Source of the DNA: Branchiostoma floridae
Taxonomy: Eukaryota > Chordata > Leptocardii > Amphioxiformes > Branchiostomatidae
Direction of reading: 5' to 3'
Assembly: GCF_000003815.2 (NCBI RefSeq)
Contig: NW_023365725.1
Coordinates: forward strand, 57,758-121,757
Length of the DNA: 64,000 nt
The translations under genes and the position numbers were made by a program. The notes under the pieces were generated by a model. That model saw nothing but the letters and a program-made list of their open reading frames with translations, had not been told where the DNA came from and did no database searches. Positions 1-64,000 of this stretch are shown here, one piece after another. The stretch's first letter is position 1, and each line of letters starts with the position of its first letter.

Positions 1-825
1 ATGAATCAACCCCGGTCAGGGGAGCGATACCCACCTGCCTGGCCTGAATCTACGTGTTACGGCGTCATAACCAACGTGGAACGGGGCCTTCTGATTGGTC
101 CGCGGCGCCTGGCTATATGATAATGAAATATATCAAACAAGGCGACACTGGTAGTTTCAAACAATCCTGTAATGTACGGTATAGAATACGGTACACTAAA
201 ATCATAATAAACATACCGTTATATCGTTAAAAGTCAACTCACGGTTTGATCTGCGCATACCCGAGATCAAATATGAACACTCCGAACTTGTAAACTACTT
301 GTATATACCATGCTTGATAACGTCACCATGTCCGGAGGGCTGCCCGCCCTAACCCGGGACCTCACCGCCCCCCCCCCCCCACGTTGCCCCTTGCGATGTT
401 ATTTGGGGGGAGCTATGATGATGATGATGATGATGATGATGTCCAGACCTGTTTTGTTTGTCTTAGGGGCCTTCGACTGTGTCCACAATGCATTTCATTG
501 CGCAAGCGCAGTTCAAATCCTGAACTATCTTATTCTGATTGTCCTCTGTGATCACCTACCTGGGGTAAACCATTCCTGCTTCCGCTGGGGGTACACAAAC
601 GTTGCGAATGAATGAGTGCCGTCTGTGGATATGGCCAGCTGGAAAGTGTTTCGCTGTTGGAGAATAACGAAGTCATTATGAAAAACTCGACGACAATATG
701 ACCTATGTGATATACTGTAATCGTCTTTCCTTGCAATTTACGACGTCAGAAAGTTGTATAAAGCATACAACAGAAGGCTGTAAGACAGTGGATAAAATTA
801 GCGTCTTTCTACGTCTAAGCCTTAA

Positions 826-1014
826 GGGCGTGGTCACGTGTAGGTCGTTCGATCGTCGTACGATTTTGATAATAGGGTTTTTAAGCAGACAGTGACAGAG
901 CCAACCACCCACAAGGATCCAAGAGAGCGTTTTTTGCAGCAAGACTGCTGACACATGCATGGCTGCCCCAAGTTAACGATCGTAGGACGATCGCACCAAC
1001 TATGTGACCGCGCC
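826..1014. mobile_element. MITE flanked by TTAA
   Basis: Terminal inverted repeats start GGGCGTGGTCAC / GGCGCGGTCAC and include GATCGTCGTACGAT-type palindromes. TTAA is present on both sides (822-825, 1015-1018), indicating a TTAA target duplication. 189 bp, no coding capacity. Same family as 11020-11231. Confidence 0.75.
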
Positions 1015-1216
1015 TTAACGACAGTTTCCAGCAAACCTACCCGCAAACGAGCTGACTCCACGGGACAGCCCGAGACTGAACAGTCTGGTGGAACGTTCGC
1101 CCACGTGATCACCATCGCCCAAACTGGCTCGTAAGCTGTTATTGTATGGAAAAGAAATAATGTATACAATAAATCAAATTTAAAAAGCTTCACTTTCGTA
1201 ATATAGAAGGTACTAG

Positions 1217-1487
1217 AAAGGCCGACGTTTGCTTGAGAGCAAATACAGCATATTTCAGCCATACCCATTCCCACGCAACATTGGACTGTTCCAAGTCACC
1301 CCTGCGCAAAAATGAAACTTGAAAAATAAGTCTAAGTCCACTCTACCCTGTGCCAAAATTCAAGTCATTTGGTCCTGGAACGACGGAGATACCGTGTTTT
1401 GAAGATCTGACAGGAGAAAGAAAGAAAGAAGAAGAAGAAACATTACGAATACAATATATTTCACCATACCTATGGTATGGCTGAAAT
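1217..1487. repeat. Dispersed repeat, copy 1
   Basis: The segment with TTGCTTGAGAGCAAATACAG and CACGCAACATTGGACTGTTC recurs at about 5783-5896 and, more diverged, at 31247-31320. Inverted TATTTCAGCCATACC near 1250 and GGTATGGCTGAAATA near 1473 suggest a short inverted-repeat element. Confidence 0.55.
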
Positions 1488-1756
1488 ATAAAAAGGATAA
1501 GATATTGGAGATTCAACAGGGTCATTATGATGGAAGTAAAATGAACTATCTACATCCGCTGAAACGAGACGGGGTCTGACACCGATTTCCAACCATCTTT
1601 GACCCTTTGATCACGCAGAAGGTCACGTGTTCATGTTTCTTTGAAATAAAGAGAAATTCTTCTTCATAGTAATTTAAACAACGTAGTGATAAAATCAGCA
1701 AATAAGGATGATAAAAAGTTCATGACAGGCAAGATTAAAGACGAATGCATACACAC

Positions 1757-4700
1757 CAGGAGAATGGTAACCAGGGGTACTGCGGCCGTCAGCGCTGGCT
1801 TGTTCCAAGATGGCGTCGGTGTGTTCGTTGCCATCCCCCCTCTCGTACGATTTGTAGTAAAACTTTGTCTTCAGTCTTTCCGGTTCACCATTCAGGAGGG
1901 TGGGGTCAGACTTGGAGAGGTAGGGTGCTAGGGCCGCCTTCTTGAACCAAGCTGATTTGTCCAGCTTTAAAGGAGTAGCTGGTCGAATGTTGCTGTCAAA
2001 CTGCACCACTCCATTGTCACAGATCTACAAACGTGCAATAACAGTAAAAGGCAAAATTATCTTGACTCTTTGAGGTTCGTTTGCTTCTTTCACTGGAATC
2101 TTAACCATCCATTTTACAGTTATAATTTCATGTGCGCCCTACAACACAATTGATATTTACATTTAATGCATACACAAAGACCATACATGGTTCTTCTATC
2201 TTACTTACAGTTACAAGAAAGAGATTGCAGCCTGTAAATGTCAAAAAGTATAGTTTTTCAAGACACGATGAACAAACTTTACATAAAAAAGTTAGATCCG
2301 TAACTTAGAAAATAGCCACTCTCTCTCAAGCACACACTACGGTAGAAGTCATATTTCTTACATATATTTTGTGATGTCGCCTTGTGAAGAATCGAAAACC
2401 CTCCAAGGGCAGCTCGACTTTCTTGCATGTTTTCAAGAACTCCCACGTTTTAGCTTCCTCACCAACTTCCTCGCCGTACGGATACATGTCGTCCTCTGTG
2501 AGTGAGGAGACAAGATGCAAAATGTGAGAACAACGAAGGGAAATGTTACAACGAGAATAGGACAATGTGTGTTCGCTCTTTCTTCTTCCCTTTTCACCAT
2601 CTTCTTTTCTATGAGGGCGGTTCAAAAATTAATGCCACTGGTTTTATAACAGGCTCATCATTTCATCGAATGAGTTGAAATTTGGCACAAAGGTACAAGA
2701 ATATATCCTCTTGAGATTGATTTGATCTCAATTGGTGGTTGAGATTTTATGAGTTACTGAGTTGAGTTCAAGATGGCCACACCCTTGTTATCCCGTCGGA
2801 AGAAATTATAGGGTCAATTACGTGCAATTGATAACGTCCCTGAATCACTTATAGCAATTGTAAGAAACTAAAATTGCACATGTATCAAGTTGCATTTCTC
2901 TATAAGCCACATGCCTATTTTCATCTTTTAAATCCAATCACTTATTCTTTTTTCGTTCCTGTGGTGAAGTGAGGTTGTCAGGATCGTAATTAGCGGTGGA
3001 TCAGGGGTGGGCTGCTTAAAGTTTCCGTAACCGACTTTTTTTATCAACTAAGAAAAATCAAACTTAGCACACTTCTTGGTCTTGAAACAGTTAATAATTG
3101 TGCCAAGTTTCGCATCTTTTGGCTAATCGAAAAGCATTCTACAAAAACCTTTATTCAACAAATCACGTATTTGGCTATTAATCAAACTGCCTTTAATATA
3201 GCAACTCGCTCCATTCTAGTGGCTGTAAAAGATGAACCATTGAGAGTTCAAACATGAAATTTGGCATAATCTATAGAGACATTTGTTATTATACAAGTGA
3301 AATGTCAGCTTCCTACAATAGTTTTAAAATGGTCAGATCCAGAGGAACTGATCTCTTGACAAGCTTCTAAGGGTGTGGTTATCTTGAAATCAACTCAGCT
3401 GCTCATAAAAAACTGAACCACAAATTGAGATATCTCAATCTCAAGAGGATATATTCTTGTACCTTTGTGCCAAATTTCAACTCATTCGATGAAAACACGA
3501 GCCTGTTATAGAACCAGTGGCATTACTTTTTGAACCACCCTCGTATTATAGTTGGCATATGTTTCTCCTGACATAATGGCCACAATGAAAGTGATCCATA
3601 AAATGATATACAGAGAGCTAAACGGGGAATATAATCCTTTTAGACTTTGTTTACTAGATGAAATACTCGTGATACAAGGAATCAGAAATCAAAATCACGG
3701 TGGTGACATTCGACATACAAAATTGGTTTAAAAACATTTATCGTAGGTCACATTGCAATATGAAACCTGTCATTGCTAACTATTTCTTTCCTGCAATCTT
3801 GAAATCAAAACCATTATTATCATTTAAAACAATGATTGTCCTTAATCAAACTTGTCAGCATCCGTACCGTTGCAGGAGTGACCATCAGTGCCGAGCGTGT
3901 ACCCATCGTTACAGGTGCAGTGGTACGACAAATACGTGTTGACGCAGTTCTGCTCACAATCTCCGTTTCCGGTGGCGCATTCGTCCACGTCGACTTCCTC
4001 TGCAGCAATTAAGATACGAAAAAAAATGTACGTGTACATTCTAAATGGCAATCTAACAACGGAATTACTGTGTTCGTCACAAGTTATGCTTCGGTCCCAA
4101 TTGCAATCGGGGCCCGGCCGGGATGCGGAAACGAAAAAGAAATTCTTTATCAAGCAATATACACAGATGATGTCCATAACTATTTTTTTACAGTTTGTGT
4201 CTTTTCTTTGTCCTTTATATGATACTTTTCATTCCCGAAAACTGACTGGAAATGTGACAGTAGCATTACGTAGTACATAGCTACTACAAATACGCTTCTT
4301 GCAATAACTGCTGGTGGTATTGTTATTCAGAATGATTCTGTACCTGAAAATCTAAAGTGTTAGATTAGACAACAAGTAGATGATAAGGTGTTCAGTACTG
4401 GCTCGTGAGACGTAATATATTGTTTTATCCGTCATACATTAGTGACATACAAGCATATATATATATATGGAAATTTTGGCTGCAATGCACAAACATAAAA
4501 ACAACAACAAAAGTCAAAACAAACATTCCCTCTACCTTCACATCTTGTCTCACTGATAAGATGGAAGCCCGGATCGCAGGAGCAGATGAAGGATCCGTCC
4601 GTGTTGATGCAAGTGTGATCACACTCCGCAATACCGAACCAACATTCATCGACATCTGCCAACAAACAACAATTATATTAGCTGCGAACACGTGCATGTT

Positions 4701-6739
4701 CCTGATGTTTGAAATATACTGCAAACGCATAGATAAACGAATATATAGACAAGCATGGCCCATCTCATCACCAAAACAAGAAATCAAAGATCTCTTATTC
4801 ACATGAAATATTATGTAAATTTCATGTTTTGTTTTGTTTTTATTATTTGTGAATTTCTTACTTATACTGTCTATCAAGTTTTCCACTGTCTCTCATAAGC
4901 CAACAGACATTAATATATCAGGATATTGTAAAAAGGAAATGAGATGACCTTACGTAATAGGCAAACAAACAAATACACACACCGACAATACCGGAGGTAA
5001 TAAGATAAACACTATCCTGCCGTATCAGCTCCCTTAAATATATCTACCGAAGATGCACAATGAAGAAGATTCGACAGTGGAAAAAAACAAACTAAATCGA
5101 CGTGAGTATATACCTCGATCACACTGTCCTCCTTCCCAGCCTTCGTCGCATTCACAGACGTTTGTGTTCACACACAGTCCGTTTACACACGGGTTGTGGC
5201 AGTCGGCTGGAGAATATGGAAGCGGAGTTTTGCATGAATACATTGTGTACCTGAAAAAACGTTTTATGACTAGTCTGATACGATGATAACCGTTTCTAAG
5301 ACAGACGTTCGACATGACAATGAATAGAGACCTTTAATATACATTTTTTTAGCATATAAGTTCGGCTTCTCCATGCTTCTTGGTAATAGTGTGAAAATGT
5401 AGGATTGTATGAGTTTGACACAATGGATGAGGAATTTTTTCATGTACAACTAAAGTGAAGGAATTTATTTTTCATATAACTAAATAGTATATTTTTGATA
5501 AAGAGATCGTGGAATACTTTAAGACCTGGTGCGGTGAGTAAAAAAGTATGTTTCGGCTACATGAAATCTATTCTCCTATGGGCTCATGTGAGTGGCAGAA
5601 GCTTCTAACCCAACCACTGAGCCACATGCACTACAGAAAACAAGACAAGAGTTCACCTCGGCAGATATCAGCGATACGGTTCCAGCCGACGCAGCACTCG
5701 TAATCGGTGAAATACTCAGTCTGGTACCGGGTAACCAGCGATCGTGGAACCCTGGAAATGTGCCAGCAAAAAAATGAAACTAGAAAGGCAGACATTTGCT
5801 TGAGACCAAATACTATTTATCTGACCAAATACAGCCATACCCCTTCCCACGCAACATTGGACTGTTCCAAATCACCCCTGCTAAAAATGGAACATTTTAA
5901 CAGTAACATATCCCCAAAAGTGAACTAATATTGTGAATTGATTTCAGGTCAAAACGTAGCTTGCCCAATATACCCCGGGCCTATATGGAAGAATATACTC
6001 TTCCTCAGGAGCTCCTATTTATAACTATTTGGTTATTGGAATCGCGCCAGCTCCTATTTTTCCGAAAGTGACAAAAATCACCACACCTTCAATTCAGAAA
6101 ATTTTCATCATGAAATTAGCTATTCAACAATTTCCAGTACGATAACTAGGTCTAAGTACCGGTATAAGCTCCTTGTGATGTGGGTACATTTATTATTGCA
6201 GTGAATTTTTTTTTTATTCAAGTAGGGCACACGTTTTAATAATTATCAAGCAGGTACAGGTACTGTGTAGTAGGAGTGGTAGAAATCGTACGCGTTTTCT
6301 TCAAGCTGAAAACTTAAATCTTCTTCTTGTTTTGTATGAGCCATTACCTAAACGGAGACGTCTCGAATTTCTAAGAATTTTAACCCCCTGTCGTTTCATA
6401 TTTTTTTCTGAAAAATCCCAGGACCAACAACTTAACTTGATGTGGCTTTATCTATATATTTCATTTTCCTTCTTTATTAAGTATATAATTCTGTATACCA
6501 CTGTTAAACTGTTTTACTTTGCATGCAATCAACCATCGGGCCTAATCTTGTCTTAGTGTAACAACTTCCTCCGCGTAGCGTGCGAGACCCGGAAGATAGG
6601 AGTGTCGACCTTGTTCGAGGGTTTCTTTACTTGAAATCGTCGGTCAGTGGTCATACCCTGGCACTGAGAGTGTTTTATTGGGCTGAAACTCTGGCAGTTT
6701 AAAGTTACTTACAATTTGAATGTTCAAAGTTTATGTCGT

Positions 6740-6772
<33 letters not shown>

Positions 6773-9700
6773 CTAGAAACACCTACATTTTTCTCGGAAG
6801 AAAATACAGCACTTTTCTTTCCAGTCCAGTGATAGAAATGTGGCAACTATAGACAGGTGGCCAGTATAGAGAAAATGCTGATCTATTGACTAAGAGCAAT
6901 AAGTTACACATGATTTCAGTACCCACTGATCTTTACTTATATAAACATTGCACAGGTAAGTCAATTGTTGAGATTTTCAGTTCAAATAATTCCGAAGAGA
7001 AATATTGATGAAAAAATAATCATTCTCGCCACTGTCAAACTTTCGTATCAAAACTAAACGCAAACTGTCCAATTTTCCCGCGATTTCTAGGCAAGTAAAA
7101 TTTTCTCGAATGTCTCAACTGACCCTGCCAAAGTTAAATCTACCAAAAAATGATTGATGTTGCTAATGCGGTATGTTAGTAAATTCATCGACAAAGACTT
7201 GTATTCTGGAAAATTGAGGTAGTGTACCTTTTAAAATTCAGTATGCAGTACCTTCTGTCCTTCATTATTACCTCCATGAAAAAAGTCGAGGAATTGGTCT
7301 TCCTATATAACCCCTACCTGTTCTCGTGTTGAAGGCCCAGATAGGATTCGATGTAGTCCACAAAATCCGTGGTCCGTTTCCGCCTTAGTTCCACCTGGTA
7401 ACTCACCTGGCGAGAGTTGACGAAAGTGCAGACACTACCTTCCGGTCTGTGCAGGGAAAGATGGAAAATGTTGAGAATGTAAAAAAAAATCTTGATTTCC
7501 GCGGGTTGCACTGATAGAAAAGGCATCCGTTTTTTTAATGAATGAAGTAACGCGGTGAGAGTGTCCACTCTTTAGGGCAAGATGGCAAATACATTGTCGA
7601 CGTCTTTACTAATGCTACGGTACCATTTGCACCGGTGCCCGCATGGGGTGTATCTAGCCCCCGGGCAGTCTTTGAAGCCACAAATTTGTCCCGGTGGACT
7701 GTTTGATACCGCGAGATTACTAGTACCTCTCGGTGTTTACACGGTTCGTTAACGGCATCTATTTGTTGTCAGGTCCCGGGTTGATTTTAACTTCGCGTTT
7801 TTTTTTAATCCAAAGGTTCTGTCGTGCCCCAAAATAGTCCGGTAGCTGCAGAGACCCATAGGGGTCACGTAGGGGTCACGACCGTAGCATAAGGTTAGTA
7901 TTTCTAAGCTATGACCCGCTTGTGTAAATAATATGCACTGTACTGCTCTGTGAAGCGGCTTCTTCGGCTTAAAATCAATCAAAATGAATATGCAGATAGA
8001 TGGTATTACATGTACATGTAGTTGCATCTGAAATAAATGGTACCGTTGCCTTCTGTCCACAAAACTATGAACCCCACAAGGGCTCTTTACATCAGTACAA
8101 CAGACAAGCAATGAGACAATAACAAGGGTCATGTGGTAACCCCTGGGGTCATTCAACGCCATACCAAGTCACTGATACCTCATCAATCACATATAAGGCA
8201 CTAACAGCAACGTACGCAGACGCTCCCTAGCGACCAGCAGTACTTAACGCTTTCCAACCGGACGGCGCTCTTGTCGCGTTCTCTCTGCGACCTATGTATA
8301 AAAATTTGACAGATCGCTAAACGAATTGTATACAAAAACTAATCTTTTGACGTGTGTGTTTTGTCGTCTTTTCATTCACAGTTTTACATTTTGTATGATA
8401 TACATGTACGTATCCAATGCACACAATCATCCGTTTAAGGTGGCAGCGCGATCACTGTCTACTTAAAAGGGGACCTTGCCAAGAAAGGATTAGTGATGGT
8501 GGACATTATCAAGACTTTTAAAACACTGAAAACTGACAAGTTTTTACTAACAGTTGGATGACCGGCTCATTTGCCGTAGCGTACACCAGGGGGTATTTCT
8601 TGACTCTAGTGTCGTTAGACCCTTCTACGTACTCGTAGCAGCTAGTAATTTGTTAGTCCTAAAAAAGGAGCATTTGTCTTCTTTCGACCAAAACTGGCAC
8701 GTTTTTCGGAGAAAACACCTCAATAGGACAACGACCGACACCTCCTATCTGCGAAAAACGTTCGCGTCGGTACAACACGTACGGTGTAAGGGGACACCAG
8801 TCGATTGAATGACATCCAATGACGATACGTACGGTATTTGTTTGGTCACTGTAATACAACCAGGAGAAGGCGACAACAGATATGTTTACGTTCAAGACCA
8901 GAGAAAAGAGAGGGCGCATGACTAAACCTTCTGCGAATATCAACAGTTTCATGGAATTATGCTTATAACTTACTAGTATATCATCGCCTATCATAATCTT
9001 ATATGCGCATTTGGGCCATCCTCCTAACGCCCGGTCCCCAACGGCACTACCTTATGGGGCCCTGCTGTCCCAGGGCCTACCTACGGGTATTATGATTGTC
9101 GCCACAAACAAGCTGTCAACCAATCAGAGAACAGGCCTTCCTTGGGCTTCATTTTGTCGGAAGCTGTCTCGCAAAGGCCGCTGGGAAGCTATCGGCCAAT
9201 CATGTTACGTATTACCATGACTTTGTTTGCTCACCATGCCAACGCCCGATCCCCAACGGCTGACTGCCCATATAAGGGCAAGCTCATTAATATGTAATAA
9301 GTAGGGCGGGTAATACCGCCGGCAAAAGGGAAGGAAAGCAGAGTACAGTCAGGAATAAATGACTGACGGTACTCTGCTGTAGGAGAATGATTTGGGCAAC
9401 TCTTTGCTGTCACAACGACACACGTATGAGTATTAAGAAAGTAGCATGTAAGATGTAAATGCCTACCTGCCTACCTGCCTAAGTGCCTAGGCCAGTGACT
9501 GGCCCCTTGCTACAAAAGGCTTCAAAATCAAGATGTAAATGAAATACATGAAAATACATAATTGCTAAGTAGCGATATGCAGCATGCTACATGTGTGATC
9601 AGAAACGTTTTATATCTACATATATTATATGCAAAGTAGAAGTGAGTCCAGATATTACTTGCCGACTGCAATACACACTGCTGACTTGTACACAGACCAA

Positions 9701-10708
9701 TGCCTATTCACAAACTTTACGCAATGTCACACACTTGAACTGCTCTAAAATGGATTTCCCCTCACCATCTCTTGAAATGTGTATACTTGTGTGAGCAACA
9801 ACATCTTTTAAAGACTACCAGATTAGCCGATCGCCAGCGCGTCAGCCTTTCAGTCAGGGATTGGTGGATGTTGGTTGTCAAATTCAGCAGTAGTTTGTGC
9901 TCGACATGTGCACGAATCATGAGCTCATTAGGTTCGGGTTAAACACCAGGTAAGGCTCAAGTAAGTAACTGCCGGTCAAAATGCGAAGGAGTTCTTCTTA
10001 GTCGCACTTTAGCGGATTTTTAACACCGCACACCACAGTTTTGAACGGAACTAAGCGGTTTAAAGTTTTCAGCGGAATACTACAAACACTACTATAAGCG
10101 TACAAACCATGGTTCTGATCACTACGTCGGTAGCGACATCGCCTAATAACTGAAAACAAGAAAGAGGCAACCGAAACGTTGACATAGACAAAAACAAGGT
10201 TACGTAATTGAAAACTCCATGTTTCCCAACCCAAAACTGTGAACCCCACCACCCTGTCCTAAAGAATCGGGACTGCTAAATACTATAGACCGCACGAACA
10301 CATAGTACATACGTATCACTTATAGAAATACATATACTAGATTTTAACTTACAACGTTACATCATCTGAACACTAAAAGTGTTTAGATTTACATTATAGA
10401 TTGGGTTTTTACAGTGGAAACGAAATTTCGTACAGCTGAAAAGGTTGAGACAATGTTTGACATTTTTCGCACCTTTATGTCACATTTCCATTCGTCACAA
10501 ACGCACATACCGTGATATACGACCTTCTGTTCTGGTTACTCAAAAATGTACAAAGAAAGTCGTTCGTCCTGGTTCTTAAGAGGTAGAGGAAGAAATCACC
10601 AAATTAAATAAGGTTCTCAACTTACCCTCTTAATGTAGTCTGCGACATAACCGCCGAGCAACACCACAGAAACAACCCCAGTACAGTCCAGTGGCGAACT
10701 CCCGCCAT
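1757..10708 (-). CDS. Secreted EMI-EGF-NIDO protein gene, 5' part (runs off left edge)
   Basis: Eight minus-strand exons with GT-AG borders and matching phases: 10626-10708, 7318-7446, 5657-5751, 5114-5206, 4536-4655, 3868-3999, 2362-2495, 1757-2024. Exon 1 encodes a signal peptide ([20 protein letters not shown]). Exons 2-3 join in phase 2 to give GPEGSVC, the usual EMI-domain opening, and end in an RYQTEYF...CCVGW segment. Exon 4 is a six-cysteine EGF ([18 protein letters not shown]). Exons 5-6 are calcium-binding EGFs ([28 protein letters not shown]). Exons 7-8 start MYPYGEEVG and contain [11 protein letters not shown] and LAPYLS, a NIDO-like pattern. This gives about 351 codons with no stop; the 3' end is not seen. 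EGF exons are symmetric phase 1-1. The product is probably an extracellular matrix or secreted recognition protein. The NIDO call is by pattern only, and the last donor (1757) is the least certain border. Confidence 0.8.
2362..2495 (-). CDS. NIDO-like domain exon, first half
   Basis: Follows the third EGF in phase 1. It begins [18 protein letters not shown] and ends at RRHHKIY before a GTAAG donor, then continues in phase 0 into 1757-2024 ([11 protein letters not shown]). A YPYG start, an NGVVxF strand and a later APY segment are hallmarks of NIDO domains of nidogen and tectorin type. Assignment is by eye only. Confidence 0.6.
2612..3543. mobile_element. Non-autonomous Tc1/mariner-like element
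   Basis: About 930 bp with long inverted termini: the left arm starts after TA (2610-2611) with GAGGGCGGTTCAAAAA and runs through AATGCCACTGG; the right arm ends in CCAGTGGCATTACTTTTTGA...CACCCTCG before TA (3544-3545). TA flanks and the GAGGGTGGTTCAAAAAG terminus fit the Tc1/mariner group. No transposase frame. It lies in an intron between the NIDO and third EGF exons. Confidence 0.7.
5657..5751 (-). CDS. EMI domain second-half exon (minus copy)
   Basis: Acceptor TTTCCAG, then frame [14 protein letters not shown]...[15 protein letters not shown], donor GTGAAC. The CC-x-GW pattern is the typical end of an EMI domain. It is 95 bp, phase 2 to 1, identical in size to 14073-14167 on the plus strand. 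Confidence 0.8.
5783..5896. repeat. Dispersed repeat, copy 2
   Basis: Matches 1217-1325 (TTGCTTGAGA, CACGCAACATTGGACTGTTC). Lies just upstream of the minus EMI exon at 5657-5751, in the intron. Confidence 0.6.
5897..7317. other. Intron between EMI exons of the minus gene
   Basis: AT-rich, with a CAA/ACA trinucleotide tract near 6740-6773. No exon or RNA gene recognised. Confidence 0.5.
7447..10625. other. Long first intron of the minus EMI-EGF gene
   Basis: No coding exon recognised. The part next to exon 1 (about 10440-10620) is an inverted match to the intron after the plus exon (12430-12590), so the inverted duplication covers intronic DNA. ORFs here lack family similarity. Confidence 0.5.
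10626..10708 (-). CDS. Signal-peptide exon of the minus EMI-EGF gene
   Basis: Codes for 27 residues plus two bases, with donor AGAGG|GTAAG. A hydrophobic stretch ([14 protein letters not shown]) follows a short basic start. It is 83 bp, the same length and phase as the plus-strand copy at 12324-12406. Too short for most ORF searches, but supported by the paralogue and by the phase-2 join to the EMI exon. Confidence 0.85.
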
Positions 10709-11019
10709 TTGGCACTTCTTGACTTAACTCTTCTTCAGCTAACGGATAACTTTAAACGGCACACAGGCTGTAACGGTACACAACTAGTCCGACTGAGTTT
10801 GTTATCTTCTTTTCCTCTTGTTTTTCGAAGAATGGATCACGCTGTTTATTTTGGCAAGTACTTTAGGAAATTCCAGGTAATGACCTTACATCACAGCATT
10901 GCGTCACTGATAGACATAAAGGAAGGTGTAACTCTGTCTGTCTGACTTTGTTAAAAGTTTGTTTACACGTTACTCGAGACGCATGTTTACCAGTTTGAAG
11001 TGTATGCGCGCTTCACTTA

Positions 11020-11231
11020 GGGCGCGGTCACATAGGTTGTGCGATCGTCGTACGATTTTGGTGCCATAGGATTTTCAAGCAGGCCGTGACAGAACCAACC
11101 ATCGACATGGATCCAAAACAGCATTTTGTGTACCAAGACAGTTGAGCTTTGCAGAAGACGTACATTTTTGTCCTCCAAAATTCCCAAAGTTACTGATCGT
11201 ACAACGATCGCACGACCTATGTGACCACGCC
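11020..11231. mobile_element. MITE, second copy of the 826-1014 family
   Basis: Inverted termini GGGCGCGGTCACATAGGT and its complement, with the same GATCGTCGTACGATTTT interior. 212 bp. Flanks are TTA-like but not a clean TTAA pair. Lies in the divergent promoter region. Confidence 0.7.
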
Positions 11232-11922
11232 TTTACACGACACAGCACATAGCAAACGAGATGATCATGAATGCACCAGTGGCTCTTAAATTGATGAATG
11301 AGTACTGTTGGTTTGTTTTTCGGAGGTGCCTTTAAGAAATTAAGCCTTTGTCTAGGGAGTGAGGCATCAAGAAAGAGCACAAAATAGAAAACCTGCTAAA
11401 AAGACTAAAAAAGTTTAAAAAAAAACAGCTGGAGCCTAACCTCTGTTTGGAGAGTAGTAATTACTACGTCTCGTTGAAATGACCTGGACACAGAAAAGTC
11501 AATCCGCCCGAAAAAATTGGGATGTTTCTACCTTCTAGAAACAGACCTGATATCATATTTGCCATACATATGAAAACATAAGAAACAGACAGCAAGGCTG
11601 TGTGTGTGTGCGTGTGTGCGTGTGTGTGTGTGTTAGAATTAGGCACTATTGCATGAATTATGCAAATTATGAACTTATTTCCATAATCGATATCTGCTTA
11701 TGTTCCGCCTGTCATTAATTACATATTGTGCATGTATTTTAATCCAACAATGAAAAACGATGTAAATACAGATTTTCATTTTTCTAATTTCAAATTCTAA
11801 TTTACATAATTGGCACTTCATTATCTCTGTCTACGCTAACTGCATACTAAAATATTCTAAAGATCTGTCGTTCCTTTCTTCAGTTATTCTCCTTGGAAGA
11901 TTCGGACAAAAGAGCCCCTGCA

Positions 11923-12125
11923 GGACGCAGTCTCTATTGAAAATCATGTTGATTTCTGATGCGCTCGAGGAGAGCCAGAGAGTGCCAAGAGAGGTTGTCT
12001 GACAAAGAAACGTGGTCTCTATTGAACATGATGTTGATGTCTGATACGCGCGAAGTACCAAGAGACGTTGTCTACCACAAAAAAAACGCGGTCTCGATTG
12101 AAAATCATGTTGTCTGACATGCGTT
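11923..12125. repeat. 2.5-copy tandem repeat of about 80 bp
   Basis: The motif beginning ACGCAGTCTCTATTGAAAAT and containing CAAGAGAGGTTGTCTGACAA starts near 11925, 12010 and 12087, with the last copy truncated. It lies about 200-400 bp upstream of the plus-strand ATG and has no counterpart upstream of the minus gene. Confidence 0.75.
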
Positions 12126-12323
12126 TCGGCCAAACAACAAAGAACAACCTGCGAGCTGATGTGGCTGACAAAGACAAGCGGTCGCTTGATCCGTTATTTG
12201 AAAGACTAGAGGAAAAGAAGTTGTCGAGGCCCAAATCTCAGCCAGACTCGGGATTTTGTACAGCACGTGCGTTGCTTGAAGTTGTTCCGTTAGCTGAAGA
12301 AGGGTTAAGTCAAGAAGTGACAA

Positions 12324-15300
12324 ATGGCGGGAGTTAGTCACTGGATGTTACTTGGGCTGTTCCTGTGGTGTTGTTCGGCGGTTATGTCGCAGATTAAATT
12401 AAGAGGGTAAGTGGAAACCTAGAAACTTAAGTTGGTCATATCTCCCGACACCTCGGACGAACTCCTTTTTTAAAAACTGAAGAAAGCCTGAAACAAGAAC
12501 AGAAGGTCGTAGGTCACTGCATGGTACGTTTATGACGAATAGAAATGTGACATAAAAGTGCGAAAAAGGTCCAACGGATAGTATTTAGTAGCCTGGATAC
12601 CATACCCCAACCTCAAAATTATCTTTCGTGTTGGGGTCTGGCAGGATGGCTGTAGAAAGGTTCTCGAAGGCCCTTGATCAGAGGGAGGAGAAGCTAGGAT
12701 TGATGACCACTCTCACCACAGGTAGCCAGCTACAACACACCACAGTTGGTCAGCAGGCTATCACAGTAGCGAACCAGGTACTTAGTGGCCACTGTTATGG
12801 ATTTAAAAAATACAGTTGGGGGTCTTTAACCAATCATGGTAGGGGTGTAATTACCTCCCACTGATCCTGCTGATCCTGCTCCTGTTCTATTGGTGGAGTT
12901 TTTTGCCCACTATAAGGGGCAAAATTGAGGAGCCGGCCTATGTCATCCGGCCAGACCCCTGCACGATAGATACTTGAGATCGGGCTGGGGTTTGGTAACC
13001 AGGCTAAGCATTTAGTGGATCGTGAATTTCTTTTAACTGGCCATGTCAGACACGTTGTATCCATCCATAGGCTGAGCTTAATTAATTCATTTACTGAATG
13101 CTTTTTAATGTACGCAAGACTAGTAGGAACTTTATCATTTGTTTTTTGTTCATTGTATGACAAGACTTCTCGTAGCTGCTTGTTTTCTTTAAGCAAGATT
13201 TCACACAGGTATAAAGTATGTCTTAAATACGTAATTCAGCATCTTCAGCTGTGCAGTATCATTGACTGAATCAAGTAAACCAATCTATATGTAATGTGAA
13301 GCAGCATACATGCTTTAGTTCCAAAAATTGATAGCTTTCGGAACATAACACTCTTTTGTCAAGTTTAGAACTCCTTTAAGGCAATATCACTTTGACCAAA
13401 AATCACTCTAAACTCGTGCACTCGATTCATTTAAAATTTGATAAAAGCTGATGCTTTTTATACCAGTACAATCCAAAGAAGACTTTTGAGAGGTCCAAGC
13501 CTTGGTAACCTCCACATTTTGATATATGGCGTCTTGTCAACATGTTCCACCTTTCCCTACACAGACCTGAAGGCAGTGTCTGCACTTTCGTCAACACCCG
13601 CCAGGTGAGTTACCAGGTGGAACTAAGGCGGAAACGGACCACGGATTTTGTGGACTACATCGCCTCCTACCTGGGTCTTCAACACGAGAAAAGGTAGAGT
13701 TAATACAGAAAGACAAGTATTTTTGTTTCATTTTGTGTGTGATTAGACGAGTTGAGCACTCTCAGGTAACATTGGGAAACTCACTTTTTCAGATATGACC
13801 TTATAACATCAACTACAAATGATAACAAAAAACAAAAAGGTTTGCTACAGTACCATGAAAAACCATCAGGACGTTCATAATCGACCTTGACTTTTGTCTT
13901 CCCAATACCTAGCCAAATACAAAATATCAGTACAATCCAACTAGAGATTTTAAGTTATGCTGACCACAGATATACGAAAACTCACGTGGGCGCACGCGCA
14001 CACACGCACACACACACACATTGGGTCTACATGGCTTTGATAGCTCCCTTTTTTTCGCCGTCACCTTTCCAGGGTCCCACGAGCACTGGTTACCCGGTAC
14101 CAGACTGAGTATTTCATCAATTACAGGTGTTGTGTCGGCTGGAACCACATCGCAGATACCTGCCAAGGTGATCTTTTATTTTCCATCTTGTTCTCAAACT
14201 ACGTATACCTTTTTCAGTAGCGCGTGTAACTCAGTATTTAGAGGCACCATTTATGGCAAACAAAGTTGCTACAATGAATATCATCTGTCATTCTCATGAC
14301 GGCCAAAGGGAAGAGTAGCTTGCAGGTAGCTGAAAATGAGTTTGTTGCAATCGCCTCACCAGCTCTTAAATCTTGCACGATCTCTTTATTTACAGCATTA
14401 TCCTGTCAGATTTCTGCGTTAGGAATCTATCATTTTATCAAATTGTTTTCATTGGAACAAATGTGCATTAATGCAAAGAGGCTGCCATTTTTTTTTTACA
14501 GCCGACTGCCACTTCCCGTGTGTAAACGGGCTGTGTGTGGAGACAAGTGTCTGTGAATGTGACGAAGGATGGGAAGGAACACAGTGTGAAAAAGGTATAT
14601 GCTCACGTCAATTTAGTTTCTTTGCTTCATTGTCAAATATTCTTCCTTGTGCGTCTTCAATGGATATATTCAATGGAACTAATATAGCTGAAAGGATGGC
14701 AGCGACTATACGTAAGGCGGGAAATGGTGTAACTAGAGACTGGCAGGATGGGAAGGCTGGCTTAGCCCGGGTCCAAGGTTGCTTGGATGCACTAACAGGA
14801 AGTTAGGTCAAAGGTCCCATAAAAGTCCAATAATTGGCTATGACGGGTCATCTAATTCCCTGTCTTCAATTTCTTGCTGTAATCTGTTGCTTTATTTGAG
14901 ACAGAACATTGATGACAATGTATAAAACAAGAAAGTCATAAAATCTCATTTTACGGAGGTTCTTCCATGTCTTTTTTTTTAGCCGTGAGATGGTCCATGT
15001 TTGTTTGTTTATTTATCTATATGTTTATCTATGCTTCGAATCCCTACTTTACTTCAAATATCTACAACGTGCACGTGTTCGCAGCTTTTTTAACTGTTAT
15101 TTGTCGGCAGATACCGATGAATGTTGGTTCGATATTGTGAGCACACCTGCATCAATACGGAAGGATCCTACAACTGCTCCTGCGACCCGGGCTTTCATCT
15201 TATCAACGAGACAAGATGTTCAGGTAGAGAAAAACGTCTGCTTTGACGTTTGGTGAATTTTGTGCACGGCAGACAAAAACCTTATACAAAGGCTTGTAGC

Positions 15301-17045
15301 TGTTAAATCACTACCTATTCTGTCGCCTGTCTTTTACATAATGTATGGCAAATAAGACGATATGTATGTACCAAACTGCATTGAAGACCTTATTATTTCC
15401 TTCTTGCCCGAGTCAATTTTCGAGTACAGAGTCATCCTAAATAACAGCATCACCAGCAATTATTACAAGAAGTGTATTGTACTATGTAACTTGTGACGAA
15501 CACACAAATTCTGTTGTTGGACAGCCATCACACAATCACAAACGTACGTAATGTGCATTTTGTTGTATCTCAATGGCTACAGAGGAAGCCGACGTCGACG
15601 AATGCGCCACCGGAAACGGAGGTTGTGAGCAGAACTGCGTCAACACGTACCTGTCGTACCGCTGCACCTGTGACGATGGGTACACGCTCGGTACTGACGG
15701 TCACTCCTGCAACGGTACTTTACTTTACTTGCTAGTAATTTACGTATCCTCATCATTCCTCATCGTGGGGCATAAAGTTGTGAATTTCCTCCAAATCCAA
15801 TGGGGTCTGTGTAAAGGACTATGTTGCATCCCAGGTGATCCTATGGCCGCCCTAGTCACAGTGCGTCTCCATGTAGTTTTAGGGCGCCCTCGTTTTCTCT
15901 TCCACACAGGGGCGCAGTGTAGGGCACCTTTGCGGATACCGTCATCGGACATCCGTATAACATGGTCCAGCCATTTCAATCCTCTCATGGCAATTTCAGT
16001 AGATAGTTATCTTGTCTATATTTTTCTTTGTTGCTGATTTTGTTCGGCCAGAAGATACTATTTTTTTTTGTAGACAGCTATTGTCAAATACATCGAAATC
16101 ATGTCTGACTTTATAACTCTATAACGGTATGGATACTGCCAATATTTTTAAAAATCAGGATAGTCGATATTCTATGTTGTCAATACGAATAATTGTTTTA
16201 TTTTAAGATTGCAGGAAAGGAGTACTAATAGTTGGCAATGGCTGGGGTTCATTTTGCTATGTGACCTAGCGTAAATGTTTTTGATTAAGTCAACTTTGTA
16301 TATCGAATATCAATACCGTGATTTTGTGTATAAACGGGCTCTGTATGGAGACAATGGCCTGTGAATGCGACGGGGGGTGGTAAGGGGCAAAGTGTGAAAA
16401 GGTATATGCTCTCGTCAATTTAGTTTGTTTGCTTCATTGTCAAATATTCTTCCTTGTGCATCTTCAATAGATATATTCAATCAAACTAATATAACAGGAA
16501 GAATGGCAGCGACTATACGTAAGGCGGGAAATGGTGTAACCGGAGACTGGCAGGATGGGAAGGCTGGCTTAGCCCGGGTCCAAGGTTGCTTGGATCACTA
16601 ACAGGAAGTTAGGTCAAAGGTCCCATAAAAGTCCCAGAATTGCTGTAATTTGTTGTTGCTATATGGGAGACAGTGTCAAAATGCAAAGACATGATCTATG
16701 AGAACTTCTCCATTAATAATAATGGATAAAACAAGAAATTCCAAAAATCTCTCAACATGTTACGGGGTAAATATTCTTTTATGTCTTTTTTAGCCGCTAG
16801 ATGGTCCATGTTTGTTTATCTATCTATTTGTTATCTATGCTTTCCTACTCTACTTCAAATATCAAGAACGTGGAGATGCAGCTGTGCACGTGTTTTCAGC
16901 TTTTCTAATTGTTGTTTGTCCGCAGATATCGATGAATGTTGGTTCGGTATTGCGGAGTGTGAGCACACTTGCATCAATACGCAAGGATCCTACAACTGCT
17001 CCTGCGACCCGGGCTTCCATCTTATCAATGAAACAAGATGTGCAG
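12324..17045 (+). CDS. EMI-EGF gene, plus-strand inverted paralogue, damaged
   Basis: Mirror copy of the gene ending at 10708. Exons: signal peptide 12324-12406 ([20 protein letters not shown]), EMI 13565-13693 and 14073-14167 (TRYQTEYF...[12 protein letters not shown]), EGF 14502-14594 ([18 protein letters not shown]), broken cbEGF 15111-15223, cbEGF 15583-15714 ([12 protein letters not shown]), decayed EGF near 16325-16402, cbEGF 16926-17045 ([16 protein letters not shown]). Intact exons keep the sizes and phases of the minus copy. Because EGF exons are phase 1-1, skipping the two broken ones leaves an open frame (signal-EMI-EGF-cbEGF-cbEGF). No NIDO exons were found before the foldback element starting at 17401, so the 3' end is missing or displaced. 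It could be a pseudogene or a shortened, rearranged gene. Confidence 0.7.
13565..13693 (+). CDS. EMI domain first-half exon (plus copy)
   Basis: Acceptor CACAG, then in phase 2 with the signal exon reads [18 protein letters not shown], ending GLQHEK at an AG|GTAGAG donor. Nearly identical to 7318-7446 (minus), with the same 129 bp. Confidence 0.8.
14502..14594 (+). CDS. EGF-like exon, intact (plus copy)
   Basis: A 93-bp phase 1-1 exon after a T-rich acceptor. The protein [18 protein letters not shown] continues to a [10 protein letters not shown] end with all six EGF cysteines. It pairs with 5114-5206 on the minus strand and with the decayed repeat near 16325. Confidence 0.8.
15111..15223 (+). 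pseudogene. Calcium-binding EGF exon with 7-bp deletion
   Basis: Aligns to the intact exon 16926-17045 but lacks seven bases (CGGAGTG) after the codons for DECWFDI, so it is 113 instead of 120 bp and shifts frame. Splice sites (CGGCAG acceptor, CAG|GTAGAG donor) survive. Including it in an mRNA would break the frame; skipping it would not. Confidence 0.85.
15583..15714 (+). CDS. Calcium-binding EGF exon (plus copy)
   Basis: A 132-bp phase 1-1 exon with cbEGF signature DVDEC...NGGCEQNC...CTCDDGYTL, donor AACG|GTACTT. Matches minus exon 3868-3999. A LINE-like fragment lies directly downstream in the intron on the opposite strand. Confidence 0.8.
15740..15988 (-). mobile_element. LINE fragment (C-terminal tail)
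   Basis: The minus-strand frame has [20 protein letters not shown] followed by a [14 protein letters not shown] motif, typical of the segment after the reverse transcriptase in non-LTR retrotransposons. It lies immediately after the cbEGF exon 15583-15714. 5' truncated. Confidence 0.7.
16325..16402 (+). pseudogene. Decayed EGF exon
   Basis: Copy of 14502-14594: residues [17 protein letters not shown] are still readable. The acceptor and first codons are gone, a TAA follows the GGW codons, and one A is lost near the donor. The downstream intron (16403-16640) still matches 14595-14830 closely, so it came with the tandem duplication. Confidence 0.8.
16926..17045 (+). CDS. Calcium-binding EGF exon, intact duplicate
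   Basis: A 120-bp phase 1-1 exon, [20 protein letters not shown] and onward, six cysteines, donor CAG|GTAGAG. It is the undamaged sister of 15111-15223. The last gene-like exon before the repeat region. Confidence 0.8.
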
Positions 17046-17117
17046 GTAGAGGAAAACGTTTGCTTTAACTTTTGGTGAAGTTTGTGCATGGTAGACAAAA
17101 ATCTCATGCAAATGCTT

Positions 17118-17396
17118 ATACCCCCTTTCTACTGGGACGACGCTCTCACGGCGCTCTCTCTGCGACCTCAAATTTAGAAGAGCGCGATGAGAGCGCGGTG
17201 GGATCGCCATGGTCGCCACGGTCGCCATCACCTCCGTGACTGTTTTGAACCTGCTCAAAACAGTCGCCGTGAGAGCGCCGTGGATGGCGATCCAACGATG
17301 AGCGCAGAGAGAGCGCCAAGAGAGCGCGCAGAGAGCGCCGTGAGCGCCAACAGAGCGCACAGAGAGCGCGGCTAGCGCAATAGGTCTCAACAGTGG
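17118..17396. repeat. AGAGCGC-rich transposon remnant
   Basis: Starts CCCCCTTTCTACTGGGACGA, like the terminus of the complete element at 21031-21275, and continues as many AGAGCGC/GCGCTCT units. It borders the left TTAA of the foldback element, which may have inserted into it. ORFs here are low complexity. Confidence 0.55.
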
Positions 17397-18189
17397 TTAA
17401 AGGTGGGTTTACACCTGCGTATATTTTCATGCCGCATGAGTTCCGTTTTGACATTTTTCGACATTTTGACTAATTTCTTCAATACGCGGCCGCACGCACA
17501 AGTCGCACCTCTATCGCATCTGAATCGTCTTTAGAAAGTTTCAAGTACGCAGGCAAACGAAAATATACGCCCAGTTCGTCTGATAGTTTTGGACATGCAC
17601 AAAACTATCATTCGTACGCATTTTGGTGCCCAAAACGTTATGGATGCGCAATACAGTGGTCCCACGTCGGTCCATTGCGCTATGAAGACGCTACATGTCT
17701 GCGCTTTACACGCAGTAATACGCGGAAATCGCGGTAATGCGAGTACATAGCGTTCTTACAGCGCAGACACAACGCACCATGAGCGACCGTATAACGAATG
17801 CACACATAGATCACGATTTAGTACCGTGCGTTCTGCGATCGCTTTGCGCATACTACGCGTACTGATAGCGTGATCGACGCACACTCCAGATTTGGAATAA
17901 ATACGAAGGTGCATCTGACTCCAGACAAAAAAATCATCTCAAGATGTATATAACTTTATTGCACAACAATTGTACGAGGTACAAAGTATGGCATCTACAT
18001 AGCTACAGTGCGCATAGCACTGTAGTTATGTAGATGCCATACTTTTATCTACATAACTACAGTGCTTATAGCACTGTAGCTATGTAGATGCCATACTTTA
18101 CCTCTTAACTTTAGTTAAGGCTTATCTAACTAATACAGGAGTTGTATTATGGGATAAGTTTCTTACAATCATTGGAGGCTTTTACAATC

Positions 18190-18480
18190 ACTTGGGGAAT
18201 TTCTAATGTCTAAACCTTCTTTGATATATTTTCCTATATTTGCTATGCAGGGATTGTCACATGTCATTATGTATTTGAATTTGCACTTCAGGTCCATTTG
18301 GATAAATCCTTGTGTACAAAATGACAGCCTTCTGTATAGAGAATTGCGTATATCGGAATATTTGGGACATACAACCATAAGGTGATATTCGTCTTCTATT
18401 AGCTCTGGACAGAATGGACATCCCTCTGGTCGATAGGGATTTTTTGGAATCTTCCGGTTTATGATGTCAGATCCAGGCCA
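18190..18480 (-). mobile_element. LINE tail captured in left foldback arm
   Basis: The minus-strand frame has NPYRPEGCPFCPELIEDEYH and VVCPKYSDIRNSLYRRL, the C-x2-C...H...C arrangement found after the reverse transcriptase of many non-LTR elements. The same segment occurs inverted at about 20090-20330. Confidence 0.65.
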
Positions 18481-19063
18481 GGACTGACGAATTTGTACCG
18501 GGGGCATGGAGAAATGGTCACAACTTGCAGGACACCATGAATGCAGGACACTGGTCCCAACAGAGCCTCCAGGGACGGGAAGATGTAGAGGAACCTGCTC
18601 AAGCACCGGGTCAATTTGTGTGACACACGTGCCATTTTGTGTAACAGATATTTGACTTCATTTGCTGATAATGGCACTTATTTTGTGTGTAGAACCACAT
18701 GATATAAAGGTGCAATATAGAGCCATATTACAACTTTGAAAGAGGGCGTAAGGTTTCATAATTGTTTAATTTACGTGTTTGATAAAGATCTTGAATACGT
18801 TTTGTGGTGTGTATGAGTGTGATTTTTATAGTAGTTGAAATACTAAGATGATAGGGGAAATCATTAAGGACAAAGTGAAAACAAACACAATCTTAACAGT
18901 GCACATAATTTCTTAAGGTAAATGATGGCCCACATTTCTGTAAAAGCACAGTGTCACTGCTTTACTGCTTCGCAAATGAATAAAAAAACCTCTTCACTGT
19001 TTACTTGTCAATGTTCTACTTGCACTGCCTGTAAACAAAGGCATACGTAGTACAAAGGGTCCT

Positions 19064-19218
19064 NNNNNNNNNNNNNNNNNNNNNNNNNNNNNNNNNNNNN
19101 NNNNNNNNNNNNNNNNNNNNNNNNNNNNNNNNNNNNNNNNNNNNNNNNNNNNNNNNNNNNNNNNNNNNNNNNNNNNNNNNNNNNNNNNNNNNNNNNNNNN
19201 NNNNNNNNNNNNNNNNNN
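19064..19218. other. Assembly gap (155 N) at the foldback centre
   Basis: The gap sits at the turning point of the large inverted repeat, where assemblers commonly fail. True length unknown. Confidence 0.95.
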
Positions 19219-20089
19219 TTTGAATTATGACTTCAGCGTTTCATTTCGCATGAGATGCGTATGATTGCAACTGAAATGCGCAACAAAATTTTCCGTACTG
19301 CGAATAGATTCGTATGGGGTACGTATGTTGGGCGTTTTCCGGACGCACACAACGTCTACCGAACGCATGCCTGACGCACCTGGTGCTAACTGCATTCCAA
19401 GCGCATTTCAGGTGTGTCAGAGGAACAGTTTGTGTTACATATACTTTTGTTTGCGAGCATTGCCAATAGAGTATTTTTGTTAGAGGAACCCTTTGTACTA
19501 CGTATGCCTTTGTTTACAGGCAGTGCAAGTAGAACATTGACAAGTAAACAGTGAAGAGGTTTTTTTTATTCATTTGCGAAGCAGTAAAGCAGTGACACTG
19601 TGCTTTTACAGAAATGTGGGCCATCATTTACCTTAAGAAATTATGTGCACTGTTAAGATTGTGTTTGTTTTCGCTTTGTCCTTAATGATTTCCCCTATCA
19701 TCTTAGTTAGTATTTCAACTACTATAAAAATCACACTCATACACACCACAAAACGTATTCAAGATCTTTATCAAACACGTAAACATTATGAAACCTTACG
19801 CCCTCTTTCAAAGTTGTAATATGGCTCTATATTGCACCTTTATATCATGTGGTTCTACACGCAAAAAAGAGTGCCATTATCAGCAAATTAAGTCAAATAT
19901 CTGTTACACAAAATGGCACGTGTGTCACACAAATTGACCCAGTGCTTGAGCAGGTACATCTTCCCGTCCCTGGAGGCTCTGTTGGGACCAGTGTCCTGCA
20001 TTCATGGTGTCCTGCAAGTTGTGACCATCTCCCCATGCCCCCTGTACAAATTCGTCAGTCCTGGCCTGGATCTGACATCATAAACCGGA

Positions 20090-20330
20090 AGATTCCAAAA
20101 AATCCCTATCGACCAGAGGGTTTGTCCATTCTGTCCAGAGCAAATAGAAGACGAATATCACTTTATGGTTGTATGTCCCAAATATTCCGATATACGCAAT
20201 TCTCTATACAGAAGGCTGTCATTTTATACACAAGGATTTATCCAAATGGACCTGAAGTGCAAATTCAAATACATATAGAAATTCCCCAAATGATTGTAAA
20301 AGCCTCCAATAATTGTAAGAAACCCATAAT
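20090..20330 (+). mobile_element. LINE tail captured in right foldback arm
   Basis: Inverted counterpart of 18190-18480. The frame starts NPYRPEG and is then shifted before the cysteine motif, so this copy is more damaged. Confidence 0.6.
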
Positions 20331-21030
20331 ACAACTCCTGTATTAGTTAGATAAGCCTTAACTAAAGTTAAGAGGTACAAAGTATGGCATCTACATAACT
20401 ACAGTGCTATAAGCACTGTAGTTATGTAGATGCCATACTTTGTACCTCGTACAATTGTTGTGTAATAAAGTTATATACATCTTGAGATGATTTTTTTTGT
20501 CTGGAGTCAGATGCACCTTCGTATTTATTCCAAATCTGGAGTGTGCGTCGATCACGCTATCAGTACGCGTAGTATGCGCAAAGCGATCGCAGAACGCACG
20601 GTACTAAATCGTGATCTATGTGTGCATTCGTTATACGGTCGCTCATGGTGCGTTGTGTCTGCGCTGTAAGAACGCTATGTACTCGCATTACCGCGATTTC
20701 CGCGTATTACTGCGTGTAAAGCGCAAACATGTAGCGTCTTCATAGCGCAATCGACCGACGTGGGACCACTGTATTGCGCATCCATAACGTTTTGGGCACC
20801 AAACTGCGTACGAATGATAGTTTTGTGCATGTCCAAAACTATCAGACGAACTGGGCGTATATTTTCGTTTGCCTGCGTACGTGAAACTTTCTAAAGACGA
20901 TTCAGATGCGATAGAGGTGCGACTTGTGCGTGCGGCCGCGTATTGAAGAAATTAGTCAAAATGTCGAAAAATGTCAAAACGGAACTCATGCGGCATGAAA
21001 ATATACGCAGGTGTAAACCCACCTTTAAGA

Positions 21031-21275
21031 CCCCCTTTCCACTAGGACGGCGATCGCGCTGCGCGCTGACTGCGACCTATATAGGATATGTTTAACCTTC
21101 ACTTTCCTTCTAGGTATATACATACAAAATGTATAAGTATGACCGAGAAGACAACAAAACGAACAAAGTGTTAAAAAAATAGTTTCTCTTCTATACAATT
21201 CTTTGAGCGATCTGTCGAATTTTAGGTCGCAGAGAGAGCGCGGCGAGAGCGCCGTCCTAGTGGAAAGGGGGTATT
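21031..21275. mobile_element. Short inverted-repeat element (245 bp)
   Basis: Termini CCCCCTTTCCACTAGGACGG and complement, with AGAGAGCGCGGCGAGAGCGC near the right end. Complete at both ends, no ORF. Directly abuts the right TTAA of the foldback element. Confidence 0.7.
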
Positions 21276-21276
21276 A

Positions 21277-21450
21277 GTATGTATTGTTTACCCCTGACAA
21301 TCGATCGATAGTTTTAACGCGAGGCTTGATGAGTTCACACAGAGGTCAACGTGATACTTGAGGGACATGGGCAACGCAGCAATTTCGTACCCCGATATGA
21401 CGTTTGTAAATCACACACAGAAGTCTACCTATTTGTTTTTCGGCAACGTG
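21277..21450. repeat. Dispersed repeat family R1, copy 1
   Basis: Shares CGATCGAT...TTAACGCGAG, ACACAGAGGTCAACGTGATA and GCAACGCAGCAATTTCGTAC with 24946-25050 and 40527-40709. Non-coding; origin unknown. Confidence 0.55.
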
Positions 21451-21776
21451 CCCATGGCCAGGAATAGCAAACGTACAATCTGATGTTGGCTCTATAGCTG
21501 TTCTAAAAAGCTATATTAAATATTAGACCTTCGAAGTAAGATAATAAATTTTAAGTAAATTCTAGGAGAGGCCCTCCAGATTCCACGACGAGAGAATTAC
21601 CCCCTTGGTCCTCTCATGATTTACCCGCCAGTGACGCAGACCCTATACTATTTTTCACCTGAGCAATACATGTTTTCACGGGTAACAAAGTCTAAATGCA
21701 CAATTACATGTTAACAGACCGTAGTCTTTCGCGTCAAAGGTCACTGGTCACAAACGTTGCGAGAAGAATTCTTAGT

Positions 21777-21825
<49 letters not shown>

Positions 21826-23451
21826 ACTAACGTTGCCTTTAAGTTTGTCGAAAAAAATAAGCAAAAAAAAAGACGGTAGATAACACAATTCAATGGAAAA
21901 AGTGCAAGCAATTAGAAAAACAATCTGCGTTAGAGAAATGCGGACTGGATCGCATTCTAGGGTAATATATGTCGGGGGAAAATTCTAAGTTGGTGACATA
22001 ATTTGAAAAAAGCCCTTTATATGTTATTGTACAGTATCTACTTGAGTATATCAGGAAGATATCTTTTCATATATTGACCCCCAGATGCAGTGTAAGGGCG
22101 AGCGTGGAGTTCTGGAGCGGAAGAGGGAAGCAGAAGTGATGACACGAGAAAAGATTGGTGTTGTTAAAGGTGTAAGTTAAACCGTTGCAGATCTTTTGTA
22201 ACGATCCGGCAGAATCCCACGATGGTGCCTTTAGTATTTAGCGACTCGGCGGTATTGGCAAAAATGCAGCCTTGGAATTGTTTATCGGCCTACTGGCCGC
22301 AAACAAGATGGCGACCGGATGGCGTCCGGATCCCAAGATGGCGACCGCTACCCGTTGATGCCGACAGATTTAGCACTCAAACACCCAAATAATTTTATTT
22401 CCTGAATATTTGCACTAGTTTTCTCCCAAAATATTACGTAATGATAGCAAACAATGATAAACTTACTATTGAGAAGTAATATTGCTCAAGGTCAACCCCA
22501 AAAGTCGATGTGTTGAAAACTGTACATTTTGCAGGGGTCTTATTGCACACCATTAGAATTCAACACAGACTTTACTCTATAAAATCCACGGTGTTGTGAG
22601 AAAATGTAATATAGAATTAGGCTGGTTATTAAATGTTCAAATGGTACGTCAACATATTAGTTTGGGTTCCAGACGGACCCTGTTGACATATGTTTTGCTG
22701 TCTAAGGCATGAATTAAAACAACACTTAATAGCATTAAGGTAAACAACCGATCGCTGTTCCTCCCAGAAATCATTGTGAAAGCACAAATCACTACATGGG
22801 ATAAGAATCACATGCTATATTGTGTGTAGCTGCACTTATCTAATGATCTTATTTTGTCAATTTGACCTTAATGTGACGAGAGAATTTAGCACTTTGTCGT
22901 GGACTGAGTATCTTTATGGGATTTGTAATCGCACTACATATCTCCCTTGACTTTTGTGGACTCATACACACAACACCTGAGCTTTGAATGACGAAGAAAT
23001 ACACACTATGTCAACTACCGACGTATTGAAGTGGTTAGGGAGACAACAACAATAACAACTATGTCGAGTCACACAGTGGGTCCTCTAACTGAACATTAGA
23101 ATAAGGAAACTTCTGCCCACCTTGGTAGTGACGCCTAGATATTGGTTATCCTCGCTTTTCTTCGGTGATGATCCAGTAATTCACACCCCCTCGGTAAGCG
23201 TTCATTTGCAGATAAAAGTCCAATGTCCACTAATGAACCTCCCAGTCGGACAAATCCTCTGACGCAGCTTAAAAACAGCGATCTCACAATCGTACCTTTG
23301 AATCCAGTATGCGGTTTCACTATTTGACTTTAAGCGTTAGCTTTAACAAGACTGTCCAGGGAGCGGGACTTCAACTACTCTGTCTTCTCTTAACAATGGA
23401 AAACCGCACAGAGCGTGCGTCACAGTCAAGCAAACGTAGAACTGTAGATGT

Positions 23452-23660
23452 GCAAAGTCACCTGGGAAGGCGGAAGTGCGTGACACACCTGTTCAGGTGG
23501 GAAGTTCCAGCCTTTGATGTAAGGCAATAAAAAGTATTTTCGTATCTTTAACACGTTATCTGTATTTTCAACTATAAGAAAATGTTTTGTGTCATAGATT
23601 CAATATTTTTCTTTTACAATTTACACAGCAAAGAAAACGATTAAAGATAATTGCACTATA
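23452..23660. repeat. Duplicated segment R2, copy 1
   Basis: CAAAGTCACCTGGGAAGG, TGTTCAGGTGGGAAGT and ATTTACACAGCAAAGAAAAC recur in the same order at 40115-40325. Both R2 copies are followed by an R1 copy, pointing to a shared composite repeat. Confidence 0.6.
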
Positions 23661-24945
23661 GTTAACGGGGGCCGCCCTAAGATGGTCCCCGTCGTAAGAC
23701 GGTACGGATTTTTTTCTGATCTTATCATCCATAAGCACACCGTGTTTGTTGCCACTGACTATGCTGATTACAAAGGTAAATAAACCAAGTCAATGCACAC
23801 AGCTTTAATTTGCATTCCAAGTATACTTTAACATATTTACTTCATGTTTTTTTTTTAACATGAATTCTAACAGTAATGTCGACAGTGCTGAATCACTGCG
23901 GTCACCGGCCTCTGCGTATTGGCGGCTCGTGTCGCTAACTATACGAACTCTTCCAAGCAGTCACACAACTGCCATGATATACATAAATAAAGCTCCATAA
24001 AACACTATGAATATGGGTCTTCAAATGTTTGTTGAGTAGAAAAGTAACCAAAAGGAAGCGACATAAACATTGCCACCATTGTACTCCCGAGAGAGTGTGG
24101 CCGTGAAGGTGGCAGACTAGAGAACGCTCCAAAGATTTATTTGACTGTAACAAATGATTCGTGCTGTCTATGAAAGTAAGACTTGATAGAGAGATGTAGA
24201 TGATATTTTCATATAATCAGACAGAGTTTTGTTGATGTTTGCGGTGTCGTTTTTTCGTAATGCTTTTTTTTTAGTCGGGCATTCACAATCAGTGCATTCA
24301 GCCCATTGCCCGTAAAAACATCAGCTGGATTGTTCTAGGTACAGCCTTCCTCATGTGAGACAAGAAGTACATACAGTCACGATTTTACTGTTAAAAGAAA
24401 GCTAAAATATCATACTAATAATTTTTTTCTGTGAATTTAAAGTTAACAATTACTTCTGAAGAGAGCAAAATGTAAAAAAAGCGTACCAAGTTAGGCACAC
24501 TGTCCAGCGTAGCACAAAATTGGAAGGTTACATACACGAAATTGTCTCACAGTGTTTGCCGCTTGTAACACGCAGCGCGAAAGGTTCATGAACCACATGA
24601 ATGCATTTCTTATTCAAGTATGTTGTTCAAATCTATGTGTAAAAAATTCAGTCATCAAAATTTGACCACTCTCAGGCAACTAGCGATGGAGCGCCATGAG
24701 TTTGAGCGCAAGAAAAAGCGTACCGTGTTGGGGCACCTCCCGTTACATGTAGTTCTATATCAATAAACGTGATCAAACGGAGCCAGGAGCAAGTCATAGG
24801 GAGCATTGTATCTTGGATTTTATCTGTCTCTAAGACTATGACCTTGAAGAGACGGTATATGCCATAGAAAAAGGCAGCTGGACTTAGACTCCAGGGAGAT
24901 TACCATTATTGGTATTGAACCCTTGTACGTTTTGTTTATATTTGC

Positions 24946-25050
24946 CTTCGATCGATCCTTTAACACGAGACCTGCTAAATTCACACACAGGTCAACGCGA
25001 TAGTTGAGGGTCATGAACTGCGTTAGGAGGGCAATGCAGCAATGTTGTAT
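24946..25050. repeat. Dispersed repeat family R1, copy 2
   Basis: Contains CGATCGAT, AACACGAGACCTG, ACACAGGTCAACGCGATAGT and GCAATGCAGCAATGTTGTA, in the same order as copies 1 and 3. Confidence 0.5.
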
Positions 25051-25889
25051 GGTCTGACTGTAGTGCCTGGACTTGGACCCCCTGTGCCATACTTTTCCAT
25101 TGGTACAGTGATAAACTTCCCTTACGAGAGAACTGTCAGAAGAGGGTCGATAGAATGTTGTAACAGATACGGTCACAATCGTTAAGTGACGTCGTATGTA
25201 ACAATTATTGTACGTAATATTATGTAAACACGTAGCGTTTGCGACTGCATTTGTAAGAAGTGACCAATAGCTGCAGTGCAATGTGAATCGGTCAAAATTG
25301 GCATAAGGAAGGTAAAGGACGCTAGACGGTCACCGAAGCGCCGGTGGAAATAAAGCAAAGTTGATATGATTTTATGTTATTTAAAAGAGTCTCTTCATTC
25401 ATGACGCACCAACCCGATGAAACTGTTAAAGAACACACTATCCTAATGGTAGACTATCTATGTTTTGTGATAAGAACTACTTTTCATAGGCCTCCTATAG
25501 CGAGCTGTCAGAAGATCTGTTTATCATCGATGGACTCAACCACGGGCGGCTAGACTTTGCCACCACATACATACGTTGCGCAGGTGACAGCTGATAAGAA
25601 CTACATGTATATAGAAAACGACGTACGCTTTGCTCTGGAGTGCTCACTGTACAAATGTATACGTAATGCGTTTGTAAATGCTACACATGCGTTTGTAAAT
25701 GCTGTGGAACAGAAATATTTACCCTTAGAGGAAATGGTCATCTATCTAATGTCATCATCTATGATGTAATGAAATAATCTCTGTCAGTTCGTCTATACGT
25801 TTTAAGAAGGGATAACAAACATGTATACGTAAACAATGTAGGCGTCTTTACATTTTGACAACAGTTTAGGTACAACTGCAATGCTTCGG

Positions 25890-26115
25890 GCATGTTACCA
25901 GACACAACAACCTGGCCAAGACAATCCTGCAAGGCACCCTGAAATGAGGGCGGCGTCGCGGACGAAAACGCAAAGCTTGGCAGGACATCACTGACTGGAC
26001 GGGCCTCAGCCTGCAGGAGAGGTTAACCCTGGCTAGGGAGAGACGAACCCGGAGGCAACTCTATCTTCATGGCTACCTTGTCCCCTAACGACCTGGAGGT
26101 CAAGGGACTAGGTAG
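25890..26115 (+). mobile_element. LINE fragment (post-RT tail)
   Basis: The frame reads VTRHNNLAKTILQGTL and, after one disruption, RGRKRKAWQDITDWTGLSLQ followed by ERLTLARERRTR, the usual tail after the reverse transcriptase in non-LTR elements. Ends near GGTAGGTAGGTAGG. Directly upstream of the aldo-keto reductase exons. Confidence 0.7.
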
Positions 26116-26245
26116 GTAGGTAGGTATAAGTATAACACTGTATAGCTTTCCTACTTTCTCATTGTATCGAACTTAATGCATTAGCCTCAATAGAGTATTG
26201 GTATGCAGCTTCATTTTCTATAATCACCTATTGTACCTGTTTCAG

Positions 26246-27270
26246 GTGTGTCTCCGGTGGCAGGTGCAGAGGGGCGTGGTCGTCATCCCGAAGAGTCTGA
26301 GGTCAGCCAGGATGGTGGGGAACTCCCAGGTGAGCGGGGATGATCATCCGGAAATCTTTCTGTTTAGTGATGACTGGAGTGCCCTGATATATATGGCATC
26401 CTTTTTACCACTTACAGTTTACCATTGTACCATAAATACGGCTTGTGCCTGTTGGTGGAGAACTCCCAGGTGAGCGGAGGATGATCATCCATGAATCATA
26501 TTTTTTACTTCGACATACAAAAGATGGCATTTCTTGAGGGCTTAAGTTCCTTTCTACTTGTACATTTTACGAAACAATTTCGTCTTAGGATTACCACCTT
26601 GTACTTTAAATTGTGTGTGTTGTTATTCAAATAAACCAGTTCTGTATCTCTGTCTCCATGTCTCTGTCTCTCTTATCTCTCAGTAACGGTCGGATTGTTC
26701 TTTTCTCCATCAGATCTTTGACTTCGAGTTGAGCGCAGGTGACGTTGTGGATATCAATAGCCTGAACAGGGACGGGCGCGTTTACAAGTGGGAGTGGTCA
26801 GTTTACGATAATTCTAAGGCTAGGCTTCAGAGGAGTAATTTTCTTGATTCTTTTTCTTCTTATGATGAATAGATATCTCAATACCTTGACAATATTTAAG
26901 ATCTTAATACGTCCTTCATTAATGGAATCACTGTTGAAAAGTGAGTAACTGTGCATTCAAGGGCTTACTGACTGCCATGTGATCTCTTTCTTGTTTGTTG
27001 ATATTCCTTTGCCATTACATTGTTTCACATTAAATAAATTTCAGCGTTGTCTTAAATATATATAATTTTGGGGCAAATTCAGCCTTTTAGGAACTGATGG
27101 AAACTTGCCAAATGCTGTGGTCACATATATTGAAAGGCCTGTATGTTGATATCATGGAGTTTTTTGTTGCATACTTCGTTATCATAAGAATGGTTTTGAA
27201 ACTTGCCTGTCCTTTTTCTTTCTCTAGGAGCAAGGACCACCCCCAATGGCCCTTTAATGAGAAGTTCTGA
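26246..27270 (+). CDS. Aldo-keto reductase, last three exons (partial)
   Basis: Exons 26246-26329, 26714-26796 and 27228-27270 join in phases 0 and 2 and end at TGA. The 69 residues read VCLRWQVQRGVVVIPKSLRS, then IFDFELSAGDV and finally DHPQWPFNEKF. VVVIPKS is the NADPH 2'-phosphate-binding segment of the AKR family; FDFELS and HPxxPFNE are its usual C-terminal features. AKRs are cytosolic NAD(P)H-dependent carbonyl reductases of about 320 aa, so roughly three quarters is missing; no AKR exon was recognised in the 5 kb upstream, which is repeat DNA. It may be a truncated copy, or a gene with distant 5' exons. Confidence 0.8.
26315..26495 (+). repeat. Duplicated exon end plus splice donor in the AKR gene
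   Basis: The end of the first AKR exon and its donor (GGGGAACTCCCAGGTGAGCG, then GATGATCATCC) is repeated about 138 bp downstream (near 26453-26495) as GGAGAACTCCCAGGTGAGCG, giving a second potential donor. Confidence 0.7.
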
Positions 27271-28380
27271 ACAGCCAAGAACAACACAAAAGACTTAACG
27301 CGAGCTGCAGACAGCGAGGCCTCATTCAAATGATGCTTATGGTTTGCTTAACATCATTGCCAATAATAGTAATGTAAAAATGAGACATGCTCGTACCTTT
27401 ACATCATTGTTATTTTCACACTTTATTAAACAGAAGTAATCATACATCATTGGCACGCCAAACCTGAACTTCAGCAAGGTATTGTACAGCTATGATCACA
27501 CAAAAGTAAACACACGTGAAGCTAATCTATATACAAAGTTAGAAGAACATATATCACCATGTATTGTTTAACCACTGTTTTGAATACTATTCACAAAGTA
27601 CACAGGCTACATGCGTGTATGTTTGACAGTCAATCAAAGGTTTACTTGGTCATTAGGCTTTCCTGTAAAGGAATATCGTGCCCTTCACTTTTAGTTGAAA
27701 ATATGACATTGAAAATGTATCATTTAAATTTATTACCCATCGAGTCCCGCTTTTTCCTGTCCTTTAGATTGGTCATTGTATGAAAAACAATGTTGGGAAA
27801 TTTCGTGGATGAAGGTGAACTGTACAACAGTACAAAGATGAAATGTGTGCTAAAACTTAAGCTTGATACAAGTATCTGGGCCTCATTTCTTGTTTACATC
27901 TATCAAGTATTCTTTTCCCTTAATCTTCCACAACATCGTCGCTTCATCCTTTTGTAAATTGATTGAGACGGGCTTGTTCATTACTCGATATATATTTGGC
28001 TATGCTCCAAAAAGCTTTCTGAAAATGGAACGTTTGTCGTCTTCTTCGTTTTGCCTTGGCTTCACTGACGATGCTTTACAAATAAAGACACAAACTCTGA
28101 TGCCAATGCACATATGAGCTAAAGTACATTACAATCTACTGATAAAAACACGAAAAATACTGATATTTGCTTGATTTCGTTACAATCGTTCCAGATAATG
28201 TTCCTGCACTTACTTTTTAACTTTTTAACATGCAACTTAAGATAAACGTTCAGAGCTGCAAATTTGGCTTTCGCCAAGTTTCGGAAAATTGGTAGACGTG
28301 CTCTCATAATCAACAGCGCAAAACGTGATCAATGTGTTGCATATGCATCATACAGGTTGGTAACAGGAACATGATGACCT
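27271..28380. other. Convergent intergenic region, AKR and GBP-A 3' ends
   Basis: Probably 3' UTR of both genes. 27945-28000 matches 41858-41905 downstream of GBP gene B (CATC...TTTGTAAATTGATTGAGAC), so it belongs to the GBP duplication unit. A minus-strand AATAAA is at 27422-27427 as complement. Confidence 0.5.
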
Positions 28381-28421
28381 TTACAGGAGGGTGCACTGCT
28401 CACCATCGTCATCTTTCGTAA
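28381..28421 (-). CDS. CaaX micro-exon of GBP gene A
   Basis: A 41-bp final exon after CCTTGCAG: TKDDDGEQCTLL then TAA. Joins in phase 1 to exon 29189-29321 at ATTT|GTAGGT. CTLL, with leucine last, predicts geranylgeranylation. Reading through the previous exon would instead end at a TAG at 29166 with no CaaX. Confidence 0.75.
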
Positions 28422-31400
28422 CTGCAAGGAAGTGAAAAGTGTCATTAGTTCGTGCACTTGACTAAAGCTAAGGGCACAACCCGCCGTACGTGTTATTTGT
28501 CCGTACGATTTTATTAGGCCACGTCCGCCACGTTTTTCTGAAAACGTGGGGAAGGAATGGCAAGAGCAGGGAGGGAGTACGTCTCAACGCACGTCACTCG
28601 CACGGTTGCGCAAGGTGTAAGTATGTGGTCTGCACGCCACGCCTGGCCGTGAGCGGTTGCGAGCATCGTTCGTTGCGCAAGTGGCAAGTGAGCTGTACGT
28701 AGGATCTCTGTTGGATTGTCAGGTTACCGTATGCAGGCCGTGCTGCTTACGTACGGTTTCCTTACTCACTCGCATTGGCTGTACAGGGCACGCGCGTCGC
28801 CCGTACTGGCTCGTACAGGGGGGTGAATCTGAAGCCCGAACGCAGAGAAAGTTTTGCATGCACTTAAAGTGCTACGCCGTGTCTGCGTGCTCCCAAATCC
28901 GTTGGATTCCCTACGAGTTCGTACGGAGGCGGTACTTAAGACTTACAGATCCAAAAGATTGCCCACTTTTTTACACGTAGACAGCATCCATTTGCACGTG
29001 TGGCGGGTTGTGCCCTTACCTTAATCGGTGTATCGTATATGTCAAAAAGAAGATATGGATTAAAAAAAAACAAGTTATAGGTTTGCAGTCTTAGAGTCTT
29101 GTAATGTACTAATACTATTAGCATTAGGGTCATTTCGTGAAATTTCTTGCTGAATGAGAAATATTCTATATGATAGACAGTGACCTACAAATGGATGAAA
29201 GTGGCCATAGAATTCGTCTCTTGTTCTCTAATTCCTTCTGCTTCTGTATCAAGTCTGCTTGCTCCTTCTCCATCTGCTCAATCCTCTTCGTCGTCTCGGC
29301 TTTTAATTTCTCGAGACGGTCCTGCGGTAGAAAGTTGATCGTTAATTCGATTTTTATAGGAAGTCAACAAGCGATGTAATGTTCATTCCAATCACTTTGA
29401 TGAGAGTACACCTGCAGTTGTGTTGACCCTAGCTGTCCTTTCTAACTCAAAAAGTCTCCAGATTGGGCAATGTGTTTTTAAGGAAAAGAAGGGTATTCAA
29501 AGATTTTGAGTGGCACTAAGATCTTTGTGCCGTCCGATACTGTGTAAGGCAACTCTAAAGTCAGGCCAGTAGGGTTAAGACTTGCGTAGACGGCTGGGAG
29601 CTGCCCAGGTCCTACCTAATCCTACTCGGGGCTCCTACTCCGCATGGAGGCGTTATACCCCCCTCACATTATATACGATCTTCGGACGTTCTTCGCGATC
29701 GCAGGAAGGTCGGCTGATTTTAAGATCTTAAGATGGTCTTGCGTATTTTTCGCCTCAAAACTGTCCCACTCACATATACGCGAGGCTCGTGAGATCGACG
29801 GTGAATAAATCTATGATAATAAACCTCCCATGACCTCTTGCACGCGGACAAGGTAACACAAAACGTTCCTAAAAAAAGGCAAGAGATCAATAAATGTTGC
29901 TTATTTTGTTGTCGTAATCTTTTTAACCAATGAATGGAATGCGCGAGCATAATAGAAATGACGCAAGAAAAGAAAGTGTGTCACAAAGCCAGCCTACATA
30001 CTGCCACAGCGGCCACAATGTTAGAATTACCCTCACATTCCCAGAAATTCAATATTTGTAAACAAACGGAAGTCGGGCGAACGTCGCCCGAACGTTGCCC
30101 AACTGACGGGCGTTCGCCATCCGATTTGCGCTCGATGATTAATAACTATGTCTTTGCTCGCCTATCGGTCTTCAATCGTTGGATTGACGCAAGACTATTG
30201 ACCGATACCCTTGCAAGGTACGCACGATTTGTACGCACAATCTGCGACTCGGTAACGAGCTGTGCGATTTTGGAGATTTCCTTCGACTAGTCGCATATGT
30301 TAAGAACATGTTTCGCTGCACCGCGACCGTCGTAAGACTCCTGAAAACTGCCGGCGATCCCTAAAAATCGCAAGATGATCGTGAGAACACCGGACGTCTT
30401 ACTCACGAAAATGTCAATCAGAGTTCGTAAACTAGTCCTCCGATCGAATCGCGCCTATTGTGAGGGGGGTATTAGGAGGGGCGTGATATCGCGAGCCTAG
30501 GTCTTTCCGTGAACAAGGTGTACTGAGCAGACAACGCAAATTTGGAGGTATGTGTTGATGCCTTTAAAAACTGTCACTGAAATATATCAAAGTAACTGCC
30601 TTTCCTCACCATTGCAATTTTTGCCTGTTCCTTCATCTCTGCTTTCCGGAGGTCTTCAATTATCTTCCGTTCAACCTTAAATTGCTCCTCCATCTCTTGC
30701 TTTATCTGACATTAAAAGTGACAGTCATATTAGAGATGACAATCAATTAACATTTAAGACTTTTGGAAAACCATCTTAACGGATCCTATCTGCCGGAAAT
30801 TCGACTTTTCAATTAAATGTGATAAACTGAAAGTACAATAATTATTACACATTTTTACCCATACTTTTACCTTGTCAATCTGTTCCTCGTACTGCTGAAT
30901 CAGTTTCCTTAGATTTTCTTCTTGTGTTTGCTGTATGTCCTGTACTTGTTGGCGTACCTCCTGAAGCTCTCTCTCCACTTCCTTGGCCCGGAGCTCCGCC
31001 TCTTGTTCCCTCTGTTGTGCCTGCATTATCTAGAATATCGGGAGTAATACATGTTCTATATGTTCCGTAGAATCAATACTGCCTATCTATTAGAACTTTT
31101 GGCTAAAGTAAGGAAACCAAAGCATTTACAATCCCGAACCTTTAAGGTTTGTAGAATTTGAAACTTAATCACAACAAGAAACAGTAGACAAGGCAATCAT
31201 CACAATGCCCCTATGTTTGGGTCTCGTCACATCAATAGGAATATGACTAGAAAGACTGACATTTGCTCGTGAGCAAATACAGCATATTTCAATCCATCTC
31301 CATCCCCATGTAAAATGCCCTGTTACATTTTTATACGAGGGCATAGGAGCCAAAAATATACTTTTGTATTTAAAAAAAAAAGGCCATGTATACGGAAGCA

Positions 31401-34400
31401 AGTAATGTAAGCAAGAAGTGTTGATAGGATCTTGTGCGCATATGTCTAATGCGCCTCTGTTCCAAATGTCATTAGGTTATAATACCAGGACACAGAGGCT
31501 CAAAATATGTATTTGTTTTTAAAATGACCAAAAAAATTAATTAAGTAATTCTAAGACCTCTATAAAAATACGCCTTGGGTTATTTGCTATCTGTAACCCC
31601 CCTACCAAAGTTCAGCTAATTTGGCCCCAAAATGAAAAGGTTTAGCCATTTGAAGGTTTGGCGGGAGAAGAAGAAGAAACGCGACAAAAAGTATATTTCA
31701 ATCCATGTAAATCACCTCTGTCTGATATCCCTTGACCTTCTTCAGGCTGTCCTTCAGCTTCCCTGAGTCTTTGATCATCTCCTGCAGAACGACCCACTTC
31801 TCTGGACCACGGGCCTGCTTCTCGTACTGCTGACGTGCATCAGTCAGATCTCGAGTCAGCTTCTTCATGTCATAGTTTGCTGGAGGCAACTCTGCATGTT
31901 TTCTTGCAATTATTATACCAATGAAATGCATTTAATAACTAAATTTGTAGTTCATGAAAATCACAAATATCTCACATCGTTCATGCTTAATTCATTCAAG
32001 TATTAAATAGAGTGAAGAAGAACAATGTTTGTCACAAACTCTTACATCAACTGTTCAAAGCCTCAAACTGTTAACAGTGTGAAATACAGAAGGTCTGGTT
32101 GGGATGTCATCGCTGAAATGTTGGATTGACAATTCTATATTCCCTGCCAGCGGCCGACCAAAGAAATGCCAATGGTAGGCAGGTTTTTGATAGGGTCAGT
32201 CGAGTAAGAGGAAACATAGCCTTTTTTCTAGTCTAACCAACAAATGAAGGTTTACTATTACCTACTATGAGGTCATGATAACAAAGTACCTTCCATCTTT
32301 ATATGGACTTAACTGAAGTTTCCTAATTGGGTCCGACAAGCGTTCGAAGAGATCTTGGCAGAAACTCTTGGACAGTTCTCTGTTCTGCTGGATGTACTGG
32401 AGAAGCTCCCCGCCGGTAACAACGAACCCCTCCTGCTTCCTGGTCGTGCCGTCGGCTGCCACGTAATCAACTGAACGCTCCTCCCTTTGAACTGTAACAA
32501 CGAAATGTCGTAATTGGAGTATGGGAACTTTTTAAGCCATTTGTATGTCTTTTATTAATTGAATATACCAGCAAAGTTTAGAATGTGCTTACCCAAGCGT
32601 TTTTGCATTTGCTCGACCACAAACGTATTTTCCCTGTACTGATCCCCTGAGCTGATGCCAAAATGGCCGATCTTCTCCAGAAATATGTCTGTGACGTCAT
32701 TTAACACCTTCTTGTGGAGGTCCATGAGGGTAGGCTGGCTGGGAGGACTCCTGAGCAGAGAGATATAAATATACATTAACTTAGAAGGAGTGCCCTATCC
32801 GCGTCATTAACGCTACGTCATGTACCTCGTGACCTTGTCTGTCCGGATATATGTCATCAAAAACAGATTCATTCCCCCTTGATAAAAAGTTTCTCAAGAC
32901 TTAAAGTTAAACGGCACCTTGTATTTTGTTTCCGACGCCCCCGGGTCACGGGTTTGAGATGTTGTTCAGTTTCTTCACTTTCCTCCAATGGAACCTTTCC
33001 ATTGTTGGTGGCTGCAGCAATCTTGGCCTGCAGAATAGACAGAAATCAACTTTTTACCTCCTCTCCATGAAAAAGAAGATAACGTTTGGGACGTGTTTGT
33101 CTGTGTGTCTGTCTGTGTTTCCGGATATTTGTGGCCAGCAACCTTGTGGGTAGGTGTTAGGAAGACGAAGTTCAATGTAAATTTTGGGCGCCTTGGTATG
33201 TGACCTTGGTACTGCAGCAGAATTCGTTTTTTAAAATCTTTTGACCTGGATGGCTATGGTCTTTTGATTTTTTGGTGGCAGCTTATGATGTGAGGAATAC
33301 GTGATGTATGCTTGGGTCGCCTTTCAGGTTGTTCTGGAACTGCAGGGGCGTTTAGGTCAAAACCTTCTAAGGAGGATAACTTAACAAGGGAACGACAAAT
33401 TAAGATGATATTTGGTATGTGGGTAGCTTAGACGGAGATGTACATCATCAAGTGCAAATTATGCAAACTGCCAATTAATTTGCATAGCTAATGAGGAAAA
33501 GATATATTTGTAGTGTTTTCCATTACAGGAATCGAATACCTGTAATATATGTAGTTTGTGGCTGGTAGAACATTGACAGATACTAATTATGTAAATATGT
33601 CCCTGATTGGCATAAGTAATGTAAAGGTACCATAAATTCTTCTAACTGGCAAATGATTGGACAATCAACTTTGCAAGTTATCTAAAAGTGTACATAATAA
33701 TCTTAGTAGTAGGTGTGATAACATATTAGTAACCAAGAACGTAAATCAATATGCCAAAGTTATATTGAATATCCCTTACATGCATCTGATGTTTGTACGC
33801 CTTGACTGCCTCCTCAATGGCCCTGACCCGCATGACCTCTATGGTGTTCTTCCAGGTGTTGTCCAGAGTAGGGATGGAGTTGGGGTCATTGACCGCTTCC
33901 ACATACTGCTTGGCCATGATGCTGAGGGCTAAACCTGAGAGGGTATTATAAACAAAGACCGAACAGCCTACCATTTTTCCAGAATAAAGGTCTAGTCACA
34001 TAAAATGTGTACAGAATCACTGACAGCAAATCATTCTTTTACTCCGTGGGAAGAGTTACAGGGTTTATCACATTGATTGTCCTTTCTTACCACTAATAGT
34101 TGAGACCTTGTCGAAGCCCTTTTTTGCACGTGACTTCTGCAACAGCCACTCGGTGAGGTTTTCCACACCCTGGTTGAATTCGGGGTTCAGTTTCTCTGTG
34201 TGTTGAGCTATGTTGTTCATCACCTCCTTCTTCTCAGAAGGCCGTTCCAAGGTTTTACACTCAACCGATGGGAAGAATTTGAGGATTGCTCGTCCTACAG
34301 CGTCACTGGTTGACTCGGGAAAATTATCAGGGTCACTTTCCAGGACCTAAGGTAAACAGCAAAAACCAAGAAACTTTCACCTTGGTAGGATTCTTATAAG

Positions 34401-37400
34401 ATTGTGAATGAATGAATACAAAAGTGGCAAACCCGATTATGGACCACCTGATGTCTTTCTGGTAAAGTAGCAGATCATGTTTAGGACATTCTGGTTTGTA
34501 CATGAAGTTCCTGGGCAAAGAAAGAGCTCACGTAATGTTTGGGCCCTCCAACACCTTTTCGTTAACTGCAGAGACCTTTTTGATGGAAATTTGTTGAAAG
34601 TTAGACAAGAATTCAAGATGGCATTGATAGATCTTATGTTCACGGTGGCTTCTTCAACGCGAACATTAGTAAAACCATTACTGGCAATTCCAAATGTGAA
34701 CTACGAACACTCCATTTCTATGTACCAAGAAACTAAATTCCGCAAACATTTCCCCTTTTACAGTATATCACTTGTCTGACATCTATCCTCTCTAGAGATA
34801 CAGTAGTGAATCAGACATCGTATATCTTACCTCAGTAATCAGGTATTTGGTAGGAGTGATGTTTTTGCCGTTCTTATCCCGAAACTTCAGAGATGCGTCA
34901 CGTAACAGCCACAGGAAGTCTGGGAAGAACTCATGGAATAGTGACGTTTGTATCTTCTCTCCTTTTTTGACTGTTAACCCTTTAGCCAGTTGGATAAAGC
35001 ACCTGGTGAAATGTTAGATTCAACAAATGTCAACATTTTCATGCATATACATTGGATAATGAAAAATAATGGGTACGGCGGTGCAGAAAGGATCTTCATA
35101 GTAGTAGATAATGTCTTTATTGATGGATGTCATAGGTACCTTGCAGTCATACAGTTACCCATACTAGCTACATAGTTCATCTACTTACTGCATCTTTTCC
35201 AAATCTCCCTTGCATGGCACGTTGAGTGAGTTGTAGATGACCCGGGAGGACAGAAGTATGGTCAGCACCAGAATAGAGGCGTCCTGGACAGCACTAGCAG
35301 CTGGGGCGTCTGGAATTGACAATGATTCATTTGAACACTGAACACACGAAGCGATCAATGGATAGCCAAACATATTCTGTTCTTTAAAAAATCTGTTTGA
35401 TGCATAACTAGCCTGTGGTAACGAGTTGGTAAGTACAGGCTAAACTTGTATAGCCTACCTGAAACCGGGAGTGGTAAGACAAGGAGGTTTGATCGAACTT
35501 CCTTGGTCTTACTGGCAGTAGCTATAGCCTGGATGCCAAAGTAGGGCAAATAGATCTGGAATCATAAACCATCCCAACTCCAGGCTAGTACTGTAAATAC
35601 ATTTAAGTTCGCGGGGATTCAATTTCGCGGTAGCAGGGAAAAAAGGCTTTTCGCGGTGGTTGTTCGCGGTAGCACCATGCACCGTTGTCTCTTACTGCCA
35701 TGAAAAATGTTCGCGGTGGTTTTAAATTCGCGGTGAAGCGGCTACCACAAAAATCGCGAACATTAAACCACCGTGAAAGTTTCTGCATTTACAGGAGTAA
35801 GAAATACATTCACGTACCTATTCCTTCCGTGTCCAGCAGCACGATAGTGAAGTCCTTCCCCCGCAGCACTTTGGTGCCCATCCAGATACCAAACGTCTGG
35901 GGGTCCGCAAAATGGCCCAGCTCAAAGGCATCAGAAGTACCGAGTAACCTATATAATCAATGATTTTAAGAAGCAAGTTTGCATCTGCAGTACAGTTCTG
36001 CCGTCAGCAAGAATATCTTTTATTCCTTTTACTCAAAAACAGACAACAAACTTTCATGAAATCAGATGTCAGTGCCTACGCGTAGATGCACAATTTACCA
36101 TCCTGTCAAAATGACAAATTTTCAGTGCCATCGTAATCTTGTCTTTTAATGACACATGTTTCATGCGACCAACGTCACCCACCCAGGATCGAGGCGTGCA
36201 AATATCCTTTTCGTCTTACACTTATTTCTGATGGAATTCCATATAACCATCAGGTATACAATAGGAGTATCCTCACAGGATAGTTTGGAATAAGATGTCC
36301 AAAGATTAGATGTGATAGATTTTTCGGTGTACATGTAATGAATCTAACTACCGAAGGTTACGCCAGTGTATCTGTCCAGTATGGCAGCACGGCTATGGTA
36401 CTGTTGAGATTTACAAAACGGTGCAAATTGAAAATTTGATAATTGATATTCCGGGAAATCTTACCTGGATAGGATGTAGCTTTTCCCAGTCCGACAGGGC
36501 CCGCAGATCGCCAGGACACTCACTGGCTCCTCGATCCCCTCCAGTAGAGCCAGGGCCTCCTGAACGATTTGCAGGCTTGTCCGTTGGGCATCCTGAATCT
36601 TCTGTACTGCACCGGTGGACGCGTTGTACTTCATGTCGTTTGGTAGAATGAGCGGGATGGAAGAACCCTGAATGGTTGTCTCATCTGCCTTTGACGTCAG
36701 CTTCTCGACTTTGAACCCGAGCTTGGAATGTAACCACGATACGTCTGCCAGGACTAGATAGATAGCAATGTCATGCTAAAAAGGTATATTGTGGTAGCTA
36801 TAGTGGTCTACTCTGCGGTTGCAGTGGGTTGGGCACTCTGCATCAGCAATGAGTATTTTGCAATACGCATAAAACGATGAAAAGCAGAAAAAATTCAGAA
36901 TTTTTGGCAAGCCAAGTTGCTTGTCACCCCAAACAGTCAGATAATCTTTTTCATGCTCTCCATTCTTCACACAAAACATCAGAAGGTATTATCTACCACT
37001 ATCAAACTCACGTGTCTCCTTGTCTCTCATGCTAGGCCTGTTCGTCACACAATATGGTCCAGCGGGACTGTCATCACCTTGTGGGAGGTTTCTCTTCCTC
37101 ATTTTTCTTCCTAATAAAATGATGCACAGACGGACACAGAAAGACAGAAGATGTTGTAAGTGCGTAGATGATACATCCAGGTAATAAGATACGCCAAAAA
37201 GCAGTTACTTCAGCACCTGGATATGATTTTAGATTGGTCTGAAACGTCTGACCGTATCCAAAACCATATCCAGTTACTTTAGTAACAGCTTGTTTGAACA
37301 AACTATATATAGCTTCGCCAAAAAAGCAATCACACTTATTCTATGCTCATTTTCTTTAAAATACAGGTTATTGTTAGGATAAATGCAATCATATTTTACA

Positions 37401-38025
37401 GGTACACCATCGTTATAGTCTGCAAATACTGAAATAGGTTAATAGATTAGAAAATGTGGCGTGAAGCGTTCTTCACCCATGAACGGAAACTAAGGCCATA
37501 TTGACATACGTTGTAAAAAAAAACATTGTATCTGACCTTGTGTATCTATAGTTGCAAAATAACTCACCAAATCATAAAGAGCCAAACACTACTTCTTAAG
37601 TTATGATAAAAAGCAAAAAATACCCTCCATTGTCATCGTATATGGAGAATCCTAATAAATAAGATAAATGAATATCATTATTGGCAAAAGTAAAATCACT
37701 ATGAATAATGCATCGAAATCTACTCACGCTCATCCCTCTCCAAATCCTCGACTTCTTTTGCCAGCTTGGTTTTGTTTAGGGCTACCAACAGTTCTTTCAA
37801 CAATCCACAATTTGCCTCACCAATCTTGTTATCAGCTTCCAGCATATGAAAGATTTCTTGTGGTGTCGCATTCTGAATTTTTGCTGTGGGGATATGACGA
37901 TGCAACAAAAGTCGCAAACTTTTGACTTGGTCTTGAGATAAATTTTCACTAATATTCAAATAAAGCTTGTCACGAGGGGATAGGTCAAACTTCACTGAAG
38001 TTGAGGCATCCTGTTCAGACGCCAT
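28381..38025 (-). CDS. GBP gene A: DED-GBP fusion GTPase with CaaX box CTLL
   Basis: Sixteen exons: 37728-38025, 37012-37110, 36465-36753, 35818-35948, 35189-35309, 34831-35002, 34091-34346, 33780-33934, 32918-33027, 32593-32750, 32290-32491, 31716-31902, 30871-31029, 30610-30705, 29189-29321, 28381-28421. They sum to 2607 nt, 868 aa plus stop, with phases agreeing at every junction. Domains: death-effector domain about 12-95, basic linker 100-132 (RRKMRKRN), GBP GTPase with GPCRTGKS (217-224), QTFGIWMGTK switch, DTEG (268-271) and LRD (346-348), helical GBP C-terminal part with ARGPEKWVVLQEM, coiled coil rich in E/Q/K, and terminal CTLL, predicted geranylgeranylated. The Met that starts B and C is replaced here (GAC GTA TCG), so translation must begin upstream. 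Probably a dynamin-like GTPase coupled to death-fold signalling. Confidence 0.88.
28469..29018. mobile_element. Short inverted-repeat element in last intron of GBP-A
   Basis: Termini TAAGGGCACAACCCGCC and complement; interior rich in GTACG and CGTACG. About 550 bp, no transposase. It separates the CaaX exon from the coiled-coil exon. Confidence 0.7.
29656..30471. mobile_element. Non-autonomous element, PIF/Harbinger-like
   Basis: A 13-bp inverted terminus TACCCCCCTCACA with TTA on both outer flanks (3-bp target duplication). The subterminal part is rich in GATCG and CGATTTG. Intronic in GBP-A. The family is suggested only by the TTA duplication. Confidence 0.55.
31247..31320. repeat. Dispersed repeat, diverged copy 3
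   Basis: GACATTTGCTCGTGAGCAAA, TACAGCATATTTCAATCCAT: related to 1217-1325 and 5783-5896. Intronic in GBP-A. Confidence 0.45.
35591..35794. mobile_element. MITE rich in TTCGCGGT units
   Basis: About 200 bp, inverted termini CTGTAAATACATTTAAGTTC and CTGTAAATGCAGAAACTTTC, interior of repeated TTCGCGGTGGT and its complement. Located in the GBP-A intron between exons 35189-35309 and 35818-35948. Confidence 0.7.
37012..37110 (-). CDS. Linker exon joining DED to GBP
   Basis: A 99-bp symmetric phase 1-1 exon with TTATTAG acceptor and CACG|TGAGT-type donor (ACAC|GTGAGT). Translates to RRKMRKRNLPQGDDSPAGPY and a short tail ending MRDKET. Basic and proline-rich, no known domain; the RRKMRKR cluster could act as a localisation signal. 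No equivalent exon was seen in genes B or C. Confidence 0.7.
37728..38025 (-). CDS. Death-effector domain exon of GBP gene A
   Basis: Starts MASEQDASTSVKFDLS nine bases after a TTTACAG acceptor, so a 5' UTR exon exists. DED pattern: LYLNISENLSQDQVKSLRLL (helices 1-2), LLHRHIPTAKIQ, EIFHMLEADNKIGEANCGLL (helices 3-4) and LLKELLVALNKTKLAKEVED; the RxDL motif is degenerate (KTKL). Ends in phase 1 at GAGC|GTGAGT, which fits the linker exon. Confidence 0.8.
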
Positions 38026-40114
38026 GATGGGTCACTGTAAAGAGAAATCATGAAAGTGTTAGTGGAAATGTAAGGAGGTTGAACGTTTTGCCAAGCAACT
38101 CCGTTCTAGTATGCTTTCTGGTCCCAACGCTGACAGGCGTCGTTCATCTGCCCAAATAGAAATAGCTTCCAGCCCTAATGTTGCTGCATGATTTCAGCCG
38201 GTGGCCGAGAAATTGGGTGCAAATTCGCCGGGGAAATCCTGTCTAGATGTTTATTTTTATTACGTCACATAAATTTCATTTCCTTCTCGGATTTATCAGA
38301 GCAAAAAAATAGGAGAGATGGGCGACAAAATAGAAATAATATATTTGCCAAAAAAGTCTGAGGTGAACATACGGCCTTTCATCACTTAACAACATGATTC
38401 ACAGGTTTTCCCGCTACGTATGTAATTAATAAACGAATGCCTGGTCCACTTAAACAGTATGGCAATTTCCCGTTTCGTAATTAAACAGAGGGATACTACT
38501 TTGGCAAGGGTACGCTCGCAAGACGACAGTTACTGCCTAATTCATTGGTAATGTCGTTGACCTGCCAACGGCGATCTGATTGGTCCTCGCTAAAAAGTTA
38601 ACGGGTGGGGGCTTCACTTTGCAGCGCAGACTTTTGGAACCCAAGGCAAACCTCCATGTATGCACGCCCACTTTCACGCATCACGATGACACAAAACATC
38701 CTGTTGTTTACTTAGTTCCCTTTTGATACTCAGAAAAAGCCTCTTAAACACACAATAGCCAGTTATACGTAAGTCTTATTGTTAAAAACACCGGAATTAT
38801 ATAATTTACTCTTCAGATATGCAAATCAAAGCTTCATTTTATTGCGTACAGTACATCTTTGTTTAAGCTACCCTCTACTCAGTAAGTTCCTTTTTTTACT
38901 CACTTATTCTCCTGGTTTGGAAGTACCAATATCACACAATAGGGGGACATAATCGACTATTATCTTTGTCTTACCAACACCTACCCAAATACCAAATATT
39001 GTCACAACCTATTTTTGTTATAACTAGCCACAAATATTCAGCAGCACACATAGACAGACGCAAACACAAGCGCATGCACAAACGCAACAAAAGTACGTGC
39101 TGTCACACATGAGCCTACACAATAGAACAGACCAAACAAGAAGTCCCTGTGTCATCTAGTTCAAATGCTGCATGGCAGTTCCGCTGTTGTGTCTGTATAG
39201 CGGGCGTGTTCATGTGACTTTGGGCGTGAAGGACCCAAAGTCAGTCAATCATGGCATGGCTAATGTTGACTAATTATAAGTTTGCTAAAAGGAATAGTAT
39301 TCAGTTGGAAGTCTCAGCTAAATATGTACCACATTATAAGCCCTTGTCACGCATTCAAAGCATTCCCATGGTCTTGCCCTGACCATTATCCGACAAATGT
39401 CACCGCTTGGAGTCTAAACACTCTTAGACTAAAACTCGGGCAAGGTAATCACTGTTCCTTTCACAAAAGTGAATGTACAACCTATCCGTGCTGCATTGTG
39501 TACTTTATTTGATAACCATGATGTTTTGTGCGTCATTCAACAGTAAATATATCTAGGATAGAACTCTCTTCAATAGATCGCTCTAACTTTAATTTGCCAA
39601 AGACCATCTATTGTGGAATTCGTGATTTTACACATCTTCGAGGTATGTTCTTACTCAGCCGCCATTTTTCGGTCAATATTGACCATGTTAAAATCCTGGT
39701 TGCTATCAACTCTACAACAGCCTTATACGAGAATGACGGTCTCAGCCACATAAGGCACATCTGTAAGCTGGCTCAAGTTGAACATGGGAATTAAAAAAAC
39801 TACTGCTCACCTTAGTGTTGGTAGCGATGTCTTGGTTACCCTTGGCTTCTTCAGTTTTCTTCAATACAGTTAATACAATCCAAAAGTTTAGACGTGTGGC
39901 AAATTCTTTGGCTCAGCTAGAAAATCAGTCGTCTCTGTCGTCTAAGAAGTTCAGTTTCACATCCAAAACTCGATTTTATTTGATATCATTTGATTTAAAA
40001 CACAGAAGCGTTAGATGGACTGCCCTTGGCTGCGTCCAAATCCGAATACGTGGCAAAGTCGACCAGGACAACATACACAGTGTGTCACGACGGAGCCAAG
40101 GGGGAACATATGAT
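38026..40114. other. Upstream region of GBP-A
   Basis: No exon recognised. The first bases are an acceptor, so the promoter lies further up. A kappaB-like GGGGAAATCC with one mismatch to consensus is at 38218-38227; the conserved block of genes B, C and D is not present near the DED exon. Confidence 0.4.
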
Positions 40115-40325
40115 CAGGTGCGCAAAGTCACCTGGGAAGGGGGAGGTGCATGACTCAGCTGTTCAGGTGGAAAGTCCCAGCCTCTGATGTGATGCAAAAA
40201 AACATTTCTTCACCATTGTGGGAATTAGTACAGAAGGAAATGTTTTGCTGTTCAGATTTCACTTTTGCTGTTTGACAAACAATTTACACAGCATAGAGAA
40301 CTATTAAAGATCATTGCCCATTATT
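40115..40325. repeat. Duplicated segment R2, copy 2
   Basis: Same sequence order as 23452-23660, about 80 percent alike by eye. It lies between the DED-GBP start (38025) and the end of GBP gene B (42181). Confidence 0.6.
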
Positions 40326-40526
40326 TGCGAGCAATCCTGTATCATTACACTTGACCAACCTTTAATAACAGAACCATTATTAAGTAATTTTAACAACTTT
40401 ATCTTGGATTTTTACTTGTCGACATACCTTGAAGAGGCAGTAACAGTTTGACAAGGGCAGCTTGGAAAATGTAAAGACTTACACTCTCCAAACATCTGCT
40501 TGGAGATGGACTTGAATGGACCGTGG

Positions 40527-40709
40527 GTCTGTTTTGTTTACCCCCACGGTGGGCGGATATTTTCACCGCGAGACCTGATCGGTTCATACAATGGTTAACG
40601 TCACAGATGGGGGGCATAAGCTGCGTTGGGAGGCAACGCAGCGATTTCGTACGCCGACATGACTTTTGTACAGACAGACGTCTACCTGAGTGTCTGGTTT
40701 TCCCAACGC
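40527..40709. repeat. Dispersed repeat family R1, copy 3
   Basis: TGTTTTGTTTACCCCCACGG, then CACCGCGAGACCTG and GGCAACGCAGCGATTTCGTA, matching 21277-21450 over most of its length. It lies about 2.5 kb upstream of the DED-GBP start. Confidence 0.5.
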
Positions 40710-42180
40710 AATCCCAATACAATCTGGCAGCGGGTCTAGCTGTTTCACAATGATAAGCTTTGAAGTAAGAACCTAAGAAGTATGAAATGTGTTTCTACAA
40801 TATACAGAAATGCCTTTCCAACAGCAGTGGATTCATCAGTCTTACTAGCATCCAACATATCATTCTATGCACTGAATACCTAGGAAAAGCAAAAAAAAAG
40901 TTGTAGTTGCCTTGAATCCAGTCTTGTCACACACCAGCGTAAAGTAAACTGAGCTTTGGAAGCGGAGTTAGCGAATTGAAGCTATCAAGACTGACGGGGT
41001 GGCGACCGTTGAGTCATGACTGGATTAAAGGTTAATGGTCCTGCCTCATACATCGAGCGACATAAGAATTAAGATAAACTGTGTCCTGAGTAGCCGTAAC
41101 TTGCTACTGCCAAGACTGATTCAGAGCAGGGTCTCTGCTCCAAATTAAGCAAAATTTGTGAAGGATAGAGACTCTGACTTGTAGATTTTTTTTAAAAATT
41201 AGTAGGGCAAATAGCATGTTGAGTAATATCATTTGTTGTCACATAAAGCCGTCCATGACCTTCTGACCGTCCCCATACTATGGTTGGGAAGTGGATGGCT
41301 ATCTGTGGTTGGAAACTGGTTAGCAAGGCTTATGAGTAGTCTTGGAAAGTCACTGTGCCGGAGCGCTATAGGCCAGTGTAAAAAAATCAAAGTCGGAAAA
41401 AAAACATATTCTATATGTCTCAACGCTATTAGTAATAGCAAATATAATTAGTTCAACAATGAAAACATAACTAAATTGAGATAATCCTTGCACACTTTAA
41501 TTCACAGAAAGAATGGGTTTGTTCTGGAGGACCTCCACAGGGGGTTCTCATCAGTAAAGTATCACAAAACTGCAGAACACACAAATAAATATGAGCCGAT
41601 TATAGAGTTATAAGTACATGCAACGGTGCAGAAGTATCACCAAAAGCTTTATTTGCTACCTTCCTTACATGTGCACTGTAACCTCTCTAACGGCATATTG
41701 TATGATGTTCAGTCACCAGGTCTAGCCCCTTGTAATATATTAGTATTTGCTAAGATAACTGTAGATTTTTTTACAGCCAAATAAATACCATCAATCCAAC
41801 TACTATTAAATAAAATCAATCACTGCTGTTAATCCCAATCTTACGCTACATTTCTACTTCATCACTTTGTGAACTGATTGAGACAGCTTGTACATTGACC
41901 CATGTCTACACCTCACAAGAATTATAGTACTACGAATAAAGACAACAAACAATGATACTAACCTACAGAAGAATGAATGGTTACATAAGGATCTACTAAT
42001 AATAAACCTCACTTTAATTTAAACAACTCTGAAATTTGGTTGCTTTGTTCAAAACCGTTCCAGCCAGGAAAGTTGTCTTTTTGTACATAACACTCTCCAC
42101 AGATCGAGAGTGAAGTAAACGTTTAATGCAGAAGTTTGGTCTTGCAGAATTGATTGCCGTGCTCTCAGTGATGATCAGTT
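40710..42180. other. Downstream flank of GBP-B
   Basis: Probably includes the GBP-B 3' UTR; 41858-41905 matches 27945-28000 downstream of GBP-A. AT-rich, no further exon recognised. Confidence 0.45.
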
Positions 42181-42218
42181 TTACGAGATGATGCACCCAT
42201 CATCTGCACTAGATGCAG
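42181..42218 (-). CDS. CaaX micro-exon of GBP gene B
   Basis: A 38-bp final exon after CTTTGCAG: ASSADDGCIIS then TAA, joined in phase 1 to CCTT|GTAAGT of exon 42450-42582. Read-through without splicing would give CK and a stop, with no CaaX box. Confidence 0.8.
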
Positions 42219-45200
42219 CTGCAAAGAAGTAACAAACACTATTAGTTACTGTAATCAACCCATGAGTGTGACATGTCACCTCAAATGTGTTGTGTTCTGT
42301 AGTAGTACAATTATTGCAAAATATCGATGTTTTGGTATTTCAGCACAATCCTATATGATAGACAATGAATAAGCGATACATATTTTGCATAGTTGTTAAT
42401 ATTGTACATGTCCCTACAGTTCTCATTATGATACCAAACAATTACTTACAAGGAGTTGAAGGTAAATCATCGATAGCTTTGCGCAGAGATTCCAGCTCTT
42501 GCCTGGTGACGTCTAACTCGTGCTGCTGTGCTTCTAACACGCATTTCAGCAACAGCTCCCGCAACTTGGATAGTAATTCCTCCTGAAGAATGAATGTGAT
42601 GAAATGCTGTCAATTCAGGTTTAAAAAGAAGCGAAGAAGTGTTCCAATTAACCTAAATGACAGATTGTTTTAAAACTGGTACGTCAAGAAGGACCTCAAT
42701 TGGCGTCATTAAAAGAATACATGTATATGTTGCTTTCCCTGCGTATGAATATTGTGACAGTGCTACATCATGCGTTCGACATTTGTTAAACAACTCATAG
42801 TGCACGTATGTGATAGTGTACTATAAGGGAAAATGTGCCGTGGTGCTTTCAATTGACATTGGCATTTGCCATCATTGTTTCCTGTACCTGCATAGTAATT
42901 TAGCATCAACATAACTTGCTCATCGGCAAGAGATTTAGTAGCTTAATTGGTAGTTGTATCGTTACAGGCTAACTTCAACTTTTGACTTGCTATCGTGCCC
43001 ATGTGGCGCAAGGCCTAGGTTAAAAAGCTTTCTTCCTTATAAAAAAAAACTTTACTTTGCAATCACTGCTATTTCTTACCATTTCCTGTTTCATTATTTC
43101 TCCCACCAGTTCCACTACTAGCTCTTGGAACTTCTGTTCACGTTGCTCCTGCGCCTCTTGTTGCACCTGCGATTTATCAGGAAAGAAAAAGTATGTCATG
43201 TCGAAGAAGGTCAGACATCCATGCAAAACGAAACGTCAAATAATAGTTACCGAAACAACAGGATAGACTTTGTAAATGGTCAGACGTTTCGGGTAGCATC
43301 CGCTGCATCAATCAGTCGCTGTATCAATGACACAACTTTTGACCAACTTGTTAAACAAATCAATGCGTAATCACTGATGATTGGTCCATTAAGTGTCCCC
43401 AAAAGTACAATCACACATTTCTGCCAGCTTAAAGATAAAATGAAATACACGAAATACATGCTTGTACCTCCTCCATCATCTTTTTGTGCTGCTCCTCCAA
43501 TTTCTGAAGAATTTCCCTCTGGGCCCGAGACATGTCCTGTGCCTGCTGGCGCAGCTGCTGCAGTTGTTCCTCTCTTTCTTTAGCCCGACGTTCTGCATCC
43601 TTTGCCTTCTGCCGTGCCAGCATCAGCTGAAATGTGTTGACATACTTAATTATGTCGGATGTACATTTTTCCTTAGAACACATGTTCTGTAGTTTCTTAA
43701 CGATTTAGATCATATTACAAAATTTCTACTTATCTGATATTGAAGATGTGTTTTCTCGGACTGTCTATAATATTGTCATTTTTGTCGACAAAAAGATCTA
43801 GAAAGCCTAACGAAATGGCAAAATGTGGTAAAATACGTCCAAAATAAATTCCTGGTTTAAGGTGAGTAAATGTGTATTACAAAACATTCAGCCAGAAGTA
43901 AATAGGGACAATAATCTAGGCTTGCTACATCGCTTTGCAATACCTTAAAATGTGGGATTATACCTTCTTGTGATGTTCCTCAATCTTCTTAAACTCAGCC
44001 TTAAGCTGCTCACAGTTTTTGGTCATCTCTTGCAGAACAACCCACTTCTGTGGACCACGGGCCTTCTTCTTGTACTGCTGCTGTGCACGGCAGACCTCCA
44101 TTTCCAACTCACTGTAGTCGTAGTCTTTGGCAGGAAAATCTACGCGTTTCCTAGCAAACAAAAAAACAGTTGAAATACATGAAAATCATATGATTTGGAA
44201 TTCACTATTAAGAACGTAAATCTCAATAGAAGGAGGTCACGATGTTGAAGGCTCAAATGACCTTCCTTTTTTCAAAACAAGTCTGAGTTACCTAACCGTG
44301 ACTAACAGGCGTTCAGAAAGCTTCTGACAGAAGATCTTGGAAGTTTCTTCGTTCTGTTGGATGAAGTGGAGGAGCTCTCCGCCAGTAACGTCCGACCTGA
44401 TGGCGTTGTATTCTGTACGAGCCTCTCTTTGAACTGTAAAGAAACAAAAATGTGCTGAAGTATAACACTTTGAACAGCTTTGATCCTGGTGTGTTTGTGT
44501 TCTTTGACAGGAATGTTATCATTTGATAATGATGAAAACTTTCAGGTCGCATTTGTTCAATAATCATGATTGTGTTGATGGCATTGTTTCAAGGTGAAAC
44601 TACGCGTCTATTATTTAGCTAGGCACTGTAATGGGTCCATTAGTTTCCAGAGACTGTATACATCCTTATAAGTTTTGAAACTAGCCAGATTCAGCGGTAG
44701 AGTTTCAAAGGTACTTACTCAGACGTTTTTCCAATCGGTCTACAACAGTCCTATTCCCATGGCCCAGATCCTCTGCGCTGGTACCAAGATGACCAACCCT
44801 CCTTATGAGCTTGTCTTTAACTTCCTCGAATTGTTGATTGTGGAGGTCAATGAGCGTCGGTTGGCTAGAATAGAAGAGAGTTCCGTCGCTTGCAGTCTCC
44901 TCCAATGGAACTTGTCCATTCCCAGTGGCTTTAGCAACCCGGTCCTACAGAGCATTCGTTTCGCAAATGCTTTAGAATACTGAATGAGGTATGCCATTGT
45001 CTCGCCTAACTATATAATTGTTCTTTAAGTGGCACTACCGATACGTGGTGAAATGATATACAGTGTAACAGTGGTACGTATGTATAGTATTACGCTAGTC
45101 ATCGTTGATACACATTATAATCACATCTGTGCGTCATGTCTTCTGATTGTTGTAGACAACGCATCAGCAAAAATAATGAAATCACAATAAAATGTGAACA

Positions 45201-48200
45201 AACGCTATATAAGATACAATTAACCAACCAATATGTCTGACATTACTCTGTGTACTGCTAAATCTGTCCCCTTGTAGTTGGGATATACAATGACAGCTGA
45301 TATGGAATTACAATCGTTATAGATTAACAACATATCAATATTTAATAGCCCTTACTTGCATCTGGTGTTTGTACTCCATAACCGCCTTCTCTATAGCCTT
45401 GCCCCACATGACCTCCACTGTGTTCTTCCAGGTGTTGTCCAGGGCAGGGATGGAGTTGGGGTCATTGACCGCTTCCACATACTGTTTTGTCATGATGCTG
45501 AGGGCCAAACCTGACAGAAAATTACACACATTATATTGATAACAGCTGAAAAGTTTGCCAGACTCATCGTGTATTCAATGAATCAAACGTAGTATATAGA
45601 TCCATGCCAGTAAACAGTTCATCTATCATGAAATGTTAGTTACATTTATACACCTGTCCTACTCACCATTGACAGTCGATCCCTTGTTGTAGCCCCTCTT
45701 TGCACGTGCCTTTTGCAACAAACTCTCGATGAGCTCATCAACTCCCTTGGTAAACTTTGGGTTCAGGCTGTTTGTGTGCTGAGCTATGTTAGTCATAATT
45801 GTGGTGTCGCCAGAAGGACGTTCCAAGGTTGCGCATTCAATTGATGAGAAGGACGCAAGGATGGCCTGTCCTACATCCTGGCGTTGAAGGACCTAAGTTT
45901 AAAGGATAAGTAATGAACGACGGAGGCAGGTATATGACTGTTGCATTTTATGACTGTTGCATCGTAGTCAGGAAGCAAGATAATCAAGGACCTATGAATC
46001 TCTCATATGCACGTAGTACCTTTATGGCAAACTACACTAATATATTTATGCTTTCCTATTCTATTATAAAAATATTGTATCCCATGTGTTGATAACGTAG
46101 TACTGCATACGTTATACCCTACCTTAGTCACCAGGTACTCAGTAGGATCCATTTCTCTGCCGTTCTCATCCTCCATGTTCAGAGACACGTCACGTAGCAG
46201 CCACAGGAAGTCTGGGAAGAACTCACGGAATGCTGACACGCCTGACTTCTTTCCCCTTTTCACTGAGATTTCGTCAGCAAGATTGACGAAGCACCTAAAA
46301 TATTTTGAATGAAAATAATTGCAGATGTGTAACAGATGATATATAAGTATCATGGGCTATATGAAAATAGGGAGTTCAACTTATAATACAAAATATGCCT
46401 TCAACAACAGATACTAATGGATGTAATTTGTGATTTGTAGCCATACCGTTGTCTGTAACGTTACATGGGCTGTAGATAGTTCTAGCTACTTACTGCATCT
46501 TTTCCAGATCTCCCTTGTATGGTACATTTTGTGAGTTGTAGATGAGTTTAGAGGACAGCAGAATTGTCAGCACCAGGATGGAGGCGTCCTGGCCAGCACT
46601 CGCTCCGGGTGCGTCTGTTAGAAGTATTGTTTCGTATGAACATCAATCAAACATTAAGTATATATATTCCCCTTTATCCATTGTCACACCGGTAGAATGA
46701 TAAGCTTGGTAGAACATTCCAAAGAAATGGAAATGTCACATCATTTGATGTTAACGTTCCACAGCTTATTTTCGAGTAATATGAAAATTATACTAGTGCC
46801 AGAATGCTAACGTCCATTTAAAGGTCAAAGGATGTGAAAAACAAAACAAAAAAATAAGAATCTATTATTACTAAGTTTTTTATTTGCACGTTCGCATCCA
46901 TATAATCAAATCAACGTGGCTTTATGACTAATCTAGGACAAGTCCAGGAACAAAACACCAGGGTAGCTCTGAACAAACCCACATACCTATGCCCTCCGTG
47001 TCAAGCAGCACGATAGTGAAGTCCTTCCCCCGCAGCACCTTGGTGCCCATCCAGATACCAAACGTGTGGGGGGACATGCGGTGGCCCAGCGCGAAAGCAT
47101 CAGCTGTACCCAGCAACCTGGTACACATTTCAAGACGCATGCCGGTCAGTATAGTTTTGAAATGATTATTCGACTTCTGGATTTTTAAAATGTAATTTGT
47201 CTATCAAAACTAAACTTGGTACCATAGGAAAGGGGATCACACAAGCTTTCAATTGATATATAATACATTGAAATTGATGCAGAAATCTGATAAACCAAAG
47301 TTGATATGCAAAACTTTATGTCCCGAGTTTAGTTAGTGCATGCTCGAATGTTTCATGTACCCAGTACATCACTGATATAAGAAGATAAAAGACATATGCA
47401 GGTGGTATTTTGAGCCCTGTTGTGTGAAAGACAATTAATCTTGACACTCGCTTGCTGGATATAAACCACTTGATAAAGTGTAACAGTTTCTCGCGAAATA
47501 CAATCCGAAGTCATAAAATGTCATTGCAGCATTGATAGAAACGATCTCCTGGCGACCAAGATGAATAAAAAACGAATACAAGCATCCAATTTGCACCAGT
47601 GTGCAATCATGCGGATAGAGAGTATTTAGTTGCCATTCAACAATTCAATCAAACATGCATTATTGGTCATTTGTCCGCAGACACCTTGCGATCGCGAGCA
47701 ATGTGACAAAGGGCCTCAAGCTCTGTTGGAAGGTATAACAAGCCTCTGTGAGATGTACATTGTATTGGTTTCTTGCGCCCCTCAAGCCAAATGGTTTGCT
47801 CCATTTACGTCAACAAAATAGCTTGACAACGGTTTGTATTACTTTGTCAACAATTTTCGACCCACCTCTTGTTATTTTCACCAAATTAAAAGACTTATTT
47901 TTTCTATTTTTTGTAGGGTATTGGCGGTATAAGAATATAAAGATTTGGTCGGATCATTTCTATGCTGTCTTAACCTGTATATCCATGAGTTCGGGAGCAT
48001 ATTTTATTTCAGCAAAGAATATCAACATGTGGAGAAGAATATGTCTTGAAACATTATCTTGGGGTAGAATTTTGGGATATACTGGTAATTAGGCCACTGT
48101 TCCTGGTATCATGGTAAGCCTACATTATTGATCACACACTATGTAGCAGGTTATTAGACAATTGATATTCCATGCAACGCTACCTGGACAGGATGTAGCT

Positions 48201-48461
48201 TTTCCCAGTCCGGCAGGGCCCACAGATTGAGATGACACTCACGGGCTCCTCGATCCCCTCCAGTAGTTCCAACGCCTCGGGAACAATCTGTGCGCTTTCC
48301 CGCCGTTCGCCCTGTACTGTCTCTACTCTACCAGTGGAAGCATTGTACTGTAGGTCGTTTGGCAGAATAAGCGGGATGGACGAACCCTTAACACGTTTCC
48401 CACCTTTCTTCGGCTTCAGCTCCTCCACCTTGAAACCGAACTTGGAATGCACCCCCGGCAT
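42181..48461 (-). CDS. GBP gene B: guanylate-binding GTPase with CaaX box CIIS
   Basis: Thirteen coding exons: 48184-48461, 46987-47117, 46494-46614, 46123-46294, 45667-45892, 45356-45510, 44719-44944, 44292-44433, 43964-44150, 43468-43626, 43080-43166, 42450-42582, 42181-42218; 2055 nt, 684 aa plus stop, phases consistent. GTPase motifs GPCRTGKS (81-88, keeping the Arg used as internal finger in GBPs), HTFGIWMGTK, DTEG (132-135), LRD (210-212). The C-terminal half is helical (LALSIMTKQYVEAV; KARGPQKWVVLQEM) and then coiled coil. It ends ADDGCIIS, a CaaX box predicted to be farnesylated. Mammalian GBPs oligomerise and coat pathogen or vacuole membranes; that role is inferred here. Start chosen at MPGVHSKFGFKVEEL, the position shared with gene C; an upstream start exon at 49033 is possible. 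Exon 44719-44944 corresponds to two exons in A and C. Confidence 0.88.
44719..44944 (-). CDS. Fused exon of GBP gene B (intron absent)
   Basis: One 226-bp exon codes for both VAKATGNGQVPLEE and SQPTLIDLHNQQFEEV, which are split by an intron in gene A (33027/32750) and gene C (54080/53704). A pyrimidine-AG tract (TCTCTTCTATTCTAG) in the middle looks like an old acceptor now read as SDGTLFYSS. Confidence 0.8.
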
Positions 48462-48601
48462 GTCTGCTGGAAACACCTGACAGTCAAAGTCAAGTACAGG
48501 CGTCTACATTGCTTTCTGTCAGTGAGACCCTAGCTTTACTTGATCAGAGCACTTTTGTCGATCCTGGCTGGTTAGTTCCTGTTTTGTAGCCGTGAGGCTT
48601 C

Positions 48602-48646
48602 AGTGGGAATTTCCAATAGTCTCGCGTGGAGGGTCACCAGGGGGTT
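48602..48646 (-). promoter_or_regulatory. GBP promoter block with NF-kappaB site (gene B)
   Basis: GGGAATTTCC at 48605-48614, a perfect kappaB consensus, overlaps an inverted CCAAT box (48613-48617) and is followed by GAGGGTCA. The block recurs upstream of gene C at 60721-60762. It lies 144 bp from the start codon. Confidence 0.65.
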
Positions 48647-48995
48647 TCAAAGTAATTGACCAATGTCATAATTCGTTTCCGTGACTTCACCAAATACGAC
48701 GAGGATTTTTGCGCACAATATTCACTTTTCGCTCCTTAGCTTATGCTATATTACTAAAACACGTGTTGCTATTTACTGGTGCATTCATAAAATCCATAGT
48801 AATAACTCTAAAACCACATATTTACCCTCACAATGATGTAATGCAATGAGTCATACAAAAAGTACCCCTCCCACTCCCCGGATGATACTACTAAAACCAT
48901 GGCACAAAAAATACACAAATGATTATGTAAAATAAACAGTAAGCAGACGGCTATGATTTTGCACTTATCCAAGACGCAAAACGATGATGCAAGCT

Positions 48996-49033
48996 TTTAC
49001 ATATACCCTTATTTTCACTTTCGGTGTTGCGTC
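48996..49033 (-). promoter_or_regulatory. Possible upstream start exon or IRF-type site of GBP-B
   Basis: On the minus strand ATGGCTGACGCA begins a short frame MADATPKVKIR that meets a GTATATG donor in phase 0; joined to the acceptor at 48477 it would continue VFPADMPG in frame. The same bases include GAAAGTGAAA (49013-49022), a perfect GAAANNGAAA interferon-response core. Which reading is real cannot be decided here. Confidence 0.3.
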
Positions 49034-49854
49034 AGCCATTTTCTCTTTGTCGGATGTTCAAACATGAAACTACCAACAATGTGATTTAAAATAGGTTGGA
49101 ATGTGATTTGGGTAGTCAACTGGTTGACATTCGATGGGTCATTAGATCACAATTGCTATCATCTAATCCTGACTGGAAACAATTTTGAATTTCATTTACT
49201 CGGCCTGATAAAGTCGTTGACCAATCCTGAAAGGCTATTCTCCTGTCTAAACATACAAGACCAAGTATGCAATGCAGTGCAGAAAAGGAGATCAACTTCT
49301 GGAATTTTGTGGCCTTTTGCCGACATGAACGAGATGGTGGAGGTAGCCTCTGCCCTGGGTTGCCAAGTTATATCTTTATGACCCTCTGACCTGTAACAAT
49401 CTGTTTACCCTGATAGGCTAATGTTTGTTATTTTGGAAGAAATCCAACGGGTCTCGTAAAAACTTTGATGGAGTAGCATTTCTGTGAGAAGGGACTCTAG
49501 TACGCCAAAAAGCATTTACTCAACTGTGTATAGTTTTGAAAAAGGTCTGATGTTTCAGACAGCATTTGCTGTCTTTTGTCTGTGACACAGAAGAGAGCAT
49601 TCTAAATCGTAACTAAATTTATGATTTGATATGCAAAGGAGATGAAGACCATTTTTAAGAGCTGAAGGGACTGTAGTACTTTTTACATCCGCATGTGTTT
49701 ACAAAACTGCCCTTTTATAACGTTACTTACAATGGCACTTTGCCACTTGGCATAGACCTTGTTTCTATGCAAAACTGAATGGTCGACTGTTTGCACCCTT
49801 CAACTGTTGAGTTTACGCAAAGTTCAAGAATGTGATTGAAAGGCAAAGCCACGC

Positions 49855-50018
49855 TGGGATGCACCGTTGCAATTTGGTATACTGATGTGACTTGTTTCCT
49901 ATGGCCTCTTGTCGAGTACGCCTGTGTCGTCTGGCACCCTGGGCTTACCGTGGTTTTATCATCAAAAGTTGAACGCGTCCAGAAGAGGGCTCTGTGGATC
50001 ATACTTGGACCGGAGTAA
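49855..50018 (+). mobile_element. LINE reverse-transcriptase fragment
   Basis: The frame VEYACVVWHPGL and SSKVERVQKRALWIILG is the conserved end of the reverse-transcriptase region in many non-LTR elements. 5' and 3' truncated. Lies between genes B and C. Confidence 0.75.
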
Positions 50019-51129
50019 GTAACTTATGACAGTGCACTGGATATTTCGTAGTTTTACCAGAGTCCCACCTGGTCGAATAGGGGACTTTGGTCAAGTTAGG
50101 AATAAAGCCTAGTAGGAGTAGAAGGTAGCTACCCGAGGCCTGACTGTAAACAAGTAGGTATAATTTACTAGTAACAATGGATATAAAGAGTAGGCAACAA
50201 CATCTTCAAACACATAATGATTCAAGAAGTTCGTTTATTGGTAAAGCAAAACGCACAACAACAATAGTTTTATAACTTATGAGCGGTAGTAGACGTTAAT
50301 AACCTATCAACAGTCACAGGACTGTGTCCATATTTTTCTGATTGTATATAGCTAGCTGAACAGAAATATTTCATTTCTTATATATTTCTTTCTCGTAGTG
50401 GCCTAAATTGTCAATCATAGTTTTTGGTATTAGGCTGTGGTACTGCCAAGACGATAAAGTAACATTCAATTCACGATGTATACATGGATCACTAGTACAG
50501 TCGAATAAAGTGTAAAAAAAAACTTAGGAATGAATACATTTGATATAGATACTTTGATGTTGACAAGGTACTTAAACTTCCATTGTAGAATCTTTGTCAT
50601 TGTCAAATCGTTATCAGATCCATTTGGTGCAAAGTTAGTGAGTATTTCTCAAATGTATTGACATGTTTAAATTGAACCTAGTTAGATTTCAGACATACGT
50701 TTATCAACAGTTCAATTCATCAAATAACATGGTTCTTTACATTCACGATGTGATTTGAACAAATTGTGGAGAAAATTGCATAAGATATATGCTTAGCTCC
50801 TTTTATGCACCTACGTTGACATTATTCTTCACAGACAAATTCAGATATCCACATACTACACACACTGTCGGTGACACACCAAATTCTAAGTACACTCAAG
50901 CTTCACATAAAACACATTCTAGGCACTCTGATACCAAAGTACCGATAAGCTGATATATGAGAGCCCTAATATATCATAAGGATATTTCCAAACTTGCTTG
51001 TGCTGTAACAGTATATTTAGCTAACGCAAAATCACTAAACGTACCGCTGTGGCTTATTGCTCAACAACAGTTATAATTGAGATCAACACGTTGGTATTCG
51101 TGTTGTTTGCAGAAGCAATATGGTCACCT
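50019..51129. other. Downstream flank of GBP-C
   Basis: AT-rich, probably containing the GBP-C 3' UTR. A candidate minus-strand AATAAA is near 50228 (complement TTTATT). No exon recognised. Confidence 0.4.
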
Positions 51130-51155
51130 CTACGAGATGGGGCACTTACTGGGAG
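51130..51155 (-). CDS. CaaX micro-exon of GBP gene C
   Basis: A 26-bp final exon after CTTTCAG: PPSKCPIS then TAG, joined in phase 1 to CCAC|GTAAGT of exon 51306-51441. CPIS fits CaaX with serine last (farnesyl type), although proline at the first a-position is unusual. Confidence 0.7.
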
Positions 51156-53166
51156 CTGAAAGGAAGCAACAAGTATGATGAGTTGGCGATGAAGATCGTG
51201 GTTAAAAGAACAAATTTGCCATAATGTCCTGATTTCGACAGTTGTGCGAAAGACAAGTTGGTCTAGATCTTAAGACGTTGGTATAGGGGATTAATAACTA
51301 CTTACGTGGAGCTGGTGGAGCTGCAGTTTTTTCCATAACTCGACCCATCATGTCCAACATATGCCTGTTCATTTCTGTCTGTTGCTGCTGCATGCCCATC
51401 ATCACTTCCATCATCTTGGCATGTTCCCTCTCACTGCGATCCTGGTAGTTATATTTTTTAGTTAGCTAAACAAATGATGTTTTATTCACGATGACGAAAC
51501 TGTTTATAACAACATATTGTTTAATGAAAAGAATGCTGTGTTTATTAAGGTCGTAGAATGAAATACAAACAATAATCTAACACTGGCCTTCGCTTTTAAG
51601 TCCAACTTTTTGTGTTCAGTTGGCGATATGGCCCAATACATATGGACATAATTGTTGCCAGGTTGTCATTATGAATAAACTTGTTGATACGTAAGTTGTC
51701 GTTTTCGTATCTCACTTTTGTTATTATCTAATGTCCGGGGCTCAATTGTTATACTAAAGATAAAACCAATTGTTAGTTAAATGCATAAAGAGGTTCTTTT
51801 TGAAATCAGATGTTTGCCTGAAAACTATCTCATAATCGCCACACTGTCAAATTACTACCTTTTCTCGTTGAGCCTGTTCCTCCCTTCGTGCATCTTTCAG
51901 TTCTTGGACCTTCTTCTCCTCCTGCCTGAGTCGCTCCGTCTCTTGTTGCTTCATCTAAAATTAAGCCAGTGCATGTAATAATAGAGAGGGAGATTTTCAT
52001 TGGCACAGCGAAAGTACAGAGATCTCCTAAATGTTTTACAACTATTGATATAATAATTTAACTAATAATTACAAGGTTCACGAGTACATTACTATATCAG
52101 GATTCACTACCTCCCATAAAAGGATTAACAAGGCTGGATTCACAACCCCTCATCGTTCTTATTATGTAGTAGTCAACTGAATAATAAATTCTGTTACCGT
52201 CTCCATCTGCTCCTTGTTCTGCTGCAGCACTTTCTGCAAAGTTTCCTGCTGGGCCTTCTCCCTGTCCTTTGCCTGGTTAATCAGCTGCTGCATCTCCCTG
52301 GCCTGTTCCTTGGCTTTGACCTCTGCCGCCTGTACCTTCTGTTGTTCCTCCAATACCTGAAATAAAGATGATATCAAGATGTACACTTAAAGCGTTTCTT
52401 GGTTGATAGCTTACAGGATTTAGATAGCATAACATGTAAAGGAAAGGAGACTAAATGTATTTAAGCAGCCTGACTTTACACATGTAGTATACTTTCAGTC
52501 GGAGAAATAAACAGACGTCAATGAATTTTACGGCTCTTAGAGATGTAAGAATTACCTCTTTCTGATATCCCTTGATCTTCTCAAAGTCGACCTTCATCTT
52601 CTCTATGGTTTTGGTCATTTCTTTCAGAACAACCCACTTCTCCGGACCACGCGCCTGCTCGTTGTACTGCTGGCGTGCATGGTCCAGCTCTTTCATCAGC
52701 TGTTTGAAGTCGTAACCAGAAGGAGGCGACAATGCATGTTTTCTGGCAAACAAACCGATAAAATACATACTATTAGATAATCAATAAGACCCCATAGTCA
52801 ACTAAAACCACTTTAAAAACTATATAATACTCTTTGTATTTCGGTACAGAAATTACACTGAATAATACACAATTAAACAACTATCGGTTGAGGTTAGGAT
52901 ATTATAGTAGTCATTGGAAAATAGCCTCTGTCTTAAGCATCCAACGGAAGATTTTAGTCACCTTATTGGGTCAAACAAGTATTCAAAGAGCTCTTGACAG
53001 AAGCTCCAGGAGTGTTGCTTGTTCGCCTGGATGTACTGGTGAAGCTCTCCGCCAGTAACGAAGGATCCCTTCTTCTTCTGGATGATGCCGTCTTCTGCCA
53101 CAAACTCGACCGTACGCTCCTCTCTTTGAACTGAAATTAATATGCAAATAACGAAGAAGAATATGA

Positions 53167-53238
<72 letters not shown>

Positions 53239-56200
53239 CGTTTGGACGCTTTTTGTACATGCGTAACACATGTACCTTCAATAATTTTGTCAGACTTCTA
53301 ATGCACATTAAGGTAACAGTATTTTATTTAGGTCTCAAACCATTGATTTCCAAACATACTCTGTAATCTTAGAAATATCATAACGTTAAATTGATTTCCT
53401 GTTCACATAGCTAGAATGGTCAACAGATAATCGGATGTGTATATATCTACCTCTGACGTTTGAGCACAGTCATATCTGTGCAATTGCGCAACTTCTCATT
53501 ACTTTATTAGCGTTTTTTGTTTTAGGTTATCCAAATGTTCAATGCTGCCTACCCAAGCGTTTTTGCATTTGGTCCACCACCGCGTTGCGCTCCTGAGGAC
53601 CCTGTTTCTCTGAGCTTATGCCAAAATGGCCGACCTTCTCCACAAACATGGCTGTGGCGTCTTTGAACGCCGCGTTGTGGAGGTCCATGAGCGTACTAGG
53701 TTGTCTGCACAGAGAGGTTAGAACAGTTGGAATGTGTAAGACTTATTTAATAAACATGGCATAAGATATGTTTGGATAGGATTTATTAGACTGCATGTTC
53801 AGCCACTAATGAATCCAGTCAAATGCAGCTATGCTTAAACCATATGTATGCCTGTTTTCTTATCACTACCTATACTATCTACTATCTAATACACTTTCGG
53901 CTGGGTATTGCGTAAACTTATTCGTCTGGATATAGTTTGGTAGATGATGTGAAACACATCGTCATAAATCATGCAAAACACAATGACTAAATATTATAAA
54001 ACATTTCCTTACTTTTTATCGGGTGAAGGACCATCTTCCTCCAACGGGATGCCATTCTTGGTGGCTTCAGCAACCTTTGCCTGACGAGTAAATCAAAATT
54101 CACAATGGTTAGACATAATCAGTATCCATTATAATTTCACGTCATTCGTAAAGCCACAAATCACCACTGAAAAACAATAATGTTTCACTAGTGTCTTTAA
54201 TATCACGAGCTGGCACTAGACAGGAAAAGCTTTACTGTCTATGACGCTAGTGGTAAATTTTCAATGAACCCCACCTGCATCTGCTTGTTGTACTCCGCCA
54301 CCACCTCCTCAATGGCCCTGCCCCGCATAACCTCTATGGTGTTCTGCCAGGTGTTGTCCAGGGCAGGGATGGCGTTGGGGTCATTGACCGCTTTCAGATA
54401 TCCTTTGGTCATGATGCTGAGAGCCACACCTGGGAAAATCATATGCAAAGTCTAACAACCAACAAGTAAGCGTTGTTCTTGTCTTCAAATTCATTTATAT
54501 AAACAAAAGTTAGCACAAAACGAACATGTACAGTAAACAACTTTTCTACGACAAAGAATTGGAAAATCTTAAAGATGTCGTTAACGTCGAATGTTCTCCT
54601 TCATCACTTACCATTAACAGTTGAGGCCTTGTCATAACCTTTCTTTGTACGTGCCTTGAGCAACAACGTCTCTGTGAGCTCATCTACCCCTTTGTTGAAT
54701 TCTGGGATCAGGTTGTCCTTGTGCTGAGCTATGTTCTTCATCACCTCCGTGTCCCCAGAGGGCCGTACCAAGATGGCACACTCCACGGATGGGAAGAATG
54801 TGAGGATGGCCCGTCCTACTTTGTCACTTTTTGACTCTTCGAAAGCATTGGGATTGCCATTAAGGACCTATATATAAAATATCATCCATCAAAGCTGTGT
54901 TATATAACCTTAAAATTTTCATTTCATACTGACGTGACGCATTTCAAAGCAATGCACGCAATGCAATACATCTTCCATCTACATTCATTGATACGGGACG
55001 GTGCAAATCCTGTTTCCTTGTCCCTTTCCACTTTCAATATTGTATGTTTAGCCCTGTATGTTCTCAGAGAGATACGAAGTGCATAGAAAAAATTCCAGAA
55101 TAGGGTGTGTATTGTAGTTTTAGGGCTCCACCATTACACTTATAGTGAACTGATCTGAACATACTAGGCCGAAATTATGTTCAATGGAACGTAAGGGGGG
55201 CTTTGACATTTGCAGGAAGTTCATTCCACAAGTTAACAGCTGCATGACATTATTCCGTCACGTATTTGTGATACTGTCCCATACAATCTTCGCGGAAACC
55301 AAAACTTCACTTCCACTGCTTGTAAAAGCTGAAAAGTATCAATATATCCTTCCAACCTTCAACTGTTAACTTGTGGGATGAACTTCCTGCAAATGTCAAA
55401 GCCCCCCTTACGTTCAACATTTAAAAAAAGGAGCTGGACTCATTATTTAACAAGCCGACAAAACACTCCTATTTCTCTCATGGCTTAGGACGCTCCACAG
55501 TTCATCTTACAAGGCTCCGTCTAAACTTCAGTCGGTTAAACTACCATCTATTTCAACACCACTGAATTGATTATCCTACATGTAAATGCGGCTATCGTTG
55601 TGAAACAACTGAACATTATCTCTTACACTGCAAACTCTATACCAGCCAAAGACGTTCTCTGTTATCATCTGTCTCCAACATTAAAGACCTAAAGCAGCTC
55701 AACGACAGTACAAATAAGCTCGATCTTTACTGTTATACCCTTATATCCATTGTGCAGGTAGATTCTCCTAATTGATTCAGTACCAACTATCTTGTCTAAA
55801 TTCACCTTATTTATCTATTTATGTAAATATCTATTTAAGTATTTAGTTATTTATGTATGTACGCTATTTACTACTTTTGTTTTTGCTTATGTTTTGAGTA
55901 GGAGGCTGTATATAAGCATGTATATGAAGCTTTTTGTCTAATACTCTTAAAATATATGTGAATAAATACAAAGTGGCGACATGCGGTTTTCTGGCGACAT
56001 AAATGATAAAAAATAATAAAGATGTCTTGCCTTAGTCACCAAGTATTCTGTTGGTGTCATTTCCTTGCCATCATCATCCTCCATCTTCAGAGCCACGTCA
56101 CGCAGCAGCCACAGGAAGTCTGGGAAGAACTCACGGAATGCTGAAACGTCTTGCCCCTTTCCTTTTTTCACCGTGATTCCTGAAGCCAACTGGACGAAGC

Positions 56201-59200
56201 ACCTAACAGAGTTTTTCAAAAGAAAAATGTCAGATTTTGTACACTGTTAGATAATTTACTAGAGTAGCCAGAGAGAGAATAAGAACGAGTATCCTTGGAG
56301 ACAAAATGATACAAGCTGTATTGAAACAAATATAACAACGGTGTACAGGCTGTATTGCACAATTAATCTACTCACTGTAGCTTTTCCAGATCCCCCTTGT
56401 ACGGCACGTTGAGTGAGTTGTAGATGAGTTGTGACGACAGTAGGATGGTCATCACCAGGATAGAGGCGTCCTGGCCAGCACTGGCACTTATTGCGTCTGA
56501 AGGTTGAAATTATATTTTTGATCATTGTATAAGGGTTTCATCGAAGATGATTTCTACAAGACTAGTACTCTTTCATGTTTGATGCATGACGCTAGTGTAG
56601 GGTATCTGACATTCTTGTGGGAAGTCTATAGACGTCACCTCATAGCACTTTTGGTGACACTTTTTAAATGCCTTTATTACAACTACACATTGATACCTCA
56701 CATGATATTTTCAATAATTTGTACATTTCGCTATCAAGTAGGCTGCTGCCATCTTCTTTGTTTTCTCATTTTAAGTCGGATGAACCTGATGCTGGAGCAA
56801 ATTAATAACCATTTATCAACAGTCTCCAGGTTAGTTCTGAACAACCCACATACCTATTCCCTCCGTGTCCAGTAGCACAATAGTGAAGTCCTTCCCCCGC
56901 AGCACCTTGGTGCCCATCCAGATACCAAACGTCTGGGGGTCCATGCGATGGCCCAGCGCAAAGGCATCAGCTGTCCCCAGCAACCTAAACATAATTCAAG
57001 AAACGGTACCAAAACAAGAGTCCGGAGACCTCGACATAAATGGACCGTTCCAGCCGAACGCCATATCGAACAAATAGAACCCTATTCTATTCCGAATACT
57101 CGGTCAAAAACAGCCCTGGTGGGACAGGAATGGCCAAAGAAAAATGCTGTGCCTTTTTTTGTTGCAGACTATACCGACCGAGTATTGTTGTTTTTGGAAG
57201 GGTAGGCGCTACATAACATTACTTTGTTCCTAGACAGGATGCGCACGTAAAGCAATGTCCGTAGAAGAGACGGGATTCTGCACTGGCGGACTTTGTAGTA
57301 GTGTCTTATATATTTGACACGTGGTACATGCTCCCTCTCCGCGAGTGACCGAGCTACTTTCTTCTTAATTTGTTTTTTCTGCTGAGTATGCATGCACATG
57401 CCATGCATGCAACAAACGCGGTAGAAAACCTGTCACATATATACGTACACAGCTTTACACCTGCATCGACCGCATGTCAGAAAACGGGCAATCCTGACCA
57501 CCAACAAGGTAATATTATGGAGCGCCTCCCGCTTCCGCTTTGACTTAAATTATATCGCTCTTACCGCAACAATATACGTCCCCTCCTCAAATGAAGGTAC
57601 CCAGTGGATGTAGCCTTCCACAAAGAATGCATAGCATTTTTCTTTCGCCCGTTCTAAGAGGATTTTAAGGCCCCAAAAGCTAAACCGAAGTCATACGGTA
57701 TCCTCAGCCTAATAGTGGCGGCGGCCATGTTTTTGCAACTCGCGCCGTTTTTGACCGAGGTTTTGGATTTCTTGTTTTATCTTGTTTTATATTTATCTAA
57801 TCTATCGTGCAGAGATGGCTGTTATATCGTGCAGAGATGGCTGTTATTAGACTTTGTCATCAATCATATGCATTCATTCTTAGTTTGCATAATTCACATC
57901 TAAATGCATTTCTGTCAAACATAGCCGACCCCCAAATATCATGCCTGTCTGTTGAGCCATTGTTCGGTTAATCTCTGAAAACTAAAACGCTTTTGCCGTT
58001 CCAGAGCAAGCTGTTAAAAGGCAAAAATTTACTTCGACCTTCGTCTTCCCAAAATCTATCCACATGCTCTATAATCACTATAAATCCAAAGGCTCTTAGG
58101 TTTTGCTGACCGCCAATATCCAGAAACACTGACACACCCCTTTTGGTGAATGGCATATCCCACTGGTTCAATGTTCTCTGTTCATACAGTAATGTAACCT
58201 AAGTTTTACTGGCCAGGGGCAATTGTACAACAGAACCTTGTCCGGCCTACTTATAAAGCAGAATCTGATGTTTGTAGGGAAGCTTGTCACCAAACTACCC
58301 CTGAAGTTCCAGTGCGTGCTGGTATTATACTGTGTGCTGGTATTATACTGTGTGCTGGTATTATACTGTGTCATTAAGGATTGCCCCATTATAAGTGTCA
58401 TTAAGGATTGCCCGTTTTCTGACATGCGGTCGATGCAGGTGTAAAGCTGTGTACGTATATATGTGACAGGTTTTCTACCGCGGTTCCAATGCATTAAAAG
58501 CTATGCGTCACCAAAAATTGAAAACCACAGCATTACCAGGGCCAGGCATCAAAAAGTGGAACCAAGCTGCAGTACTAAGGTCAACCACCACGAGGCCCAA
58601 AGTCACACCAGACAATGTACCAAGTGTCATTGCAATCGCGTGAAACATTTTAGAGTTATAGCGCCTGAACTAAAAAAAAAACATGCCCTGCAAAAGTATA
58701 CCTCTATTTCAAGGACATGATAAGCAACAAACCGCCACAACATGAAAGACCTGCAGTTGTATATCTGTAGGTTTAGAAAATTGCTGAAGCATGTAGCGCC
58801 ATGTTGACGAAACACTGCTGGGGCCCACTTGGGTAGTGAACACATTAAAGTCGATACCAGGCCGGCAACTGAGAGCAAGTGTCTAAACAAGCCTTTGACA
58901 TCCTTTGTTTAATTATTGCAATGACCACATCAATTATGCTTGACAAAAGGCGGTTTTCAAAGTGACGACTAAACTTGCCAAACATTACCAGTTCTCAAAG
59001 AACACACTCCATGAAAAGTAATGATATATACCAGGAAATAAGTAGCCTCCATAGCAGGCTCTCTGGGGCCTTTCTTTTTGGCTCATACTACACTTTTGCT
59101 TGCCATCTATTTGTACTGGGTCGCTGATTGCTGGCCCCCAAGAGGGGCCGGCAGTCAGAAAAGGCCAGCAATCAGCGACCCAGTACAAATAGAAATGGCC

Positions 59201-60579
59201 AGCAAAAGTGTATTATGACCCCCAAAAAGGCCCCCAGAGAGCCTGCTATGGAGGCTAGTGTGTATATATATCTTCTTGGTTGAAATAAGCCTCCGGACAA
59301 GGATTCACCACAAACGTACGTATTATTTTCCGTGGTGCTGGTAGTGCACCGCTGACTAATGTTTTTCTATACGCGACAGGCATTCCTCATGTCCGGGTGT
59401 AGTTACTGTCAACATTTGACTGCCTATAGACCATACCAACATTTTGACTCGCTAGAAAAGTAAACTACAGACTTATAGACTGAAGACATTCCATCTTTTA
59501 TCCTTTTGCCTAAACCGTAAAGGCACGGCCATTATCGGCGATTTTTTGGTGGTTGGATTTTCATGGATTTTCTATGGAAAGCTTTTACGCCACAAGAGTC
59601 AAGACAGCTGGATTTTCGTGAACGTTAACACATTCAAGACTTAATGGCAAATATCTTCTGTCTTAGACCTAGCTGAGCTAATATACGACGAAAATGTCAG
59701 GGCTGTCAACAAATGAAACATCTGTGCCAACAGGCTCATGATTTCGACAAGAACAACGTGGCATAAAGAAGTAACTATATGACATGTAAGGCCTAATAAA
59801 AAAGCTGATTGTGTTTTCGATTAGGGTCCTGAAAAAATTAAAGTGGGTAGGTATACATTATTTTTTTATCCCTTTTTCAAACTTTTGGCCGAAATGATCC
59901 AACAAATGTACTTTAACAACGTAAAACAACATCAGCCATTCAGGGCATCTGTATGTTCAACATTATATTCAAGTTGAACTATAATGGGGGTGTCAACAAA
60001 GAGGACCTAGGCTCAAAGAGTTTCAATTAAAACAGGCATGATGAGAGCATGTTGAAAAACGTGTCTCTTGCTAGCGATGGACCAGAAAAAAGTACTGTCT
60101 GCAGCTGCGCAGGAGTCCGTTCGGTAACCAAAAACACAACATTTTTCCTAAGTCCAATTAAGACGGCAAGCCTTGATATAAATAAGAAAAGTTAGCTACC
60201 CTTGTGAGTTTGGTACCATGACAACACAGCAAAGGCACCATGATACATGTAAATGAGGTGCGTAGCAAATTTGGCATTATAAATGTCCATTGTGGCATTA
60301 CCTGGACAGGATGTAGCTTTTCCCAGTCCGACAGGGCCCACAGATAGAGATGACACTCACGGGCTCCTCGATCCCCTCCAGTAGTTCTAACGCTTGGGGA
60401 ACGCCATGTAGGGTAGCCCGTTGTTCGTCCTGTATTTTCTCGACAGCACCGGTGGACGCGTTGTACTTCAGGTCGTTCGGCAGAATGAGCGGAATGGATG
60501 AGCCATGGACGGGTTGTCCACCTTTTTTCGGCTTCAGCTCCTCGACTGCGAACCCAAACTTGGATAGTAACCCCGACAT
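51130..60579 (-). CDS. GBP gene C: guanylate-binding GTPase with CaaX box CPIS
   Basis: Fourteen exons: 60302-60579, 56854-56984, 56376-56496, 56031-56202, 54612-54867, 54275-54429, 54013-54080, 53553-53704, 52962-53130, 52556-52742, 52198-52356, 51859-51954, 51306-51441, 51130-51155; 2106 nt, 701 aa plus stop, phases consistent. Starts MSGLLSKFGFAVEELKPKKG five bases after a TTCTCAG acceptor. GTPase motifs as in gene B: GPCRTGKS (81-88), QTFGIWMGTK, DTEG (132-135), LRD (210-212). The helical part has ARGPEKWVVLKEM, then a coiled coil with a Met/Gln-rich stretch (MMEVMMGMQQQQTEMNRHML) and a Pro-rich tail to CPIS. The exon at 56031 uses a GC donor. The 3.3-kb first intron is filled by transposon sequence. 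Likely a prenylated GTPase of host defence, inferred from family. Confidence 0.88.
53168..53236. repeat. AT dinucleotide microsatellite
   Basis: A long (AT)n tract in a GBP-C intron. It produces false Ile-Tyr ORFs on both strands. Confidence 0.95.
55187..55415. repeat. 51-bp inverted repeat around a LINE remnant
   Basis: 55187-55237 and 55365-55415 are inverted copies with one or two mismatches (GTTAACTTGTGGGATGAACT and onward). The right copy encodes LWDELPANVKAPLT, a typical LINE tail, so the left copy is an inverted piece of the same element. Confidence 0.8.
55365..55800 (+). mobile_element. LINE fragment in GBP-C intron
   Basis: LWDELPANVKAPLT, then in a shifted frame RLRLNFSRLNYHLFQH, then TCKCGYRCETTEHYLLHC, the C-x-C-x3-C...H...C end of non-LTR elements. 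Frames are interrupted. Sits in the intron between exons 56031 and 54867. Confidence 0.75.
57417..58482. mobile_element. 1.07-kb inverted-repeat element in first intron of GBP-C
   Basis: About 75-bp terminal inverted repeats starting CGCGGTAGAAAACCTGTCAC (57417) and ending in the complement at 58482. The interior has three copies of an 18-bp unit GTGCTGGTATTATACTGT (58316-58371). No transposase. Confidence 0.8.
59025..59271. repeat. Large palindrome, about 92-bp arms
   Basis: 59045-59136 and 59164-59256 are inverted copies (CCTCCATAGCAGGCTCTCTG; TACTGGGTCGCTGATTGCTG) around a 27-bp GC-rich loop. Located in GBP-C intron 1; probably a MITE. Confidence 0.8.
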
Positions 60580-60720
60580 ATTCTCTGAGAACGCTTGGCC
60601 CCAAAAAAACTTCGATCGGGGGACACCAACTCAGAGCTCTGTCTCCGAGCTACCTCCTTTGATCACTGTGGAAACCACTGGGTACAAGTTCCCGTTTTTA
60701 TCCTTGTGTGAGGTGAGTCA

Positions 60721-60762
60721 TGGGAATTTCCAATAGTTACGTTTGAGGGTCAACATGAGGTT
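60721..60762 (-). promoter_or_regulatory. GBP promoter block with NF-kappaB site (gene C)
   Basis: GGGAATTTCC at 60722-60731, inverted CCAAT at 60730-60734, and GAGGGTCAACATGAGG, closely matching 48604-48644 of gene B. 143 bp from the ATG. A TATA-like GATAAAAAC lies about 30 bp closer to the gene. Confidence 0.65.
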
Positions 60763-61620
60763 TATCAATCAATAAATATCCTTTTTGCATAATTCATATT
60801 TACTACATGTCGCCACGGGGTCAGAATTTTACCATTGAATTAGTATTTTCTCTCCAAGCATTACCAATCACAAGTATTGTTTGCTTAACCATGCCTGTCC
60901 ACTACCGAATCCATGGTTGAGACTGAAAAACCGCATATTGACCCTTTAGGTGATATATTATCAGTCACAACAAAAACAATGAAAATGAAAGTAGATTCTA
61001 AAAATGATCTCATCAGTTCATTTGCATATGAAGTCTTCTTTATTGGTTTGAGCTTCAGTTGTGACAAGTAAATGATGTTAGACTGGATTGCGAAGAAACA
61101 TTAAAAAAATCCTGTGACCTGTTTGACAACAAATAATACACACATGTGAACAAAGGATAGTGTTTTGTAACAATCCAGTCCTGAAAGGTGAAAGTTCAAT
61201 GCTGGATATTCCCCTGTCTGACTCACAAGACGTTATTCCCCGTTACCTAAAATTAAAACACGAAAATCCCCCATCGTCGTAAGGGATTTATAAAGTAGGG
61301 AGGTTGTCACTTAAAACAATAGGAATGACAAGTTTGACAGCTTAACAGACGCTTGGCGTGGAATGTATGTTGACTTGATAACTTCATTAACATAGTACAA
61401 AAGCGTGTTCTGGCGACATATAAAGGCAACATTTCAATGTTTACTGCAATGCTTTCTTAGGTTAACTGTCAAACTCGACACCCCCTGTTGTTCTTTGAGT
61501 ACCACCTCAGTTCCTTCTTCATAAGTCTAGTTCGTGGGGGTGGGGGTAGGTATTGGTGAAGAACGTCTTGTGAGTCATACAGGGGAATAACCAGCATTGA
61601 ACTTTAACCTCTAAGCCTGG

Positions 61621-62020
61621 ATGTTTAGCATAACATTAACCCTTGTTTACGGATGTGCATTATATCTAGATAAGTTAGAAGACGAACTTCATTTTGTAGT
61701 AGAATGTAGTTTGTACAAGAAAGAGAGAGCTGAACTCTACGGACTAATAGATTCCATGTTCCCCCACTTCATACGACTAAGTAATATAGACAAACTTATA
61801 TTCCTTATGAATCTAGACAAACCTTTACTTATAAAGCATATCTGTTCTTACATTTTCAACATCACAAAGAAAGGAGAAGAAGCCGAATGTACGCAGTAGA
61901 ATACGATTCTTGAGTAGTGTAGATTCATTGTATCATTATATCATGTTGTATCATTTATTGTGACCTGTACTGAACCCAGTGGGTATGAATGTACAATAAA
62001 GGTCTTCATTCATTCATTAT
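61621..62020 (+). mobile_element. LINE 3' end (CR1-like)
   Basis: The frame LEDELHFVVECSLYKKERAE ends at a stop near 61899 and is followed by an AATAAAGG signal and a TTCATTCATTCATT tail. Complete 3' end, 5' truncated. Lies between the divergent GBP genes C and D. Confidence 0.75.
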
Positions 62021-62362
62021 TCGTGGTCACACGAGTTTTAAATTGTTGCAATCCCGTCTAATGGTGATACGTTGACTAACACAAGATCAAACCACTACAC
62101 AACTGGAACTTTATATGCAAATGACTTGATATTATTTACACAATGAACTTTCATTTTCGCACTCATTACATTAGCCAAAGGGTCGTATATGGTTTTGGAG
62201 CAACAAATATGGATCCATGAGTAGAGTAATAACAAATAGCATGTCCGCGAGGTAACACTTAAAGGAAAAATTCACTTCGTGGATAAAATTCTGATCCGGT
62301 GTCGAAATTACATAGGAATTAATCATTAAAACTTTGCAATAATAAGAATATGATTTATGAAC

Positions 62363-62393
62363 CCCATATTGACCCTCAAACCGCGACCATTGG
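62363..62393 (+). promoter_or_regulatory. GBP promoter block without kappaB core (gene D)
   Basis: On the plus strand CCCATATTGACCCTCAAACC and then GCGACCATTGG: same order as the complement of the B and C blocks (TGACCCTC..., ATTGG), but GGAAATTCCC is replaced by GGATGAAAAC. 119 bp before the gene D start. Confidence 0.6.
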
Positions 62394-62507
62394 ATGAAAA
62401 CGCGAACTAGCGCCTTGTGGCTTCTGCAGAATCAAAGGAAGTCGAACTCGGTGACACTCTGAGAGCAGAGCTTTGAGATTGTTTCCCTTTTTGGGTATCT
62501 AGTGGAT

Positions 62508-62565
62508 ATGTCGAGACGTCGACTAGTATCCAAGTTCGGGTTCTCGGTCGAGGAGCTATCCAAGT
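62508..62565 (+). CDS. GBP gene D, first codons, truncated by gap
   Basis: ATG at 62508 opens MSRRRLVSKFGFSVEELSK before the N-gap. This aligns to MSGLLSKFGFAVEELK of gene C and MPGVHSKFGFKVEELK of gene B. Acceptor-like CTAG ends five bases before the ATG, exactly as in gene C. The gene points right, head to head with gene C. The rest is lost in the gap or replaced by satellite, so it cannot be told whether it is intact. Confidence 0.75.
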
Positions 62566-62665
62566 NNNNNNNNNNNNNNNNNNNNNNNNNNNNNNNNNNN
62601 NNNNNNNNNNNNNNNNNNNNNNNNNNNNNNNNNNNNNNNNNNNNNNNNNNNNNNNNNNNNNNNNN
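62566..62665. other. Assembly gap (100 N)
   Basis: Exactly 100 N, the usual placeholder for a gap of unknown size. It cuts GBP gene D after 19 codons. Confidence 0.95.
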
Positions 62666-62670
62666 TGCAC

Positions 62671-64000
62671 GGTACCGGGTAGGGACTTTATAACGCAATT
62701 GTAGTTAAGGCTTTAAGTTCCGGCCTAGCAAGCTTGGTATGGTTGGAAAGGTACCTTAGTAAGGAATCGAAAGATCAAAACCGCAGTCCAATCCGATACT
62801 TCCTTATCGAGATATTCTTGAGTATACGGACTCTATTTTGGCGCAACTGCTAGCTACCTTTTGGAAACGCCATCCGTCATGGTACCGGGTAGGGACTTAA
62901 TAACGCAGTTATAGCTTAGGCTTTAAGTTCCGGCCTAGCAAGCTTGGTATGGTTGGAAAGGTCCCTTAGTAAGGAATCGAAAGATCAAAATTGAAGTCCA
63001 ATTTGACACTTCCTTGTTGAGATATTCTTGAGTATACGGACTCTATTTGGGCGCAACCACTAGCTACCTTTTGGAAACACCACCTGTCACGGTACCGGGT
63101 AGGGACTTTATCACGCAATTGTAGTTTAGGCTTTAAGTTCCGGCCTAGCAAGCTTGGTATGGTTGGAAAGGTCCCTTAGTAAGAAATCGAAAGATGAAAA
63201 CCGCAGTCCAATCCGATACTTCCTTGTGGAAATATTCTTGAGTATACGAACTCTATTTGGGCGCAACCTCTAGCTACCTTTTGGAAACACCATCTGTCAC
63301 GGTACCGGGTAGGGACTTAATAACGCAGTTATAGCTTAGACTTTAAGTTCCNNNNNNNNNNNNNNNNNNNNNNNNNNNNNNNNNNNNNNNNNNNNNNNNN
63401 NNNNNNNNNNNNNNNNNNNNNNNNNNNNNNNNNNNNNNNNNNNNNNNNNNNNNNNNNNNNNNNNNNNNNNNNNNNNNNNNNNNNNNNNNNNNNNNNNNNN
63501 NNNNNNNNNNNNNNNNNNNNNNNNNNNNNNNNNNNNNNNNNNNNNNNNNNNNNNNNNNNNNNNNNNNNNAAGCTTGTTATGGTTGGAAAGGTCCCTTAGT
63601 AAGGAATCGAAAGATGAAAACCGCAGTCCAATCCGATACTTTCTTGTCGAGATATTCTTGAGTATACTGACTCTATTTTGGCGCAACTGCTAGCTACCTT
63701 TTGGAAACACCATCTGTCACGGTACCGGGTAGGGACTTAATAACGCAGTTATAGCTTAGGCTTTAAGTTCCGGCCTAGCAAGCTTGGTATGGTTGGAAAG
63801 GTCCCTTAGTAAGGAATCGAAAGATGAAAACCGCAGTCCAATCCGATACTTTCTTGTCGAGATATTCTTGAGTATACGGACTCTATTTGGGCGCAACCTC
63901 TAGCTACCTTTTGGAAACACCATCTGTCACGGTACCGGGAAGGTATTTAATAACGGAATTGTAGCTTAGGCTTTAAGTTCCGGGCTAGCAAGCTTGGTAT
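62671..64000. repeat. 210-bp tandem satellite
   Basis: The unit starting GGTACCGG begins at 62671, 62881, 63091, 63301, 63721 and 63931; another is expected at 63511 inside a gap. The period is exactly 210 bp. Units contain CCTAGCAAGCTTGGTATGGT and CTAGCTACCTTTTGGAAAC. At least six copies; continues beyond the window. ORFs across it are spurious. Confidence 0.95.

What the first reader, a model, noticed from the sequence alone, without database searches (positions are those of the whole stretch)
37012..38025. Death-effector domain fused to a prenylated guanylate-binding GTPase
Gene A joins a DED (LYLNISENLSQDQVKSLRLL...) through a basic 33-aa linker exon to a complete GBP ending in CaaX. Phases match over 16 exons (2607 nt). 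The start Met used by paralogues B and C is replaced by GTA in gene A, so translation needs the upstream DED exons. DEDs normally recruit FADD or caspase-8-type proteins; known vertebrate GBPs lack one, though some fish GBPs carry other death-fold domains. It suggests a sensor in which GTPase assembly on membranes clusters DEDs and triggers cell death or NF-kappaB signalling.
Basis: partly seen in the sequence, partly recalled or inferred. Interest (0 to 1): 0.9.

Follow-up and report, generated by a model that had tools for sequence, protein, structure and literature searches.

The report
Lancelet immune GTPase with death-effector domain
A lancelet (amphioxus) gene joins a death-effector domain, a part used to call in cell-death enzymes, to a membrane-coating immune GTPase, and lancelet relatives carry several versions of this pairing, which suggests a sensor wired directly to cell-death signalling.

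Summary
On the minus strand, 38025..28381, a 16-exon, 2607-nt frame encodes 868 aa: a death effector domain (Pfam DED E=3.8e-15), a basic 33-aa linker exon, a complete guanylate-binding GTPase and CaaX box CTLL. The best public match (84% over the whole length; Branchiostoma floridae x japonicum) has the same DED-linker-GBP joint. The public B. floridae model of this locus starts in the linker and omits the DED. The predicted fold is a DED.

The gene is one of a set. Branchiostoma GBPs of two subfamilies, about 27% identical in the GTPase domain, carry DED, Death or both. Two B. belcheri proteins hold a DED of the other subfamily's type, so death-fold exons were exchanged. No listed protein outside Branchiostoma had DED+GBP.

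The mechanism is untested. I favour an inflammasome-like platform recruiting DED-bearing ASC or caspases. This DED lacks the RxDL triad, so canonical FADD/caspase-8 recruitment is doubtful. That translation needs the DED exons is not supported: the linker has an in-frame ATG. Verdict: new variant of a known kind.

The parts
37728..38025 (-). Exon 1 (coding): start ATG 38025-38023 and the DED; ends in phase 1 at a GTGAGT donor
   Evidence: Pfam DED E=3.8e-15; splice model
37735..37965 (-). DED proper, residues 21-97
38032..38034 (-). TGA in frame with the start, directly after a TTTACAG acceptor-like site; closes the frame upstream, so the DED Met is the first in frame on this exon
   Evidence: sequence; stop-to-stop ORF begins P-I-M
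37012..37110 (-). Exon 2: 99-nt phase 1-1 linker, 33 aa, net charge +4; holds the in-frame ATG 37102-37100 used by the public model P0004
36465..36753 (-). Exon 3: start of the GBP; GTA (Val) where paralogues B and C start with ATG
36479..36502 (-). P-loop GPCRTGKS, residues 217-224
35822..35833 (-). DTEG motif, residues 268-271 (exon 4, 35948-35818)
34897..34908 (-). LLRD (holds the RD motif), residues 345-348 (exon 6, 35002-34831)
30610..35948 (-). Exons 4-14 of gene A: 35948-35818, 35309-35189, 35002-34831, 34346-34091, 33934-33780, 33027-32918, 32750-32593, 32491-32290, 31902-31716, 31029-30871, 30705-30610
29189..29321 (-). Exon 15: C-terminal part, helical by analogy with the P0006 model
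28381..28421 (-). Exon 16: last residues and stop; CaaX CTLL at 28395-28384, stop 28383-28381
   Evidence: P0002 ends FTKDDDGKQCTLM
42448..48461 (-). Paralogue B (public P0035), GBP without a DED; ends approximate (matches printed reach residue 668 of 679)
   Evidence: tblastn; no DED or Death exon found
51307..60579 (-). Paralogue C (public P0022), GBP without a DED; ends approximate (matches printed reach residue 693 of 701)
   Evidence: tblastn; no DED or Death exon found

Best explanation
Gene A is an intact Branchiostoma floridae gene for a DED-GBP. A death-fold exon was placed upstream of a GBP whose old start codon lay just after a splice acceptor; the phase-1 joint made the fusion in frame, and the old ATG is now GTA. 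Proposed mechanism: GTP-driven oligomerisation and prenyl anchoring cluster the protein on a pathogen or vacuole membrane. The crowded DEDs then nucleate a death-fold assembly with lancelet partners that also bear DEDs, most likely ASC (which in amphioxus has a DED in place of the PYD) and caspase-1/2 (DED+DD), and less likely FADD1/caspase-8, leading to gasdermin or apoptotic death. Shown by computation: architecture, GTPase and CaaX motifs, conservation in the genus, signs of exon exchange. Inferred: the way the fusion arose, transcription, prenylation, oligomerisation, membrane target, partner and outcome.
For: Open 16-exon frame. DED by profile, PDB sequence and predicted fold. P-loop, switch-I Thr, DTEG and RD align with human GBP1. 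Nearest public protein P0002 (84%) has ERDERRKMRKRNL across the same joint. DED+GBP entries occur under the names B. floridae, B. lanceolatum, B. belcheri and two hybrids. CaaX in 8 of 8 subfamily-1 DED-GBPs, gene A and the partial P0019 included. Partners exist: amphioxus ASC with DED, caspase-1/2 with DED+DD, caspase-8 interacting with the FADD1 DED (PMC3196919, passages); caspase-1/2 is tied to gasdermin E cleavage by a section title, and a DED-based inflammasome-like complex is proposed there as a hypothesis (PMC10155998, passages). Zebrafish Gbp4-CARD signals through Asc (PMC4932187, passages). P0138 and P0139 carry DED and Death on a GBP, the pair reported for caspase-1/2.
Against: No transcript or protein evidence was available for the 37728|37110 and 37012|36753 joints in this animal. 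The public model of the locus omits the DED. The RxDL site is K-T-K-L and the patch Phe is Leu here (alignment), so filament competence is uncertain. An in-frame linker ATG permits a DED-less product. The public fusions look like automatic predictions, and some could be annotation joins. The DED model is of middling confidence (pTM 0.63) and no Foldseek match reached E 0.001.
Confidence: 0.6

Rival explanations
1. The DED is an inhibitory or decoy module: GBP oligomers sequester DED proteins (in the manner of FLIP or PEA-15) and restrain death during infection.
Against: Zebrafish Gbp4-CARD activates rather than inhibits (PMC4932187, passages). The second DED type of subfamily 2 reads R-x-D-[YF] at the same site in 6 of 6 rows, so at least those GBPs keep a triad-like site.
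Confidence: 0.2
2. The DED exon and the GBP are alternative products: the main transcript starts at another 5' exon and uses the linker ATG, so the DED is a minor isoform.
For: Public model P0004 starts in the linker exon; the linker exon is 99 nt, symmetric phase 1-1; GBPs without a listed DED are the majority of the Branchiostoma rows.
Against: P0004 also ends by reading past the exon-12 donor used here, so it is poorly supported at both ends; P0002, P0005 and P0006 keep the DED-linker joint.
Confidence: 0.15
3. Artefact: the DED exon belongs to another gene or is a relic, and the fusion is an accident of exon prediction.
For: No transcript evidence was reachable here; exon boundaries were chosen by hand.
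Against: Same joint in the nearest public protein; six further subfamily-1 DED-GBPs with the same order, counting the partial P0019; no stop in the DED exon; subfamily-1 DEDs 62.7-90.8% identical (21 pairs).
Confidence: 0.03

Closest known systems
Zebrafish Gbp4 (GBP with CARD; PMC4932187, passages; its figure legend also names a FIIND among zebrafish Gbp3/Gbp4 domains)
   Same: GBP GTPase carrying a death-fold signalling domain; Gbp4 signals through Asc and needs GTPase activity
   Different: CARD at the C-terminus, not a DED at the N-terminus; separate origin likely (inference)
Human GBP1/GBP2/GBP5
   Same: G domain, helical domain, CaaX (the human CaaX is recalled); GTPase motifs align with GBP1; the predicted fold of relative P0006 matches GBP2/GBP1
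   Different: No death-fold domain (recalled; none in the vertebrate rows); an insert with a beta hairpin in the helical part of the P0006 model
Amphioxus DED-NACHT, DD-NACHT and DED-DD caspase genes (PMC2575513, PMC3196919, passages)
   Same: Death-fold modules shuffled onto innate sensors or caspases in the same animal
   Different: Partner is a NACHT or caspase protein; PMC2575513's main text has no occurrence of GBP or guanylate
TRADD-N proteins fused to GBP GTPases (PMC8195603, passages)
   Same: GBP joined to death-signalling adaptor modules in invertebrates
   Different: Adaptor is a TRADD-N domain of the DEDD2 clade, usually with a DED beside it; a DED-GBP without TRADD-N is not described in the passages seen

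Membership tests
Guanylate-binding proteins | GBP N-terminal GTPase domain (PF02263) | tested here: met
   E=2.5e-45 over residues 192-446
Guanylate-binding proteins | Catalytic motifs: GxxRxGKS, switch-I Thr, DTEG, RD | tested here: met
   alignment with human GBP1; positions; motif names recalled
Guanylate-binding proteins | Helical C-terminal domain (PF02841) | tested here: met
   E=6.2e-9, 36.1 bits against a cut-off of 24.3
Guanylate-binding proteins | C-terminal CaaX (some members) | tested here: met
   CTLL; motif only, prenylation not shown
Guanylate-binding proteins | GTP hydrolysis and oligomerisation | not testable with these tools
   needs protein
Death effector domain | Profile match above the curated cut-off | tested here: met
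   56.3 bits against 35.9; 49.9 in the whole protein
Death effector domain | Death-fold helical bundle closest to DEDs | tested here: met
Death effector domain | E/D-RxDL charge triad | tested here: not met
   caspase-8 DED1 R-L-D-L aligns with K85-T86-K87-L88; conserved among DED proteins per a figure legend of PMC4558505 (passages), with a role that differs between proteins
Death effector domain | Hydrophobic patch (FADD F25 type) | tested here: inconclusive
   Leu39 at the Phe site; varied in relatives
Death effector domain | Homotypic DED binding | not testable with these tools
   needs binding assays
Fish-type CARD GBPs | CARD on the GBP | tested here: not met
   no CARD among Pfam matches at E<=0.1

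The most novel reading that the evidence does not exclude
Lancelets run a combinatorial set of GBP-based death platforms: interchangeable DED, Death and DED+Death exons are traded, partly through a splice site at the GBP start, onto at least two old GBP subfamilies, so that the pathogen-coating GTPase itself is the receptor that nucleates ASC or caspase assembly, a job that vertebrates divide among GBPs, NLRs and ASC.
Probability: 0.35. Interest if true: 0.78.

Novelty: new variant of a known kind. Interest (0 to 1): 0.57.

Why it matters
How GBP coats pass their signal to caspases is an active question in mammals (own knowledge). A GBP with its own death-fold domain makes the link a single polypeptide that can be tested directly. 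The signs of death-fold exon exchange between two GBP subfamilies show a route by which sensors gain outputs, and the set gives natural domain swaps (DED, Death, DED+Death, none) on similar GTPases.

Tried and rejected
Hidden DED or Death exons elsewhere in the window (for instance upstream of B or C): tblastn with 13 module queries gave no hit better than E=0.16 except gene A's own exon. Single origin of the DED in subfamily 1: unresolved. The G-domain tree (42 rows, 41 different) needs 2 changes for DED, bootstrap range 2-3, while well-supported branches force only 1; 25 rows were in no group, among them P0019, which later proved to hold a broken DED match. First exon model: exon 12 began at a wrong acceptor and broke the frame; I moved it to an acceptor that matches the paralogues' reading. 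DED-only search with residues 1-110 of P0006: 4 proteins at E<=0.001 among 645 candidates, all Branchiostoma DED-GBPs and the query one of them, but it missed P0007, P0009 and P0010, so its sensitivity is low. Genome-wide DED count by the genome search: the tool could not be reached. Two key papers are not held: Li 2009 (10.1093/molbev/msp074) and Huang 2008 (PMC2493400); either could already describe DED-GBPs. Rfam: no match in the window at gathering thresholds. Fold search with the P0006 full-length model lists GBP and atlastin structures, with high rmsd in the top rows; the model is of a relative, not of gene A.

Full report

Which animal. Public B. floridae proteins P0004, P0022 and P0035, all listed with a longest contig of 129,125 b, match genes A, C and B; the matches that the script printed (only those over 90% identity) run from 93% to 100%. 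The window is therefore B. floridae (inference). P0004 starts in the linker exon and ends by reading past the exon-12 donor used here, so the public model lacks the DED.

The start codon. Gene B has ACATGCCG after its GCAG; gene A has ACGTATCG after its GCAG; gene C also has its start ATG there, in a different context. The conclusion that translation needs the DED exons is not: the linker exon has an in-frame ATG at 37102-37100. Upstream, TGA at 38034-38032 is in frame with the DED Met, so the DED Met is the first possible start on this exon.

Is the fusion real. No reads were available. The best public match, P0002 (84% over the whole query; B. floridae x B. japonicum), carries the same string across the DED/linker joint and runs on into the GBP, and its DED-linker unit is duplicated. 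Between gene A and P0002 identity is 73.5% in the DED, 68.3% in the linker, 85.6% in the G domain and 86.8% in the C-terminal part. P0005 and P0006 (B. lanceolatum) share the linker type; P0007, P0009 and P0010 join the DED almost directly to the GBP at the same point.

A set, not one gene. In one search, 120 of 132 matches are listed; 6 of the 120 bear DED+GBP and 5 bear Death+GBP in the precomputed domains, all Branchiostoma. P0019 holds a broken DED match in addition. In one search (37 matches, 18 of them Branchiostoma) 8 bear DED and 3 bear Death, two of these both. These are database clusters, not gene counts, and in both searches only the candidates sharing most words were scored (7994 and 7995). 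Of the 8 subfamily-2 proteins with DED, 5 score just under Pfam's gathering score of 35.9 bits (P0122 35.6; P0123 35.4, P0128 32.8, P0131 32.9, P0137 34.0), with E between 1.1e-8 and 8.3e-8.

Exon exchange. Between the two subfamilies the G domains are 22.8-30.9% identical (56 pairs). Two B. belcheri subfamily-2 proteins (P0122, P0123) have DEDs 54.0-63.2% identical to subfamily-1 DEDs (14 pairs) but 29.9-34.5% identical to the other subfamily-2 DEDs (12 pairs). Within subfamily 1 the DED changes faster than the G domain (means 69.7% and 77.0%, 21 pairs), so slow evolution does not explain the likeness; movement of the DED exon does (inference, from protein models only). The Death-domain GBP P0008 shares gene A's linker (54% over 35 residues, E=6e-7), which again points to swapping of the N-terminal module. 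CaaX is present in 8 of 8 subfamily-1 DED-GBPs counting gene A and P0019, and absent in 8 of 8 subfamily-2 DED-GBP models, of which P0139 (561 aa) looks cut short.

Mechanism. Shown by computation: architecture, motifs, conservation, signs of exchange. Known elsewhere: zebrafish Gbp4 has a C-terminal CARD and needs Asc and GTPase activity (PMC4932187, passages). Amphioxus ASC carries a DED in place of a PYD, caspase-1/2 carries DED+DD, and caspase-8 interacts with the FADD1 DED (PMC3196919, passages). PMC10155998 ties caspase-1/2 to gasdermin E and proposes, as a hypothesis, a DED-based inflammasome-like complex (passages). The best-supported guess is a GBP coat that nucleates DED-ASC or caspase-1/2. 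Against a canonical FADD/caspase-8 link: the RxDL site is K-T-K-L and the patch Phe is Leu in gene A, although the second DED type in subfamily 2 keeps R-x-D-[YF] in 6 of 6 rows. PMC4558505 says that the role of RxDL may differ between proteins (passages), so loss does not exclude binding.

Novelty. Ten paper searches showed no title or abstract start that describes a DED-GBP, and the passages read in 9 papers describe none. Several lists were cut (for example 25 of 31 papers, 15 of 32), and most listed papers were not opened. The nearest are TRADD-N fusions to GBP (PMC8195603) and DED-NACHT genes of amphioxus (PMC2575513). Two papers most likely to mention it are not held. The domain pair is already visible in public precomputed Pfam annotation. 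I file it as a new variant of a known kind.

Noticed in passing
P0122, P0123 (B. belcheri): Subfamily-2 GBPs with a subfamily-1-type DED: a sign of DED exon exchange between GBPs about 27% identical.
   Followed up: yes
P0008, P0018, P0023, P0025, P0039, P0135, P0138, P0139: Branchiostoma GBPs with Death domains, N- or C-terminal, two of them together with a DED; P0023 also has fibronectin type III in its precomputed domains.
   Followed up: partly
P0002: The nearest public protein has the DED-linker unit duplicated plus an N-terminal extension not seen in gene A.
   Followed up: no
window 17397-21028: Arms 17397-17933 and 20492-21028 (537 nt, 99%) and inner arms make a 3.6-kb palindrome around the N run 19064-19218; a mobile element or an assembly artefact.
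   Followed up: partly
window 3864-7477 and 13534-17055: Inverted copies (arms 83-91% complementary) that hold calcium-binding EGF exons on opposite strands, apparently two divergent EGF genes.
   Followed up: partly
window 62668-64000: Tandem array of a 210-bp unit, 90-94% matches, interrupted by an N run at 63352-63569.
   Followed up: no
window 53168-53237: (TA)35 run close to an exon of gene C.
   Followed up: no
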